In this document: positions 1 through 41,607 of the stretch, piece by piece
How positions within the stretch are numbered: the first letter of the stretch is position 1
Layout of the letters: each line of letters starts with the position of its first letter
DNA from: a virus
Strand: one strand, 5' to 3'
Virus record (IMG/VR): IMGVR_UViG_3300037245_000565
Coordinates: 1-41,607 of that record
Length of the DNA stretch: 41,607 bases
Program-made: the position numbers and the translations under genes
Notes under the pieces: generated by a model
What the model was told of the DNA's origin: nothing
The model's input: only the letters and a program-made list of their open reading frames with translations
Database searches by the model: none

Positions 1-45
1 TCTCCATACACCTGTTTCTTTTCCGTCTGTTAATTTAGTTGCCAT
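1..45 (-). CDS. Partial late gene, N-terminal 15 residues only
   Basis: The reverse strand opens with ATG at 45-43 and stays open to the window edge, giving MATKLTDGKETGVWR. A strong Shine-Dalgarno sequence (TAAGGAGA) lies about 7 nt upstream, and a late promoter (TATAAATA) lies at 72-65, so this is the start of a real late gene. It lies immediately downstream of the LamG-like gene at 85-777 and probably belongs to the same tail-fibre/adhesin region. Fifteen residues are too few to assign a function. Confidence 0.75.
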   Translation of the reverse strand, partial: MATKLTDGKETGVWR

Positions 46-64
46 AAGCCTATCTCCTTAAATG

Positions 65-72
65 TATTTATA
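65..72 (-). promoter_or_regulatory. T4-type late promoter TATAAATA
   Basis: Exact match to the T4 late -10 element on the reverse strand. It lies 20 bp upstream of the partial gene starting at 45 and in the 39-bp gap after the gene starting at 777. Confidence 0.7.
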
Positions 73-84
73 ATATTTTATATA

Positions 85-777
85 CTACCAAAATCTGTTT
101 CTTTTTTCGTAATCCAGTTTTATCCAATTTGCATCCTTCGCCACACTGTAAATCTCATATGAATTGAATTTCCCAATGACTCCGCTATTTGCTGGATATC
201 CAATATATAGAGGACGTGTATTATTTGCACTATATGTCATCACAAGAGTTGAAATAAATTCACCATCAACATATATATCTGTGCTATCTGGTTTTAATAC
301 AAATGTAATTAGACATATAGTATCTGTATGTATTGGAACTCGGTGGTTGGTCACCCAACCAGTTCCATCTGCATAATACAGATCTATATTATCTTCGAGA
401 TTATATTGAATCGACCAACCATTGTCTCCAAATCCACCCATTTCCATAACACGTGGGAAAGTTTTATTTGGTTGCAACTTACTAATATTTCCTTCAATAA
501 TAATAGTTAGACCCGCATCACCCACATTATATTCATCCTTATGTGGTGTTGATAGATTACTCGACACTTCCAAGAACTCAATATCACTACCAACAATTAC
601 ATCTTCATTTGGATTTGATATTTGTACATCACTCACGAGGTTACGCACACCATCCATTGTACCAAAGACTAATTCATCATAGTAGTCACGTTGAAATGCG
701 TTATCCCATTCGATTACATCATCATATTCATAATTTGCATAATTATCAGCTGGAACGTCATTAAGATTAGTTGTCAT
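85..777 (-). CDS. LamG/concanavalin A-like virion protein
   Basis: A 230-residue protein, probably a tail appendage or fibre component. From about residue 80 onward it reads like a LamG/concanavalin-A-like beta sandwich: alternating hydrophobic strands, then DSTDIYVDGEFIST and RPLYIGYPANSG, which resemble the 'LYVNGE ... IGYP' signature in the N-terminal domain of the large adhesin at 870-6242. Such domains usually bind carbohydrate or mediate contacts at the virion surface. The start has the Shine-Dalgarno AGGAGA and a dedicated late promoter at 799-806. The gene follows the LRR adhesin, suggesting it is a partner or a minor fibre. The fold is inferred from pattern only. Confidence 0.6.
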   Translation of the reverse strand: MTTNLNDVPADNYANYEYDDVIEWDNAFQRDYYDELVFGTMDGVRNLVSDVQISNPNEDVIVGSDIEFLEVSSNLSTPHKDEYNVGDAGLTIIIEGNISKLQPNKTFPRVMEMGGFGDNGWSIQYNLEDNIDLYYADGTGWVTNHRVPIHTDTICLITFVLKPDSTDIYVDGEFISTLVMTYSANNTRPLYIGYPANSGVIGKFNSYEIYSVAKDANWIKLDYEKRNRFW

Positions 778-798
778 TTTCGTTAAGTCTCCTACGTG

Positions 799-806
799 TA
801 TTTATA
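799..806 (-). promoter_or_regulatory. T4-type late promoter TATAAATA
   Basis: Exact TATAAATA on the reverse strand, 22 bp upstream of the ATG at 777, in the 92-bp gap after the adhesin gene. A near-match (GATAAATA) at 843-850 is less convincing. Confidence 0.75.
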
Positions 807-869
807 CAATGAGGTTACCCATGGTATTCATATCACTTGATGTATTTATCAGTGGTGTTGACGTTAGTG

Positions 870-3800
870 TTATACCATCCCACCATCAGTGATAATCCAA
901 CCTGCTATATTGTTTAGATAATCCCATGCTGGTTTTGACGCTATGGAATACTTTGATAATCCTCCATGAAATGGTACATTATCTTGAGCACGACCAGCTT
1001 GGTGTTCTGAAGCAAAGTACCAGATCATCTCATCGTAACCGCCTTCACCTGTGGTGTTGATGGTGACGGGAGCCAAGGGGTCTGTATCAGTATCGAATAT
1101 CTCAGACATCGTAGTAACATTGGAAATATCCCAACTCGTTACTGGTATTGTTTTGAGTTTCGGGTTTGACGCAAACATCCCCACCATAGTAGTGGCACTA
1201 GACACACTTAGAGAAGCTAATCCTATAATCTCTAGGTTAATGCATTGGTCAAAAACAGATTGCATGTCTGTGACTTTCGAAGTGTCCCAATTCGTTATGT
1301 CCAACTGGGCTAGTGTTTCTACCCTCTGGAACATCCAAGATATGCTTAACCCGTTCGATACATCCCAACTAGACACGTCTACTTCTATTAGAGCTATACA
1401 CCCCAAGACAAAGGTTGGAAACTCCCACACGTTAGATGTATCCCAGTCTGAGCACTCTAAGCGTACAAGCAATGCGTCATTATAAAACATAGATCGCAGA
1501 GACTCTGCACCTTCTACACCAAGCGTACCAAGATCGGCATCAATAAGGTTATAGCAATGGGCGAACGCATTCCTGAAACTAGTAACAACACCTGTATCAC
1601 AATATCCCGATTTTACCGATGTCATGTTTTCACAGTGCCTGAATGCTGAATAGAAGCTTGTCCACCCGACTGCTCCGAGGTTCTCTACCGTTGTGATGAA
1701 TAGTTGATCCCCTGCACCGTCGCATAGTATCCGAGGGAATGTTCCAGAAATTCTACATTCGTATGTTCCAATAGTAGGTAATTCCTGTGCTAACCCGCTC
1801 ATATCTCCATCAGAGAATGTATCTGATACAACCAATGTGCCTGTGTCATCAAACCATTCAATCGTTCCGTTATAACCAGTTCCAGTGGTTGGAACCGTTA
1901 TAGTTTGAGGTGTAGATGTAGTTGTCCAAGTTGTGATGAATGAGTCTTTTGAACCACCATCAATAATCGTCCAACCCTTTACATCAGTTAAATAGTCTCT
2001 ATCAATTTTACCTGTTTCTGAGTATCTACTAAACCCACAATCAAGTAGTTGCCCGACATTAATATCTTGTGATGCTATAGTTTTAAGTAGGATATCATAA
2101 TATTCAGTTTCCAATTCAACGTATTGCAAAAATTCTTTGAACCCCAAAGTGTATGACGCGGGTCCAAATATCCATTTACTAAAATCTATTTTTGTAAGTT
2201 TAAAACATTCTTCAAACATTCCTCGCATATAACCGAAGTTTACATTATCAAATGACTCAATGCCGATTATTTCACTTAACGAAAAACAAGCACCGAATAT
2301 CCACTCTATATCAGCACCTTCAGGGAAATGTTGAGAACTGATATCAACACTTGTTAGATTGCTACATTTCTCAAACCAACCAGATATATCAATACCTATG
2401 TGTTGAATGTTAATATCTAATGTTGCGGTAGTAATTCCCGACTCTTGAAATATGTTTTTAATGGTAGTTACTGAAGAAAAATCAAGATCATTAAACCCTG
2501 TTGGAATTTCTATCAAGTTCGGACAGGTGGAACAACACCAGTTGAAGTCTGTTACTGAACTAGTGGTTAATCCTCTCATATCTAAAGTCTGAATAGCGGA
2601 GTCATAACATAATGTAAATAAGCTCGTAACATTACTAGTATCCATACCTCTAAGATCGGCTGATACTAATGATGGTGTAGTTCTAAACATACTTGACATA
2701 TCAGTAACCTTGGAAGTATCACTGTCACCAACTTTGAATGAAACTATTCCACCTCTAAACGCCGAGTTTAAATTAGTAAACCCAGTGTATCCCATATTTT
2801 CCACAGACCTAAGATTATCTGCCGATGTTGACTGATAATTATCCATACGCTCAAATATTCCAGAAACTCTGACCGTATACGTACCAGCTAATGCATACTC
2901 ATGTGTGAAGTTTGGATCATCATACGAAGTAAATGGGAGAACTGTTCCATCACCCCAATCAATTGTACCGTTGTATTCATAGTTAAGAGTGAGGACAGGA
3001 TCTCTTTCAGTGGGGAAGATGATAGTTTCTGCTGGTGAAGTAGTTTCCCATGTTGTAATGAAATCTTGATTAGATCCATCATCATTAATAGTCCAACCTT
3101 TCGTATTGATCAAGTAATCTCTTGATGCTTCGGATGCTGGTGAGTAGCGGGAAAACCCACCATCGAAAACAAGCCCATTATTTACATCTTGAGATGCCAT
3201 CGTGTTCAGGAGGATGTCATAGGATTCCGTGTCAAGCTGAGTTTCCAACAGGAATCCGTCTATATTCGTGACCGATTCGAAGTTCCAGTTGGAGAGGTTT
3301 AGATTAATATCTTGTTGTATTATGTAGTTAAACATCCCCTCCATCCGTGTTGCGGAGGATGTGTCGATACCCTCTATACCCCCGATGTTATCCAATGTGA
3401 ACCTCTCAGAGAATAGGTAGGCGAAATCCTCGATACCCGTGAAACTTGGAAGAGTCGGTATCGGAGTCGCCCCTGTTTCCGAAAGGAAAGTCGATACACT
3501 TGTTGCCCCTGATAAATCGAAGTGACCAATCATCAAAGGCTCAATGTTGTTGTATGTTTGCCAGAACATGTGAGTGAACTCCGTCCCGCTACTCGTATCC
3601 CATGTACTCACGTCAATGGACGTTAATCCATTAGCGTACTGGAAACATTTCTGGAACGACTGCACCCCTGAAACGTCAAGTGTATTCAGACCAACAATTT
3701 CAGGACAAGACTCCAAATCATTAAACATGGATCTTATCGACAAGCACATGTCTAAATCGATGCCTGTGACATCGCACCTTACCAGACCGTAACAATCTAG

Positions 3801-6242
3801 TAACATGTTCTGGTTAGTCACCGATGCCGATGTGTTGCATTCCCCTGCTGTGAAATCAGTCATGTTCTCACAACCCCTGAATGCCGAATAAAAACTAGTC
3901 CACCCAACACTCCCTAAGTTCTCAACAGTTGTGATAAAGAGCTTGTCACCGCCATTGTTGAAGTAAAGTTGCGGAAATGTTCCGGTGATCCGACATTCGT
4001 ATGTTCCAATCGTAGGTAATTCCTGTGCTAATCCACTCATATCACCATCACTAAAAGTGTCTGCTACAACCAATGCACCTGTATCATCATACCATTCAAT
4101 TGTTCCGTTATAACCAATTCCATCAGTAGGGATAGTTAATGTCTGTGCATTAGATGTAGTTGTCCATGTCGTGATAAATGCTTCATTTGAACCACCGTCA
4201 TTAATAGTCCAACCTTTTGTATTGATCAGGTAATCTCTCGAAGCGGTTCCAACGGCTGAGTAGCGGGAACCACCCATATCGAAGGTGAGGTTAGATGTGA
4301 CGATATCCCTCGCAAGCGCATTCAGTAGTATGTCGTATGAGTCGGTTGTAAACTTGGAATTCATAGCGAACTCGTGGATTTGTACGAGGTTTGTAAAGTC
4401 CCAAGCGGATAGATCTAAATCAATTTCTTCAACTACACTTTTGAACATCCCATAGAGATGTGTTGCCGAGCTAGTGACGAGGGTTTCTATTCCTGTGATA
4501 TTTTGCACCGTGGCTCTGTTCTCGAACATCCACTGAAGGCGATCTTGATTATCAAGATTGGGAAGGATTATAGGGTGAGATGGATTACCAACGGCTTCAA
4601 CAATAGCGAACATACCTGAGCAATTGGTTACGTTGGTAGCATCGAAGCCGCTACAATCGATAGTTCCTTGTAAGCTCAGTAGACCTGTAAATAAATTATG
4701 AAACGAGACCCATTGTGATGTGTCCCAACGAGATACATCGTGCGTTTCCAGACTCTCCATGTCTGAACTCATCTGAGCAGTTTCAATCGGGTCTTGAGTG
4801 TTCCACTGCCATTGACTCATGTCAAAAACTCTCAATACGGTACAGAAACTTGACATGAATCCGGTCTTGATGACATTCGACACATCCCAACTGGACATAT
4901 AAACCTCTTCCAGTTTAGAACACGCATATATGAGGGTGTATAGATCTGAACAACCACTTACGTCCATAGTTTCGGCGTTGATGGTAATAAGCTCTGGGCA
5001 TGATCTGAACATCCCCCTTACTGTAGTCACATTCGAGGTGTCGCAATATCCCGATTCAAATGAGACAATCCCTGACCCCCTGAATGCTTGTCCTAAGTTA
5101 GTCCATCCAACATATCCTAAGTTCTCCACCGTCTTGATGAAAGCTTGATCCGTTGCCTCGTGAAGCAGGATGCTAGGGAATGTTCCCGACACAAATAATC
5201 TATAATTACCAATATCAGAAAATAAAGTTGTTGCATCAATAGAGCTACCCAATCCGCTGTAGCTACTTTCCGATATAATTTGACCAGTATCTCTATCTTC
5301 CCATCTTGTACTGAAATCATAAGTCAATGCATCATCTAGAGGAATAGTCAAGGTCTGTGAAGGACTTGTAGTTTCCCATGTAGATATAAATTGTGGTAGA
5401 GGATCAGAATCGCTTGGGGTATATGGTACTTCACCCTCATTATATAATTTATTAAAGTCGTTTATTTGGGTTCTGTTAAGATTTAAATATTTCGAACCAT
5501 CATCACCCACATTGTTTAGAATTCTTTGTTTTGTTATTGGATAGAAATATTTAACCAATCTACCATCATCGTAATATTCGTCATATACCTTTTCGTTAAT
5601 ATAGTCGAATTGAGAGTTGTTATATATAGAAACAATCTCCGCATCTGAAAGCACTCTATCGAATACAATAAAATCTGCAATACTTCCATCTAAGGCTCGT
5701 GTGTCATTCGTATTATTATTAGGATATCCAATCTTAAACAATCCATCAGTAGTATGTGCTGTATATGTTAGATCGGAAATAGTAGATTTTTCACCGTTGA
5801 CGTATAGTTCAATAATACCTACATTGTTGACACATACTATGTGCATCCATTGGTTTAAATTATCGTGATAATTGCTGAAGGTTTTTCCTGTATATTCATT
5901 CCCATCATATCGTTGGAACCCTATTTTATTCGAGTCATTGGATATATTTAGTGCATGTCTATCTGAACTACTAGTACCAGTATTCCAAATAACCATAGTT
6001 GATTCTTCAGTACCAGTTTGTTTAACCCAACAAGACACAGAGTATATACCTAATTGTTCGAATATACCATTGAAATCATCTAATGGAATCTCAACATTAT
6101 CAGTTGGATCATTAAATGATCGGGCTATCCCAAAAGGACTACCCACTTCAGTAGTTCCATTATAAGTATACTCAGGATTTTCTACTCCTAAGTCTTCAGC
6201 GAACACCGCTCCAGTGTTTATATATCTTCTAATTTCAGCCAT
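870..6242 (-). CDS. Giant modular leucine-rich-repeat adhesin (LamG + 4 LRR modules)
   Basis: A 1790-residue virion protein, presumably a host-recognition fibre or adhesin. Residues 35-210 form a LamG-like domain (SVSCWVKQTG, LYVNGE, GYPNNN). Four tandem modules follow at about 285-688, 689-1059, 1060-1434 and 1435-1790. Each module has a linker of the type FITTWETTS, an Ig/PKD-like segment (GTIDWGDGT; Y-x-R-x-SG-x-F), a cap (VENLG-x-x-GW-T ... AFR), DUF285/BspA-type leucine-rich repeats (xMFxxC, WDTSNVTxM) and a closing cap (SRYS ... RDYLINTKGWTI). DUF285 repeats are known from bacterial surface proteins such as BspA. Start supported by AAGGAAA about 6 nt upstream. Base composition varies between modules, which suggests recombination. 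Binding function is inferred. Confidence 0.75.
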   Translation of the reverse strand: MAEIRRYINTGAVFAEDLGVENPEYTYNGTTEVGSPFGIARSFNDPTDNVEIPLDDFNGIFEQLGIYSVSCWVKQTGTEESTMVIWNTGTSSSDRHALNISNDSNKIGFQRYDGNEYTGKTFSNYHDNLNQWMHIVCVNNVGIIELYVNGEKSTISDLTYTAHTTDGLFKIGYPNNNTNDTRALDGSIADFIVFDRVLSDAEIVSIYNNSQFDYINEKVYDEYYDDGRLVKYFYPITKQRILNNVGDDGSKYLNLNRTQINDFNKLYNEGEVPYTPSDSDPLPQFISTWETTSPSQTLTIPLDDALTYDFSTRWEDRDTGQIISESSYSGLGSSIDATTLFSDIGNYRLFVSGTFPSILLHEATDQAFIKTVENLGYVGWTNLGQAFRGSGIVSFESGYCDTSNVTTVRGMFRSCPELITINAETMDVSGCSDLYTLIYACSKLEEVYMSSWDVSNVIKTGFMSSFCTVLRVFDMSQWQWNTQDPIETAQMSSDMESLETHDVSRWDTSQWVSFHNLFTGLLSLQGTIDCSGFDATNVTNCSGMFAIVEAVGNPSHPIILPNLDNQDRLQWMFENRATVQNITGIETLVTSSATHLYGMFKSVVEEIDLDLSAWDFTNLVQIHEFAMNSKFTTDSYDILLNALARDIVTSNLTFDMGGSRYSAVGTASRDYLINTKGWTINDGGSNEAFITTWTTTSNAQTLTIPTDGIGYNGTIEWYDDTGALVVADTFSDGDMSGLAQELPTIGTYECRITGTFPQLYFNNGGDKLFITTVENLGSVGWTSFYSAFRGCENMTDFTAGECNTSASVTNQNMLLDCYGLVRCDVTGIDLDMCLSIRSMFNDLESCPEIVGLNTLDVSGVQSFQKCFQYANGLTSIDVSTWDTSSGTEFTHMFWQTYNNIEPLMIGHFDLSGATSVSTFLSETGATPIPTLPSFTGIEDFAYLFSERFTLDNIGGIEGIDTSSATRMEGMFNYIIQQDINLNLSNWNFESVTNIDGFLLETQLDTESYDILLNTMASQDVNNGLVFDGGFSRYSPASEASRDYLINTKGWTINDDGSNQDFITTWETTSPAETIIFPTERDPVLTLNYEYNGTIDWGDGTVLPFTSYDDPNFTHEYALAGTYTVRVSGIFERMDNYQSTSADNLRSVENMGYTGFTNLNSAFRGGIVSFKVGDSDTSKVTDMSSMFRTTPSLVSADLRGMDTSNVTSLFTLCYDSAIQTLDMRGLTTSSVTDFNWCCSTCPNLIEIPTGFNDLDFSSVTTIKNIFQESGITTATLDINIQHIGIDISGWFEKCSNLTSVDISSQHFPEGADIEWIFGACFSLSEIIGIESFDNVNFGYMRGMFEECFKLTKIDFSKWIFGPASYTLGFKEFLQYVELETEYYDILLKTIASQDINVGQLLDCGFSRYSETGKIDRDYLTDVKGWTIIDGGSKDSFITTWTTTSTPQTITVPTTGTGYNGTIEWFDDTGTLVVSDTFSDGDMSGLAQELPTIGTYECRISGTFPRILCDGAGDQLFITTVENLGAVGWTSFYSAFRHCENMTSVKSGYCDTGVVTSFRNAFAHCYNLIDADLGTLGVEGAESLRSMFYNDALLVRLECSDWDTSNVWEFPTFVLGCIALIEVDVSSWDVSNGLSISWMFQRVETLAQLDITNWDTSKVTDMQSVFDQCINLEIIGLASLSVSSATTMVGMFASNPKLKTIPVTSWDISNVTTMSEIFDTDTDPLAPVTINTTGEGGYDEMIWYFASEHQAGRAQDNVPFHGGLSKYSIASKPAWDYLNNIAGWIITDGGMV

Positions 6243-6268
6243 TACATTTCCTTAATTTATTTCATAAA

Positions 6269-7066
6269 TTATTTTACTTCTTGATGCCATCCAATACTAG
6301 CTTCAAATTTTAATATTTCTTGACCACCAGCAGTAATAGTTAAATCATCTTGAACGATCAGTTGTAGTTTATCACCTTGTGATAACTTAATTACGGCACC
6401 ATGACCACCTTCACCAGCATATTGAATATTAACACCAAGACCGTTCGTACCCCAACCCTGAGTGGCAATTAACGTATATACATCTTTACCCATATGTGAA
6501 AGTTGTCCATTAGTCTTTACATTGAAATAATTCACATTCGTGTGGTTTACCAGACGTAATACCAGACCGTTTAATAACTCCGCTCTATCACCAAACTTAT
6601 TTAGATCCGTAGCACCTTCGGTGAACAGAGATATGTTGATATTATTAACATGTAAGTCGAAATCAATTGGACCAGCAATTTCAAATATTTCAGGCGTTCC
6701 GCTTCCATCAACAATCATATCTCTAGTCGAACGAACAACAATAGCACCGATAGGATATGAGTAATTGAATGGGGTATCCATAGTTATAACATCACCAGTC
6801 ACACCACCAATAATAACACACCCTATATATAATCTATTGGCAATACCATTGAAAATTACCAACTGATCACCCGCTATTATACCGTGACTAGAACTTGCCG
6901 TAAATACTTTAGTATCAATGGTAGCCTCTACCGCTACAGTAGAAGTGACACCAATGACCTTAGAGAAAAATATATCTCCCGCTATGGAAGTATTGTCTAC
7001 TATGTTAACTGGAATCGTATCGTTATCACCTGTTACAAGTGTTGAACCATTATTTGCTACTGTCAT
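6269..7066 (-). CDS. Beta-rich tail/appendage protein, unassigned family
   Basis: A 265-residue protein without cysteine clusters, signal peptide or membrane segment. It is rich in Gly, Thr, Val and Ile in alternating strand patterns, as expected of a virion appendage. Visible landmarks are SSSHGIIAGDQLVIF near residue 60, a shape common in phage beta-structured surface proteins, and NHTNVNYFNVKTNG near residue 173. The start has a good Shine-Dalgarno (AGGAGA). It lies 13 bp after the 417-residue gene and 26 bp before the large adhesin. It is probably co-transcribed from the late promoter at 9071-9078 and may act as a connector or chaperone for that adhesin; that role is inferred from position alone. 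Confidence 0.6.
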   Translation of the reverse strand: MTVANNGSTLVTGDNDTIPVNIVDNTSIAGDIFFSKVIGVTSTVAVEATIDTKVFTASSSHGIIAGDQLVIFNGIANRLYIGCVIIGGVTGDVITMDTPFNYSYPIGAIVVRSTRDMIVDGSGTPEIFEIAGPIDFDLHVNNINISLFTEGATDLNKFGDRAELLNGLVLRLVNHTNVNYFNVKTNGQLSHMGKDVYTLIATQGWGTNGLGVNIQYAGEGGHGAVIKLSQGDKLQLIVQDDLTITAGGQEILKFEASIGWHQEVK

Positions 7067-7079
7067 TTTAAATTTCTCC

Positions 7080-8333
7080 TTATGCTATTTCTACCCAGTC
7101 GATTGAAACGAACATATCAAGTGCTCCAGTTCCACCTACTGGTTGAATTCCTAAAACAATTTGATCCTTTGTCCCATCTAGTGAGATGCCTAATTTTCTG
7201 GCAACCTGAACTACATTATTTACTGACGATTTGGATACGCTATACCCCGCTATTAGTAAAGTTCCGTCAGTAATAACCGCCGCTGTTGTAGCATTACCCC
7301 TTGCAACCTGCACGGATGAGTCGGATTCATCTGCATAAGTAAATGTCCCTGTAATAGTCGGATTGATCCAAATAGACCATTGGTAGTAGTTATTATTTGA
7401 AATATTGAATGCACCGAATCCTGAGAAATCAGGTGGAGTATCCAGATTACTATCCTTCAATCTAATGCCAATTACTGGTGTTACTCCAGTTGCGGCAACT
7501 TCAGTGGTAAGAACTCCAGATAATACGGCTGATCTAGTAACACCTAATTCGTTCAATGCTCCTTCTGAACCTACCGTTGCACAGATTTGCTTCATTTCAC
7601 CTGAACCAACACCAGTTTGTCTTATTTCCCATCTTAATGGTTGATTGGGTGATCTCATATAGACTTCATCTAATCCATTATTCGCATGGTTTGAGTAATG
7701 CATAGGGTAGATTAGTCCATCGACTACTACACCCCATCTAACTCTACCAACACCAAGCCACTCAAAATCCACAAATAGAATTTGACTCTTAGACCAATTA
7801 ATAGTAATACCGCTTGGACCTGTACCATCCAGTTTATCGACATTAAAATCAGATTGACTAGTAGATGATGTAACGGTTCCAGTAGATTGGATATTTAATG
7901 TGATATCTCCTCCAGAACTTTCAATCCACAATCCATCTTTATCGCTATCAAAAGGTGCAACCATGTTGCTTGTGAAATATCCTACACGTTTAACTATATT
8001 CGTTTCTGGTTGCATTTTGGAGAATGTCATAAATATCTGCTGGGATTTACCAGATTGATATCTATTTCTCTGATATTCTTGACGAATAGCATAATCACCC
8101 GATGCTGATGTATTTAAATCCACAGAACTGGATGCATTATCATGCACAGATGTAGCCGTTCCATTCAACTCTTCGTTAATCCAGAAATCTCGCTTACCAT
8201 CCAACATCTTCAAGTCTACCAATGTAGTAACTTCCGATACACGTAAGCGACCAAATGCATCCATTTGAGGTATATCACCGAAACCATTATTAGTGGTATC
8301 GGTTACAGCTACACCATTTTTTGTTTGGCTCAT
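7080..8333 (-). CDS. Phage structural protein of the 'FGRLRVSE' type
   Basis: A 417-residue protein. The N-terminal motif MDAFGRLRVSEV (residues 25-36), followed by RQEYQRNRYQSGKSQQIFMT, KLDGTGPSGI, and FVDFEWLGVGRVRWG, is characteristic of a family I recognise from many tailed-phage genomes as an unassigned virion or tail-appendage protein. No enzymatic motif is visible. The Shine-Dalgarno (AGGAGA) precedes the ATG by 7 nt. It is the middle gene of a compact three-gene group (209, 417 and 265 residues) leading into the giant adhesin, all probably read from the late promoter at 9071-9078. Confidence 0.6.
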   Translation of the reverse strand: MSQTKNGVAVTDTTNNGFGDIPQMDAFGRLRVSEVTTLVDLKMLDGKRDFWINEELNGTATSVHDNASSSVDLNTSASGDYAIRQEYQRNRYQSGKSQQIFMTFSKMQPETNIVKRVGYFTSNMVAPFDSDKDGLWIESSGGDITLNIQSTGTVTSSTSQSDFNVDKLDGTGPSGITINWSKSQILFVDFEWLGVGRVRWGVVVDGLIYPMHYSNHANNGLDEVYMRSPNQPLRWEIRQTGVGSGEMKQICATVGSEGALNELGVTRSAVLSGVLTTEVAATGVTPVIGIRLKDSNLDTPPDFSGFGAFNISNNNYYQWSIWINPTITGTFTYADESDSSVQVARGNATTAAVITDGTLLIAGYSVSKSSVNNVVQVARKLGISLDGTKDQIVLGIQPVGGTGALDMFVSIDWVEIA

Positions 8334-8346
8334 AATCTATCTCCTA

Positions 8347-8976
8347 TTAATTTCCAGCATATATAGTCGTTGTATATGTTCCGTCAGTTCTCAGGGTTAA
8401 ATTGGTTCTTAAATACCTATATGCTTGATTTGAGATAGATATTTCATCAACACCATCAGCATCTATGACATTCGTTGAGACTGTTACCCAGTTTACATTA
8501 TCAAGGCTGTGCTCCACTGTCATAGTTCCACCATCAGTGACAGCAGACGCAATAATATGAATAGTGAAGTTGTGATAATTTGAAACATCAACACTTACGC
8601 CAGCACCTGTTGCAACAACAGCGTCAAGGTTTGTGACTGGTCCCAATCTAGAAATGATTGGATCGTTAATATTATTGACATCTAGTGCATTCAATGATAA
8701 ATTAGCACCAAATATTACTTGTCGTCCATATTGATCATACCATGTAGCAACAGGTTCACCATCAGCTACAGGTGTTGGTATTGTTGATTCAGCGATACCA
8801 CCCGAAGAAAGTCCCATAGAGTTCGTTACATGCACCATTCGTGAAAAGTACTGCTCTTTTAAAGCTAAACCCGATAATGGTTCCTGTTCAAGTGTATCCC
8901 AGTATTCTTGTGATATTTGTACATATGAACCGTATTCCGCACGTCCGTGCTTCTGATCTTCGTATTTCATCGTCAT
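8347..8976 (-). CDS. Beta-rich tail/appendage protein, unassigned
   Basis: A 209-residue protein. The N-terminal 60 residues are polar (KYEDQKHGRAEYGSYVQIS). The remainder is a beta-sandwich-like sequence with GGTMTVEHSLDNVNWVTV, a pattern of hydrophobic strands with an SxDNxxWxxV turn that is common in phage neck, tail and decoration proteins. The start was placed at the first ATG because AGGAG lies 8 nt upstream. It is the first gene after the late promoter at 9071-9078 and has an unusually long leader with two hairpins. A virion role is inferred from context; the family was not identified. Confidence 0.55.
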   Translation of the reverse strand: MTMKYEDQKHGRAEYGSYVQISQEYWDTLEQEPLSGLALKEQYFSRMVHVTNSMGLSSGGIAESTIPTPVADGEPVATWYDQYGRQVIFGANLSLNALDVNNINDPIISRLGPVTNLDAVVATGAGVSVDVSNYHNFTIHIIASAVTDGGTMTVEHSLDNVNWVTVSTNVIDADGVDEISISNQAYRYLRTNLTLRTDGTYTTTIYAGN

Positions 8977-9024
8977 GATTAATTCTCCTATTTAATTTGT
9001 TAAAGCCAAATCACAGTTAAGTTG

Positions 9025-9055
9025 TTCCGTTACTACCGGAATAGGTCACTGACCT
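9025..9055 (-). promoter_or_regulatory. Two stem-loops in the leader of the 8976 gene
   Basis: The leader between the late promoter at 9071-9078 and the ATG at 8976 can fold into AGGTC/GACCT (9043-9047 with 9051-9055, 3-nt loop) and TTCCG/CGGAA (9025-9029 with 9037-9041, 7-nt loop). This could affect mRNA stability or translation, or be residual terminator structure for the gene ending at 9087. Confidence 0.35.
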
Positions 9056-9070
9056 TAATAGTTCATTATA

Positions 9071-9078
9071 TATTTATA
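9071..9078 (-). promoter_or_regulatory. T4-type late promoter TATAAATA
   Basis: Exact TATAAATA on the reverse strand in the 110-bp gap between the gene ending at 9087 and the gene starting at 8976. It is the only clear late promoter before the 209/417/265/1790-residue gene run. Confidence 0.75.
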
Positions 9079-9086
9079 CAATTTAA

Positions 9087-9722
9087 TTAACTTGCAAATG
9101 TTCGCTGTGATACACCCGTAATCGTATATTCACCCGCTCCAACCGCCGTTTGCTGTGTTATGGTCAATGTTATATCAGTTTGATTTTTGTTGATTGGGAT
9201 TTCAACTGTCATTATAATACCATTATCACTACCCTGTGTTATTGATGTTGTTCTTATTATACTATGTATTGAATCGTCTGGGTATGTTGATGACACCTCC
9301 GTGTATTGTGCAAAACCTGCGGATGAACCTGCAAACACACTACATTCAATATATATTGATCGTATATTATCCACATCAAGACCAGCACCAAGAAAACCGT
9401 CTATGGTATATGTTGTTGGTGATGTTGAAGGTGATGATATTGAATCGGATAGTGATGGTTGTATTGTGTGACCACTTAATGCTATATATTCGTTATCAAC
9501 AAAATGTAACTGGTTTGGTGTGATCGCATTTGTATCATTCACACCTTCGGTTGCCTCTTGATCGGTTGCAAGTTCAGTTGCGATACCCTGATCTAAAAGT
9601 TCTGATAATGTTATATCATTCTCAAGAAGTCTATCAAAGTTTCTATTTATTGTGTATTGGTTTACAAACTCATTTACTCCAAGTTCAACATCATTTTTTA
9701 CATCCCATGGTAATTGTGTCAT
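9087..9722 (-). CDS. Short tail-fibre-like protein, paralogue of the 10897-11559 gene
   Basis: A 211-residue protein. It contains the tail-fibre repeat motif ELATDQEATEGVNDTNAITPNQL-type sequence (about residues 50-72), a short repeat known from many phage fibre proteins. Its C-terminal 130 residues parallel the 220-residue protein encoded at 10897-11559: EYIALSG, then GAGLDVDNIRSIYIE, ending GVSQRTF. The Shine-Dalgarno CGGAGA overlaps the end of the preceding gene, so the two are translationally linked. Probably a fibre or baseplate-attached trimer component; the exact role is unknown. Confidence 0.65.
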   Translation of the reverse strand: MTQLPWDVKNDVELGVNEFVNQYTINRNFDRLLENDITLSELLDQGIATELATDQEATEGVNDTNAITPNQLHFVDNEYIALSGHTIQPSLSDSISSPSTSPTTYTIDGFLGAGLDVDNIRSIYIECSVFAGSSAGFAQYTEVSSTYPDDSIHSIIRTTSITQGSDNGIIMTVEIPINKNQTDITLTITQQTAVGAGEYTITGVSQRTFAS

Positions 9723-9723
9723 A

Positions 9724-10893
9724 TTAATCTCCGTTCCAGTATATATTCGCTAGTTGTGTGTTTGTTGGTGTACATGCCTCAATAACATCACGGATGATAT
9801 TGTTGATACTCTGTTTTATCTCTTCTTTTTGGATATCATCAAGGTCTTCGTTACTATTTATATTTGCATTCTGAATGTTGATCGAATACATGTTGGATTT
9901 ATGACCACTAATCTTACCGTATTTATTGAAACCACCTTCACCATCTGATCGTATGGATTCAACGTATTCAAATTTATTTGCAAATTCATAACCACTACTG
10001 ACATCTGAATATTCATCAACCTCACTGATGTAACCACTCATTGGTATTTCAGTTAACGATGCTGATAATGTCAATGCACTGAGACTGTAATCGTCAAATT
10101 CTCTATCGTTTTTTATTGACGTAACACTTGATGACACATATGATTTAGTATGATTATATGTGAAGTGTATTCCATTATCGGATGAACATATTTTATTATA
10201 ATCTCGAACATTATCGAGCGTAGCTGAAACACTAGTTGTGGTCACATCGGTTACATTCGAACCAGTATTCCATAATTCGTTCATGTGATTTTTTAAGTTT
10301 GTCGTGTTACCATATATCAATGAATCCGTATAATCGAAATACGTCTTTGTTGTGTCGATCTCCGACATATAGTTAAATGATATACCTGATAGGTCATAAA
10401 TTGGAACCATATTACCAGATAGGGATGTTGTCCCACTTAATGTTATTTCACCGGATGGTGGATATGTATACACATTAGGTTGTTGATTATAATTCTCAAA
10501 CACCTCAGATATTGTGTTATAACCGTTTTGACGTAATCCATCTATCGTATCGTTTGATAACATAAAACCATATATATTGAATTGTGCTATCGATTTGTAT
10601 GCCAGATTAGCGGGGTTATATTGCTCAATGAAATCCGTTGGAGTATTTGTTTGATTCGATTTACTTAATGTTGTATTATTCGTCTGGATATCAGTCTGTT
10701 CAATCTCATATAGGTTGTTTAGAATCTGACTTCTAGTTACATCAAACATTGAATATATATTATCGGTTGATGTATCATTATTAAACGTATCAGTTCGATC
10801 AACATTACCAATCAATACACCATAATTCGTTTCGAATATTTTTACTTTATCCGACGATATAATGTTTTTTAATTTTAGATTAGGTTTTGACAT
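9724..10893 (-). CDS. Unassigned late protein between two fibre paralogues
   Basis: A 389-residue protein rich in Asn, Ser, Thr and Asp, with no recognised domain. Visible features are a short basic N-terminus (SKPNLKLKNI), many Tyr/Asn tracts and a C-terminal helical stretch (EDLDDIQKEEIKQSINNIIRDV). No cysteine motif or membrane segment is seen. It sits 3 bp after the 220-residue fibre-like gene and its stop touches the start of the paralogous 211-residue gene, so the three are one operon read from the late promoter at 11582-11589. The context suggests a fibre or fibre-attachment subunit. No strong Shine-Dalgarno is seen, so translation may be coupled to the upstream gene. Confidence 0.55.
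   Translation of the reverse strand: MSKPNLKLKNIISSDKVKIFETNYGVLIGNVDRTDTFNNDTSTDNIYSMFDVTRSQILNNLYEIEQTDIQTNNTTLSKSNQTNTPTDFIEQYNPANLAYKSIAQFNIYGFMLSNDTIDGLRQNGYNTISEVFENYNQQPNVYTYPPSGEITLSGTTSLSGNMVPIYDLSGISFNYMSEIDTTKTYFDYTDSLIYGNTTNLKNHMNELWNTGSNVTDVTTTSVSATLDNVRDYNKICSSDNGIHFTYNHTKSYVSSSVTSIKNDREFDDYSLSALTLSASLTEIPMSGYISEVDEYSDVSSGYEFANKFEYVESIRSDGEGGFNKYGKISGHKSNMYSINIQNANINSNEDLDDIQKEEIKQSINNIIRDVIEACTPTNTQLANIYWNGD
9855..9862 (-). promoter_or_regulatory. Possible internal late promoter TATAAATA
   Basis: An exact TATAAATA on the reverse strand inside the 389-residue gene, 133 bp upstream of the ATG at 9722. In AT-rich coding sequence it may be coincidental, but its position would allow separate late expression of the 211-residue fibre gene. 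Confidence 0.25.
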
Positions 10894-10896
10894 TGT

Positions 10897-11559
10897 TTAA
10901 CTGACGTTCCGTTGTGTTACACCAAGTAATGTGAATGAGTGGATATAACCAAAATTCTGGATAGTAAACTGAGTTTGACCTACTTCAATTGGTACCCTTG
11001 TTATATTCTTATTTTGAGTAGTTATATGATGGTTTGTTGAATTATCAATATTATTTACATATGATATTACGACACCAGCCTCACCACCGTATGTACATGT
11101 TACATATGATGCCAAACCCTCATACCCATATAGATCAGTGGATACATGTATTTCGGTTATATTATCGGTATCTATACCTGTACCAGTAAATGCTGATAGT
11201 TCATATGTGTGTACCGATCCATCAGATTGGGTTAGACCACCACCTGTTAATTTTACATATTCGCTACCACCATACCCGCTTAATTGTGATGGTGTCACTG
11301 CGGTTGTTTCTGATACACCAGCGTTGAATTCAGCATCAGTTGCAAATCGAACCTCACCACTTAATACATCCGTTGCATATGGTATTTCACCAAGTATTGT
11401 TGACTTAATCTCACTGAAAAGTACCTTGGATGAATTGTAACCACCATCAATAGTATTCAACATAGATAGTTGCATGTAATCACTATCTATCGGTATGTTA
11501 ACATTTCGGTAATCGTAATCTGCTACGTTAGGTAAATTTGATATCGTTCTTATTGGCAT
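10897..11559 (-). CDS. Short tail-fibre-like protein, first paralogue
   Basis: A 220-residue protein. Residues 72-92 carry the fibre-type motif RFATDAEFNAGVSETTAVTP, a short repeat widespread in phage tail-fibre proteins. The rest (EYVKLTGGGL, GTGIDTDNITEIHVS, ending LGVTQRNVS) aligns with the protein encoded at 9087-9722, so the two genes are paralogues. The Shine-Dalgarno (AGGAGAA) and the late promoter at 11582-11589 mark it as the first gene of a three-gene late unit. The N-terminal 50 residues differ from the paralogue and may specify a different attachment site. Confidence 0.65.
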   Translation of the reverse strand: MPIRTISNLPNVADYDYRNVNIPIDSDYMQLSMLNTIDGGYNSSKVLFSEIKSTILGEIPYATDVLSGEVRFATDAEFNAGVSETTAVTPSQLSGYGGSEYVKLTGGGLTQSDGSVHTYELSAFTGTGIDTDNITEIHVSTDLYGYEGLASYVTCTYGGEAGVVISYVNNIDNSTNHHITTQNKNITRVPIEVGQTQFTIQNFGYIHSFTLLGVTQRNVS

Positions 11560-11581
11560 TTTTTTCTCCTGTATTTGTATG

Positions 11582-11589
11582 TATTTATA
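11582..11589 (-). promoter_or_regulatory. T4-type late promoter TATAAATA
   Basis: Exact TATAAATA on the reverse strand, 23 bp upstream of the ATG at 11559, in the 93-bp gap after the LRR gene ending at 11653. Confidence 0.75.
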
Positions 11590-11652
11590 CTAACAACACC
11601 ATCACCAACATTCAATAATGTATTCTAGTTGACATATATTAAATTATCTTTA

Positions 11653-13770
11653 TTATTTCCAAGAAGGTGGTATATCACCGTAATTAGTGATGCTGGTACA
11701 ATCTTCGAATGTGTAATCATAATCCGTTATGGATGCATTATTCCACCATTGAGCAGGATCTAGTGTTATTGCTAATTGTGTACATTGGGAAAATGCCCAA
11801 TCAACGTTCCACATAGTGGTTGTTAGAACCCATCCACTTAGATCGAGATATGTTAATGCAAAACAATCTGTAAACATATATCTCATATTGTTGACATTAA
11901 TCATATTCCAACCAGATACATCAACCGTTGTTATTAATTCACAACCATGGAACATATCCAACATTAAATCACATGAACCTGTATCAAAACTAGACACATC
12001 AATTGAAGTGGCAACAGTACAGTCCCAGAATGTTGAGTCCATTTCTTCAACTAATGATGTAGACATCATTGATAAGTCGATGGTTGTTATGGATGTACAA
12101 TCAGAGAACATATATGAGATATTGAATAAGTAAGGAGTATTTCCATTACCATCGAAGGTTATCAGAGAGGTACATCCAGAAAATGCGTCAGCTAAATCTA
12201 ACCAACCGAGATTACCAAGAGATTCTACACTTGTTAGGTAAGATCTAAATGTTCCTGACATAAATCCTTTCCATGTACTAAATGATTCACAAAGTCCAGA
12301 AATTGTAATTTGATAGATTCCTGCTCCAGCATAAGTATGAGATTTATTAGCATCATTCCATGCAGTTACAGTATCAATTGGACTTCCATCACCCCAATCA
12401 ACAGTAAAGTTATATTCATAAGGATCTACATAGTATCCATATTGGTCTTCTTCATGAATAGGGAGATATATTGTCTGTGATGAAGGTAAAGTAAATGTAG
12501 CTTGGAAATCTTCAGCATATGATGGTATTGGTTGATAATTATTATCATATGTTATATTAAATTTACCTTTACTCATGTCATCCATTTCGATATAATATGC
12601 ATGTGGTGTAATACCAATTACCGTTGTTAATGTTGTTGGTACATTATTCGTTATTATATCAACACGATCAGTACCGGACTCAAATGTGAATGTGTCAACA
12701 ATTCCACTAATAGCTGAGAAATAACATGTGATCGGGTCACCTTCAACTAATTCAAATATTGACGAGTTTGTAGTATCCAATTCGATATCTGGGTTTATAA
12801 CTGGATATCCAGACAGATTTGACTCTAATGAATGGTATGTATCTAATGATAAGTCGTCTCTAAGATTAAAGGAATATTCAAGTAATACTTCAAATGCTGT
12901 ACGCTTATCAAACTCTTCTGGTGATAATTGATTTCCAAATACATCAACCGTTGACCAATTATAGACACTACCAGTCACACTATATAACCTTGTTGGTATG
13001 TATACACCGGAAAGTGCGCCCGTTCCGAATTGACCACCAATGAACGGTGATCGGAGTGATGCTGTTTCAATTGAATCATCAACTGTTGGTTTATCAACCC
13101 ATGATGGTATTGAAGCCGTTTCCAAGTATATAGAATTTTTAACACCGTATAAGAATTCAGATGAACGTTCATTCATCGGGAAGAATTCAAGTAGTTCACC
13201 ACCGGAATCATACCATCTAACATTTGCGATCATATTATTGAAATAATTACCATCATCAGTACCCAGATAAAATGATGATCCAGATATACTGAATAGATTC
13301 AAGATTGATGTATCGCTATCAAGTATTTCCCATACTTCACCATTATCAGTACTATACTCGATATACACACTATCAATATCACCTACGATATCACCCGTAT
13401 ACACCGCATGATTGTCACCGGATAAGCTTATAGCCTTGTCATATTCAAACCCTGTCGCTGTAATGACTTCAATTGTACCACTTAATATGTAATCATACAT
13501 TATGGTTGTGTCAAAATTAATAATACCATCTAATCTGTATGATGGTGACATTGGATCGGTTAGGTTGTTTCGTTGAAAAACTATGTTATTTTCAACGGTA
13601 TGGAAATCATCAACAGTGTTTTTTAATATCGATTCACCAACATCATTGAACCATACGTTATTTGCAGTATCATCCATATATGGTATATTACCCGTTGGTT
13701 GATATACGTCATCACCCCCAGATAATATAACTGAACTGATATTCGGTGCATTATAAATGTCATTTAGCAT
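11653..13770 (-). CDS. Baseplate-region protein with PKD-like domain and LRR C-terminus
   Basis: A 705-residue protein in two parts. Residues 1-430 are beta-rich and unassigned, presumably the virion anchor. Residues 448-492 form a PKD/Ig-like segment (VDWGDGS, then HTYAGAGIYQITISG). Residues 512-700 are DUF285/BspA-type leucine-rich repeats (AFSGCTSL, YMFSDCTSI, MFHGCELI, YMFTDCFAL). The C-terminal half has the same architecture as the modules of the adhesin at 870-6242, with SVESLGNLGW matching the module cap VENLG-x-x-GW. The gene follows the gp7-type wedge gene, where T4 carries gp8 to gp12, so it may be a baseplate-anchored receptor-binding protein. No strong Shine-Dalgarno is visible. 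The anchor role is inferred. Confidence 0.6.
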   Translation of the reverse strand: MLNDIYNAPNISSVILSGGDDVYQPTGNIPYMDDTANNVWFNDVGESILKNTVDDFHTVENNIVFQRNNLTDPMSPSYRLDGIINFDTTIMYDYILSGTIEVITATGFEYDKAISLSGDNHAVYTGDIVGDIDSVYIEYSTDNGEVWEILDSDTSILNLFSISGSSFYLGTDDGNYFNNMIANVRWYDSGGELLEFFPMNERSSEFLYGVKNSIYLETASIPSWVDKPTVDDSIETASLRSPFIGGQFGTGALSGVYIPTRLYSVTGSVYNWSTVDVFGNQLSPEEFDKRTAFEVLLEYSFNLRDDLSLDTYHSLESNLSGYPVINPDIELDTTNSSIFELVEGDPITCYFSAISGIVDTFTFESGTDRVDIITNNVPTTLTTVIGITPHAYYIEMDDMSKGKFNITYDNNYQPIPSYAEDFQATFTLPSSQTIYLPIHEEDQYGYYVDPYEYNFTVDWGDGSPIDTVTAWNDANKSHTYAGAGIYQITISGLCESFSTWKGFMSGTFRSYLTSVESLGNLGWLDLADAFSGCTSLITFDGNGNTPYLFNISYMFSDCTSITTIDLSMMSTSLVEEMDSTFWDCTVATSIDVSSFDTGSCDLMLDMFHGCELITTVDVSGWNMINVNNMRYMFTDCFALTYLDLSGWVLTTTMWNVDWAFSQCTQLAITLDPAQWWNNASITDYDYTFEDCTSITNYGDIPPSWK

Positions 13771-13796
13771 GTTTACTCTATTTGTTAAGTGTTATA

Positions 13797-16700
13797 TTAT
13801 GTTGGGTCAATTATTGTATCCATAGCTTGGAATGCGCTCAATGATGATACTGGTATAGCTTCTCCATCATATACGAAACCACCGTTGATACCTGTTTCTT
13901 CTCCGAAGAATTGTAATTTAAAATTATCACCGCTTGCAATTGTTTCAGCATCCCATATATTCGACGTTTCAACATTGTTTGGATATAGGGCTAGATAACC
14001 TATATCTGAGTTCATATAAAAATATGAATTATCAGATGTTGACCCAGCCATAGGCATATCAACACCATTTATATCTATATCAATAACCGTCATACCGTTA
14101 TCATACATTGTTGGTAAATTTTCAAATTCGACAAGGTTGTTGTATGTTACGAATGGTACTTCATCATTATTTATATAATTTGAAACGCTATCGGTACCAA
14201 TTGGTGGTTTAACCGACTCGAACGCTATGGATAGAATATCTTCAGTGTTTGATAATACCCATTCATTGTGATCAGTGGTTGCATTGGTTTGGTATTTTAC
14301 TGGAACCTGTAGTGTATTTGTAACTACACCCTTTGTTGGGTTGAAGTTTATAAACACCATATCACATATAAATTGTGTGTATCCAGCCTGACCATTATCA
14401 CTCGTAAGTAGTCCATATACATCAGACATTACAAATGCTGATGTGAATGTATTATTCTTTGTATATGTTCCGATATATTTATTATATGACCTAAATGGTG
14501 TTGTTTCATAATTACTTATAATATCTTTTGTGAATCCATATTCTATATATGTCTCATCTTCAGATGATGTGCTATATATTTCACCAAACATAACACTTGA
14601 GTATATTGAATCTGAATATATAACATTAGGTTCTTTTATAACAAGATACAACCAGTTGATATTAAAGTTCATATCGTAGAATGAAATTTCTCCGGTAACT
14701 GGATCAACCAAATCAATAAGTTGGTCACCAAGCGAGTTGTGTAAACCCAATGGAAGTTGAGATAATATCACACTTCGTTCATTTGATTCACTATCATCCG
14801 CAATGAATGCTGGGAAAGCAATTGGATGGTCTTTCAATTTCACCCACATCTGCCCAAGTTCATCAAATGTATTATTATCCTTGTATAGAACATATACATT
14901 ATTGAATTGGTCAACACAATATTTGTATATAATTTTTTCCATCAATTTACTTAGCATCGATTCTTCACTCATTGAACCGGATATGGTTATATAGTTAAGC
15001 TGTGTGAATATCTTATCTGCTTGACTTTCTGATAAATCCAAGTGACTATAATATGCCTCATAAAACGCACCTGATCTATTTCTAACACTTGTTATTGACG
15101 TTACTGGGTCATTATATAGGTCAACTAACGCATTGTGGTAGAATGGTGAATCATAATCAATCAGACCATTACGTTCAGATTCGTCACCCATATTTGTTGA
15201 CACTTCATAATTTGTTCTGTAACCTGTCCAATCTATATTAACGTTCCACCAATAGTTAACTAGATTACCATATTCATCAATCCTCTGATTGACCGTGGAG
15301 TAATCAGCTTGATAACCCTCAGTGACATAATTGAATATATTTTGGATCGGTAACATATCAATTAAATATTCTTGGAATGCTTTCATGTATGGATGTGGCA
15401 TATATGATGGGTGAATTTGATTCTTAATATTTGCATATGGTACATCACCGGACGGGGTACCAATATATTTGAAATATACATCCGAGTTATCAACCATCGT
15501 CTGAACACTTGCACTTGTTATGTATGATGATAATGTTAATGCATCACTTGGTACAAAATAAGTTTTAGTATCCGTTGATGGTTCACCCATTTTGTAAATC
15601 TTTATATATTTTATATATGGTTCATATACAGTATCTGCTTCATTGGCTGATGAAATTAGTCGATATAAAGATGGGTCACCATTCGTTGTAAATTTATGGA
15701 AAAACGTCTGCCAAGTTGTTTTAACTTTATTTCCACCAAACGATGAATATGTTGAAACACCGTCATAGATTTGAAAATAATTCCTAGCTTCGGCTGGTAC
15801 TGAGTTTATATTCTCAGTGTACATTTCAACTTCAATTAGATAATCAGTGTATGGTTCAAGTTGTGTTTCCAGTGCATTAGTTAATACCATATATCCAGCA
15901 TCTCTATCCACTAATGTTGTGATTCTTAATGCGGTAAATGTTGGACTGACTGGGTCGGTGTCCAGACCAATTGTATCTCCTGCATTGAATATTACCCACC
16001 CCTGATTAGCTTCACCATTATCAGTGGTGTAATCGGCATAACCGGATAGGAATAGATCATCACTTAGTGGGTATTTATCAACCTCACCACTAACCGTAAC
16101 ATCATCACTACTCATGTAATATATTCCAGTATTAACGGTTGACAATACTTCTGTTGTAGTTTCTAATGAAGATACGGTAGCCGATGTAGCACCCATATTA
16201 TAAATGATATTCAAGAAGTCGTCTAATTGGTCAGCGTATCCAGATGTTTCACCACCTGTAGAGTCTAGGAATTTTACACCAACTGTGTTTTTATAGAAAT
16301 CGACAATCTCATCATCAGTAAATACTGACTGACCTGATAGATCATTTTCCCAGTATCGTTGATTAACATCAGCTGATGGTGAATCATTGAATGCTGATAT
16401 ATTCATATATTCGGTTGTGTCAATATATTCAATTATGTCAATATTAAAATTATCATTCTTATCGATAGTTGGTATATTACCAAGACCCATTTCATCGGAA
16501 CTTCTCCAAAACGTATTGAAACCGTAAACATATCGATTGAAATATTCATCAATAAGATCCTTCAGTATCAGTTCGGTACCATTTATATAATACTTCTGAG
16601 CCTGTGGTTTAAGTGTATCCCGAAGATATGATACCTTTAATACAAGATTTCTAAGTTTTATAGCGGTTGTTTGAATTGCTTCAGTGTTTATTGATGTTGT

Positions 16701-17834
16701 ACCATCGTCATTGTTTATTAAAATATAAGACTCTTCAGTATCTGGATCGATTACGAATTTTGTTTCATCGAGATCGTATCGTTCAGCCGTTTCAGTGTCG
16801 GTTGATTTATTGAATAACTCTATAAATTGGAAATATGATTTGACTCTATTCTCACGTTCAACATAAAATCTAGATACACCAGTTTTCTCATCTCGTTCTT
16901 TTTCACGTCTTGTTACTTCAAGCTGTATGATGATTCGCTCAGTTGTATTGAATTCATTTATGTTTCGAATACCTGCATTAATCTCATCTACATATTTCTT
17001 TTCTGGAAACCACATCTCAATGCCGTATTTTATTTTGGCATCACGGATAGTTGCATCGTCACTGTTCTCATCTTTGAATAATTTATTCTGGTTAAGACTG
17101 TTTATGATGTTTTTCCAGATATAACCAGACTTGGTTGAATTATCTGCATCCGATGGATCAAATGTCGTTTTATCAGTATCTTCATTCGTTTTGATATTTA
17201 ATTCATATTCCCGATATTCAGCGTACACATTATCAACCAAAATATCATAGAATACTGCATCAATATACTCAATGTATGCATCATCATCGGTTATTAACAT
17301 GTTGGTGACTGGATCAGCTGAAACAGATTGAATATATTCCTGTTCTGATTCCGAGAATGCACTTAAGTCATAACCCGCCATTACTTCACTATTGAAATCT
17401 GAATCTTTAACTATATTGAATATATCACTTCGTGATGCAATATCCAATATTCTACCACTCTTTAGAAGGTAGTCTTTTTTAATTGAAAAAATATCAACAA
17501 GTTTAGCTAAGTCTGTTGGGTAAACGAAATCTAGATATTCGACGTTACCACTATACCCAACCATGTCGGTTAATGATTTCAATGTATGAAGTTCACATGT
17601 ATCGATATCGTTTAAGTTTGAAACATAGTTTCTAACCTTGACATAGATATCTGAAGCAATATCCTCACAACCCGCTGATATCGTATTCCACAACACCCCG
17701 AATCCGACTGTGTTATCACCAGTCTCTTTCAGTTCATCATATCCAACTTTCCATTCAGGATTACCGATATAATCAACCATCTTCGAAGTTATCGAATAGT
17801 CGTCTCCAACTCTATTTATGTCTTTATACGTCAT
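13797..17834 (-). CDS. Baseplate wedge protein, gp7-type
   Basis: A 1345-residue protein. In T4 the wedge gene following gp6 is gp7 (about 1030 residues), a large multidomain protein that links the wedge around the hub. The position directly after the gp6-type gene, the size and the soluble acidic composition support this assignment; sequence motifs alone would not. Residues 290-340 form a charged helical stretch. Residues 588-752 look like an inserted carbohydrate-binding-type jelly roll (GWVIFNAGD, EPYTDYLIEVEMYTE, TTWQTFFHKFT, YIKYIKIYKMG), which would explain the extra length. The Shine-Dalgarno AGAGAT precedes the ATG by 6 nt, and the gene lies 10 bp after the gp6-type gene. Confidence 0.6.
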   Translation of the reverse strand: MTYKDINRVGDDYSITSKMVDYIGNPEWKVGYDELKETGDNTVGFGVLWNTISAGCEDIASDIYVKVRNYVSNLNDIDTCELHTLKSLTDMVGYSGNVEYLDFVYPTDLAKLVDIFSIKKDYLLKSGRILDIASRSDIFNIVKDSDFNSEVMAGYDLSAFSESEQEYIQSVSADPVTNMLITDDDAYIEYIDAVFYDILVDNVYAEYREYELNIKTNEDTDKTTFDPSDADNSTKSGYIWKNIINSLNQNKLFKDENSDDATIRDAKIKYGIEMWFPEKKYVDEINAGIRNINEFNTTERIIIQLEVTRREKERDEKTGVSRFYVERENRVKSYFQFIELFNKSTDTETAERYDLDETKFVIDPDTEESYILINNDDGTTSINTEAIQTTAIKLRNLVLKVSYLRDTLKPQAQKYYINGTELILKDLIDEYFNRYVYGFNTFWRSSDEMGLGNIPTIDKNDNFNIDIIEYIDTTEYMNISAFNDSPSADVNQRYWENDLSGQSVFTDDEIVDFYKNTVGVKFLDSTGGETSGYADQLDDFLNIIYNMGATSATVSSLETTTEVLSTVNTGIYYMSSDDVTVSGEVDKYPLSDDLFLSGYADYTTDNGEANQGWVIFNAGDTIGLDTDPVSPTFTALRITTLVDRDAGYMVLTNALETQLEPYTDYLIEVEMYTENINSVPAEARNYFQIYDGVSTYSSFGGNKVKTTWQTFFHKFTTNGDPSLYRLISSANEADTVYEPYIKYIKIYKMGEPSTDTKTYFVPSDALTLSSYITSASVQTMVDNSDVYFKYIGTPSGDVPYANIKNQIHPSYMPHPYMKAFQEYLIDMLPIQNIFNYVTEGYQADYSTVNQRIDEYGNLVNYWWNVNIDWTGYRTNYEVSTNMGDESERNGLIDYDSPFYHNALVDLYNDPVTSITSVRNRSGAFYEAYYSHLDLSESQADKIFTQLNYITISGSMSEESMLSKLMEKIIYKYCVDQFNNVYVLYKDNNTFDELGQMWVKLKDHPIAFPAFIADDSESNERSVILSQLPLGLHNSLGDQLIDLVDPVTGEISFYDMNFNINWLYLVIKEPNVIYSDSIYSSVMFGEIYSTSSEDETYIEYGFTKDIISNYETTPFRSYNKYIGTYTKNNTFTSAFVMSDVYGLLTSDNGQAGYTQFICDMVFINFNPTKGVVTNTLQVPVKYQTNATTDHNEWVLSNTEDILSIAFESVKPPIGTDSVSNYINNDEVPFVTYNNLVEFENLPTMYDNGMTVIDIDINGVDMPMAGSTSDNSYFYMNSDIGYLALYPNNVETSNIWDAETIASGDNFKLQFFGEETGINGGFVYDGEAIPVSSLSAFQAMDTIIDPT

Positions 17835-17844
17835 GTATTATCTC

Positions 17845-19713
17845 TTAGTATTCGATTACAGTATTCTGGAACACTGAATCTTTAATAATTTCGATTCGAT
17901 TTAGTAAGCTAGTTTCATTCAACTCTGGGAACATAAACTGTTCTAATTGTACCGTACCGTTTGTCAGTGATTTATCAGAACCTGATATAATCGTTGGTGT
18001 CCAATATGCAAATGAAAGTCCATCAACAATTTTAACAACCGATCCATTTTTGTATACGGTTCTCAAACTCTTAACACCCCTGATCGAACGTATCTGATTA
18101 TAGATATCATTGAAATCGACCAATGCACCAATTTTTTGATTCTGTTCAGAGAAGTAATCCACTATGATCGTGTTGACCGTACTACGAATAGACTCCGCAG
18201 AAATTAATGTACTGTTATCGATATACACTTCGATATAGTTGTTGTAGTCTTTGTCCCAATTTGATGGACTATAATCATTATCAAATGCACATGGTATGAA
18301 CTTAACATCAAGTGGGTCAACATATACTGTCTCAGATGTCAATACTTTAAGTGGTTTAATTTGATTCTCAATAGCATCACGGTTGATCACCGTATCATTC
18401 TTCATTCTAAGCCATAGATACACATTGTTTGAATCACATGAATCAGCCCAAACATAACCATACCGACTACTCAATGTTGGATTAAGGTATTTCGCTGGAT
18501 TACCTTCATTTGATCCGACATTATATAACCATGCATAAAATGTACCCAAATAATCCCAGTTATTCATCACCGTCACATCAACGATGTCGTTATAAAATCT
18601 TGATTTTATGAAATATGAGTAATCCTGTTTGGTGATTAACCGACCCTGTGATTTAAACCATTGTGGTGCATTTTCACGGATATCATCTACACCACCCTCT
18701 TTGGTTGCCGATGATGTCGCATTTGTATTAGCTACGTTAAGTTCGCTCATATCTGCTATATTTTCAACAATCGACCCAAACCATTCATCAACTGTATCGG
18801 TTGTGATACCAGCAACACCGTAAATCATAGTAGTGTTATCTACTACGTCACCACTCTTAAGTTCACCAGATTGACCATTACTGGTCATATATGTGATATA
18901 AAGTTCATCACCGAATTGAAGTGGAGCACCATGGATACCATCACCGAATTTTAATTCGTATTGTTTATATTCGTTTAATCTTAATTCAAAATATGTATCA
19001 TCACCATCATATATAGTCTGTGTATCACCGTTGAGAAACATACCTTCAGTTGTTGGTTGGTATTTAACCCAGATATATGAATCACCTGATACACGTTTAA
19101 CCCATACATCAATATATGGGTATGCTGTATATTGCCCTTCATCTGAGTTATTAACCACATCAGTTAATGTGATTGTTTCATATGGTAGACCTTCAGCAAT
19201 GAAAGTTCTTTCATATATTTTCCATTGACCATTATACATTGTTATCACATTGTTATTTTCTACATCACTATTGTCATCGTATATGTAATAATCACTGACG
19301 GTTGAATAGTAGATTGGTTCACCATTATCATCAGTTTTACCTGTGTCAATATATGAATACATTGGAATAAGTTTTCCGTTATTATCTTCACTTACGTTTG
19401 TTATATTGAATACACCCGCTGAAGATGAATAACCACGAGGTGAGTAATTTAGAAGTTTAACTATTCGGTTCATGTTCTCATATATTGTTGAATCTGAGAA
19501 TAATGACTCACCCGCTGATTGGTTGATGTAATACAACATTACTTGGAAGTGTTGGGCGAATATGTCAATCAATATAGAAAGATTTGAACCCTCATATACC
19601 TGATCCGTAAATGTCTCATCCTCACTCAAAAATTGAGTAATCAAGTTTTTCATATTATACGCATCAAATTGTAGATATGATGTATCGATTGTTTTATTTA
19701 AATTTGTTGCCAT
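17845..19713 (-). CDS. Baseplate wedge protein, gp6/J-type
   Basis: A 622-residue protein, close to T4 gp6 (660 residues), which forms the inner baseplate ring that holds the wedges together. Diagnostic stretches are YELKFGDGIHGAPL followed by GDELYITYMTSNGQSGE (residues 252-284) and a region with EGGVDDIRENAPQWF followed by GRLITKQDYSYFI (residues 339-369), both typical of the gp6/baseplate-J family. The N-terminal 90 residues (LITQFLSEDE ... LYYINQSAGESLFS) also match the gp6 pattern. The Shine-Dalgarno is AAGGAAA. It follows the gp25-type gene, as gp6 follows gp53 and gp5 in T4-like clusters. Confidence 0.88.
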   Translation of the reverse strand: MATNLNKTIDTSYLQFDAYNMKNLITQFLSEDETFTDQVYEGSNLSILIDIFAQHFQVMLYYINQSAGESLFSDSTIYENMNRIVKLLNYSPRGYSSSAGVFNITNVSEDNNGKLIPMYSYIDTGKTDDNGEPIYYSTVSDYYIYDDNSDVENNNVITMYNGQWKIYERTFIAEGLPYETITLTDVVNNSDEGQYTAYPYIDVWVKRVSGDSYIWVKYQPTTEGMFLNGDTQTIYDGDDTYFELRLNEYKQYELKFGDGIHGAPLQFGDELYITYMTSNGQSGELKSGDVVDNTTMIYGVAGITTDTVDEWFGSIVENIADMSELNVANTNATSSATKEGGVDDIRENAPQWFKSQGRLITKQDYSYFIKSRFYNDIVDVTVMNNWDYLGTFYAWLYNVGSNEGNPAKYLNPTLSSRYGYVWADSCDSNNVYLWLRMKNDTVINRDAIENQIKPLKVLTSETVYVDPLDVKFIPCAFDNDYSPSNWDKDYNNYIEVYIDNSTLISAESIRSTVNTIIVDYFSEQNQKIGALVDFNDIYNQIRSIRGVKSLRTVYKNGSVVKIVDGLSFAYWTPTIISGSDKSLTNGTVQLEQFMFPELNETSLLNRIEIIKDSVFQNTVIEY

Positions 19714-19722
19714 AGGATTTCC

Positions 19723-20130
19723 TTAGTTGATAAAATATGTGTCACTTACTGTTCGATTCAGTGATGGTATAGCATAATCAATGATTACCTTAACTTCGGT
19801 ACTGTCATTATCAAACTCCACACCAATATTTATAACATTCATACGTGGTTCATATGATAACATTGCGGCTATTGATTTCTTCATGTTTTCACGTGTAATG
19901 TCGTTTCCACCCTCATATAGAAAGGTGTATAAAGTATTACCGAAATTTGGATCTAAAATCCGTTGTCCACGTCTCCAATTGAAAATATTAGCAATTGAAG
20001 ATCTAATAGCGAGAACGTCCTTATTATCTGAAAATTCATCATCTAATGGCATATTGATATCACGATATGTCCAAGTTCGTTCGATCAATTGGTCATTCTT
20101 CGTATTTAGATTAATGTTTATATTAGCCAT
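19723..20130 (-). CDS. Baseplate wedge protein, gp25-type
   Basis: A 135-residue protein, the T4 gp25/T6SS TssE-type component that joins the wedge to the sheath. The family core is clear: NIFNWRRGQRILDPNFGNTL (about residues 49-68), followed by LYEGGND and the alternating C-terminal strands. The start was set at the ATG at 20130 because TAAGGT lies about 5 nt upstream and just after the stop of the spike gene. An in-frame ATG 54 bp further upstream would run into the spike gene and has no ribosome-binding site. T4 gp25 has 132 residues, so the chosen length fits. Confidence 0.88.
   Translation of the reverse strand: MANININLNTKNDQLIERTWTYRDINMPLDDEFSDNKDVLAIRSSIANIFNWRRGQRILDPNFGNTLYTFLYEGGNDITRENMKKSIAAMLSYEPRMNVINIGVEFDNDSTEVKVIIDYAIPSLNRTVSDTYFIN
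19827..19834 (-). promoter_or_regulatory. Possible internal late promoter TATAAATA
   Basis: Exact TATAAATA on the reverse strand within the gp25-type gene, 114 bp upstream of the gp6-type start at 19713. It might boost expression of the wedge genes or be a chance match in AT-rich coding sequence. Confidence 0.25.
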
Positions 20131-20137
20131 TGTTACC

Positions 20138-20701
20138 TTATAGTGTTGGTATTGGTGGTGATGTTGGTTTTTGTTGGTTACCAATATGTGGATGTGATAA
20201 ACCTGACACTAAACCGGATTTACAATCCAACTTACTCGTTATTACACCATCCGCATCGATTGTTTTTGATACATCCAGTGTGCCTTTTATCAACACATCA
20301 CCATCTATTTCCAATGTTTTCAGTGCCACTTTAGCATTACCATCAATCGTTATCTCAACTTCACCACTAACTTCATTCAACTCAATTGTGACCTTATCGG
20401 TCTTCAATATGTATTTATACTTGTCAAAGTTGTCTGATGCACCAAGCGTACTTGCGAACATTACGGGTCTGTTTATATCTCCACCATCGAAAAACACCCA
20501 CACGGTTGTCTCAAGTTTAGGATACTGAAATACACCATTACCATCTCGACCACTCGCAAATAAAGGTTGCGCTGGTTCAGCCCATGGTAGTTTTTCAAAA
20601 CGTGTTTCAAATTCCGTATTATATACTGATGGAACGAATACCTGACATTTCCCATTCTTTCCGTGACTTTTTACCGTACCCCTGTAATTACCGTAAAACA
20701 T
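20138..20701 (-). CDS. Baseplate spike protein (gp5 OB-fold type, no lysozyme)
   Basis: A 187-residue central spike protein. The N-terminal half (YRGTVKSHGKNGKCQVFVPS through VWVFFDGGDINRPV) is an OB-fold as in T4 gp5 and P2 gpV. The C-terminal half is a run of short alternating strands (KVTIELNE, VEITIDGNAKVALKTLEIDG) typical of the spike beta-helix. The end carries HPHIGN (His-x-His at 170-172) and TSPPIP, like the metal-binding spike tip of gpV-type proteins. T4 gp5's lysozyme domain is absent. The start at 20701 was chosen because AGGGAAGAGG lies just upstream and the ATG follows the hub stop by 1 nt; a longer frame runs back into the hub gene without a ribosome-binding site. Confidence 0.8.
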   Translation of the reverse strand: MFYGNYRGTVKSHGKNGKCQVFVPSVYNTEFETRFEKLPWAEPAQPLFASGRDGNGVFQYPKLETTVWVFFDGGDINRPVMFASTLGASDNFDKYKYILKTDKVTIELNEVSGEVEITIDGNAKVALKTLEIDGDVLIKGTLDVSKTIDADGVITSKLDCKSGLVSGLSHPHIGNQQKPTSPPIPTL

Positions 20702-20702
20702 A

Positions 20703-22037
20703 TTAAACCTCTTCCCTGTTCTTATTATTATCTTCAACCGTGGTGAATCGACCAAGAACCACGTTCGATGTATAACTTGATGCTGTGAATATATGTCTAA
20801 CACGTAAACACACCCACCACCCCAAAAGACTCTGTAGTGGGCTGTAAGCGTCTTTGTTTAAATCAACACCAAGATATATAGATTGACCTACTGTACGGTC
20901 AAATTTACCAGCTACGTTGATTGTAATGACGTTATTTCCGAACAGCGTCCCTGTCACCCCTTCGAAATGGTCATGTTTCTCATTTGACTGTGATGACTCA
21001 GATATACTCACCCGTTTATTGGTTGATATATCATTTGTCACAAAATTCTCTATTTTTATTATCTTTGATGTCATATTGTCTTCATTATTCGTAAAAACAT
21101 TGTTGACTAACATATCATTTGTGATATCATAATTACTGAATGTATTTTTATCATAATCGAAATTGTAATATTTCAACGTTCTCAATCTCTTAGTTACATC
21201 GGTGACACTTTTATTGTTTGATAGTAATATCTTGTTGTCGTTCTGTTCAAGTAGGGTTGTCAACATATTATTGTTGATGTTTATCCGAATTGAATCAGAT
21301 GCTGAATTTGATGTCTGTTGGATATTCTCAGTAATTTTACTATTCCATATATCGAACACATCATTCATGTGATCATAATAAATCATGGATAAACCGTTGT
21401 TATATATATCCCACCCCATATTCAGTTTTTCAAGTAGATATTTATATGAATCATACATTGACTCACCCGCTGGTGTAATGAAGAAACGCTTCATTCTTTC
21501 ATCACTCTGGTAGTTGCGAATCACATCACCTACATCCAAACCATTATTCACCAGTAAGTTTTTTATGATGTCGATTGTTGGTAATTCACCGGATGTTGAA
21601 TATGGTACTGAGTTTAGGAAGTTCCACCAATATGTACTCTTCAGCTTTACTTGATAATTAACCGTGTCGTTGTTCCTACCCGTTATATCGATACTATCGA
21701 TTATGAACAGGTGTGTGAACGTCCAATCATATTGGTCAACTGATGTATCAGCTGTTTTATCTTTAAATTTATTGATACCTATAAATACATAGTTTCCGGT
21801 TGACCCCACATAGTTATCGAAGTATGACTCACTGCTATCGGTGAAATCAAAACTTGCTGTCATTATTGGGTTCATTAAATCAGTAATGATCTCAAACTTA
21901 CCCACATTATCCATAGGTAGGTTTATCGTATCACGTGGTTCAACTTTATCGATGGACACCGCATTGGATGTGTCGATGAGTTTTATCGATATATAGTGTC
22001 GTTCGTTATTATAATTGATTTCATTTGAAAGTGCCAT
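20703..22037 (-). CDS. Baseplate hub protein, gp27-type
   Basis: A 444-residue protein that should form the trimeric hub holding the spike and starting the tail tube. T4 gp27 has 391 residues. Position directly before the OB-fold spike gene is the normal gp27-gp5 arrangement. Visible matches to hub proteins are an N-terminal beta region (KFEIITDLMNPIMTASFDFTDS), the stretch around HLFIIDSIDI, VNYQVKLKSTYWWNFLNSVPYS, and FITPAGESMYDSYKYLLEKLN. The Shine-Dalgarno GGAGTT precedes an ATG that overlaps the stop of the gp53-type gene (TAATG). Assignment rests on gene order plus overall pattern. Confidence 0.75.
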   Translation of the reverse strand: MALSNEINYNNERHYISIKLIDTSNAVSIDKVEPRDTINLPMDNVGKFEIITDLMNPIMTASFDFTDSSESYFDNYVGSTGNYVFIGINKFKDKTADTSVDQYDWTFTHLFIIDSIDITGRNNDTVNYQVKLKSTYWWNFLNSVPYSTSGELPTIDIIKNLLVNNGLDVGDVIRNYQSDERMKRFFITPAGESMYDSYKYLLEKLNMGWDIYNNGLSMIYYDHMNDVFDIWNSKITENIQQTSNSASDSIRININNNMLTTLLEQNDNKILLSNNKSVTDVTKRLRTLKYYNFDYDKNTFSNYDITNDMLVNNVFTNNEDNMTSKIIKIENFVTNDISTNKRVSISESSQSNEKHDHFEGVTGTLFGNNVITINVAGKFDRTVGQSIYLGVDLNKDAYSPLQSLLGWWVCLRVRHIFTASSYTSNVVLGRFTTVEDNNKNREEV

Positions 22038-22408
22038 TACAACTCCTTCATTTTATTCAGAACATCTCCGACATTTTGTTTATTCATTATACGCAATACG
22101 TCACCGACTTCGGGTTCTACTGTAGGGTTAATTACCCCGTTTAACTTACATACCAACCACCACAACCTCGTGGTATCATAATGTTTGAATGATATCAGGT
22201 TCCATGTGTCACCATCAACCACCTCATATGACTCGAATGTACCACCAATGGTTTTATTCAGCCCGTTAAATTGTATCGTTCTGTTGATATTGTATACGAT
22301 TACATTCTGATTTATCTCATTGTTTGGATAAACATAGAACATATTAGCCATATCATAGTCTTCGATATAATCTTTATATTTTTTATAGTCTCTTATCTTA
22401 TTTGACAT
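22037..22408 (-). CDS. Baseplate wedge protein, gp53/LysM-type
   Basis: A 123-residue protein. Residues 61-109 form a LysM-like domain: YEVVDGDTWNLISFKHY, then TTRLWWLVCKLNG, then PEVGDVLRI. The arrangement 'DTW..IS.K.Y.TTRLWWLI...N' is typical of gp53-type wedge proteins and of LysM tail proteins that join hub and wedge. The gene starts within the last 11 bp of the 481-residue gene and its stop overlaps the hub start, so it belongs to a translationally coupled block. T4 gp53 is longer (196 residues); this version keeps mainly the LysM core. Confidence 0.8.
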   Translation of the reverse strand: MSNKIRDYKKYKDYIEDYDMANMFYVYPNNEINQNVIVYNINRTIQFNGLNKTIGGTFESYEVVDGDTWNLISFKHYDTTRLWWLVCKLNGVINPTVEPEVGDVLRIMNKQNVGDVLNKMKEL

Positions 22409-23843
22409 CTAGTGCTCCACTTGTGTCATTATTATCAACCTTTAAATTATCATCAGTTGTTCTATTGATAATTTCACCGATTGATGTTGCCATCTTTATA
22501 CCGACTGATTCAATTTCTTTACCAACCGATACATTATTACTATCATTTGATATATAGTTTAAGTATGAGTTGAAGTTGTTTGGTATTAATGATTGGAATG
22601 TGATGATAACTTTAAATGCATCTGGTTGTCTTCTGATCGCATTATCATTCAATACAATCTGGGAATTGTTTCCGAAGTGTGCTTTGATGATACCTAACAC
22701 ATCATCTGTTATTATACGCTCTTTACCTGAATATTCAATTTTGATATCAGCCTTACAGAAATAATATCTGTAACGACCTTCAACCTCTATGTCATATAGA
22801 CATGATGAAAGTTGTTTGAACTGCTTCTGAACCCACATATTACCACTACTCAATGAGTGTACGAATGCTAGGTTATTAACCAAATCATCTGATGTAACGT
22901 TGTATAACATGAATTCGAATGTCACACTATCTGAAGCTGGACCTGATCCATCTACCGACCATTTTGGTTTACTTGCGATATCAAACGATGATGCTAAGTC
23001 ACTGAACTTATCCAACATACCCGCCAAACCAGCTGGGAATAAACGCTGTTTCAATGATCTAGCTTCCCACCCAACATCACCCATACCATGTAAAAAACCC
23101 TCTTGGTTGTAAAACGGCATATCATATCTAGCCGTATAGAAACCACCAATGATGTTGCTATAAAAGAAATTCGGTATACTTTTAACTGACCCAAGATCAC
23201 TGTTGATCTCTTCAATGCTACGACCTGTGATTTTTTCCAACAACTCACCCATACCATCACTGGTGAATAAACCCTTAAGGTTTTCTATTTTCTGGTTACG
23301 TGAACCCTTATCCTTAAAAAATTCATCAAATAATTTAAATGTATCCTTGAATAAATTACCAAGTTCTGATATTGAGTTATTTGGTTGAAATTCATATACT
23401 TTAACGGTTGGTACATTCTTGATATATTCATTTATAGGGTTGTATGGTTCACCCGCTTGTTCATTATTACCAAAAAGACCACCAACCGAATCAATAACAC
23501 CTTTGAATTGATTAACAGCATATGAAGCTGATTTATTTATGACATTTGATATACCACCAATACTACTCACATCAGAGATTGATATACCACCGAATATACC
23601 AATATCATTTTCATTCAATAAATCATTACCAACATGGTATATATCACTGTTTAGGTACTCTTCCAATCCATCTGGATACCATCGATAATCAGTTATACTG
23701 AACACATTCTTATTTGTATTGATACTTCCAGCCGATGGACGGTCAACCTGTAATCGGAATGGTGACAACAATCCACGATAATCTGGATCAAGTTCCAATG
23801 TTGATGTTTTCTTATTTTTAATTGTTTTTATATCATCAGCCAT
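22398..23843 (-). CDS. Baseplate tail-tube cap/junction protein, gp48-type
   Basis: A 481-residue protein placed directly after the tape measure, as gp48 follows gp29 in T4. Residues 1-200 are polar and Gly/Ser-rich. The C-terminal 190 residues (DSVTFEFMLYNVTSDDLVNNLAFVH, WVQKQFKQLSSCLYDIEVEGRYRYYFCKADIKIEYSGKE and DAFKVIITFQSL in succession) follow the tube-like beta pattern expected of a protein that continues the tail-tube fold. Its ATG overlaps the tape-measure stop (TAATG). T4 gp48 has 364 residues. Assignment is by order and pattern; a general 'tube junction protein' is the safe name. Confidence 0.65.
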   Translation of the reverse strand: MADDIKTIKNKKTSTLELDPDYRGLLSPFRLQVDRPSAGSINTNKNVFSITDYRWYPDGLEEYLNSDIYHVGNDLLNENDIGIFGGISISDVSSIGGISNVINKSASYAVNQFKGVIDSVGGLFGNNEQAGEPYNPINEYIKNVPTVKVYEFQPNNSISELGNLFKDTFKLFDEFFKDKGSRNQKIENLKGLFTSDGMGELLEKITGRSIEEINSDLGSVKSIPNFFYSNIIGGFYTARYDMPFYNQEGFLHGMGDVGWEARSLKQRLFPAGLAGMLDKFSDLASSFDIASKPKWSVDGSGPASDSVTFEFMLYNVTSDDLVNNLAFVHSLSSGNMWVQKQFKQLSSCLYDIEVEGRYRYYFCKADIKIEYSGKERIITDDVLGIIKAHFGNNSQIVLNDNAIRRQPDAFKVIITFQSLIPNNFNSYLNYISNDSNNVSVGKEIESVGIKMATSIGEIINRTTDDNLKVDNNDTSGALDVK

Positions 23844-25108
23844 TAGAATGTGTCCTTATCAAAACTTGGTTCACCTTTAAAATCGTCGCTCACTGTTATC
23901 ACTGTTGGTGATACGTTTTGATTGGTTGTATTGTTGTTGATATTATTTACTATCGAAGTCTCTAAGTATCTATTACTTTCAAGGAGTCTTGTTTTCCATT
24001 TTGTATCATCATCTTTGATCTGTTTTTTTACCACTATATCACGTTTCGCTTTATCGTTTATTGATGAATCCATTGTTTTCGATACGTTAACAACCACCTG
24101 TGGTCTAAAATCAATAGGGGTTTGACCATCCACCGCATTCACTTCTGATGATGCTTCATTAGTAGCATTGACCTCTTTTAATATAGATTCAGGTATCTCA
24201 AACGCTCTAACTTCACCAGCCAATGCTTTAAGTTTATCTTGGATCTTATTTGGTAGTATACGTAGATTACCAAGTGCTGATAATATTCCACCAATCATTT
24301 TCTTATATAAGATTAACATTGGTCTTATAACCTTAAAAAGAACATTAACGATTGGTGTTATGAATGACATAATTTTATCAAAGAATGGTTTGATATTATC
24401 ATTGTACCATATATTCAGTTTATCTGGGAACTCTTTCCAGAAATTTATGGTATCCTCAAGCATCTGTTTAGCATTACCCCACATATCTTTGAAGAATGAT
24501 ATAGCATCAGTGACTTTATCAACGATGGGTAATATAATTGGAATCCAAACTGTGTTTTTAAACCATGCAGATATGAACGCAATTAACATCATACCCGCTG
24601 GTGATGTTAGGAATTGAAGAATCATTGCGGCTGAAAAGAATTTCATCAGTGTTGATGTCATAACCTTACCGACACCCTTCATAAGTTTGCCGGATATGGA
24701 TTTACCAAACTTCTCCATGGAATTACCCATGTTACCTTTAAACGCTGATACCCGTTCACCCATCTTACCGACAATATTCTTATCAGCTATATTCGCACGT
24801 AAATCGTTTAATTTCTTACGTAACATGTCCTGTGGGATCATAAGTTTATCCATTACTTCAGATAAATTTTCTTTCCGTTTTTCGGATCTCTTGATAGCTT
24901 CTTCTTTAACTGCTTGGGCTTCAACTATCCGTTTTTCACGATTAATCTTCCATTCATCCATATTTTTGGACATCATGGATTTCATATTGACATACTGCTC
25001 ACGTCCACTATCAATTTTGGAATCGATACTGGTCATAAGTTTACCCAACTCTTCACTGACTTTATCAGATATAAAGTTGGCTTGTTGGATTGTTTGTGCT
25101 TCGTCCAT
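23843..25108 (-). CDS. Tape measure protein (gp29-type)
   Basis: About 421 residues. The first 150 are highly charged and helical (SEELGKLMTSIDSK, MSKNMDEWKINREKR, KRSEKRKENLSEVMDKL). Residues about 155-205 contain hydrophobic segments (MKFFSAAMILQFL, GMMLIAFISAWF, VWIPIILPIVDKV), followed by more amphipathic helices. This pattern, with the position just after the frameshifted tail chaperone, is that of a tape measure. At roughly 420 residues it is shorter than T4 gp29 (590), implying a shorter tail if lengths scale. The start at 25108 is favoured because GGTGA lies 5 nt upstream of that ATG; a GTG nine bases earlier would also be in frame. A late promoter lies at 25146-25153. Confidence 0.7.
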   Translation of the reverse strand: MDEAQTIQQANFISDKVSEELGKLMTSIDSKIDSGREQYVNMKSMMSKNMDEWKINREKRIVEAQAVKEEAIKRSEKRKENLSEVMDKLMIPQDMLRKKLNDLRANIADKNIVGKMGERVSAFKGNMGNSMEKFGKSISGKLMKGVGKVMTSTLMKFFSAAMILQFLTSPAGMMLIAFISAWFKNTVWIPIILPIVDKVTDAISFFKDMWGNAKQMLEDTINFWKEFPDKLNIWYNDNIKPFFDKIMSFITPIVNVLFKVIRPMLILYKKMIGGILSALGNLRILPNKIQDKLKALAGEVRAFEIPESILKEVNATNEASSEVNAVDGQTPIDFRPQVVVNVSKTMDSSINDKAKRDIVVKKQIKDDDTKWKTRLLESNRYLETSIVNNINNNTTNQNVSPTVITVSDDFKGEPSFDKDTF

Positions 25109-25145
25109 TAGGTTCACCGTAAAAGTTAAGGGATATGTTCACCCC

Positions 25146-25153
25146 TATTTATA
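25146..25153 (-). promoter_or_regulatory. T4-type late promoter TATAAATA
   Basis: Exact TATAAATA on the reverse strand, 37 bp upstream of the tape-measure ATG at 25108. It overlaps the stop codon (25151-25149) of the -1 frameshift product. Confidence 0.7.
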
Positions 25154-26083
25154 CGTCATCACCCATTTCATCAATTTTGTTGACGATGAGTTTGTTGTAT
25201 ACCATGAAATCAAGTATTGGTAGAGCACCAAGTTCAAATGGGTTCACATGTAGATGTAGTAATATAGATGATTCAACATCCAATATCATAGCATACGTCT
25301 GTTCAAAGACGCATTTTATTATGTAAAAAAATCTTCTATACTGACACCTCCAGTCAGTACCTCTTTACAATTTGAACATGAATATTCATCTGTAAGGTTT
25401 TCAAGAACGTTAAACATGTTGGTGGAGATTAGTTCAACTATACCACCATCTCCATATAATATTTCCTGTGGGAATATCGATAAAAGTTCCTTGACATCAT
25501 TTACATCAAGTTTATTTAAATCAACGGTATCCTCACCAAATTCGATTACGGATATAAATTGGTCATATATGTCATACATATCAGACATAACCACTTTCTT
25601 ACCCGTGAGTGTCTTGTAATATTTACCCATCCTAACCACGGTTGGGAACTCAATTTTAAATTTCACTCCATCAACTGTTTCAAACTTAGGATCAATATCA
25701 ACTTCTTCTAGGTTTTTCACGATCTTCGAATAATCAATCTTAACATCATTGACCACTTCACATGATTTACATTTGATTGTGATATCACTATTGAAGAAGT
25801 TTCCGTTATACAGTTCCACTAATATTTTGATACGGTCTAATTCGGTTATGGTTTTTATATTCAAGTCGTCACTCAAGCATGTTGCCTGTATTAAACCAAT
25901 AAACGCCTGATAAATAATATACTGATCACCATCAGCATCAAGCATGATTTTGGTTATGGTTTTCTGTTCACCCACGTTAATCGACCTGAAATCATATGTT
26001 TTCTTTCTGGATGGGATTAAAATAGATGTAACATTTGTTGAATATTTCTCTTGCAATGCTTTTTGGATGTTGTTATAGTCCAT
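25149..26083 (-). CDS. Frameshifted long form of the tail assembly chaperone (311 aa)
   Basis: Product predicted if ribosomes slip -1 at 25331-25325. Residues 1-253 are shared with the short form; reading then continues for 58 codons, beginning YIIKCVFEQTYAMILDVESS and ending VNKIDEMGDDV before TAA at 25151-25149. The extension is a normal-looking helical sequence filling the otherwise unexplained gap before the tape measure. This is the layout known for tail assembly chaperones of many long-tailed phages (lambda gpG/gpGT is the classic case), where the extension contacts other tail proteins. In T4 the corresponding function is split between gp26 and gp51. The alternative is a separate small gene starting at an internal ATG, which has no good ribosome-binding site. 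Confidence 0.7.
25293..25331 (-). promoter_or_regulatory. Programmed -1 ribosomal frameshift element
   Basis: The slippery heptamer T TTT TTT (25331-25325, in frame GAT TTT TTT ACA) is followed by a 10-nt spacer and an 8-bp stem, ATGCGTCT (25314-25307) with AGACGTAT (25300-25293), one G-U pair and a 6-nt loop. The zero-frame stop TAA (25321-25319) lies inside the spacer. Confidence 0.75.
25319..26083 (-). CDS. Tail assembly chaperone / baseplate hub assembly protein, gp26-type (short form)
   Basis: A 254-residue protein of the T4 baseplate assembly type (gp26/gp51 group). The N-terminal stretch KKTYDFRSINVGEQKTITKI, followed by a helical region (DQYIIYQAFIGLIQATCL, ITELDRIKILVELYNG), is typical. 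Two cysteine pairs, CKSC (105-108) and CSNC (236-239), suggest a zinc ribbon, as seen in relatives. It probably escorts the tape measure or hub during assembly and is not necessarily in the virion. The Shine-Dalgarno is GAGGTAG 3-8 nt upstream. It ends in a slippery T7 run that produces a longer form. A sigma70-like promoter and hairpin precede it. Confidence 0.78.
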   Translation of the reverse strand: MDYNNIQKALQEKYSTNVTSILIPSRKKTYDFRSINVGEQKTITKIMLDADGDQYIIYQAFIGLIQATCLSDDLNIKTITELDRIKILVELYNGNFFNSDITIKCKSCEVVNDVKIDYSKIVKNLEEVDIDPKFETVDGVKFKIEFPTVVRMGKYYKTLTGKKVVMSDMYDIYDQFISVIEFGEDTVDLNKLDVNDVKELLSIFPQEILYGDGGIVELISTNMFNVLENLTDEYSCSNCKEVLTGGVSIEDFFT

Positions 26084-26115
26084 GACTACCTCACTTTTTG
26101 GATACGTTATAATAC

Positions 26116-26144
26116 ATTATACCAACATGGTGGTATATAATCAA
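26116..26144 (-). promoter_or_regulatory. Sigma70-like promoter before the tail chaperone gene
   Basis: TTGATT (26144-26139), a 17-bp spacer and TATAAT (26121-26116) on the reverse strand, in the 64-bp gap before the ATG at 26083. The -10 is perfect and the spacer optimal. It would give non-late expression of the chaperone, or basal expression by host polymerase. Confidence 0.4.
26118..26137 (-). terminator. Stem-loop between the 268-aa gene and the chaperone gene
   Basis: TATACCA (26137-26131) pairs with TGGTATA (26124-26118), giving a 7-bp stem with a 6-nt loop directly after the stop at 26148. No U-tract follows, so attenuation or RNA processing is as likely as termination. It overlaps the candidate promoter. 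Confidence 0.35.
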
Positions 26145-26147
26145 CCG

Positions 26148-26954
26148 TTAAAGGCTATCAAATAGATCAGCTGATGTACGTCTGATGGATGACTGAAGAT
26201 CGTTACCGATATATTTATCAAATACATCGTCCAATACACTTGATGTGATCTTCTTGCTTGGTAGAACTGCCATCATATCGAAATTGAATAGAACGGTTCT
26301 AGTTAATGGTGTTTCAGCAGATTGGTTTGGGTTCATTGTTTCAACTTCATGTGGATATGCACCGAAGAATTTATACCCGTAAATTTCTTCTGATGTTTTG
26401 TGATCCAACATTCTCACCGTGATGTTGCATTTTGTGAATGGTCTTTCATTGTATATCCACTTTTGATCAGTTGATTCCTTCATCCAATAATACATCACAT
26501 GTTCGTGGATTGAAAGTTCAGTACTCAGGAACGCGAAGGTCATCTGGTTATCAGTTGGAATAACAACAACACCCGCTGGTGAGTTTGCACCAAGTTCGTT
26601 GATGTGTCGTTCCTCTTTTCTGAATGATCTGAAGTTCGGTATCTCAATTGATTGTATGAAATATTTAAGTCCAGCACCACTTGATGATCCAAGACTATTA
26701 GCTAAGATCGTTTTAACGTTACTGTTTGCAGGTTTGAAATCAAATGAAACATCAAAATAATACTGTTTGGATAATTTGAATACAGATTTATCAGCATAAT
26801 ACGTAGAATTCACACCAAATCTATTATAGAATTGACGTAGGTTCGCTGAGTCTCCGTGTATATTAAGAACGTTAGCCAGTGATGTATTAGCTAACGTTGT
26901 TCCCAATGTACCTTGGATATCATCTAATGTGAAATTGCTGATATCGAATGCCAT
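26148..26954 (-). CDS. Tail tube-related structural protein (gp54/gp48-like candidate)
   Basis: A 268-residue protein. After a 60-residue N-terminus it shows the strand pattern of tail-tube-fold proteins: KQYYFDVSFDFKP, then FIQSIEIPNFRSFRKEERH, then NQMTFAFLSTELSIHEHVMYYWMKE, then PFTKCNITVRMLD and TRTVLFNFDMMAVLP. The element 'IEIPNFR...', the exposed hydrophobic run and the 'HEHVMYYWMK' helix parallel gp19-type tube proteins. In T4 the proteins of this kind beside the tape measure are gp54 (tube initiator) and gp48. Here it sits before rather than after the chaperone and tape measure, so the exact T4 equivalent is uncertain. The Shine-Dalgarno AGGTC is modest. Confidence 0.55.
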   Translation of the reverse strand: MAFDISNFTLDDIQGTLGTTLANTSLANVLNIHGDSANLRQFYNRFGVNSTYYADKSVFKLSKQYYFDVSFDFKPANSNVKTILANSLGSSSGAGLKYFIQSIEIPNFRSFRKEERHINELGANSPAGVVVIPTDNQMTFAFLSTELSIHEHVMYYWMKESTDQKWIYNERPFTKCNITVRMLDHKTSEEIYGYKFFGAYPHEVETMNPNQSAETPLTRTVLFNFDMMAVLPSKKITSSVLDDVFDKYIGNDLQSSIRRTSADLFDSL

Positions 26955-26962
26955 CTATTGAC

Positions 26963-27247
26963 CTATTTAAATTTCTTTATTGCTGTTGTTACCTTTTTAT
27001 CAAACTTCTCAACTTCAGAAATGATTGTGTCAAACACCGCACCTTCCGCTTGTTTGTCACCAAAGTCTTCACTAATAAACATATCATGTATCCGTTCTGC
27101 TATAGTATGAGTGTATGCCATTGCATAATCTCTTGCACCATATCTATCGGTAACTGAATTTTTAGGTTTTACTTTTGCATGACCCTGAAAATTATATGAT
27201 TTTTCAGCTTCAGTAACTTTTTCATATCGTTCTTGTAAAGTTTCCAT
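26963..27247 (-). CDS. Small helical protein, unassigned
   Basis: A 94-residue, charged, predominantly helical protein (METLQERYEKVTEAEKSYNF at the start; a Lys-rich end KKVTTAIKKFK). No known motif was recognised. Its ATG overlaps the stop of the 229-residue gene by one base (TAATG), so it is translationally coupled and probably belongs to the same assembly step between tube and chaperone. It could be an assembly factor or minor virion protein. Confidence 0.6.
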   Translation of the reverse strand: METLQERYEKVTEAEKSYNFQGHAKVKPKNSVTDRYGARDYAMAYTHTIAERIHDMFISEDFGDKQAEGAVFDTIISEVEKFDKKVTTAIKKFK

Positions 27248-27936
27248 TATTCCGAATCCCCTTTCTTCTTCAAGGACTTAGCACGTTTTCTAGCCGCTTG
27301 AGCTTGTTTAGCTGGGTTCTTCTTCTTCTGAGCTTTCTTAGCACCTTTAGCACGTTTTTTCTTTTCTTCGGGTGTCATCTTAACTTCTTTAGGTTTACCA
27401 TCAACGATCTGAACACGGAAGCCTTCTTTAGTTGAAATCCACTTGATAATTTTCTTACCATTACGGACAACTTTTTTCTTGACTAATGCTTCATCAATAT
27501 GTGATTCATTCTGACCACCAGAATCAACTGAAACGTATCCAGCGATATCAAACGTAGCTAGTGGATCTGTTAGAGTGAGTTTGTAGTCGGATGCATCTGG
27601 AACGGTGAATGAGAATTGAGCACCAAGTTCATTACGAACAACGTCCATCTCATCATATGGAAGTGAAATAATAACAGCGTTTTCCTGTTGGTCAATAACT
27701 TCAAATTCATTTGCTTCGGTATGACCAAGCATTTGTGATATTCTCGTTAGAAATTTATCCTGATGTTGAATCGGAACCTTAAATGCCATTAGGTTGAATG
27801 CTGGACGATCAGGTATTGATGTACCAGTCAACACATCTTTACTTTCAGATGCTGTAACCAACTTCTCATTTATCTCATCAATCTGTTCATTGATTCCATT
27901 TTTAACGTTTTCAAGTTTTTTAAGTATTTCTGACAT
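27247..27936 (-). CDS. Tag-bearing protein with lysine-rich C-terminus, unassigned
   Basis: A 229-residue protein. Residues 1-32 (MSEILKKLENVKNGINEQID onward) form a coiled-coil-like tag shared with the acidic protein at 39650-40186. The middle has a compact alpha/beta region (FNLMAFKVPIQHQDKF, AVIISLPYDEMDVVRNELGA). The end has VVRNGKKIIKWISTKEGFRV followed by a very basic tail (KKRAKGAKKAQKKKNPAKQA). I recall the 'VRNGKK.KKW.S...GF' plus Lys/Arg-rich tail arrangement from phage structural gene clusters without a firm function. A basic tail may bind DNA or an acidic partner. It follows the tail tube gene by 9 bp. Confidence 0.6.
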   Translation of the reverse strand: MSEILKKLENVKNGINEQIDEINEKLVTASESKDVLTGTSIPDRPAFNLMAFKVPIQHQDKFLTRISQMLGHTEANEFEVIDQQENAVIISLPYDEMDVVRNELGAQFSFTVPDASDYKLTLTDPLATFDIAGYVSVDSGGQNESHIDEALVKKKVVRNGKKIIKWISTKEGFRVQIVDGKPKEVKMTPEEKKKRAKGAKKAQKKKNPAKQAQAARKRAKSLKKKGDSE

Positions 27937-27945
27937 TGTATCTCC

Positions 27946-28512
27946 TTAGATTAAATCTTGGAACTCACCTTTGTTATCTTCAAGTTCCCAGTATTGGGAT
28001 TTAATGATGACATCGAATGTTGCAATTTCTACACCTTCGTTCGACATAGACATTATACCGACTTCCTGTACCCCACAACCAACGTGCTTGTAAGTTTCGA
28101 CCACAGTCTCCATATCCTCACCAAGCATCTTCATACGTACATATGAACCCGCTGGGATACGTTTATCACCACCTAGATTTGAACCTTCACCAATTGCTGG
28201 GTTTGTAACGTATGACATCCATTTAAGGAATGCTTTACGAATATCACCTGATGCATCAGTACGAACGGTTAAAGTTGTTTCATTACTCATGGTAAACATA
28301 CCAGCAACCTGTAGTGGGTAACCTTGGTATGGTAGTTCGATATATTCCTGTGTACGACTTGGGACTTCAGTTGTTGTAGCCCAAACTGTAACATCGGATA
28401 ATGCATTATCAACATCTGAATAACCGGATGAGATTTCAAGTTGCCATTGATTTGTTTTGCGTACACCCTTGTCTTGTACAGCTGTTAGAAAGTCTTGTAG
28501 TGTTCTGCTCAT
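27946..28512 (-). CDS. Tail tube protein, gp19-type
   Basis: A 188-residue protein forming the inner tail tube through which DNA passes. T4 gp19 has 163 residues. The pattern is characteristic: N-terminal helix (LQDFLTAVQDKGVRKTNQWQ), ATTTEVPSRTQEYIELPYQG with the following GYPLQVAG, TLTVRTDASGDIRKAFLKWM, and a C-terminal strand set ending ATFDVIIKSQYWEL. It sits directly after the sheath gene, the usual gp18-gp19 order. The Shine-Dalgarno is AAGGAGA, and the late promoter at 28549-28556 allows expression separate from the sheath. Confidence 0.88.
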   Translation of the reverse strand: MSRTLQDFLTAVQDKGVRKTNQWQLEISSGYSDVDNALSDVTVWATTTEVPSRTQEYIELPYQGYPLQVAGMFTMSNETTLTVRTDASGDIRKAFLKWMSYVTNPAIGEGSNLGGDKRIPAGSYVRMKMLGEDMETVVETYKHVGCGVQEVGIMSMSNEGVEIATFDVIIKSQYWELEDNKGEFQDLI

Positions 28513-28548
28513 AGTTTTTTCTCCTTATTGGATAATCATCTTCGTTTT

Positions 28549-28556
28549 TATTTATA
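28549..28556 (-). promoter_or_regulatory. T4-type late promoter TATAAATA
   Basis: Exact TATAAATA on the reverse strand, 37 bp upstream of the tail tube ATG at 28512 and immediately after the hairpin at 28563-28587. Confidence 0.8.
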
Positions 28557-28562
28557 CATGAA

Positions 28563-28587
28563 ACAACCACACCAGATGTGTGGTTGT
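28563..28587 (-). terminator. Stem-loop after the tail sheath gene
   Basis: A perfect 10-bp stem, ACAACCACAC with GTGTGGTTGT, and a 5-nt loop (28573-28577), 17 bp past the sheath stop. Only TTT follows on the reverse strand, so it may act as a weak terminator or a 3'-end stabiliser. It directly precedes the late promoter of the tail tube gene. Confidence 0.6.
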
Positions 28588-28603
28588 CTCAGTTTGTAGG
28601 CTG

Positions 28604-30697
28604 TTAGACTATAACCTCTTCCAGACTAACACCTGTACTCGTAGCAACGAAATTCAATATGATGTATCTAATACCCTTAACAGGTTTGATCAAGATTGAG
28701 CATAGTAACTCACCACGATCAATAACTTCTGGTGTATTATTCGATTCATCACATATAATTTTGAATTCTAGAATACCACCCTTCACCTGTACTTCAGTGA
28801 ATGTTGGGGTAATCTGGTCAACGAAACGCTGACGTGTAATAGAATTGTTACCCTCGAAAAGGTAATACTTCGACACTTTACGTGTTGCACGTTCAATTCT
28901 TAAGAACATTCTACGAACATTGATTGAATCAAATGCTGAAGGTTTAGTCTGAAGAGTTTTATCACCATTGATGATAATACCATCAAATGGAGATGAAATG
29001 AACGGGTTCATCGCTTTAGTGAAGATTGAATCCTGTTGTTTACCGTTTGGATTGAATGCAATATCATTGATATTAGAAACAACACCACGGTTCCAACCAG
29101 CTGGAGCCATCCAGTAATTAGAGATTCTATCTGTGTAAATGTATACACCGTTTGCTGTAATCGATGGTGGTAACCAGAACATTTCACCAGTGAAATCGTC
29201 CAATTTTTTACCCCATATTGGATACATTGCACCATAAGATGAATTTAATCCAGTGATATATTTCAATTTAGGAATAATATTGGTGTCAATTGTATTGGTT
29301 GGAGCACTTGGTCTAACAATTTTTTGGTTACCTTCGATTGCTAGGTTACGAGGTCCATCAATAATCGCCATACAATCTTTACGGGTAGTCTGACAGAATG
29401 TAATCATTTTCTGTGCAACACTTCTCCACGTATCAGCATCAGAACGACTATCAAGTGTCCATGCTGATGCACCTGTTGATGATGGGTCATATACTATAGC
29501 ATCCGTATTTCCACCATCACTACAGTATGAAGCGATTGTAGTTAATCCAGCATCAACAATTTGGTCAATTTCAACATCATCGATGTTGTTTAGTTTTCCA
29601 TAGATTATATCCAAACCAGTTGTAATGGTTGATGTCTTGATTTTTTTAGCCATTTGTTCAGTAGTGAAACCGAATACATCAGCATCAACAGCTTTGATCG
29701 AATATAATTCAGCATTGTCACTTACCAGATTGGTAGTAACGTTTGAGTATAAGTCAATGTAATTCGAACTTGAGTTGATGATGTTATCAATAAATGTTGA
29801 ATCACCAGTACCAACGTTGATTGCTGAAGGATTCAATGAACCAACAAATGTCTCAACGATAGATGATGTGATTTTATTATTGTTATCAGAATCAACAAAC
29901 TGTCTGATCACCGAAACAGAGATCTGATGTAGGAACTCTGGATCAAGATCACCGTCATCAGTCAACGTAACAGCTGGGAACAGATATGCAGTTCTAGACG
30001 ATAGAGATGATTCTGTTGTACCTGATGTGTAATAAGACTCAGTTGTATCATCAACAATTAAACCACCAGATGTAGTTGCAGAAGATACTGAATACCAATC
30101 TGTTACATCACCTTCAAGAAGATCCTGTAATGGTAGAGCATTATATGCAGTGTTGACTACAACGAATGTACCAACGGTTTCATTACCTAGATTGTCGTCA
30201 GATAATGTTTGACGGGTTTTATCGATAACAACAAATGTGTCAACATCTGGTTTAGTTGCACCTGTACGATATGAATCAAGAGCAGATAATGCGATTGAAC
30301 CATTACTTGTAATAGTCAATTCTGATTCAGCTGATAAACTGTAATCAGCATATGCTGATAAAACCTCACCAGACAGTGCCTTAGTTCCACCAACGGTGAA
30401 TATTGTCTTCATATACGTATCTGTAACAGTGTTGTTATAAGGTAGTTTGGCTACAATAGTTTTACCATTCTGGGTGATTGATTCAAGTATGCTGTTATAA
30501 AAATAACGTTCAGCTTCATTGGTAGGTTTACCGAAGTATGTCAATACTGACGTTCTTGATGTGAATTCCAACGGTAGGTAATCTTCACCTTTATCAGCAA
30601 ACCCAACAGTTAATGAGGTAGTACCCGCAATAGCTGGATTATACTGCGATAGATCAGTTTCGTTAAATTCAACATCTGGGTGTTGTATAGTTCTCAT
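28604..30697 (-). CDS. Tail sheath protein, gp18-type
   Basis: A 697-residue protein, close to T4 gp18 (659). It forms the contractile sheath. The start MRTIQHPDVEFNETDLSQYN and the following TSLTVGFADKGEDYLPLEFTSR match sheath N-termini. The C-terminal part (QQDSIFTKAMNPFISSPFDGI, INVRRMFLRIERATRK, NNSITRQRFVDQITPTF, KIICDESNNTPEVIDRGELL) is the conserved domain that builds the helical mesh. The intervening residues about 120-350 are the variable outer domain. The Shine-Dalgarno AAGGAGA lies 8 nt upstream, with a late promoter at 30745-30752. A hairpin follows the stop. Confidence 0.95.
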   Translation of the reverse strand: MRTIQHPDVEFNETDLSQYNPAIAGTTSLTVGFADKGEDYLPLEFTSRTSVLTYFGKPTNEAERYFYNSILESITQNGKTIVAKLPYNNTVTDTYMKTIFTVGGTKALSGEVLSAYADYSLSAESELTITSNGSIALSALDSYRTGATKPDVDTFVVIDKTRQTLSDDNLGNETVGTFVVVNTAYNALPLQDLLEGDVTDWYSVSSATTSGGLIVDDTTESYYTSGTTESSLSSRTAYLFPAVTLTDDGDLDPEFLHQISVSVIRQFVDSDNNNKITSSIVETFVGSLNPSAINVGTGDSTFIDNIINSSSNYIDLYSNVTTNLVSDNAELYSIKAVDADVFGFTTEQMAKKIKTSTITTGLDIIYGKLNNIDDVEIDQIVDAGLTTIASYCSDGGNTDAIVYDPSSTGASAWTLDSRSDADTWRSVAQKMITFCQTTRKDCMAIIDGPRNLAIEGNQKIVRPSAPTNTIDTNIIPKLKYITGLNSSYGAMYPIWGKKLDDFTGEMFWLPPSITANGVYIYTDRISNYWMAPAGWNRGVVSNINDIAFNPNGKQQDSIFTKAMNPFISSPFDGIIINGDKTLQTKPSAFDSINVRRMFLRIERATRKVSKYYLFEGNNSITRQRFVDQITPTFTEVQVKGGILEFKIICDESNNTPEVIDRGELLCSILIKPVKGIRYIILNFVATSTGVSLEEVIV

Positions 30698-30744
30698 GTA
30701 TTATTTCTCCTTATTTACCATTAGTATATATAAATCTTCATTTC

Positions 30745-30752
30745 TATTTATA
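30745..30752 (-). promoter_or_regulatory. T4-type late promoter TATAAATA (sheath)
   Basis: Exact TATAAATA on the reverse strand, 48 bp upstream of the sheath ATG at 30697. Confidence 0.8.
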
Positions 30753-30779
30753 CTTTAACCAAACGTGTGACATACTACA

Positions 30780-31305
30780 TGGTCATCGGATTAATAATTG
30801 CTGATAAATCACAATTGTCAATCTAGTTGATTGTTTCGCCCTATGGCGATTTAGAACATTATTTTTTGAATTATTAATAAGTTGTGATTGGTGAATAAAT
30901 AACATGGAATGGAAATCATCCGGTATTTGTTTGGACACAGAAAGACCTATAGGGAATTGGAGTAATAACCTATAACATTATATATCATATAGTATTCATC
31001 AGATAGCTTACAGGTTTCCATCGGTACACAGTGGCGGTTAATCTCCCCGCTCCTCCGGCAAAAAACTACTTGGTACTTATATTTCTTACTTTAACACCCT
31101 GTTGGTCATCCGTATAATTGTTACTTGTATTCGAATTGTTAAAAGCTTTTTTGGGTGCGGTTAGGAGATTCATAACCCATATGCTTTAACAGACCTCACC
31201 TTTCGGTCTCCGTTTAGTTTCTTGAATAGGTGGTAACCTATCGTCGTTTACCGCTTGCTCTGATGCTTAGTCAATATCATCGTCACTATATATAATATAC
31301 TCATA
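30780..31305 (-). ncRNA. Candidate large structured RNA (about 520 nt), late-expressed
   Basis: This is the only gene-free stretch over 300 bp. A late promoter at 31312-31319 would start transcription near 31305, with no protein gene before the sheath promoter. The predicted RNA has many stems: ATAGGT/ACCTAT (31241-31236 with 31231-31226); AGACC/GGTCT (31209-31205 with 31195-31191); GGTTA/TAACC (31177-31173 with 31163-31159); GCGG/CCGC (31050-31047 with 31037-31034); AACCTGTAA/TTATAGGTT (31016-31008 with 30975-30967, 9 bp, one G-U); TCGCC-ATAG-GGCGA (30849-30836); CAATC/GATTG (30833-30829 with 30823-30819); and two interlocked pairings near the end (pseudoknot). Parts are GC-richer than neighbouring DNA. 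Ends are approximate. No tRNA, tmRNA or group I intron was recognised; ROOL- or GOLLD-type large phage RNAs are possibilities of similar size. Confidence 0.5.
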
Positions 31306-31311
31306 AATTTT

Positions 31312-31319
31312 TATTTATA
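31312..31319 (-). promoter_or_regulatory. T4-type late promoter TATAAATA (upstream of RNA region)
   Basis: Exact TATAAATA on the reverse strand, 615 bp upstream of the sheath gene, with no open reading frame of note between it and the next late promoter at 30752. It is divergent from the uvsY promoter about 30 bp away. Confidence 0.65.
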
Positions 31320-31347
31320 CACATTTATTTTTAATTATTTTTATTAT

Positions 31348-31375
31348 TGGACATCTGGTTGATTTGGTGTATAAT
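31348..31375 (+). promoter_or_regulatory. Sigma70-like promoter for uvsY
   Basis: TGGACA (31348-31353, five of six bases of the -35 consensus), a 16-bp spacer and a perfect TATAAT (31370-31375). The expected transcription start (about 31381-31383) coincides with the uvsY ATG. No late element or recognisable MotA box is present, so expression is probably early or middle. Confidence 0.6.
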
Positions 31376-31380
31376 ACTAT

Positions 31381-31827
31381 ATGGATAATAATAAAACAAA
31401 AATTAAAGCGAATGTTGAGTTAATCAATAAACCAATCAATGAATATTACGGTGAGTTATCTGATGACATGAGTGTTACCATATTCAACTTACGTGATCGA
31501 TCATTATCGGTATCAGCTATCCGTGCGAAATGGTTGATGTACTTCTTCAAGGAGAAGGAAAATATGAAACGTCTAACCGATGCTAAATCAAAAGCGGTTG
31601 GGATACTATTAGACAAGTACAATAAAGATCCATCTAAACGTTCAATCATAAATAAGAAACTCGAAGATGAGATTAATGATACCAATCCAAAGATGATCAG
31701 ACTTAATCAGAAAATAGTCGATACCAAAGAAGTTGTGCAATTTCTTGAATTTTCTATAAATATCATGAATGACTATGGCTTTACGGTTAAGAACGCGATT
31801 GACGCATTGAAATTAGAACAAGTTTAA
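31381..31827 (+). CDS. uvsY: UvsY-like recombination mediator
   Basis: A 148-residue protein. In T4, UvsY (137 residues) loads the UvsX recombinase onto single-stranded DNA covered by gp32. The match is by pattern: AIRAKWLMYFFKEK (residues 46-59) corresponds to the 'YSKWLNKH' region, followed by KAVGILLDKY, then a C-terminal helix pair KEVVQFLEFSINIMNDYGFTVKNAIDAL paralleling T4's '..GILLDFCSGALDAIKSRGFAIKHIQDM' arrangement. The adjacent UvsW gene strengthens the call. There is no Shine-Dalgarno before the ATG, and the promoter position implies a leaderless or nearly leaderless mRNA. The 20 N-terminal residues exceed the T4 protein, so a later start is not excluded. Confidence 0.75.
   Translation: MDNNKTKIKANVELINKPINEYYGELSDDMSVTIFNLRDRSLSVSAIRAKWLMYFFKEKENMKRLTDAKSKAVGILLDKYNKDPSKRSIINKKLEDEINDTNPKMIRLNQKIVDTKEVVQFLEFSINIMNDYGFTVKNAIDALKLEQV
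31755..31762 (+). promoter_or_regulatory. T4-type late promoter TATAAATA inside uvsY, for uvsW
   Basis: Exact TATAAATA on the forward strand, 68 bp upstream of the uvsW ATG. T4 uvsW is known to be a late gene while uvsY is middle, so the position makes biological sense. Confidence 0.6.
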
Positions 31828-31830
31828 TTT

Positions 31831-33378
31831 ATGATTGAGATTATTTATGAAGGTGATGAGTACTGTAGATTAAAGTCTGAAACCCTAGAGGGTATCAGTC
31901 CGATAATCAAAGCTTTCTCTGTAGATGATCCAAGTGTATTTTTCGCTGAACAGCATGGGTATAAACCAGCCAACACCAAATTGAGTGTTATTTCAGCTGT
32001 CGGTCTTTTTCGTCTGGGTATTTTTCCTCGTATTTATCAATTATGTAAAGACCTGTACGGTAAGGATAACATACGGGTTGATCCTGAACTTGTCAAGCAC
32101 TTATTACCATTAAAACGGTTCGATATAAATTATACAAACCCTATCATCATTCCCGCATTTAAATTGAGTGAGGAAATGGAGGAACGGGATTACCAGATCC
32201 ATTCAGTAAGGCAGATGTTGAAATATGGACGGGGGTTGTTATCAATACCGACTCGTGGTGGTAAATCAATTATCGCTGGACTTTTCATTTGGAATATGAT
32301 ATGTCAGATGAATACTCAACATACACTGATTCTGGTTCCAAGCGTTCAGTTGGTTCATCAGTTCCATAAAGACCTGATCAAATTTGGGTACAATGAAAAT
32401 CAAGTTTCGAAGTTCACAGCAAAGGGTGGAACGAGTGATCACAAAACAATCATCATCAGTAATAAACAATATCTATTGAAACATCGTGATGAATTACCTG
32501 AGATTGGTTGTGTTATAGCCGATGAGGTTCATGAAATAAAAGAGGGTAGTAAGACATTCAGTTATATTGAAAGTCTGAAAACACCATTCAAGTTTGGGTG
32601 CAGTGGTTCAATACCTAAAATAACGGAAGATAAACCAGTGAAGACGCATCAGCGGTGGTGTCTCGAATCATTATTCGGTTGTGTTGTCAGTAAGAAGACG
32701 ATCAAAGAACTTCAGGATGAGGGTTATATCGCAAATCTGAAGATAAAGCATATCCACATTATTGACCGTGATATTGAGAAATTCCCAAACAGATATAAAT
32801 TCGCTATCGATTCAAAATTTCATGAAGAGGGTGACAAATTCAATACAGCATATAATGATGAACTTGAGTATTTCAAGAATAATGCTATACGGTTATATTC
32901 CAAACCAATTAAGATGCTTCCAAAACTTAAAGGAAACACGTTGGTGTTGTTTGACCGGATTGAGTTTGGTAAATCGGTATTTGATTATCTGAATAAATAT
33001 ATTGATCATATTGATTCACCGAAGAATGCATTCTATATTGATGGACATGTCGATGTTGATATCCGTGAGGATATTCGGGTATCAAGTGAGGACTGTGATG
33101 ATAATATCATTATGGCACAAACTAGGACGTTCAGTACTGGTTTAACCATCAATAACCTACATAATGTCGTATTTATGTTTAACTCAAAGGCCGAAGCTAC
33201 TATATTACAGTCTATTGGACGATCACTTGGTATACATGAGAGTAAGGTGTTTGCGTACCTATATGATATCAGTTTCAATACGAAGTACGCTACAAAGCAG
33301 TATATGGAGCGTTTATTGACGTATGAAGACGAATACCATAAAACTAAACCAGATAAAGAGATCGTACTATATATTTAA
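31831..33378 (+). CDS. uvsW: UvsW-like helicase (SF2 RNA/DNA recombination helicase)
   Basis: A 515-residue superfamily 2 helicase, near T4 UvsW (503). In T4 it unwinds R-loops, migrates branched DNA, and switches replication from origin-dependent to recombination-dependent. Motifs in order: YQIHSVRQML (121-130, Q-like), PTRGGKS (140-146, Walker A), ADEVHE (230-235, DEAH-type box), GCSGS (256-260, motif III), TRTFSTGLTI (431-440, motif V), and QSIGRSLG (460-467, motif VI). The N-terminal 110 residues correspond to the UvsW-specific domain. It starts 3 bp after uvsY with no clear Shine-Dalgarno, so translation is probably coupled. It ends overlapping the convergent 148-residue gene by 4 bp. 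Confidence 0.9.
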   Translation: MIEIIYEGDEYCRLKSETLEGISPIIKAFSVDDPSVFFAEQHGYKPANTKLSVISAVGLFRLGIFPRIYQLCKDLYGKDNIRVDPELVKHLLPLKRFDINYTNPIIIPAFKLSEEMEERDYQIHSVRQMLKYGRGLLSIPTRGGKSIIAGLFIWNMICQMNTQHTLILVPSVQLVHQFHKDLIKFGYNENQVSKFTAKGGTSDHKTIIISNKQYLLKHRDELPEIGCVIADEVHEIKEGSKTFSYIESLKTPFKFGCSGSIPKITEDKPVKTHQRWCLESLFGCVVSKKTIKELQDEGYIANLKIKHIHIIDRDIEKFPNRYKFAIDSKFHEEGDKFNTAYNDELEYFKNNAIRLYSKPIKMLPKLKGNTLVLFDRIEFGKSVFDYLNKYIDHIDSPKNAFYIDGHVDVDIREDIRVSSEDCDDNIIMAQTRTFSTGLTINNLHNVVFMFNSKAEATILQSIGRSLGIHESKVFAYLYDISFNTKYATKQYMERLLTYEDEYHKTKPDKEIVLYI

Positions 33379-33821
33379 TTATCAATTACACGTGTACCGA
33401 AACCTTTACCACCATCAACCTCATATTCACCAATATCGAGTGTTTTCTTAAGTATGATGTATTTCCGATTGAATGTGTCACCCCATCCATATATACCACC
33501 ACTGACTTTAATCCATTCATCTTCAATCAGGATATCCAGTGTATCACCACCATCAGCGATAATAAAAACAACACCACCACGTTTAACCTTAAATTCCAGT
33601 GGTTCGTGATATCCGTCCAACCATTCATCTCTTGATGATATTAAAACATTATGGAATATTTCTGGTACATTACCAATAGTTGTTGCAGTATCATATTCAT
33701 ATGGTTGGGTATTTTGTTTTAAACGTATAGTCGCACCTTTATAATACACACGTGCTTCATCATCCGATGCAAATGATATAATCGAACAAAACAGTAACAT
33801 CATTATAATTATTTTTTTCAT
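33375..33821 (-). CDS. Secreted (Sec signal) late protein, unassigned
   Basis: A 148-residue protein. The first 19 residues are a clear Sec signal peptide: KK, a hydrophobic core (IIIMMLLFCSIISF), and a likely cleavage site at SFA-SD. The Cys is not in a proper lipobox (Phe precedes it), so it is probably not a lipoprotein. The mature part, about 130 residues, is beta-rich (GGVVFIIADGGDTLDILIED, KYIILKKTLDIGEYEVDGGKG). No lysis, receptor or immunity family was recognised. It has its own late promoter (33886-33893) and a leader hairpin, and its 3' end overlaps the convergent uvsW gene. It may act in the periplasm or envelope late in infection. Confidence 0.6.
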   Translation of the reverse strand: MKKIIIMMLLFCSIISFASDDEARVYYKGATIRLKQNTQPYEYDTATTIGNVPEIFHNVLISSRDEWLDGYHEPLEFKVKRGGVVFIIADGGDTLDILIEDEWIKVSGGIYGWGDTFNRKYIILKKTLDIGEYEVDGGKGFGTRVIDN

Positions 33822-33844
33822 ATTTTACCTCTTTTTTAATTTGA

Positions 33845-33866
33845 ATAACCTGTATAACATGGTTAT
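33845..33866 (-). promoter_or_regulatory. Leader stem-loop before the secreted-protein gene
   Basis: ATAACC (33866-33861 side) and GGTTAT form a 6-bp stem with a 10-nt loop, between the late promoter and the ATG at 33821. Confidence 0.3.
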
Positions 33867-33885
33867 GAAGATAATGCAAGTGTTT

Positions 33886-33893
33886 TATTTATA
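33886..33893 (-). promoter_or_regulatory. T4-type late promoter TATAAATA
   Basis: Exact TATAAATA on the reverse strand, overlapping the stop of the sulfotransferase gene (33889) and 65 bp upstream of the secreted-protein ATG at 33821. Confidence 0.7.
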
Positions 33894-34518
33894 TTTTATC
33901 AAGTAATGGTTTATTCGCTCTACTGTTTTGTATGTATTTTTGTTTTCGTATTTGTATTCGATCCCATACATTACTTGCAATGTTTTTATGTGGGAACGGT
34001 ATTGATGGTATATCAACATTCAGGAATTGGCATAATTTATCCCATCCGTCACCTTCACATATATTCATTACCAGTAGATCATCTGGTCTATTTTTAAAAT
34101 ATTCAATATTTAAACTGTATTTCAAGTGTTTTTGTGATATATTATCATATTTTATTTTTTCTGGATTATATAAGTAGTTGATGTATTCTTTGTGTCCACC
34201 ACCTATTATATAATTTTTTCGTCTCCAGTGATCGACTAAACTATTAAACCAATCGTTATCGTTTCGTTCTAAAAGTATGAACTTACTGTTTGGGAATAGA
34301 TCATCGATTATATCAACATCTATATTATGCCAAGGTGCATCCTGAAATGCGTCATAGTGGTCAAATTCTCTTATAATGTTATCAACACCACCACTCCTGA
34401 AATCTTTAACGGTAGCTCTTTCCCAACCAGCCACTCTATACCCCAATAAGTCAAGAGCAACACCTAATGATGATGTACCAGTTTTACATGTCCCAATTTC
34501 GAATATTTTATTTATCAT
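33889..34518 (-). CDS. Sulfotransferase (short, P-loop type)
   Basis: A 209-residue protein predicted to transfer sulfate from PAPS to an acceptor such as a sugar. FEIGTCKTGTSSLGVALDLL (residues 6-25) is the 5'-phosphosulfate-binding loop, equivalent to the 'GxxKTGTTSL' of family 4 sulfotransferases. KFILLERNDNDWFNSLVDHW (79-98) matches the 3'-phosphate-binding region 'F(I/L)LTxRDPxxWxxS', although the usual Arg-Asp becomes Arg-Asn here. The length is close to that of small phage and bacterial members. The start overlaps the upstream gene by 4 bp (ATGA). It is the last gene of the glycan cassette. The acceptor cannot be told from sequence. Confidence 0.78.
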   Translation of the reverse strand: MINKIFEIGTCKTGTSSLGVALDLLGYRVAGWERATVKDFRSGGVDNIIREFDHYDAFQDAPWHNIDVDIIDDLFPNSKFILLERNDNDWFNSLVDHWRRKNYIIGGGHKEYINYLYNPEKIKYDNISQKHLKYSLNIEYFKNRPDDLLVMNICEGDGWDKLCQFLNVDIPSIPFPHKNIASNVWDRIQIRKQKYIQNSRANKPLLDKI

Positions 34519-35432
34519 ACTTTAAAAGCCTTCTCATTCATTATTTGATGTTTCTTAAATTCATTAATACTTGAATTATTATATTCATCTAGTGATGTTA
34601 AGTCATAATCAACGTGTGATATCTTAGTTCGTATTACTGGGAAATTATCATAAGTGTTAGACATTCGAATCATCATTTTTAGATATGTCGATATCCATGA
34701 TACCGATGATATATGAATATCACCCTCATTCTTTGGATTATTTACTAAGAACTCATTGGGTTTTAATAATTGATCTAACACATCTTGATGTGGGTGGAAT
34801 AATAACACACATGGATCAATACGTGTTTTACCATCAGTTTTTACATATAAATTAGGTACAAGTGTCACCATATCATTTTTCAAGAAATTGAACATTCCTT
34901 CAGTTACCAATGCTGGTATATTTAATATAGACTGATCATATCTAGTTCTAATAACCATATCATAATCAGTTCCAGTATCTTTTACATAAGTTGAGAAAAT
35001 CTTTAATGACTCTAACATACTATATGTCTGTGATATTGCTGGATGGTTCGTGTATTTTATTCTGTTTGAATAGTCTTCTATATTATCACAGTTTAATGTT
35101 TTTGGTTTATATGTGGTTTCTATGTAATTGTCTAAATATGATTTATCCTCGATTACGCCAACGGTTGGTTTATATTGCTCCATTATATTCATGCAATCTA
35201 AATCTGTCGCAGATAATATTAAATTATCCTTATTTGATAATACATCGGAACATAGTTTATCCCAGAAAATCCTCAACGAAATACTATCCCACATATGACA
35301 AAAAACATCTATTTCTATACCATTATCATTAGCCCAATGCCTTATATATTGTAAATTGAGTAAACCCACATCCCAATATCTAGGTTCCGTACTAAAACAA
35401 ATGGCTATTCGTTTGGTTTTATTAACCACCAT
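34515..35432 (-). CDS. Putative glycosyltransferase-like protein
   Basis: A 305-residue protein. The N-terminal RIAICFSTEPRYWDVGLLNL (8-27) and DVFCHMW (42-48), the central ISQTYSMLESLKIF (133-146) and DYDMVIRTRYDQSI (156-169) match a group of uncharacterised glycosyltransferase-like proteins in viruses and bacteria that begin 'KIAICxSGQPR' and carry 'DxVIRxRxD'. The conserved Arg-x-Arg-x-Asp region is likely nucleotide-sugar/metal binding by analogy with GT-A enzymes; this is inferred. The Shine-Dalgarno is GAGGAGG, and the start overlaps the methyltransferase end by 28 bp. Situated between a methyltransferase and a sulfotransferase, which supports a role in glycan assembly. Confidence 0.6.
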   Translation of the reverse strand: MVVNKTKRIAICFSTEPRYWDVGLLNLQYIRHWANDNGIEIDVFCHMWDSISLRIFWDKLCSDVLSNKDNLILSATDLDCMNIMEQYKPTVGVIEDKSYLDNYIETTYKPKTLNCDNIEDYSNRIKYTNHPAISQTYSMLESLKIFSTYVKDTGTDYDMVIRTRYDQSILNIPALVTEGMFNFLKNDMVTLVPNLYVKTDGKTRIDPCVLLFHPHQDVLDQLLKPNEFLVNNPKNEGDIHISSVSWISTYLKMMIRMSNTYDNFPVIRTKISHVDYDLTSLDEYNNSSINEFKKHQIMNEKAFKV

Positions 35433-35914
35433 GAATTAAACTCCTCCTCGTTTTGTATTACATTGAGGTGTCTATGAAGATCACAACATACGGTAAAATC
35501 ATTAACACTGTCGTATGTTTTTTTCCAATGTTCACGGTCATAATCGTGACCGGAGAAAACACCTCCAACCTTTAATTTGGGAAACCACTCATACAACGTA
35601 CTTCCTCCGTCCTGTCCAGTGTGTGCATAACCATCTATGTAAATAAAATCAAAATAATTATTGGGGAATAATATCAAACATTCATTAAATGTTGCTCTTA
35701 AAATATTGACATGTCCTAATGTCTTGACACAGTTGTGGTATTCCTGTATGTCGTGGTGGTCATCCCATTTATCGATACCCCAAAACTCCGAAAACTTACC
35801 TGATTCAGATAAGAATTTACTGAATTTACCCGTAGCGACACCTAACTCGATTCCGACTGATTTTTCATGTAATAGTTCAGTTAAACCTAACCTACTTTCT
35901 AGTAATTTTGTCAT
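35405..35914 (-). CDS. Class I SAM-dependent methyltransferase
   Basis: A 169-residue protein with a Rossmann-type methyltransferase core. Motif I is GIELGVATGKFSKFL (21-35), the acidic residue ending strand 2 is in FWGIDKWD (44-51), and strand 4/5 motifs are FDFIYIDGYAHTGQDGG (88-104) and LKVGGVFSGHDYD (114-126). This layout resembles Methyltransf_24/TylF-like enzymes, which often O-methylate sugars and may use a metal. It overlaps both neighbours (4 bp ATGA with the DUF6473 gene, 28 bp downstream), so it belongs to the cassette operon. A sugar or protein-glycan acceptor is inferred from context. Confidence 0.8.
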   Translation of the reverse strand: MTKLLESRLGLTELLHEKSVGIELGVATGKFSKFLSESGKFSEFWGIDKWDDHHDIQEYHNCVKTLGHVNILRATFNECLILFPNNYFDFIYIDGYAHTGQDGGSTLYEWFPKLKVGGVFSGHDYDREHWKKTYDSVNDFTVCCDLHRHLNVIQNEEEFNSWWLIKPNE

Positions 35915-36717
35915 ATGATACTCTTTATTATTGGTTTAAGGATGTTAAAAATAACACCATGTTGCTCTGGTGTTGGGTAATATGTGTTTTTGATTATACC
36001 ATCCAGTGTCATCTTGGGTAAAATCTGTGGATAACCCAATGTACCACAATATTCAGCATAGTGTTCAGTCATACCTTTCAATGTGTTTATGGTTGGTTCG
36101 TTGATAAATTGAGGAAAACCCCTAAATATACCAACCCGTGTCTTATACTCTAATGGATCACATGGTTCACGATGACCTATATATAACAAAACTACTGGTA
36201 CTTTAATTTTTTCGATGAGGTGCTTATATCCCATTACATAAGTATGTAATGTCTCCTCGATTAATTGTTTGATCTCAGCTTCATTATAGTTATTTAAACA
36301 GAACTCCCAAAACTCACCCGCATTTTGTGTCTCGCCATTATCCAAATTGGTACCATTGAACCTACCTTCGGTTTGGAACTTAGAATTTGATTCACTCCTA
36401 GCTGACATTACCTGCAATATACATAATTTAGATTTATTTATGATATCGATATTTTCTGTAAAGACTTCATTTGATGCACTCTTACCACCAGAACTTATAT
36501 TAAATACTTCTACCCCCATGTTTTTTTGTATTAATATGGGAAATGGTTCTTCACAGAAACGTCCAAATGTACCAGCACTTCCAACACATGATATATATTG
36601 GTCTGATTCGGGTTTAGGTCCACGGAAAAAACATCCACGGAAATTGAATATATCATAATCTATGAAATCGTCATAGTATTGATACCCAGTGTTTGATTTA
36701 CCTGTTACCTTTTCCAT
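35911..36717 (-). CDS. DUF6473 protein
   Basis: A 268-residue protein. Residues 12-75 carry the DUF6473 pattern: YQYYDDFIDYDIFNFRGCFF near the start, FRGPKPESDQYISCVGSAGTFGRFCEEPFP-type sequence in the middle, then FNISSGGKSASNEVF. From what I recall of this family, members occur next to sulfotransferases in marine proteobacteria and phage-like contexts, and the SAGTFGR/NISSGGK segments resemble SGNH-hydrolase blocks; catalysis is unproven. Its ATG immediately follows the upstream sulfotransferase stop, and its TGA overlaps the methyltransferase ATG, so expression is coupled. It may process or recognise the sulfated glycan. Confidence 0.65.
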   Translation of the reverse strand: MEKVTGKSNTGYQYYDDFIDYDIFNFRGCFFRGPKPESDQYISCVGSAGTFGRFCEEPFPILIQKNMGVEVFNISSGGKSASNEVFTENIDIINKSKLCILQVMSARSESNSKFQTEGRFNGTNLDNGETQNAGEFWEFCLNNYNEAEIKQLIEETLHTYVMGYKHLIEKIKVPVVLLYIGHREPCDPLEYKTRVGIFRGFPQFINEPTINTLKGMTEHYAEYCGTLGYPQILPKMTLDGIIKNTYYPTPEQHGVIFNILKPIIKSII

Positions 36718-37551
36718 TTACACTCCGTATTTGTATCCAAACAATGTTATATCTTGATTGAACGTTTCATTAACGAATTTTATCGACTTACCGTTATAAT
36801 ATTCGGTATAATTTTTGACCGTTTCATCAGATACATTAAGTTTAACTTCACTACTCAGATCAATATCAAGTATAGTTGAAATTCGGTCAATTTCTATGTT
36901 GTAATTCTCAAATCTAGCGATATAATTAGTAACCAGTTCACCAGTTTTTGATAATATGTAATTACATTGATTCACATCAGGGTTTAAAAAAGACCTATAT
37001 AAACCAATATGTTCATGTGCATTACATATAAAATCATTGAAATTGTCTTTGGTTGTTCGTTTCGCAACTTCTTCATCCCAGTCAAGGTCTTCGTTCCATA
37101 TACGTGCAACCTCTTCGATTACGATCTTATTCTTGAATATTGAAAAGACATAATCCCACGGGTTTCGTATGAATGCGAATCTGAAATAACCATCATATAA
37201 ACCTTTGTGGTTTAATAGAGACGTTGAATGACGTTTGTTTTCATGGAGAACGATATGTGGACCAAGACCTTCATGGAACATATTCAACCATCTAATTTTA
37301 TCTGGGTTTTTTCTGTAGAATAGGTTTATATCATCCTGTGGCATCGAATTGTAACAATCAACAACACATGAATCAATTTCAGATATATTTTCAACTTCTG
37401 GATAATGTTGTTCAAGAAGGTCAACAAGTTCTTTCAATTTTTCATACTTGTTATAATTGTTGCTATACCTAGATAATAGGTATGTAAATGATGTACCACC
37501 AGTCTTCGGTATATGAAAATAAATAAATTTATGTGAATCTGAAATAATCAT
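36718..37551 (-). CDS. Sulfotransferase (family 2-like)
   Basis: A 277-residue protein predicted to move sulfate from PAPS to a carbohydrate. FIYFHIPKTGGTSF (9-22) is the 5'-phosphosulfate-binding loop of the carbohydrate sulfotransferase group, and FRFAFIRNPWDYVFSIF (123-139) contains the 3'-phosphate-binding Arg and the downstream Ser. HxNKRHSTSL before it is typical as well. The start at 37551 gives an ATGA overlap with the glycosyltransferase stop and a GGTGGA ribosome-binding site; an ATG nine bases upstream is less well placed. The two sulfotransferases in the cassette belong to different subfamilies, so they probably act on different positions or acceptors. Confidence 0.82.
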   Translation of the reverse strand: MIISDSHKFIYFHIPKTGGTSFTYLLSRYSNNYNKYEKLKELVDLLEQHYPEVENISEIDSCVVDCYNSMPQDDINLFYRKNPDKIRWLNMFHEGLGPHIVLHENKRHSTSLLNHKGLYDGYFRFAFIRNPWDYVFSIFKNKIVIEEVARIWNEDLDWDEEVAKRTTKDNFNDFICNAHEHIGLYRSFLNPDVNQCNYILSKTGELVTNYIARFENYNIEIDRISTILDIDLSSEVKLNVSDETVKNYTEYYNGKSIKFVNETFNQDITLFGYKYGV

Positions 37552-38768
37552 TTGAAGCATTCCACCATTTTTTTTATATTTTTATCATTGCTGAAATTAT
37601 CATTGACCATCTGTACACACTCATCAGACATGTCCATATATTCTAATATATCCAAATCGTATATTTTATCCATCCTATCGAAAATCATGTCAACATCACC
37701 CTCATTGGTGGTATACCCAGTCACACCATCGATTATAATCTCAGGTATACCGGAATAGTTTGTACCAATACATGGTGTACCCATTGACATACTTTCAATG
37801 AAGAATGTTGGTAATCCCTCTTTATCACCTGTATCAGTTGTAGTTGATGCTAAAATTGATAAACTCGCGTATTGTATGTATGACATAATTATTTTATTTT
37901 CAACATGTCCAACAAAATGTACGAAGTCACCCAAATCTAGATCACTAACTAACTGTTTAAGTTCGGCATCTAATGTACCACAACCAGCGATAATATAATG
38001 AACTTCTGGGTATTTATCATGTAATTTTTTGAATGCGGTGATCGAATGTTTATAACCCTTCATCTCAATTAATCTACCAGCACTGAAGATGTATTCAAAT
38101 AGTGGTATATCATTTCGTTTCATATTGGGTTTGATATCGGAGTAGTTGACCCGTTTTATGATCACTTTATCACCAGAGACACCGAAATTATCAATTATAT
38201 ATTTTTTATTGTATTCGGAAATAGTGAAAATCCTTTTAGCTAAAGCTGATTTCAATTTCTTATAACCCTTCATACAGAATAAATCATAGGCATGTGTGTT
38301 GAAAAAGAATGGGATACTCGTATTCCAATATATGAACATACAAATATCAGCACCAAGTTGACCAAACGGTGAGTATAACTTGGTCACACCATCGGATATT
38401 ACCTTCTCACAAATTGAACAGAATGGATCTCGTGAATTTACTAATGCCATGAATTCAGTATCTTGTCGATCCTTATCGGATAGGTCGTCCAAATCACGCA
38501 TATATTTGTTAGTAGATAGGGGTATCTGGTGTTTATCGATTTCACCCCAGTTGAATAACCCTTCATGCTGTAGATATGTGATATTGTCACCGATTATTTC
38601 CAACGCTTCAGTATAAAGATCCATTTCTTCATCGGTTGGTTTACTCATTGAGTATATTTTTACATCTATACCCGAATTGATAAGCTCTACAATCTCATTC
38701 ACTACGAACGTATTAGTACGTTCTGGGAATTTATACACAAATACACCTAAAACTATTTTATCATTCAT
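37548..38768 (-). CDS. Group 1 (GT4) glycosyltransferase
   Basis: A 406-residue GT-B enzyme of the GT4 family that adds a sugar from a nucleotide-sugar donor with retention of configuration. The N-terminal VFVYKFPERTNTFVVNEIVE is typical of the WcaL/colanic-acid-type subgroup ('FP..TETFV..EI'). The C-terminal Rossmann half starts at FSAGRLIEMKGYKHSI, includes YIIAGCGTLDAELK and ends with the EX7E motif EGLPTFFIE (317-325) followed by MGTPCIGTNYSGIPEII. The start at 38768 was chosen because GTGAG lies 5 nt upstream; a GTG six bases earlier is possible. It is the first gene of the cassette and is preceded by a hairpin and a -10-like TATAAT. Acceptor unknown. Confidence 0.85.
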   Translation of the reverse strand: MNDKIVLGVFVYKFPERTNTFVVNEIVELINSGIDVKIYSMSKPTDEEMDLYTEALEIIGDNITYLQHEGLFNWGEIDKHQIPLSTNKYMRDLDDLSDKDRQDTEFMALVNSRDPFCSICEKVISDGVTKLYSPFGQLGADICMFIYWNTSIPFFFNTHAYDLFCMKGYKKLKSALAKRIFTISEYNKKYIIDNFGVSGDKVIIKRVNYSDIKPNMKRNDIPLFEYIFSAGRLIEMKGYKHSITAFKKLHDKYPEVHYIIAGCGTLDAELKQLVSDLDLGDFVHFVGHVENKIIMSYIQYASLSILASTTTDTGDKEGLPTFFIESMSMGTPCIGTNYSGIPEIIIDGVTGYTTNEGDVDMIFDRMDKIYDLDILEYMDMSDECVQMVNDNFSNDKNIKKMVECFK

Positions 38769-38806
38769 AAGCACTCACATTAACTGTTAATCTATATTAT
38801 ACGTGA

Positions 38807-38829
38807 AACACTTGAAAAAATAAAGTGTT
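38807..38829 (-). terminator. Stem-loop between the small LRR-like gene and the glycan cassette
   Basis: AACACTT (38829-38823) pairs with AAGTGTT (38813-38807), 7 bp with a 9-nt T-rich loop, starting at the stop codon of the 261-residue gene. A TATAAT (about 38801-38796 on the reverse strand) follows; no good -35 was found. Confidence 0.4.
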
Positions 38830-39613
38830 AATACCCTGCACATAGGTGATGTGTTACTATCGTCCAACTTCTGTCAAGTAATGCACCCATAGCAATACAC
38901 GCTTCGGGACTATCAATGGTTGGCATATTGTCGTAACATTCAAAATGACCACCAATTATTGTTTCATTAACAGCCCACTCAGCCACATTGATTAATGAGT
39001 TTTGGACTTGTGCTTTTGTTAGACCCGTATCGTTCAATGACCAATAGACCGCAGTTGCTGAAGATGAAATTGTACCAGTGATGTCGGTTCCATCCAGATT
39101 AACTATATCAACATTGAGTAGTTCACCAATATTACCATCGACATTAACACAACCTGATAGATTCAATGTATCACTTACATTATCAAGAGTACCAACATCA
39201 CCGTATATGAATGGCGTGTTGGTGATTATGATTGATTCGTTGATATCACTCAATTCATAAATGTCACCACTTATACTAGTGCTCTGTAATTCTAAATTAG
39301 ATATATTCTGTGGTATATCAGTGGTTAGACCTTCATATATACCACCAGTGGTTAATGATGATATATCCGTATTAGTGAAATCAGTCATTTCGACATATGA
39401 TATACCAGCAGGTAATCCAACCTTATTGATACTAGACACACCCGATAGAGTTGATCCATCGGTGAATGTCCATTCCAAACTTGAAGTGTCACCACCAATT
39501 ACATTAAAAAGTAGATCACCTGTGTCGTGTCTAATAGGAAATATGTATTTAACGGATGGTGTATATGAAACTTCAAACCATTGCGAAATATATGATTGGA
39601 TATCATTGTTCAT
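38828..39613 (-). CDS. Small leucine-rich-repeat-like surface protein
   Basis: A 261-residue protein. After an N-terminal beta segment (FEVSYTPSVKYIFPIRHD, LEWTFTDGSTLSGVSSI) it contains irregular short repeats with spaced Leu/Ile/Asn (ISNLELQSTSISGDI, VSDTLNLSGCVNVDGNIGEL, VDIVNLDGTDITG), a pattern of leucine-rich or beta-helix repeats. The C-terminal part (TKAQVQNSLINVAEWAVNE, GALLDRSWTIV) resembles the closing cap seen in LRR phage proteins and in the adhesin at 870-6242. It probably forms a surface or fibre component. It lies directly before the glycan cassette, so it could be a carrier of that modification; this is speculation. No strong Shine-Dalgarno was seen. Confidence 0.55.
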   Translation of the reverse strand: MNNDIQSYISQWFEVSYTPSVKYIFPIRHDTGDLLFNVIGGDTSSLEWTFTDGSTLSGVSSINKVGLPAGISYVEMTDFTNTDISSLTTGGIYEGLTTDIPQNISNLELQSTSISGDIYELSDINESIIITNTPFIYGDVGTLDNVSDTLNLSGCVNVDGNIGELLNVDIVNLDGTDITGTISSSATAVYWSLNDTGLTKAQVQNSLINVAEWAVNETIIGGHFECYDNMPTIDSPEACIAMGALLDRSWTIVTHHLCAGY

Positions 39614-39649
39614 AATATATCAGTACAGTGTTATAGATTGTGGTTGAAT

Positions 39650-40186
39650 TTACTCTTCTTCAGTAGTCCACTCTTTTTCAATCTCATCAAAGAATTTCTT
39701 CTTTTCATCACCCTTAAGTTGGGATGGGGATGTTACACCAAATTTCTTAAGTTTAGCATCGAAAAATTTCTTATATGCTTCTTTTGAACCTTCAGTTACA
39801 ACACCAGCTTCGATAAGGGATTCCCAAGGTTGTTCGAATTCAACGCTTTCATCTTTCTTTTCATCGTCTTCATCATCTTCGGAATCTTCATCATCTTTCT
39901 TTTCATCATCTGACTCATCTTTCTTTTCATCATCTGACTCATCTTCATCTTCATCATCAGTTTCAGTTTTTTTAGATTCGTCTTTCTTTTCATCATCTGA
40001 GTCGTCATCCTTTTTATCGGAATCATCGGTCTTTTCGTCTTCAGCTTCATCGACATCTTTATCGTCTAACTTTTCTTCAGCTTCATCGCTTTTTTTAGAA
40101 GCTTCATCGATTTTCACATTAACTTCTTCGATCTGTTCATCGATACCATCTTTAAGCTCTTGTAGTTTTTTTAATAGTTCTGACAT
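39650..40186 (-). CDS. Highly acidic tag-bearing protein, unassigned (scaffold-like)
   Basis: A 178-residue protein. Residues 1-32 (MSELLKKLQELKDGIDEQIE onward) match the N-terminus of the 229-residue protein at 27247-27936. Residues 35-115 are a low-complexity Asp/Glu/Lys/Ser tract, disordered by composition, with DNA repeats of the type (GATGAA/AAG/GAT). The C-terminal 60 residues form a compact helical domain with FFDAKLKKFGVTSPSQL and KKKFFDEIEKEW, a motif I associate with phage structural-cluster proteins of unknown role. The Shine-Dalgarno AAGGAGA and the late promoter at 40231-40238 are present. It may be a scaffold, an internal protein or an assembly factor. Confidence 0.65.
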   Translation of the reverse strand: MSELLKKLQELKDGIDEQIEEVNVKIDEASKKSDEAEEKLDDKDVDEAEDEKTDDSDKKDDDSDDEKKDESKKTETDDEDEDESDDEKKDESDDEKKDDEDSEDDEDDEKKDESVEFEQPWESLIEAGVVTEGSKEAYKKFFDAKLKKFGVTSPSQLKGDEKKKFFDEIEKEWTTEEE

Positions 40187-40205
40187 AATACATCTCCTTA
40201 GTTCT

Positions 40206-40239
40206 GTATAAATATAATTGAATTCAACTATATTTATAC
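40206..40239. promoter_or_regulatory. Palindromic face-to-face late promoters
   Basis: A 34-bp palindrome with one mismatched pair, centred on GAATTC at 40220-40225. Each arm carries a perfect late promoter: TATAAATA on the forward strand (40207-40214) for the gene at 40256, and on the reverse strand (40238-40231) for the gene at 40186. The two start sites fall near the centre, so the two promoters must share the same DNA. Confidence 0.7.
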
Positions 40240-40255
40240 GATCAGAGGATTTTTA

Positions 40256-41607
40256 ATGTCTATACGGAACCCAGAGGAACTTAGATTCCTAAAAAGAAAC
40301 CAACTTGAACAAGAAGCAAAAGTTATTTCGAATTATTATAGAGATATAATAAGGCAGATGGGTATCGACTGTATTTACATAAAACAGGACACTGAATATC
40401 CAACAATAATCAACCCTACATTATCAGCATATGAAGATATTATATATGGTGAACAGAACAACATGTCATACTCAGCATCAGCTGATATGGTGGTGTATAT
40501 GGAGGTTGAGCAAGACTTATTCGCATTGAACCAAGAGGGTTCATTACCGGATAGTCATTACATCGTATCATTTATGATTGATGAATATGCATCAAAGTTC
40601 GCATATCTAGTCGGTGGTAATGATGAGTTTAAAACGGCATTAGAGTTATCAGGTGCGGTTGACAACTATTCAGCGTCACTAAGTTCAACATTTGAGATTG
40701 AGGGTCTCAGTGGTATCATTTCGTATGATTTTGACCTCAGTGGTGCAACTAGTGGGTTTTATACACCAACCATTTCCGATTTGACACCAGATTATCAACG
40801 TGAGGTTCTAATAAACCCATATATCAAAGAAAGTAAATCATACACGATAACTGATGATGATAATGTAGTAGCATTTATAGGTGATTACACATCGAATATT
40901 GATGGGAACGGGGATGGTGTCATTACATCAAACGTTGGTGGGTCTCTATTATACTCATCAATAAATTCGATTAATCGATATAGAGAGACGATCAGACCTT
41001 CGGTTGGTGATATAATACGACTTGATTTCCCAGCTGAAGTAAATTTTGAAGAGTATGAGATAACACAGGTTTATGATCGTCAATTGACTGATGGTGGAAT
41101 TAACCCACTGTTACATAAATACATATATCGTTGTGATATGATTAGAAGAACCCCAAGTGGTGAAGAAATATTCGGAGATGATGAATCTATGGAAGCATAC
41201 GCAAAAGATTTCTTAGATGTAATAGAGAAGACACAACACGCACACGACATAATCAGTGATGAGGTTGATGATTACAGTGATAATGTTGATGACATATATG
41301 GTGGATATGGTTCAACTGATAATAAAGTACCGGATGTTGATGAATTTATAACTGATGTTGAAGTTGATGAAGAAGTCATTATACATACATTTGTTGATGA
41401 ATCAACATTATTCACTAATGGTTTCGATCTATTCTTCACTAACGCTACTGGAATTACATCCAAATTAACAACATTTGATATTACAGGTATAGTTGAGGAT
41501 GTTCCAGTTGATTTGATGTATTTGAAATCTGACGGTGTTGATATATATTTCATGAACAAGAATGGTCTAACCGCTAGGATGACCGATAATGATGGAACCG
41601 GATACAC
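40256..41607 (+). CDS. Neck protein, gp14-type candidate (partial)
   Basis: The frame is open for 450 codons from ATG 40256 to the window end with no stop. The N-terminus is SIRNPEELRFLKRNQLEQEA, followed by IIRQMGIDCIYIKQDTEYP and, near residue 247, RPSVGDIIRLDFPAEVNFEEYEITQVYD-type sequence. This series (helical lead-in, 'GhDchYI', 'GDIIxxxFxxxxFEIxxV') is that of T4-like gp14 neck proteins, which connect the head to the tail. T4 gp14 has 256 residues; this one is at least 450, with a longer beta-rich C-terminus. The Shine-Dalgarno AGAGGA is about 7 nt upstream. It is read from the forward half of the palindromic late promoter. The assignment is by pattern. Confidence 0.55.
   Translation, partial: MSIRNPEELRFLKRNQLEQEAKVISNYYRDIIRQMGIDCIYIKQDTEYPTIINPTLSAYEDIIYGEQNNMSYSASADMVVYMEVEQDLFALNQEGSLPDSHYIVSFMIDEYASKFAYLVGGNDEFKTALELSGAVDNYSASLSSTFEIEGLSGIISYDFDLSGATSGFYTPTISDLTPDYQREVLINPYIKESKSYTITDDDNVVAFIGDYTSNIDGNGDGVITSNVGGSLLYSSINSINRYRETIRPSVGDIIRLDFPAEVNFEEYEITQVYDRQLTDGGINPLLHKYIYRCDMIRRTPSGEEIFGDDESMEAYAKDFLDVIEKTQHAHDIISDEVDDYSDNVDDIYGGYGSTDNKVPDVDEFITDVEVDEEVIIHTFVDESTLFTNGFDLFFTNATGITSKLTTFDITGIVEDVPVDLMYLKSDGVDIYFMNKNGLTARMTDNDGTGY

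Follow-up and report, generated by a model that had tools for sequence, protein, structure and literature searches.

The window, that is, the whole stretch of 41,607 nucleotides analysed here (IMG/VR virus record IMGVR_UViG_3300037245_000565), carries on its minus strand a gene resembling T4 gene 26, placed between a probable second tail-tube gene and a probable tape-measure gene (Table 1). Read directly on that strand, the gene ends GAA GAT TTT TTT ACA TAA, with the stop codon at 25321-25319, and from the slippery heptamer the -1 frame stays open up to a TAA at 25151-25149. The arms of the downstream hairpin, ATGCGTCT (25314-25307) and AGACGTAT (25300-25293), form 8 pairs, one of them G-U. 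The original prediction had described a gp26-type gene, the heptamer with an 8-bp hairpin 10 nt further on, and a 58-codon -1 frame reaching 25149 and filling an otherwise empty gap. All of these elements were read as claimed, the family match of the gene lies above the cut-off, and the extension covers most of the 201-nt gap 25118-25318, the only large gap between co-directional genes in the window; the GGAGGT at 25351-25346 is an element that the prediction did not contain.

Table 1 Features at the tail assembly chaperone (TAC) locus. Coordinates are positions in the window; L001 is the close relative described in the text.
Feature	Position	Strand	Evidence
TAC-N / gp26-like gene, unshifted product 254 aa	25319..26083	-	PF12322; phrog_150; predicted N-terminal domain nearest HK97 TAC 2OB9
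Shine-Dalgarno-like GGAGGT, 14 nt upstream of the slippery site	25346..25351	-	direct reading; kept in L001
Slippery heptamer T_TTT_TTT, one codon before the stop	25325..25331	-	direct reading; T_TTT_TTN in 133/133 IMG/VR relatives
8-bp hairpin, loop TTGAAC, 10 nt downstream of the heptamer	25293..25314	-	RNA folding z -2.1 (window) and -3.3 (L001); identical in L001
-1 frame extension (TAC-C position), 58 codons + stop; putative fusion product about 311 aa	25149..25325	-	coding pattern against L001
Probable tape-measure gene, 424 aa	23843..25117	-	position and hydrophobic/helical composition only
Probable second tail-tube (gp19-like) gene	26148..26954	-	PF06841, E=2.2e-4, below the curated cut-off

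Protein family, predicted structure and neighbouring genes

In a profile search the gp26-like protein matched PF12322, the T4 gp26/gp51 family (E=3.8e-10; 40.2 bits vs a cut-off of 24.5 bits), and the baseplate hub family phrog_150 (E=1.1e-9). It shares only about 15–20% identity with the TAC genes of T4-like phages described below, gave no match by tblastn against phages, and stands beside the T4 pair in a gp26/gp51 tree on a branch of length 3.45, a placement that is given no weight. Two IMG/VR contigs with a related sheath (L005 and L009) gave no PF12322 match.

An AlphaFold2 model of the protein (alignment with 43 relatives; pLDDT 76.7) had the HK97 tail assembly chaperone 2OB9 as its best solved match in Foldseek, a weak one (E 0.92), and as its top match in VIA-align (Z 6.9; 4.1 A over 85 residues; model residues 5–96). 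The next VIA-align matches were 3FGX (Z 6.8), 5IR0 (Z 6.2, in another region) and prophage YqbN, 3KLU (Z 6.2); 3FGX and 3KLU are prophage proteins of the XkdN/YqbN chaperone type. All of these values lie below Z 8, where matches can stem from a common arrangement, and the model is thus no more than suggestive of a TAC-N-like fold in the N-terminal half. A sequence search of solved structures with the gp26 profile gave a single match, at chance level. The 5IR0 match concerns the C-terminal half of the model (residues 130–232), and the matched protein is ORF19 from a PICI-like element of Vibrio cholerae. A satellite protein that looks like a tail chaperone might act on phage tails.

The product of 23843-25117 matched nothing in Pfam-type or phrog family searches. 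The probable gp19-like gene lies directly upstream of the TAC gene, an order common to the window, KVP40 and phiM12. Elsewhere in the window, the tail sheath (28604-30697, minus strand) has marine T4-like phages as its nearest deposited phages (34–41% identity over the C-terminal part), namely Kyanoviridae cyanophages and Pelagibacter phage HTVC008M. Two further minus-strand genes (870-6242 and 11653-13770) code for large proteins in which segments such as DTSNVT and MFRSCPELITINAETMDVSGCSDLYTL recur; the proteins resemble bacterial surface repeat proteins and are possible adhesins or tail fibre parts.

Frameshift signals in related phages

The only close relative is L001, a viral contig whose encoded protein is 77% identical to the gp26-like protein of the window. 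A viral-contig scan with the two-row window/L001 alignment returned nothing beyond L001 and the same scan of genome contigs returned none; the close lineage is represented by these two sequences. Heptamer, GGAGGT and hairpin are identical in both, the hairpin lying inside 35 unchanged nt. The -1 extensions are 85% identical, their differences fall 9/4/16 on the three codon positions of the -1 frame, and both other frames are interrupted by many stops; from the third-position bias and these stops the extension is read as a translated frame.

More distant relatives were taken from IMG/VR with two alignment-based scans, which picked 133 distinct loci by similarity to T4-like gp26, regardless of the site; these loci are mutually related, so that the counts below are not independent and naive probabilities are too small, while the direction is clear. 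Every locus has an open -1 frame, typically of 60 codons (ended early by the contig end at one locus), and a T_TTT_TTN no more than three codons from the stop. The heptamer ends 1 or 3 codons before the stop, and its last base is C in 104 loci, T in 28 and A in 1. The pair of Phe codons always follows an NNT codon and invariably opens with TTT (TTT share in the background, 75%).

The flanking elements recur as well. GGAGG or GAGGG stands mostly 8–10 nt upstream of the heptamer, and the conserved Glu at this place is encoded by GAG in 92/114 loci vs 28% in the rest of the gene, which indicates a preference at the codon level. Downstream RNA folding in the relatives has a mean z of -1.99 vs -0.45 and -0.25 in control stretches. 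The stem of the cyanophage type carries compensatory changes (37 cells, compared with a mean of 12.7 and a maximum of 20 in arm shuffles), also beyond slid controls. The Shine-Dalgarno-like element and the hairpin are probable stimulators of frameshifting; both are spaced farther from the slip site in the window than in the cyanophage relatives.

Named phages were searched with both the PF12322 and the phrog_634 families. A phrog_634 stretch directly after the PF12322 frame, in its -1 frame, was found in 12 records by the first search (P-SSM2, S-SSM7, AG-345-L05, S-CAM9, S-PM2, HTVC008M, Cr30, phiM12, KVP40, Rhizobium RHph_Y68, Atu_ph04 and Vi01), and a gp51-like -1 extension in four further isolates (Aeh1, pf16, PhiW-14 and DLP6), 16 in total. 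The junction is T_TTT_TT(C/T/G) in 15 of the 16, nearly always one codon before the stop, and A_ATT_TTC in Vi01. In HTVC008M, RHph_Y68, Atu_ph04 and PhiW-14 the downstream region folds no better than shuffles and gives no hairpin signal. RaK2 has T_TTT_TTC and a -1 extension of 64 codons, in which no phrog_634 match was detected. The exception is Campylobacter phage CP21 (NC_019507, L253:1265-2000): its gp51-like extension is in the frame reached by a +1 or -2 shift, and heptamer and T-run are lacking; CP21 also has a second PF12322 gene at about 105.4 kb.

The original prediction had proposed to compare the slippery site, the hairpin and the extension between related phages: all three are kept in L001, and across T4-like phages the heptamer and an open -1 frame recur in 133/133 IMG/VR loci and a gp51-like -1 extension in 16 named isolates. 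The window shares with the frameshift TAC genes of T4-like phages (gp26 + 'gp51' of Kyanoviridae, KVP40, Aeh1, phiM12, Cr30 and others) a short product of the PF12322 family, T_TTT_TTY one codon ahead of the stop and a -1 extension of 55–65 codons, and with most of them the Shine-Dalgarno-like element upstream, which is farther from the slip site in the window, and the hairpin downstream. They differ in the extension, which is phrog_634/gp51-like in the T4-like genes.

Probable programmed frameshifting and other readings

The conserved signals, the coding pattern of the -1 frame, the assignment to PF12322 and the recurrence of the layout in T4-like phages together argue that the window gene is very probably a tail assembly chaperone gene with programmed -1 ribosomal frameshifting. 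Slippage, its rate, the role of both stimulators and the chaperone role are what we infer from these observations. Most ribosomes would terminate at 25319 and yield the short form. A minority would be slowed by pairing of GGAGGT with the anti-Shine-Dalgarno of 16S rRNA and by the hairpin, both Phe-tRNAs would slip simultaneously and re-pair one base back on T_TTT_TTT, and the slipped ribosomes would read on through the extension to a minor long form. If the two forms work like lambda gpG and gpGT, the short one would coat the tape measure protein and the long one would recruit tail-tube subunits.

Alternatively, the extension could be a separate small gene ('gp51') with its own start or with termination-reinitiation at the gp26 stop. 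It is annotated as such in the records of P-SSM2, KVP40 and phiM12, and in many relatives an ATG stands a few codons past the slip, in some cases overlapping the stop (TGATG or TAATG); in these relatives re-initiation is conceivable. In the window, however, the first in-frame ATG follows about 12 codons past the slip, behind the hairpin and with no Shine-Dalgarno before it. Eighteen IMG/VR loci have no ATG, GTG or TTG in the first 12 codons of the extension, and the residues there are nonetheless conserved, which a separate gene does not explain. The position of the annotated start is not a Met in HTVC008M. In cyanophages the hairpin stem covers the ATG annotated as the gp51 start, and the upstream GGAGG, about 25 nt from that ATG, is too distant to serve it; in T4 the extension is encoded only as part of a fusion. 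Separate initiation in the window is very unlikely, and the 'gp51' annotations in P-SSM2, KVP40 and phiM12 are probably wrong. For S-PM2 the two readings predict different peptides: a fused product would give tryptic ...GLQSFFR and ISMFYNNLENYYR, a separate gene would give a product starting MFYNNLENYYR, and the short form would end ...GLQSFFA.

Polymerase slippage on the run of seven T, a possible substrate with its seven identical bases, would give a mixed mRNA population in which both frames are read. The 104/133 relatives that have only T6C are short for such slippage, yet keep an X_XXY_YYZ ribosomal site, and the Shine-Dalgarno-like element and covarying hairpin fit slippage by the ribosome; we give transcriptional slippage hardly any credence.

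A chance T-run before an unused open frame is conceivable in an AT-rich genome where runs of seven T are common (12 in the window, about 20 expected; not rare as such), and is made extremely improbable by the conservation of the site in L001, with its -1 coding pattern, and in all 133 distant relatives. The window holds 64 in-frame XXXYYYZ heptamers in 34 predicted genes, and the -1 frame passes the stop in only two of these cases, the second of which merely leads into an overlapping gene. Here a glycosyltransferase-like gene (37548-38774, minus strand) has an in-frame A_AAA_AAA six codons ahead of its stop, and the -1 frame enters the overlapping 36718-37560; this is probably an ordinary overlap.

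T4 genes 26 and 51 and the origin of the extension

T4 gp26 and gp51 are paralogues, both with PF12322 as in the window protein. T4 gp26, which corresponds to the short form, has ...LKEFFELL as its C-terminus and lacks both the heptamer and a gp51-like -1 extension; T4 gp51, which corresponds to the extended form, combines this domain with an in-frame extension, and its C-terminus matches phrog_634 ('baseplate hub assembly catalyst'). T4 further differs from the window in that its two genes are separate and divergently transcribed. RB49, RB43 and Acinetobacter phage 133 share the layout of T4, with gp26 short and gp51 fused in frame. The frameshift form has been retained in two other members of Straboviridae, KVP40 and Aeh1. 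The in-frame gp51 of T4, RB49, RB43 and 133 means that a fusion polypeptide exists in nature. A tree with the eight T4-type paralogues as one clade was not rejected (p-AU 0.47), a result that is compatible with a single duplication in Straboviridae, with KVP40 and Aeh1 keeping the frameshift form. On the simplest reading frameshifting is ancestral and was replaced in the T4 branch by duplication, one copy being short and one fused. The suggestion, made with the original prediction, that a frameshifted form would show how T4's separate genes 26 and 51 relate to a fused arrangement holds in this sense: gp51 is a gp26 paralogue with an in-frame extension.

By sequence, only the short form of the window belongs to the T4-like gp26/gp51 (PF12322) family. 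The window extension scored 0.1 bits against the gp51/phrog_634 family, and 779 shuffles scored equally high (T4 gp51, 22.0; Vi01, 19.8); hhalign against the gp51 family returned a probability of 1.3%. Predicted alone, the extension forms two helices and a short linker (pLDDT 68.6; two sequences). It could be an unrelated helical segment behind the same slippery site rather than a diverged gp51 C-terminus, the arrangement being kept and the extension replaced, a reading that we consider unlikely.

Escherichia coli dnaX likewise combines an X_XXY_YYZ heptamer with a Shine-Dalgarno-like sequence upstream and a hairpin downstream; it differs from the window in being an unrelated gene, with A_AAA_AAG as its heptamer. 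The slippery heptamer and the extension of lambda gpG/gpGT are different from those of the window. As is probable for the window, lambda has a short and a -1-extended TAC from one gene ahead of the tape measure, by a mechanism described in a 2016 review in which G-T frameshifting is conserved 'except T4' (PMC5009743). The relation between the two genes of T4 and frameshifting is already published, according to the papers that cite the study of T4-like frameshift TACs by Vladimirov, Gautam and Davidson (2022; Virology 566:9), through which it is known here: the PRFect paper (PMC10274946) cites it for T4-like phages that have a short gene and a long, fused one, and the paper on phage Adele (PMC12846349) for poly-T slippery sites in T4-like TAC-N genes. 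Judged by these citations, the window is a divergent further case of a described arrangement. As far as checked, the stimulators, the conservation across the dataset and the divergent lineage are added here, and for the T4-like phages sampled, the sequences show the frameshift layout to be the rule outside the T4/RB49/RB43/133 group.

Follow-up and report, generated by a model that had tools for sequence, protein, structure and literature searches.

What occupies the long gap between the uvsY and tail sheath genes of this phage? In the window (the whole stretch of 41,607 nucleotides analyzed here, positions 1 to 41,607 of IMG/VR record IMGVR_UViG_3300037245_000565), the tail sheath gene lies on the (-) strand at 28604..30697 (phrog_23 match, E 3e-59) and uvsY on the (+) strand at 31381..31827 (phrog_231 match, E 4.9e-8). 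The intervening region, 30698-31380, measures exactly 683 bp from the sheath start at 30697 to the uvsY start at 31381 and has no recognizable gene, as an earlier note made from the sequence alone had reported. PHROG matches around the gap comprise UvsY, a UvsW-type helicase, the tail sheath and the tail tube, and further tail and baseplate genes are located downstream. The gap had also been described as locally GC-richer, and this is true of its middle part (about 0.41) only in comparison with its AT-rich ends (0.25–0.28), the flanking genes being at 0.35–0.40. The central proposal of the earlier note was a late-expressed, large structured RNA. On balance we favor, by a modest degree of belief, a phage-encoded structured noncoding RNA of about 450–530 nt that is situated immediately before the tail genes and has a T4-type late promoter of its own. 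The candidate extends over 30785..31306 on the (-) strand, divergently from uvsY; its 5' end is placed from the promoter, and it is recognized by conservation, by the lack of a conserved ORF and by the RNAalifold consensus.

Both late promoters of the earlier note are present, the first at the position it had given. The exact T4-type motif TATAAATA is found on the (-) strand at 31312..31319, at the head of the candidate RNA, and again at 30745..30752, as a separate promoter of the tail sheath gene. The motif occurs 18 times across the window, against 8.1 ± 3.2 expected by chance. In T4 late promoters, a TATA box of 8 bp precedes the start by about one helical turn (PMC2988020), and from this spacing the transcript is expected to start near 31306; the element would thus be transcribed late from about that position. 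No terminator-like site was found in the uvsY-sheath gap, and therefore the transcript may continue into the tail genes.

Two other viral contigs, L002 and L011, have the same element between the same flanking genes. In both, the late promoter TATAAATA is kept at the start of the element and a second one before the sheath gene, so that the box of a T4-type late transcription unit is conserved in the relatives. The protein genes of L002 are 83% (sheath) and 91% (uvsY) identical to those of the window, and this contig is alignable across the entire element. L011 is more distant (sheath 71%, uvsY 80%); its 5' domain is kept in blocks (ACUAAACGGAGA; CAUAUGGGUUAUGAANCUCCUAACCGCNCCCAAAAAAGC; AUUAUACGGAUGAUGACCAA), with divergence further 3'. 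Searching for relatives by way of sheath and uvsY alignments added only one contig, L016 (sheath 65%), in which uvsY and the sheath gene are 263 bp apart, the sheath promoter is retained and the element is absent. Because it is missing there despite the same two neighboring genes, the element is an optional module. The short gap of L016 (794-1058) folds far better than chance (z -4.3), contains a 10-bp hairpin, TTGGTCAGTC-TGCG-GACTGACCAA, at about 904-927, and by this predicted folding may hold a different structured element. In the Pelagibacter phage HTVC008M, the terminase gene is followed by the sheath gene after 80 bp. A blastn search of annotated phages with all three members gave short chance matches only, and in motif scans of IMG/VR viral contigs and species genomes all hits beyond the L011 and L002 contigs were judged to be chance. 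A covariance model of the 5' domain (R1) scored its own three members at 174–216 bits; all else, the complete ICP1 and HTVC008M records included, gave noise only.

The window and L002 share 81% sequence identity across the element, rising to 90–95% in several blocks of 40 nt. In the same comparison, four-fold degenerate sites in the sheath, uvsY, uvsW and tube genes show an identity of only 52–61%; thus, the element is under strong selection. This selection does not seem to be for a protein. No conserved reading frame of useful length was recognized, ORFs vary in frame and length among the three members, and the longest (51 aa, GTG start) is not retained in the relatives, so that protein coding was rejected. 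The most conserved block of the RNA, at 31173-31145, can be read as the start of a peptide, M-N/K-L-L-T-A-P-K-K (31173-31147), in which case a short peptide gene would account for the conservation through its codons. In accord with this, third codon positions account for three of its four changes, and ORFs of 35, 12 and 25 aa begin at the block. However, the frames diverge after about ten codons, a clear Shine-Dalgarno sequence is lacking, and the helices H1 and H2 and the 3' part of the element (see below) would be left unexplained; we therefore regard the peptide as very improbable.

The case for RNA structure had been based on a list of stems. The stems named there exist as written, namely a 9-bp pairing of AACCUGUAA (31016-31008) with UUAUAGGUU (30975-30967) and the tetraloop hairpin UCGCC-AUAG-GGCGA (30836..30849, (-) strand). 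As evidence they did not hold, because the folding energy of the RNA strand over the whole region is no better than that of dinucleotide shuffles (z = +0.32), and that of the 5' domain is likewise ordinary (z +0.47 in the window, -0.02 in L002 and -1.25 in L011). With z near 0, folding energy was rejected as support for structure, and a list of stems by itself is no evidence. The 9-bp pairing is also not conserved, being lost in L002, whose 3' arm differs; its replacement by ACCUGUA pairing with a later, conserved UAUAGGU copy is possible, but is disfavored by the folds. The tetraloop hairpin is identical in the window and L002 and was not found in L011.

Structure was instead sought in compensatory changes, whose absence from homologous regions the earlier note had named as fatal to its idea, and such changes were found in the related phages. 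They were counted on a MAFFT alignment of the three members built without structure. On this structure-blind alignment, H1 and H2 together have six pairs with both sides changed. H1 (31261..31282, (-) strand; arms 31282-31278 and 31265-31261, with UGAC in the loop) has two pairs changed on both sides and two on one side among the three sequences, and H2 (31226..31241, (-) strand; arms 31241-31236 and 31231-31226) has four changed on both sides. In a five-helix structure, 93.2% of cells pair, compared with 22–55% when the partners are slid, and the observed covariation was equaled in one of 500 shuffles. Because these five helices had been picked with the alignment already in view, all local helices were also scanned blindly. 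In the three-way scan, H2 and H1 rank first and second, at about the 1–2% level. The maximum number of doubly changed pairs per helix was reached in seven of 400 column shuffles, the number of helices with at least two such pairs in three of 400, and the number with at least one in two of 400. RNAalifold with the three sequences gave -54.2 kcal/mol, compared with -32.5 ± 4.6 kcal/mol in shuffled columns (z -4.7).

It might be supposed that these are chance stems in an AT-rich intergenic region conserved for its promoters only. The ordinary folding energy would agree with this, as would the blind helix count for the window and L002 as a pair, which over the whole element is not above that of shuffles, so that the claim of structure rests on the three-way covariation. 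However, the blocks of 90–95% identity are far from both promoters, and the changes on both sides are concentrated in the top two helices of the blind three-way scan, for which reasons chance stems seem improbable. In the three members, the combination of conserved noncoding sequence and covarying helices is seen only in the 5' domain and in a single 3' hairpin, and in the middle of the element the folds of the members do not agree. Judged by sequence comparison, the predicted structure is firm for the 5' domain (31282-31138) and the one 3' hairpin, and tentative in the rest of the element. In short, the idea of a large structured RNA holds in outline and is partly supported, with two homologues, compensatory changes and noncoding constraint on one side and, on the other, ordinary energy and one named stem that is not conserved.

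The remaining hairpins, all on the (-) strand, add detail to this outline. H3 (AGACC-GAAAGGUGA-GGUCU, 31191..31209) follows the invariant ACUAAACGGAG and recurs in the folds of the window and L002, and a different, longer hairpin occupies the place in L011. The long hairpin H4/H5 (31138..31190) is formed by GUUAAAGC (31190-31183) with GCUUUUAAC (31146-31138), with UGGG pairing with CCCA inside; its outer stem recurs in three separate folds (window, L002 and L011), and its inner stem is uninformative for covariation because it is invariant among the three sequences. This hairpin carries the nearly invariant GGUUAUGAANCUCCUAAC (31177-31160), in which 17 of 18 positions are identical in the three phages. 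The 3' hairpin (30789..30823; arms 30823-30812 and 30800-30789) has up to 12 pairs, and the five substitutions between the window and L002 retain or gain pairing (A-U to G-C, G-U to G-C, A-U to G-U, C.A to U-A). In H1 and the 3' hairpin, the four G-U against two C-A cells point only weakly to the promoter's strand. In addition, a GAUGA pentamer recurs in 31110-30785 and in the same region of L002 and L011, at places that look unpaired (ACGGAUGAUGACC, ACCGGAUGAU, CCGAUGACC), and two copies are at matching positions in all three phages; by its recurrence it could be a putative repeated binding site. The near-invariant loops (ACUAAACGGAG, GGUUAUGAANCUCCUAAC and the repeated GAUGA) might be the places at which the RNA is contacted by a protein or by further copies of itself.

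Does the RNA work by itself or as part of the sheath message? Since there is no terminator, the chief rival explanation is a long, cis-acting 5' leader, in which transcripts from 31306 reach the sheath gene and the structure controls the stability or translation of the tail message. Besides the lack of anything resembling a terminator between the RNA and the sheath gene, this is suggested by the position of the element on the sheath strand, directly upstream of the sheath gene, in all three members. However, a conserved late promoter serves the sheath gene separately, the conserved core of the element is 400–600 nt upstream of the sheath start, and L016 manages without the element. We consider the leader unlikely, though deserving of attention. 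As the sheath gene has its own promoter, the best-conserved part lies that far upstream and the element is optional, the structured RNA probably functions on its own, as a free RNA, and not as the leader of the sheath transcript.

The location at uvsY also recalls the T4 replication origin oriF, or ori(uvsY), which is near divergent transcription and is removed by UvsW (PMC3016281). The conserved bases might then serve a DNA function, or a primer transcript, of a DNA element or R-loop origin located where uvsY/uvsW and the tail genes diverge. The two loci are alike in their position at uvsY, their link to transcription and their divergent genes; for T4 oriC, a late promoter may serve the origin (PMC3016281). 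Among the features of a T4 R-loop origin (a middle MotA promoter and an AT-rich unwinding element), an AT-rich stretch is present at 31300-31400; the promoter on this strand is of the late type. The T4 origin differs in that about 100 bp suffices, with a middle promoter and no specific sequence needed for the R-loop (PMC3016281), and an origin would lead one to expect neither paired changes in the helices H1 and H2 and in the 3' hairpin nor the absence of the element from L016. Such an origin is thus quite improbable here, and the free structured RNA remains the preferred reading.

To which family could this RNA belong? The earlier note could assign it to neither ROOL nor GOLLD; cmscan against Rfam brought no family to threshold in the window or in the three members, and a permissive Rfam search with the element in all three gave chance hits at most; one of these, sR6 (E 0.81), arose from GGAUGAUGACC. 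A resemblance to ROOL, a homo-octameric RNA cage, and to GOLLD had been suggested, and it stands for size and phage setting only, the models of both being negative in all three members. The ROOL model (RF03087) found nothing at E ≤ 10 in the records of the window, L002 and L011, and cmscan was negative too; this result rests on the model alone, since control genomes also gave no match. The GOLLD model (RF02032), which covers the conserved 3' domain, likewise had no hit at E ≤ 10 in any of these records. Like ROOL, whose model has 574 positions, the element is a large, noncoding, structured phage RNA of similar length, but ROOL is often near tRNA islands (PMC12286853), a setting often seen for GOLLD also, whereas the 41.6-kb window contains no tRNA or tmRNA genes. 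GOLLD, another large phage RNA, rises during lysis (PMC12286853), which is comparable to the late promoter here; it is different in having its best-conserved domain at the 3' end (PMC12286853), this domain being 5' in the element, and again in the tRNAs, which are absent near the element.

A further comparison is offered by the virulent phage ICP1, in which an RNA of about 800 nt between gp139 and gp140, without an assigned family, is the most abundant transcript of the phage (PMC7567579). Its region (L030 20098-21108; NC_015157 80097-81107) had no Rfam family at the gathering threshold, and the ICP1 RNA is thus likewise a large phage RNA without an assigned family, lying in a gap free of ORFs. 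It is, however, situated in the lysis cluster, and it was rejected as a relative because the R1 model did not match it. The element is best read as representing a new family of structured, late-transcribed RNAs in phages, which with three members is still narrow and is only analogous to GOLLD and ROOL.

Both GOLLD and ROOL assemble into cages of RNA, the purpose of which is unknown (PMC12286853). By analogy with them and with the abundant ICP1 RNA, the most likely mode of action of the element would be as an abundant late RNA serving as a scaffold or particle. A more specific proposal is rather doubtful, namely that it represents a new class of large phage RNA, without sequence relationship to GOLLD or ROOL, which is abundant late, forms an RNA-only or RNA-protein particle and has a role in tail or virion production. 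Few noncoding RNAs are as poorly understood as the large RNAs of phages, and a family unrelated to GOLLD and ROOL and tied to T4-type late transcription and tail genes would widen this group and provide a fresh comparison. The natural contrast between L002 and L011, which have the element, and L016, which does not, would make its role directly testable once such phages are cultured.

Two other features of the window may be mentioned. Adjoining the end of the uvsW gene, at 33375-33821 on the (-) strand, is a gene for a protein of 148 aa, which has an apparent signal peptide and matched nothing in Pfam and PHROG comparisons. The region 33889-38774 is a glycan-modification island in a T4-like phage, containing two sulfotransferases (PF17784 and PF03567), a methyltransferase, a DUF6473 protein and a group 1 glycosyltransferase.

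Follow-up and report, generated by a model that had tools for sequence, protein, structure and literature searches.

The window analysed here, a 41.6-kb viral record that is probably a genome fragment, carries six head-to-tail ORFs on its minus strand, from 38774 to 33889 (Table 1). In 5'->3' order they encode a GT4-type glycosyltransferase, a Sulfotransfer_2 protein, a DUF6473 protein, a Methyltransf_24 protein, a glycosyltransferase (GT)-like protein and a Sulfotransfer_4 protein, joined at junctions of -13, 0, -4, -28 and -4 bp. The ORF calls thus reproduce the original prediction, which had placed here a tandem set of six genes overlapping or abutting at every junction and including two different sulfotransferases; the latter prove to be of two families. 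By its matches to the T4-type sheath (phrog_23, 3e-59), baseplate wedge (phrog_219, 1.2e-33), UvsY (phrog_231, 4.9e-8) and UvsW (Table 1), and by its excess of the late TATAAATA motif, the window is that of a T4-related myovirus; the 41.6-kb fragment contains neither portal nor terminase. A chimeric assembly is unlikely because the codon usage of the cassette correlates with that of the backbone at 0.97 and the sequence on either side of it is collinear with a sister contig (L002). The Pfam E-values of five cassette families, from 2.9e-32 to 8.6e-9, are far beyond chance, and the donor-, PAPS- and SAM-binding motifs are all intact. No hydrophobic or membrane segment occurs in any of the six proteins, which fits cytosolic acceptors.

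Table 1. Features of the operon and of its surroundings in the window
Feature	Position	Strand	Remarks
uvsW helicase	31831..33378	+	phrog_16 5.8e-55; downstream border of exchanged block
Exchanged block	33359..39666		6.3 kb; operon, 261-aa gene and 148-aa gene
Signal-peptide-like protein, N-terminus MKKIIIMMLLFCSIISFA	33375..33821	-	148 aa; hydrophobic N-terminus; in exchanged block
Predicted Sulfotransfer_4 sulfotransferase	33889..34518	-	209 aa; PF17784 1.7e-24, full model
Putative glycosyltransferase-like protein	34515..35432	-	305 aa; phrog_13607
Small class I SAM-dependent methyltransferase	35405..35914	-	169 aa; PF13578
DUF6473 protein, predicted SGNH/GDSL fold	35911..36717	-	268 aa; PF20078 3.5e-20
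Predicted Sulfotransfer_2 sulfotransferase	36718..37560	-	280 aa; PF03567 2.1e-13 over residues 3-277
GT4-type glycosyltransferase	37548..38774	-	408 aa from GTG 38774, or 406 aa from ATG 38768
Protein without known family	38828..39613	-	261 aa; just upstream of operon, in exchanged block
Conserved acidic protein	39650..40186	-	phrog_28651 1.1e-5; upstream border of exchanged block
Late-promoter-like TATAAATA	40231..40238	-	nearest such motif upstream of operon, same strand

Both sulfotransferases score above the curated cut-offs and retain the 5'-phosphosulfate loop and the 3'-phosphate-binding motif, with PAPS motifs PKTGGTS (residues 18-24) and RNPWDYVFS (132-140) in the Sulfotransfer_2 protein, and CKTGTSS (11-17) and RNDNDWFNS (85-93) in the Sulfotransfer_4 protein. 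The former also matches phrog_3347 ('Galactose-3-O-sulfotransferase', 1.5e-12), and the structures related to the latter are annotated sulfotransferases (5tiz at 7.9e-9). On these features, both are predicted PAPS-dependent sulfotransferases. No ATP sulfurylase (PF01747) was found in the window, itself probably a genome fragment, or in 11 further viral records that bear sulfotransferases. This agrees with the claim that no PAPS-making enzymes are encoded here and is consistent with the supply of PAPS by the host.

The Glycos_transf_1 domain (Pfam, 2.9e-32) and the E-x7-E motif (EGLPTFFIE, residues 317-325) of the first gene product class it as a GT4 glycosyltransferase. Its closest named models, at scores far under their cut-offs, are the exopolysaccharide enzymes WcaL and EpsE, and it is 32.5% identical over its full length to a GT4-Sulfotransfer_4 fusion on another viral contig, L036 (UViG 3300031774_003754). 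The second glycosyltransferase-like protein that had been predicted does exist as a gene, preceded by a Shine-Dalgarno-like AGGAGG, but no GT family matches it: the Pfam search was blank, and its match is to an unannotated PHROG family, phrog_13607 (1.2e-10). R164-x-D166 is invariant across the family of this protein, and its AlphaFold model has a pLDDT of 46, at which a structure search carries no weight; its glycosyltransferase role is therefore termed putative, from gene context. The small methyltransferase matches Methyltransf_24 (8.6e-9) and carries ELGVATG at residues 23-29. The earlier label "TylF-like" holds for it as a methyltransferase at the family level and fails for TylF proper, since a Pfam search to E 1 returned Methyltransf_24 and generic methyltransferase models, with no match to the TylF family.

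The AlphaFold model of the DUF6473 protein (pLDDT 75.5) is matched at Z 9.0-11.1 by SGNH hydrolases and acetylesterases, which occupy nearly all of the best 50 VIA-align rows, and predicts an SGNH-hydrolase fold; Foldseek alone on this model gave no match below 0.001. In an alignment that is motif-based, with no superposition, G46-S-A48-G-T50-F-G52 and N-T-Y-Y-P correspond to GDSxTxG and DxxHP, and the catalytic Ser, Asp and His of SGNH enzymes are apparently replaced. Since it seems to lack these residues, activity as an acetylesterase or acetyltransferase is no longer the leading idea for this protein. The nearest bacterial DUF6473 protein, from a Burkholderiales MAG (L030), has the YPQF-type and NTYYP..H signatures in common with the window protein, is fused to Sulfotransfer_3, and adjoins a Sulfotransfer_2 gene and a GT2-GT4 protein. 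This glycan cluster resembles the cassette in bringing together DUF6473, Sulfotransfer_2 and GT4/GT2 domains, and differs from it in its bacterial contig, its fusion and its far larger GT protein. The DUF6473 genes of Rhodobacterales are uninformative on glycans because their neighbours, named by reading translations, appear to be an electron-transfer flavoprotein and 3-hydroxybutyryl-CoA dehydrogenase. A two-sequence alignment scan detected no DUF6473 relatives in viral contigs, and PF20078 was found in 0 of 47 viral records; the control genomes were also blank in the latter search, but five bacterial genomes were positive in it.

The sister contig matches the window at 82% DNA identity as far as position 33359 and at 81% from 39666 onward, while the slot between them holds an unrelated 3.2 kb whose three ORFs encode three repeat proteins. 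Since the entire block is replaced in this way, comparison of the two contigs identifies it as an exchangeable module. Both borders are conserved: uvsW is 86% identical to its counterpart, and the C-terminal part of the acidic protein is 93% identical to that of its ortholog. A repeat scan for close relatives of the window phage returned the same contig and no further relative. Within the block, the 261-aa protein has no Pfam or PHROG match and no reference-phage relative and is absent from the sister contig, and Pfam, PHROG and homologue searches gave no clear relatives of the 148-aa protein. Downstream of the operon lie the 148-aa gene, then uvsW and uvsY on the opposite strand, and then the tail sheath gene. 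The position between adhesin-like and tail genes given in the original prediction was thus too simple, the flanks being the 148-aa protein, uvsW and uvsY on one side and the 261-aa and acidic proteins on the other.

The octamer TATAAATA occurs 18 times against 8.1 expected, and 8 of its 15 minus-strand copies are located no more than 100 bp before a gene on that strand (binomial, 4.8e-6). Such late-promoter-like motifs precede neighbouring virion genes, the 148-aa gene (33886-33893) and the genes that lie upstream of the operon, where the sister contig has a copy at the same place (40231..40238 of the window). None stands directly before the GT4 gene, so that late timing of the operon rests on read-through from 40231. 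From the motif pattern together with the tight operon, late expression may be inferred.

Homologous sulfotransferases were found on 60 viral contigs in one scan with a two-sequence Sulfotransfer_2 alignment, and in almost no reference phages. Among the neighbours of sulfotransferase genes in other viral contigs (n=106) were 11 Sulfotransfer_2 proteins, 6 Methyltransf_24 proteins and many GT families. Scans of viral contigs with the single DUF6473, GT-like and Sulfotransfer_2 proteins, a method that needs near-exact peptides, returned no relatives. As to whether the same gene set occurs elsewhere, no exact copy was found; some of its parts occur together in L036, in L030 and often around the sulfotransferase genes of other viral contigs. 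In L036 the GT4 domain is fused in frame to Sulfotransfer_4 in a 616-aa protein, accompanied by tandem Sulfotransfer_2 genes and several GTs. As in the cassette, a tailed phage combines GT4 and Sulfotransfer_4, here fused, with genes for Sulfotransfer_2 and GT-like proteins; unlike the cassette, the L036 set has more GT genes and lies near PhoH and terminase, and neither DUF6473 nor a methyltransferase was found in it. The large terminase and PhoH support a tailed phage only, and an assignment of L036 as T4-like was rejected.

Gene content, intact motifs, the fusions seen in relatives and the recurrence of similar neighbourhoods give good support to the claim that these genes build a glycan bearing sulfate and methyl groups, and such a glycan is the likely product of the operon through its predicted enzyme activities. 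Six soluble enzymes would be produced jointly at a late stage of infection. Sugars derived from the host would be attached to an acceptor by the GT4 enzyme and probably also by the GT-like protein, the two sulfotransferases would transfer sulfate from host PAPS, and the methyltransferase would cap a sugar hydroxyl with SAM as the methyl source, while the DUF6473 protein would act as a non-hydrolytic SGNH-fold partner that perhaps binds glycan. The product would be a short glycan, negatively charged, methylated and sulfated. Its acceptor is somewhat more likely to be a virion surface protein, for example the 261-aa protein or a fibre, than the host envelope, and the outcome might be changed adsorption or protection of the particle. 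The points that bear on the acceptor are the late-promoter-like pattern, the slot otherwise holding repeat proteins and the absence of membrane segments from the six proteins. The proposal as a whole, a late operon for a sulfated, methylated glycan with a virion surface protein as acceptor, is given a little less than an even chance. A more specific version is offered tentatively, as a possibility: a late phage pathway would place sulfated, methylated glycans on its own virion, would be swappable with repeat (perhaps adhesin) proteins, and would use a dead SGNH subunit for binding or as a scaffold, with chemistry that might be analogous to eukaryotic glycosaminoglycan sulfation.

The same chemistry might instead remodel the host surface, the cytosolic enzymes adding sugar, sulfate and methyl to lipid-linked precursors of LPS, O-antigen or capsule, which would stop an infected cell or its debris from binding competing phages. 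This is a serious though doubtful alternative. The GT4 protein is nearest to exopolysaccharide GTs, and its WcaL and EpsE models would fit the host surface as well as they fit the virion; the DUF6473-sulfotransferase fusion belongs to a bacterial glycan cluster; and the secreted-type 148-aa protein that shares the exchanged block also points toward the envelope. In the huge phage LR756500, a related sulfotransferase lies within an apparent KDO-synthesis/GT/methyltransferase cluster, named by reading sequences and not from profiles, and the polymorphic GT clusters of jumbo cyanophages have been interpreted as acting on the host surface (PMC7824862). However, the annotated window genes showed no initiating transferase, flippase, polymerase or sugar-nucleotide enzyme, late lytic remodelling would leave little time for benefit, and the slot holds repeat proteins instead in the sister contig.

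It is unlikely that the product is a sulfated, methylated metabolite, even though the solved relatives of the Sulfotransfer_4 protein include oxamniquine-resistance sulfotransferases and SgdX2, and a cyanophage cluster with O-methyltransferases has been read as either glycan decoration or secondary metabolite synthesis (PMC7824862); the two GT-type proteins, the joining of GT4 to a sulfotransferase in L036 and the many GT genes near sulfotransferases elsewhere among phages point to glycans. Acquisition by recombination as non-functional cargo free of selection would fit the presence of the block in just one of the two sister contigs, but is very improbable: all six overlapping genes are intact, keep their motifs and resemble the phage in codon usage, and genes of the same kinds recur together in many phages. 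Least probable of all is decoration of modified phage DNA bases: PMC10829341 refers to Iyer et al. 2013 on the modification of nucleotides by GTs and sulfotransferases in phages, while the annotated genes of the window, outside which most of the genome lies, include no base hydroxylase or hydroxymethylase, and the block occupies a variable slot at which the sister phage lacks it.

For glycosylation of the virion, a phage-encoded system that glycosylates mycobacteriophage capsid and tail-tube proteins (Freeman et al. 2023, cited by PMC12619734) offers a precedent. It is a model for how the virion pathway might work. We know of no sulfation or DUF6473 protein in that system. The capsular/LPS clusters of jumbo and T4-like cyanophages, which are also large marine phages, likewise have polymorphic GTs and sometimes O-methyltransferases (PMC7824862, PMC9602691). 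Of the features of such clusters, the window shows polymorphism between relatives and, in part, the GT genes. It differs from them in its two sulfotransferase families, in its slot between uvsW and the acidic protein, which holds repeat proteins in the sister, and in that sugar-nucleotide enzymes are not seen in this partial contig. Sulfotransferases, not mentioned in the jumbo-phage review (PMC7824862), have been described in OM43 phages and Synechococcus phage S-SRM01, where their function was stated in 2023 to remain unclear (PMC10580990); those are Sulfotransfer_3 genes occurring singly, in contrast to the GT, sulfotransferase and methyltransferase set of the window. The original view of sulfotransferases as uncommon in T4-like phages and of such a complete cassette as uncharacterised was too strong in light of these phages, the jumbo cyanophage clusters and the 60 viral contigs. 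Phage glycan-modification clusters are a known kind, of which the six-gene combination with two sulfotransferases appears, by gene content, to be a variant. If the virion is the acceptor, sulfated glycans would add a new layer to the chemistry of phage particles; if the host is, they would be a new form of envelope remodelling. Sulfotransferases recur in marine phage genome lists, and the operon is a concrete place for testing what they do: it poses a defined substrate-to-product question, and the window contig and its sister form a natural presence/absence pair.

The window spans an entire virus record of 41,607 bases. It is identified as a T4-related myovirus by its sheath, baseplate wedge, UvsY and UvsW, and it is distant from reference phages, in which all sheath matches lie below 60% identity and none covers 80% of the protein. 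The six tandem genes of the original prediction are present as minus-strand ORFs with junctions of -13, 0, -4, -28 and -4 bp. Pfam identifies GT4, Sulfotransfer_2, DUF6473, Methyltransf_24 and Sulfotransfer_4 among them, and the sole match of the remaining glycosyltransferase (GT)-like protein is phrog_13607. Cofactor motifs are intact in the enzymes, and codon usage of the cassette matches that of the backbone (r 0.97). Very large fibre-like proteins are encoded elsewhere in the window (table).

The operon lies in an exchangeable block. A UvsW-based scan found one close relative, viral contig L002 (UvsW 86% identical), which is collinear with the window at 82% DNA identity up to 33359 and again, at 81%, from 39666. 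Between these points, L002 has in place of the window's 6.3 kb a stretch of 3.2 kb, whose three ORFs measure 275, 318 and 431 aa. These are partially related to one another, two having an N-terminal module in common, and show no clear family apart from one weak match to a propeller-type model; they are termed repeat proteins here, and an adhesin identity is a guess. The 148-aa protein in the window's block, without clear relatives, has its own late-promoter-like motif and is possibly a late-made envelope protein. The acidic protein at the border and a 229-aa tail-region protein resemble each other in their first 26–34 residues, with 61% identity over 26, which looks like a common N-terminal tag.

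Features of the window and of related contigs
Feature	Source	Coordinates	Remark
Fibre-like protein	window	870-6242	DUF285/BspA-type repeats, Laminin_G_3
Fibre-like protein	window	11653-13770	DUF285/BspA-type repeats
229-aa protein	window	27247-27936	tail region
148-aa protein	window	33375-33821	swapped block; signal-peptide-like N-terminus
Six-gene operon	window	38774-33889	swapped block; minus strand
261-aa protein	window	38828-39613	swapped block
Acidic protein	window	39650-40186	minus strand
Two paralogous proteins	L002	10928-13209	same roughly 70-residue N-terminus; sulfation-operon slot
GT4/Sulfotransfer_4 fusion	L036	2358-4208	616 aa, in frame; tailed phage
Sulfotransfer_3/DUF6473 fusion	L030	7143-8861	in frame; Burkholderiales MAG
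Methyltransferases, GT47-type gene, Sulfotransfer_2 gene	L067	4184-11996	directly upstream of T4-type terminase

Parts of the operon are joined elsewhere. The fusion in phage contig L036 aligns with the full length of the window GT4 at 32.5% identity and with the window Sulfotransfer_4 at 31%, and the contig also carries a tandem pair of Sulfotransfer_2 genes together with several genes for GTs. The closest bacterial DUF6473 is the L030 fusion, which lies next to genes for Sulfotransfer_2 and for a GT2-GT4 protein and has signatures in common with the window protein that are missing from other aligned members. DUF6473 is rare (5/385 genomes in one class, 1/274 in another), and full-text search of the open-access literature returned no paper on it. 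Its model is of fair quality (pLDDT 75.5); Foldseek alone gave weak matches (best 3.3e-3), and VIA-align gave SGNH/GDSL enzymes in nearly every row (Z 9 to 11), including carbohydrate acetylesterases and PatB. Because the family alignment shows no conservation of GDS and DxxH, the better reading seems to be an SGNH protein that is inactive or acts differently, based on motif correspondence rather than superposition.

The operon quite probably makes a sulfated and methylated glycan. The host would supply the nucleotide donors of the sugars and the PAPS for sulfation, and SAM would provide the methyl group; a test of 12 records, among them the window, found no ATP sulfurylase. Since hydropathy predicts no membrane segment in any of the six proteins and the genes annotated in the window include none for a carrier lipid, for export or for a polymerase, the cytosol would be the simplest site, with an acceptor present there. 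Virion proteins would fit best, and host lipid-linked glycans nearly as well; the full statement, a sulfated and methylated glycan on the virion, is tentative.

Timing is suggested by the late-promoter-like motif TATAAATA, which occurs 18 times in the window against 8.1 expected. Of its 15 copies on the minus strand, eight fall in the 100 bp upstream of a gene on that strand, zones that make up 7.7% of the window (binomial 4.8e-6), and the pattern is repeated at matching places in L002. It precedes many virion gene groups (40231, 30745, 28549, 25146, 11582, 9071, 799 and others). No copy stands directly ahead of the GT4 gene, and the TATAAT hexamer at that place (38801-38796) is uninformative; the nearest upstream copy is that at 40231, ahead of the acidic protein, and the operon is likely expressed late through read-through.

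Phage glycan clusters (PMC7824862; PMC9602691), virion glycosylation (as cited in PMC12619734) and phage sulfotransferases (PMC10580990) are already known; the open-access literature on sulfotransferases with phage glycosylation or capsids held no paper on sulfated virions. Reference phages contain almost nothing related to the cassette proteins: Sulfotransfer_2 has one match, in huge phage LR756500, the methyltransferase has distant matches near tail fibre genes of cyanophage ACG-2014f, and DUF6473, Sulfotransfer_4 and the GT-like protein have none. In one IMG/VR scan, Sulfotransfer_2 relatives turned up at 60 loci, many of them arranged in tandem and some near-duplicates; 106 neighbours in these contigs included 11 further Sulfotransfer_2, 6 Methyltransf_24 and many glycosyltransferases. 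Terminase_6N is found in 21 of 46 such records and a T4-type portal in four, which shows that phages with such a portal can carry sulfotransferases. Viral contigs L041 and L048 each hold six or seven Sulfotransfer_2 relatives inside about 20 kb.
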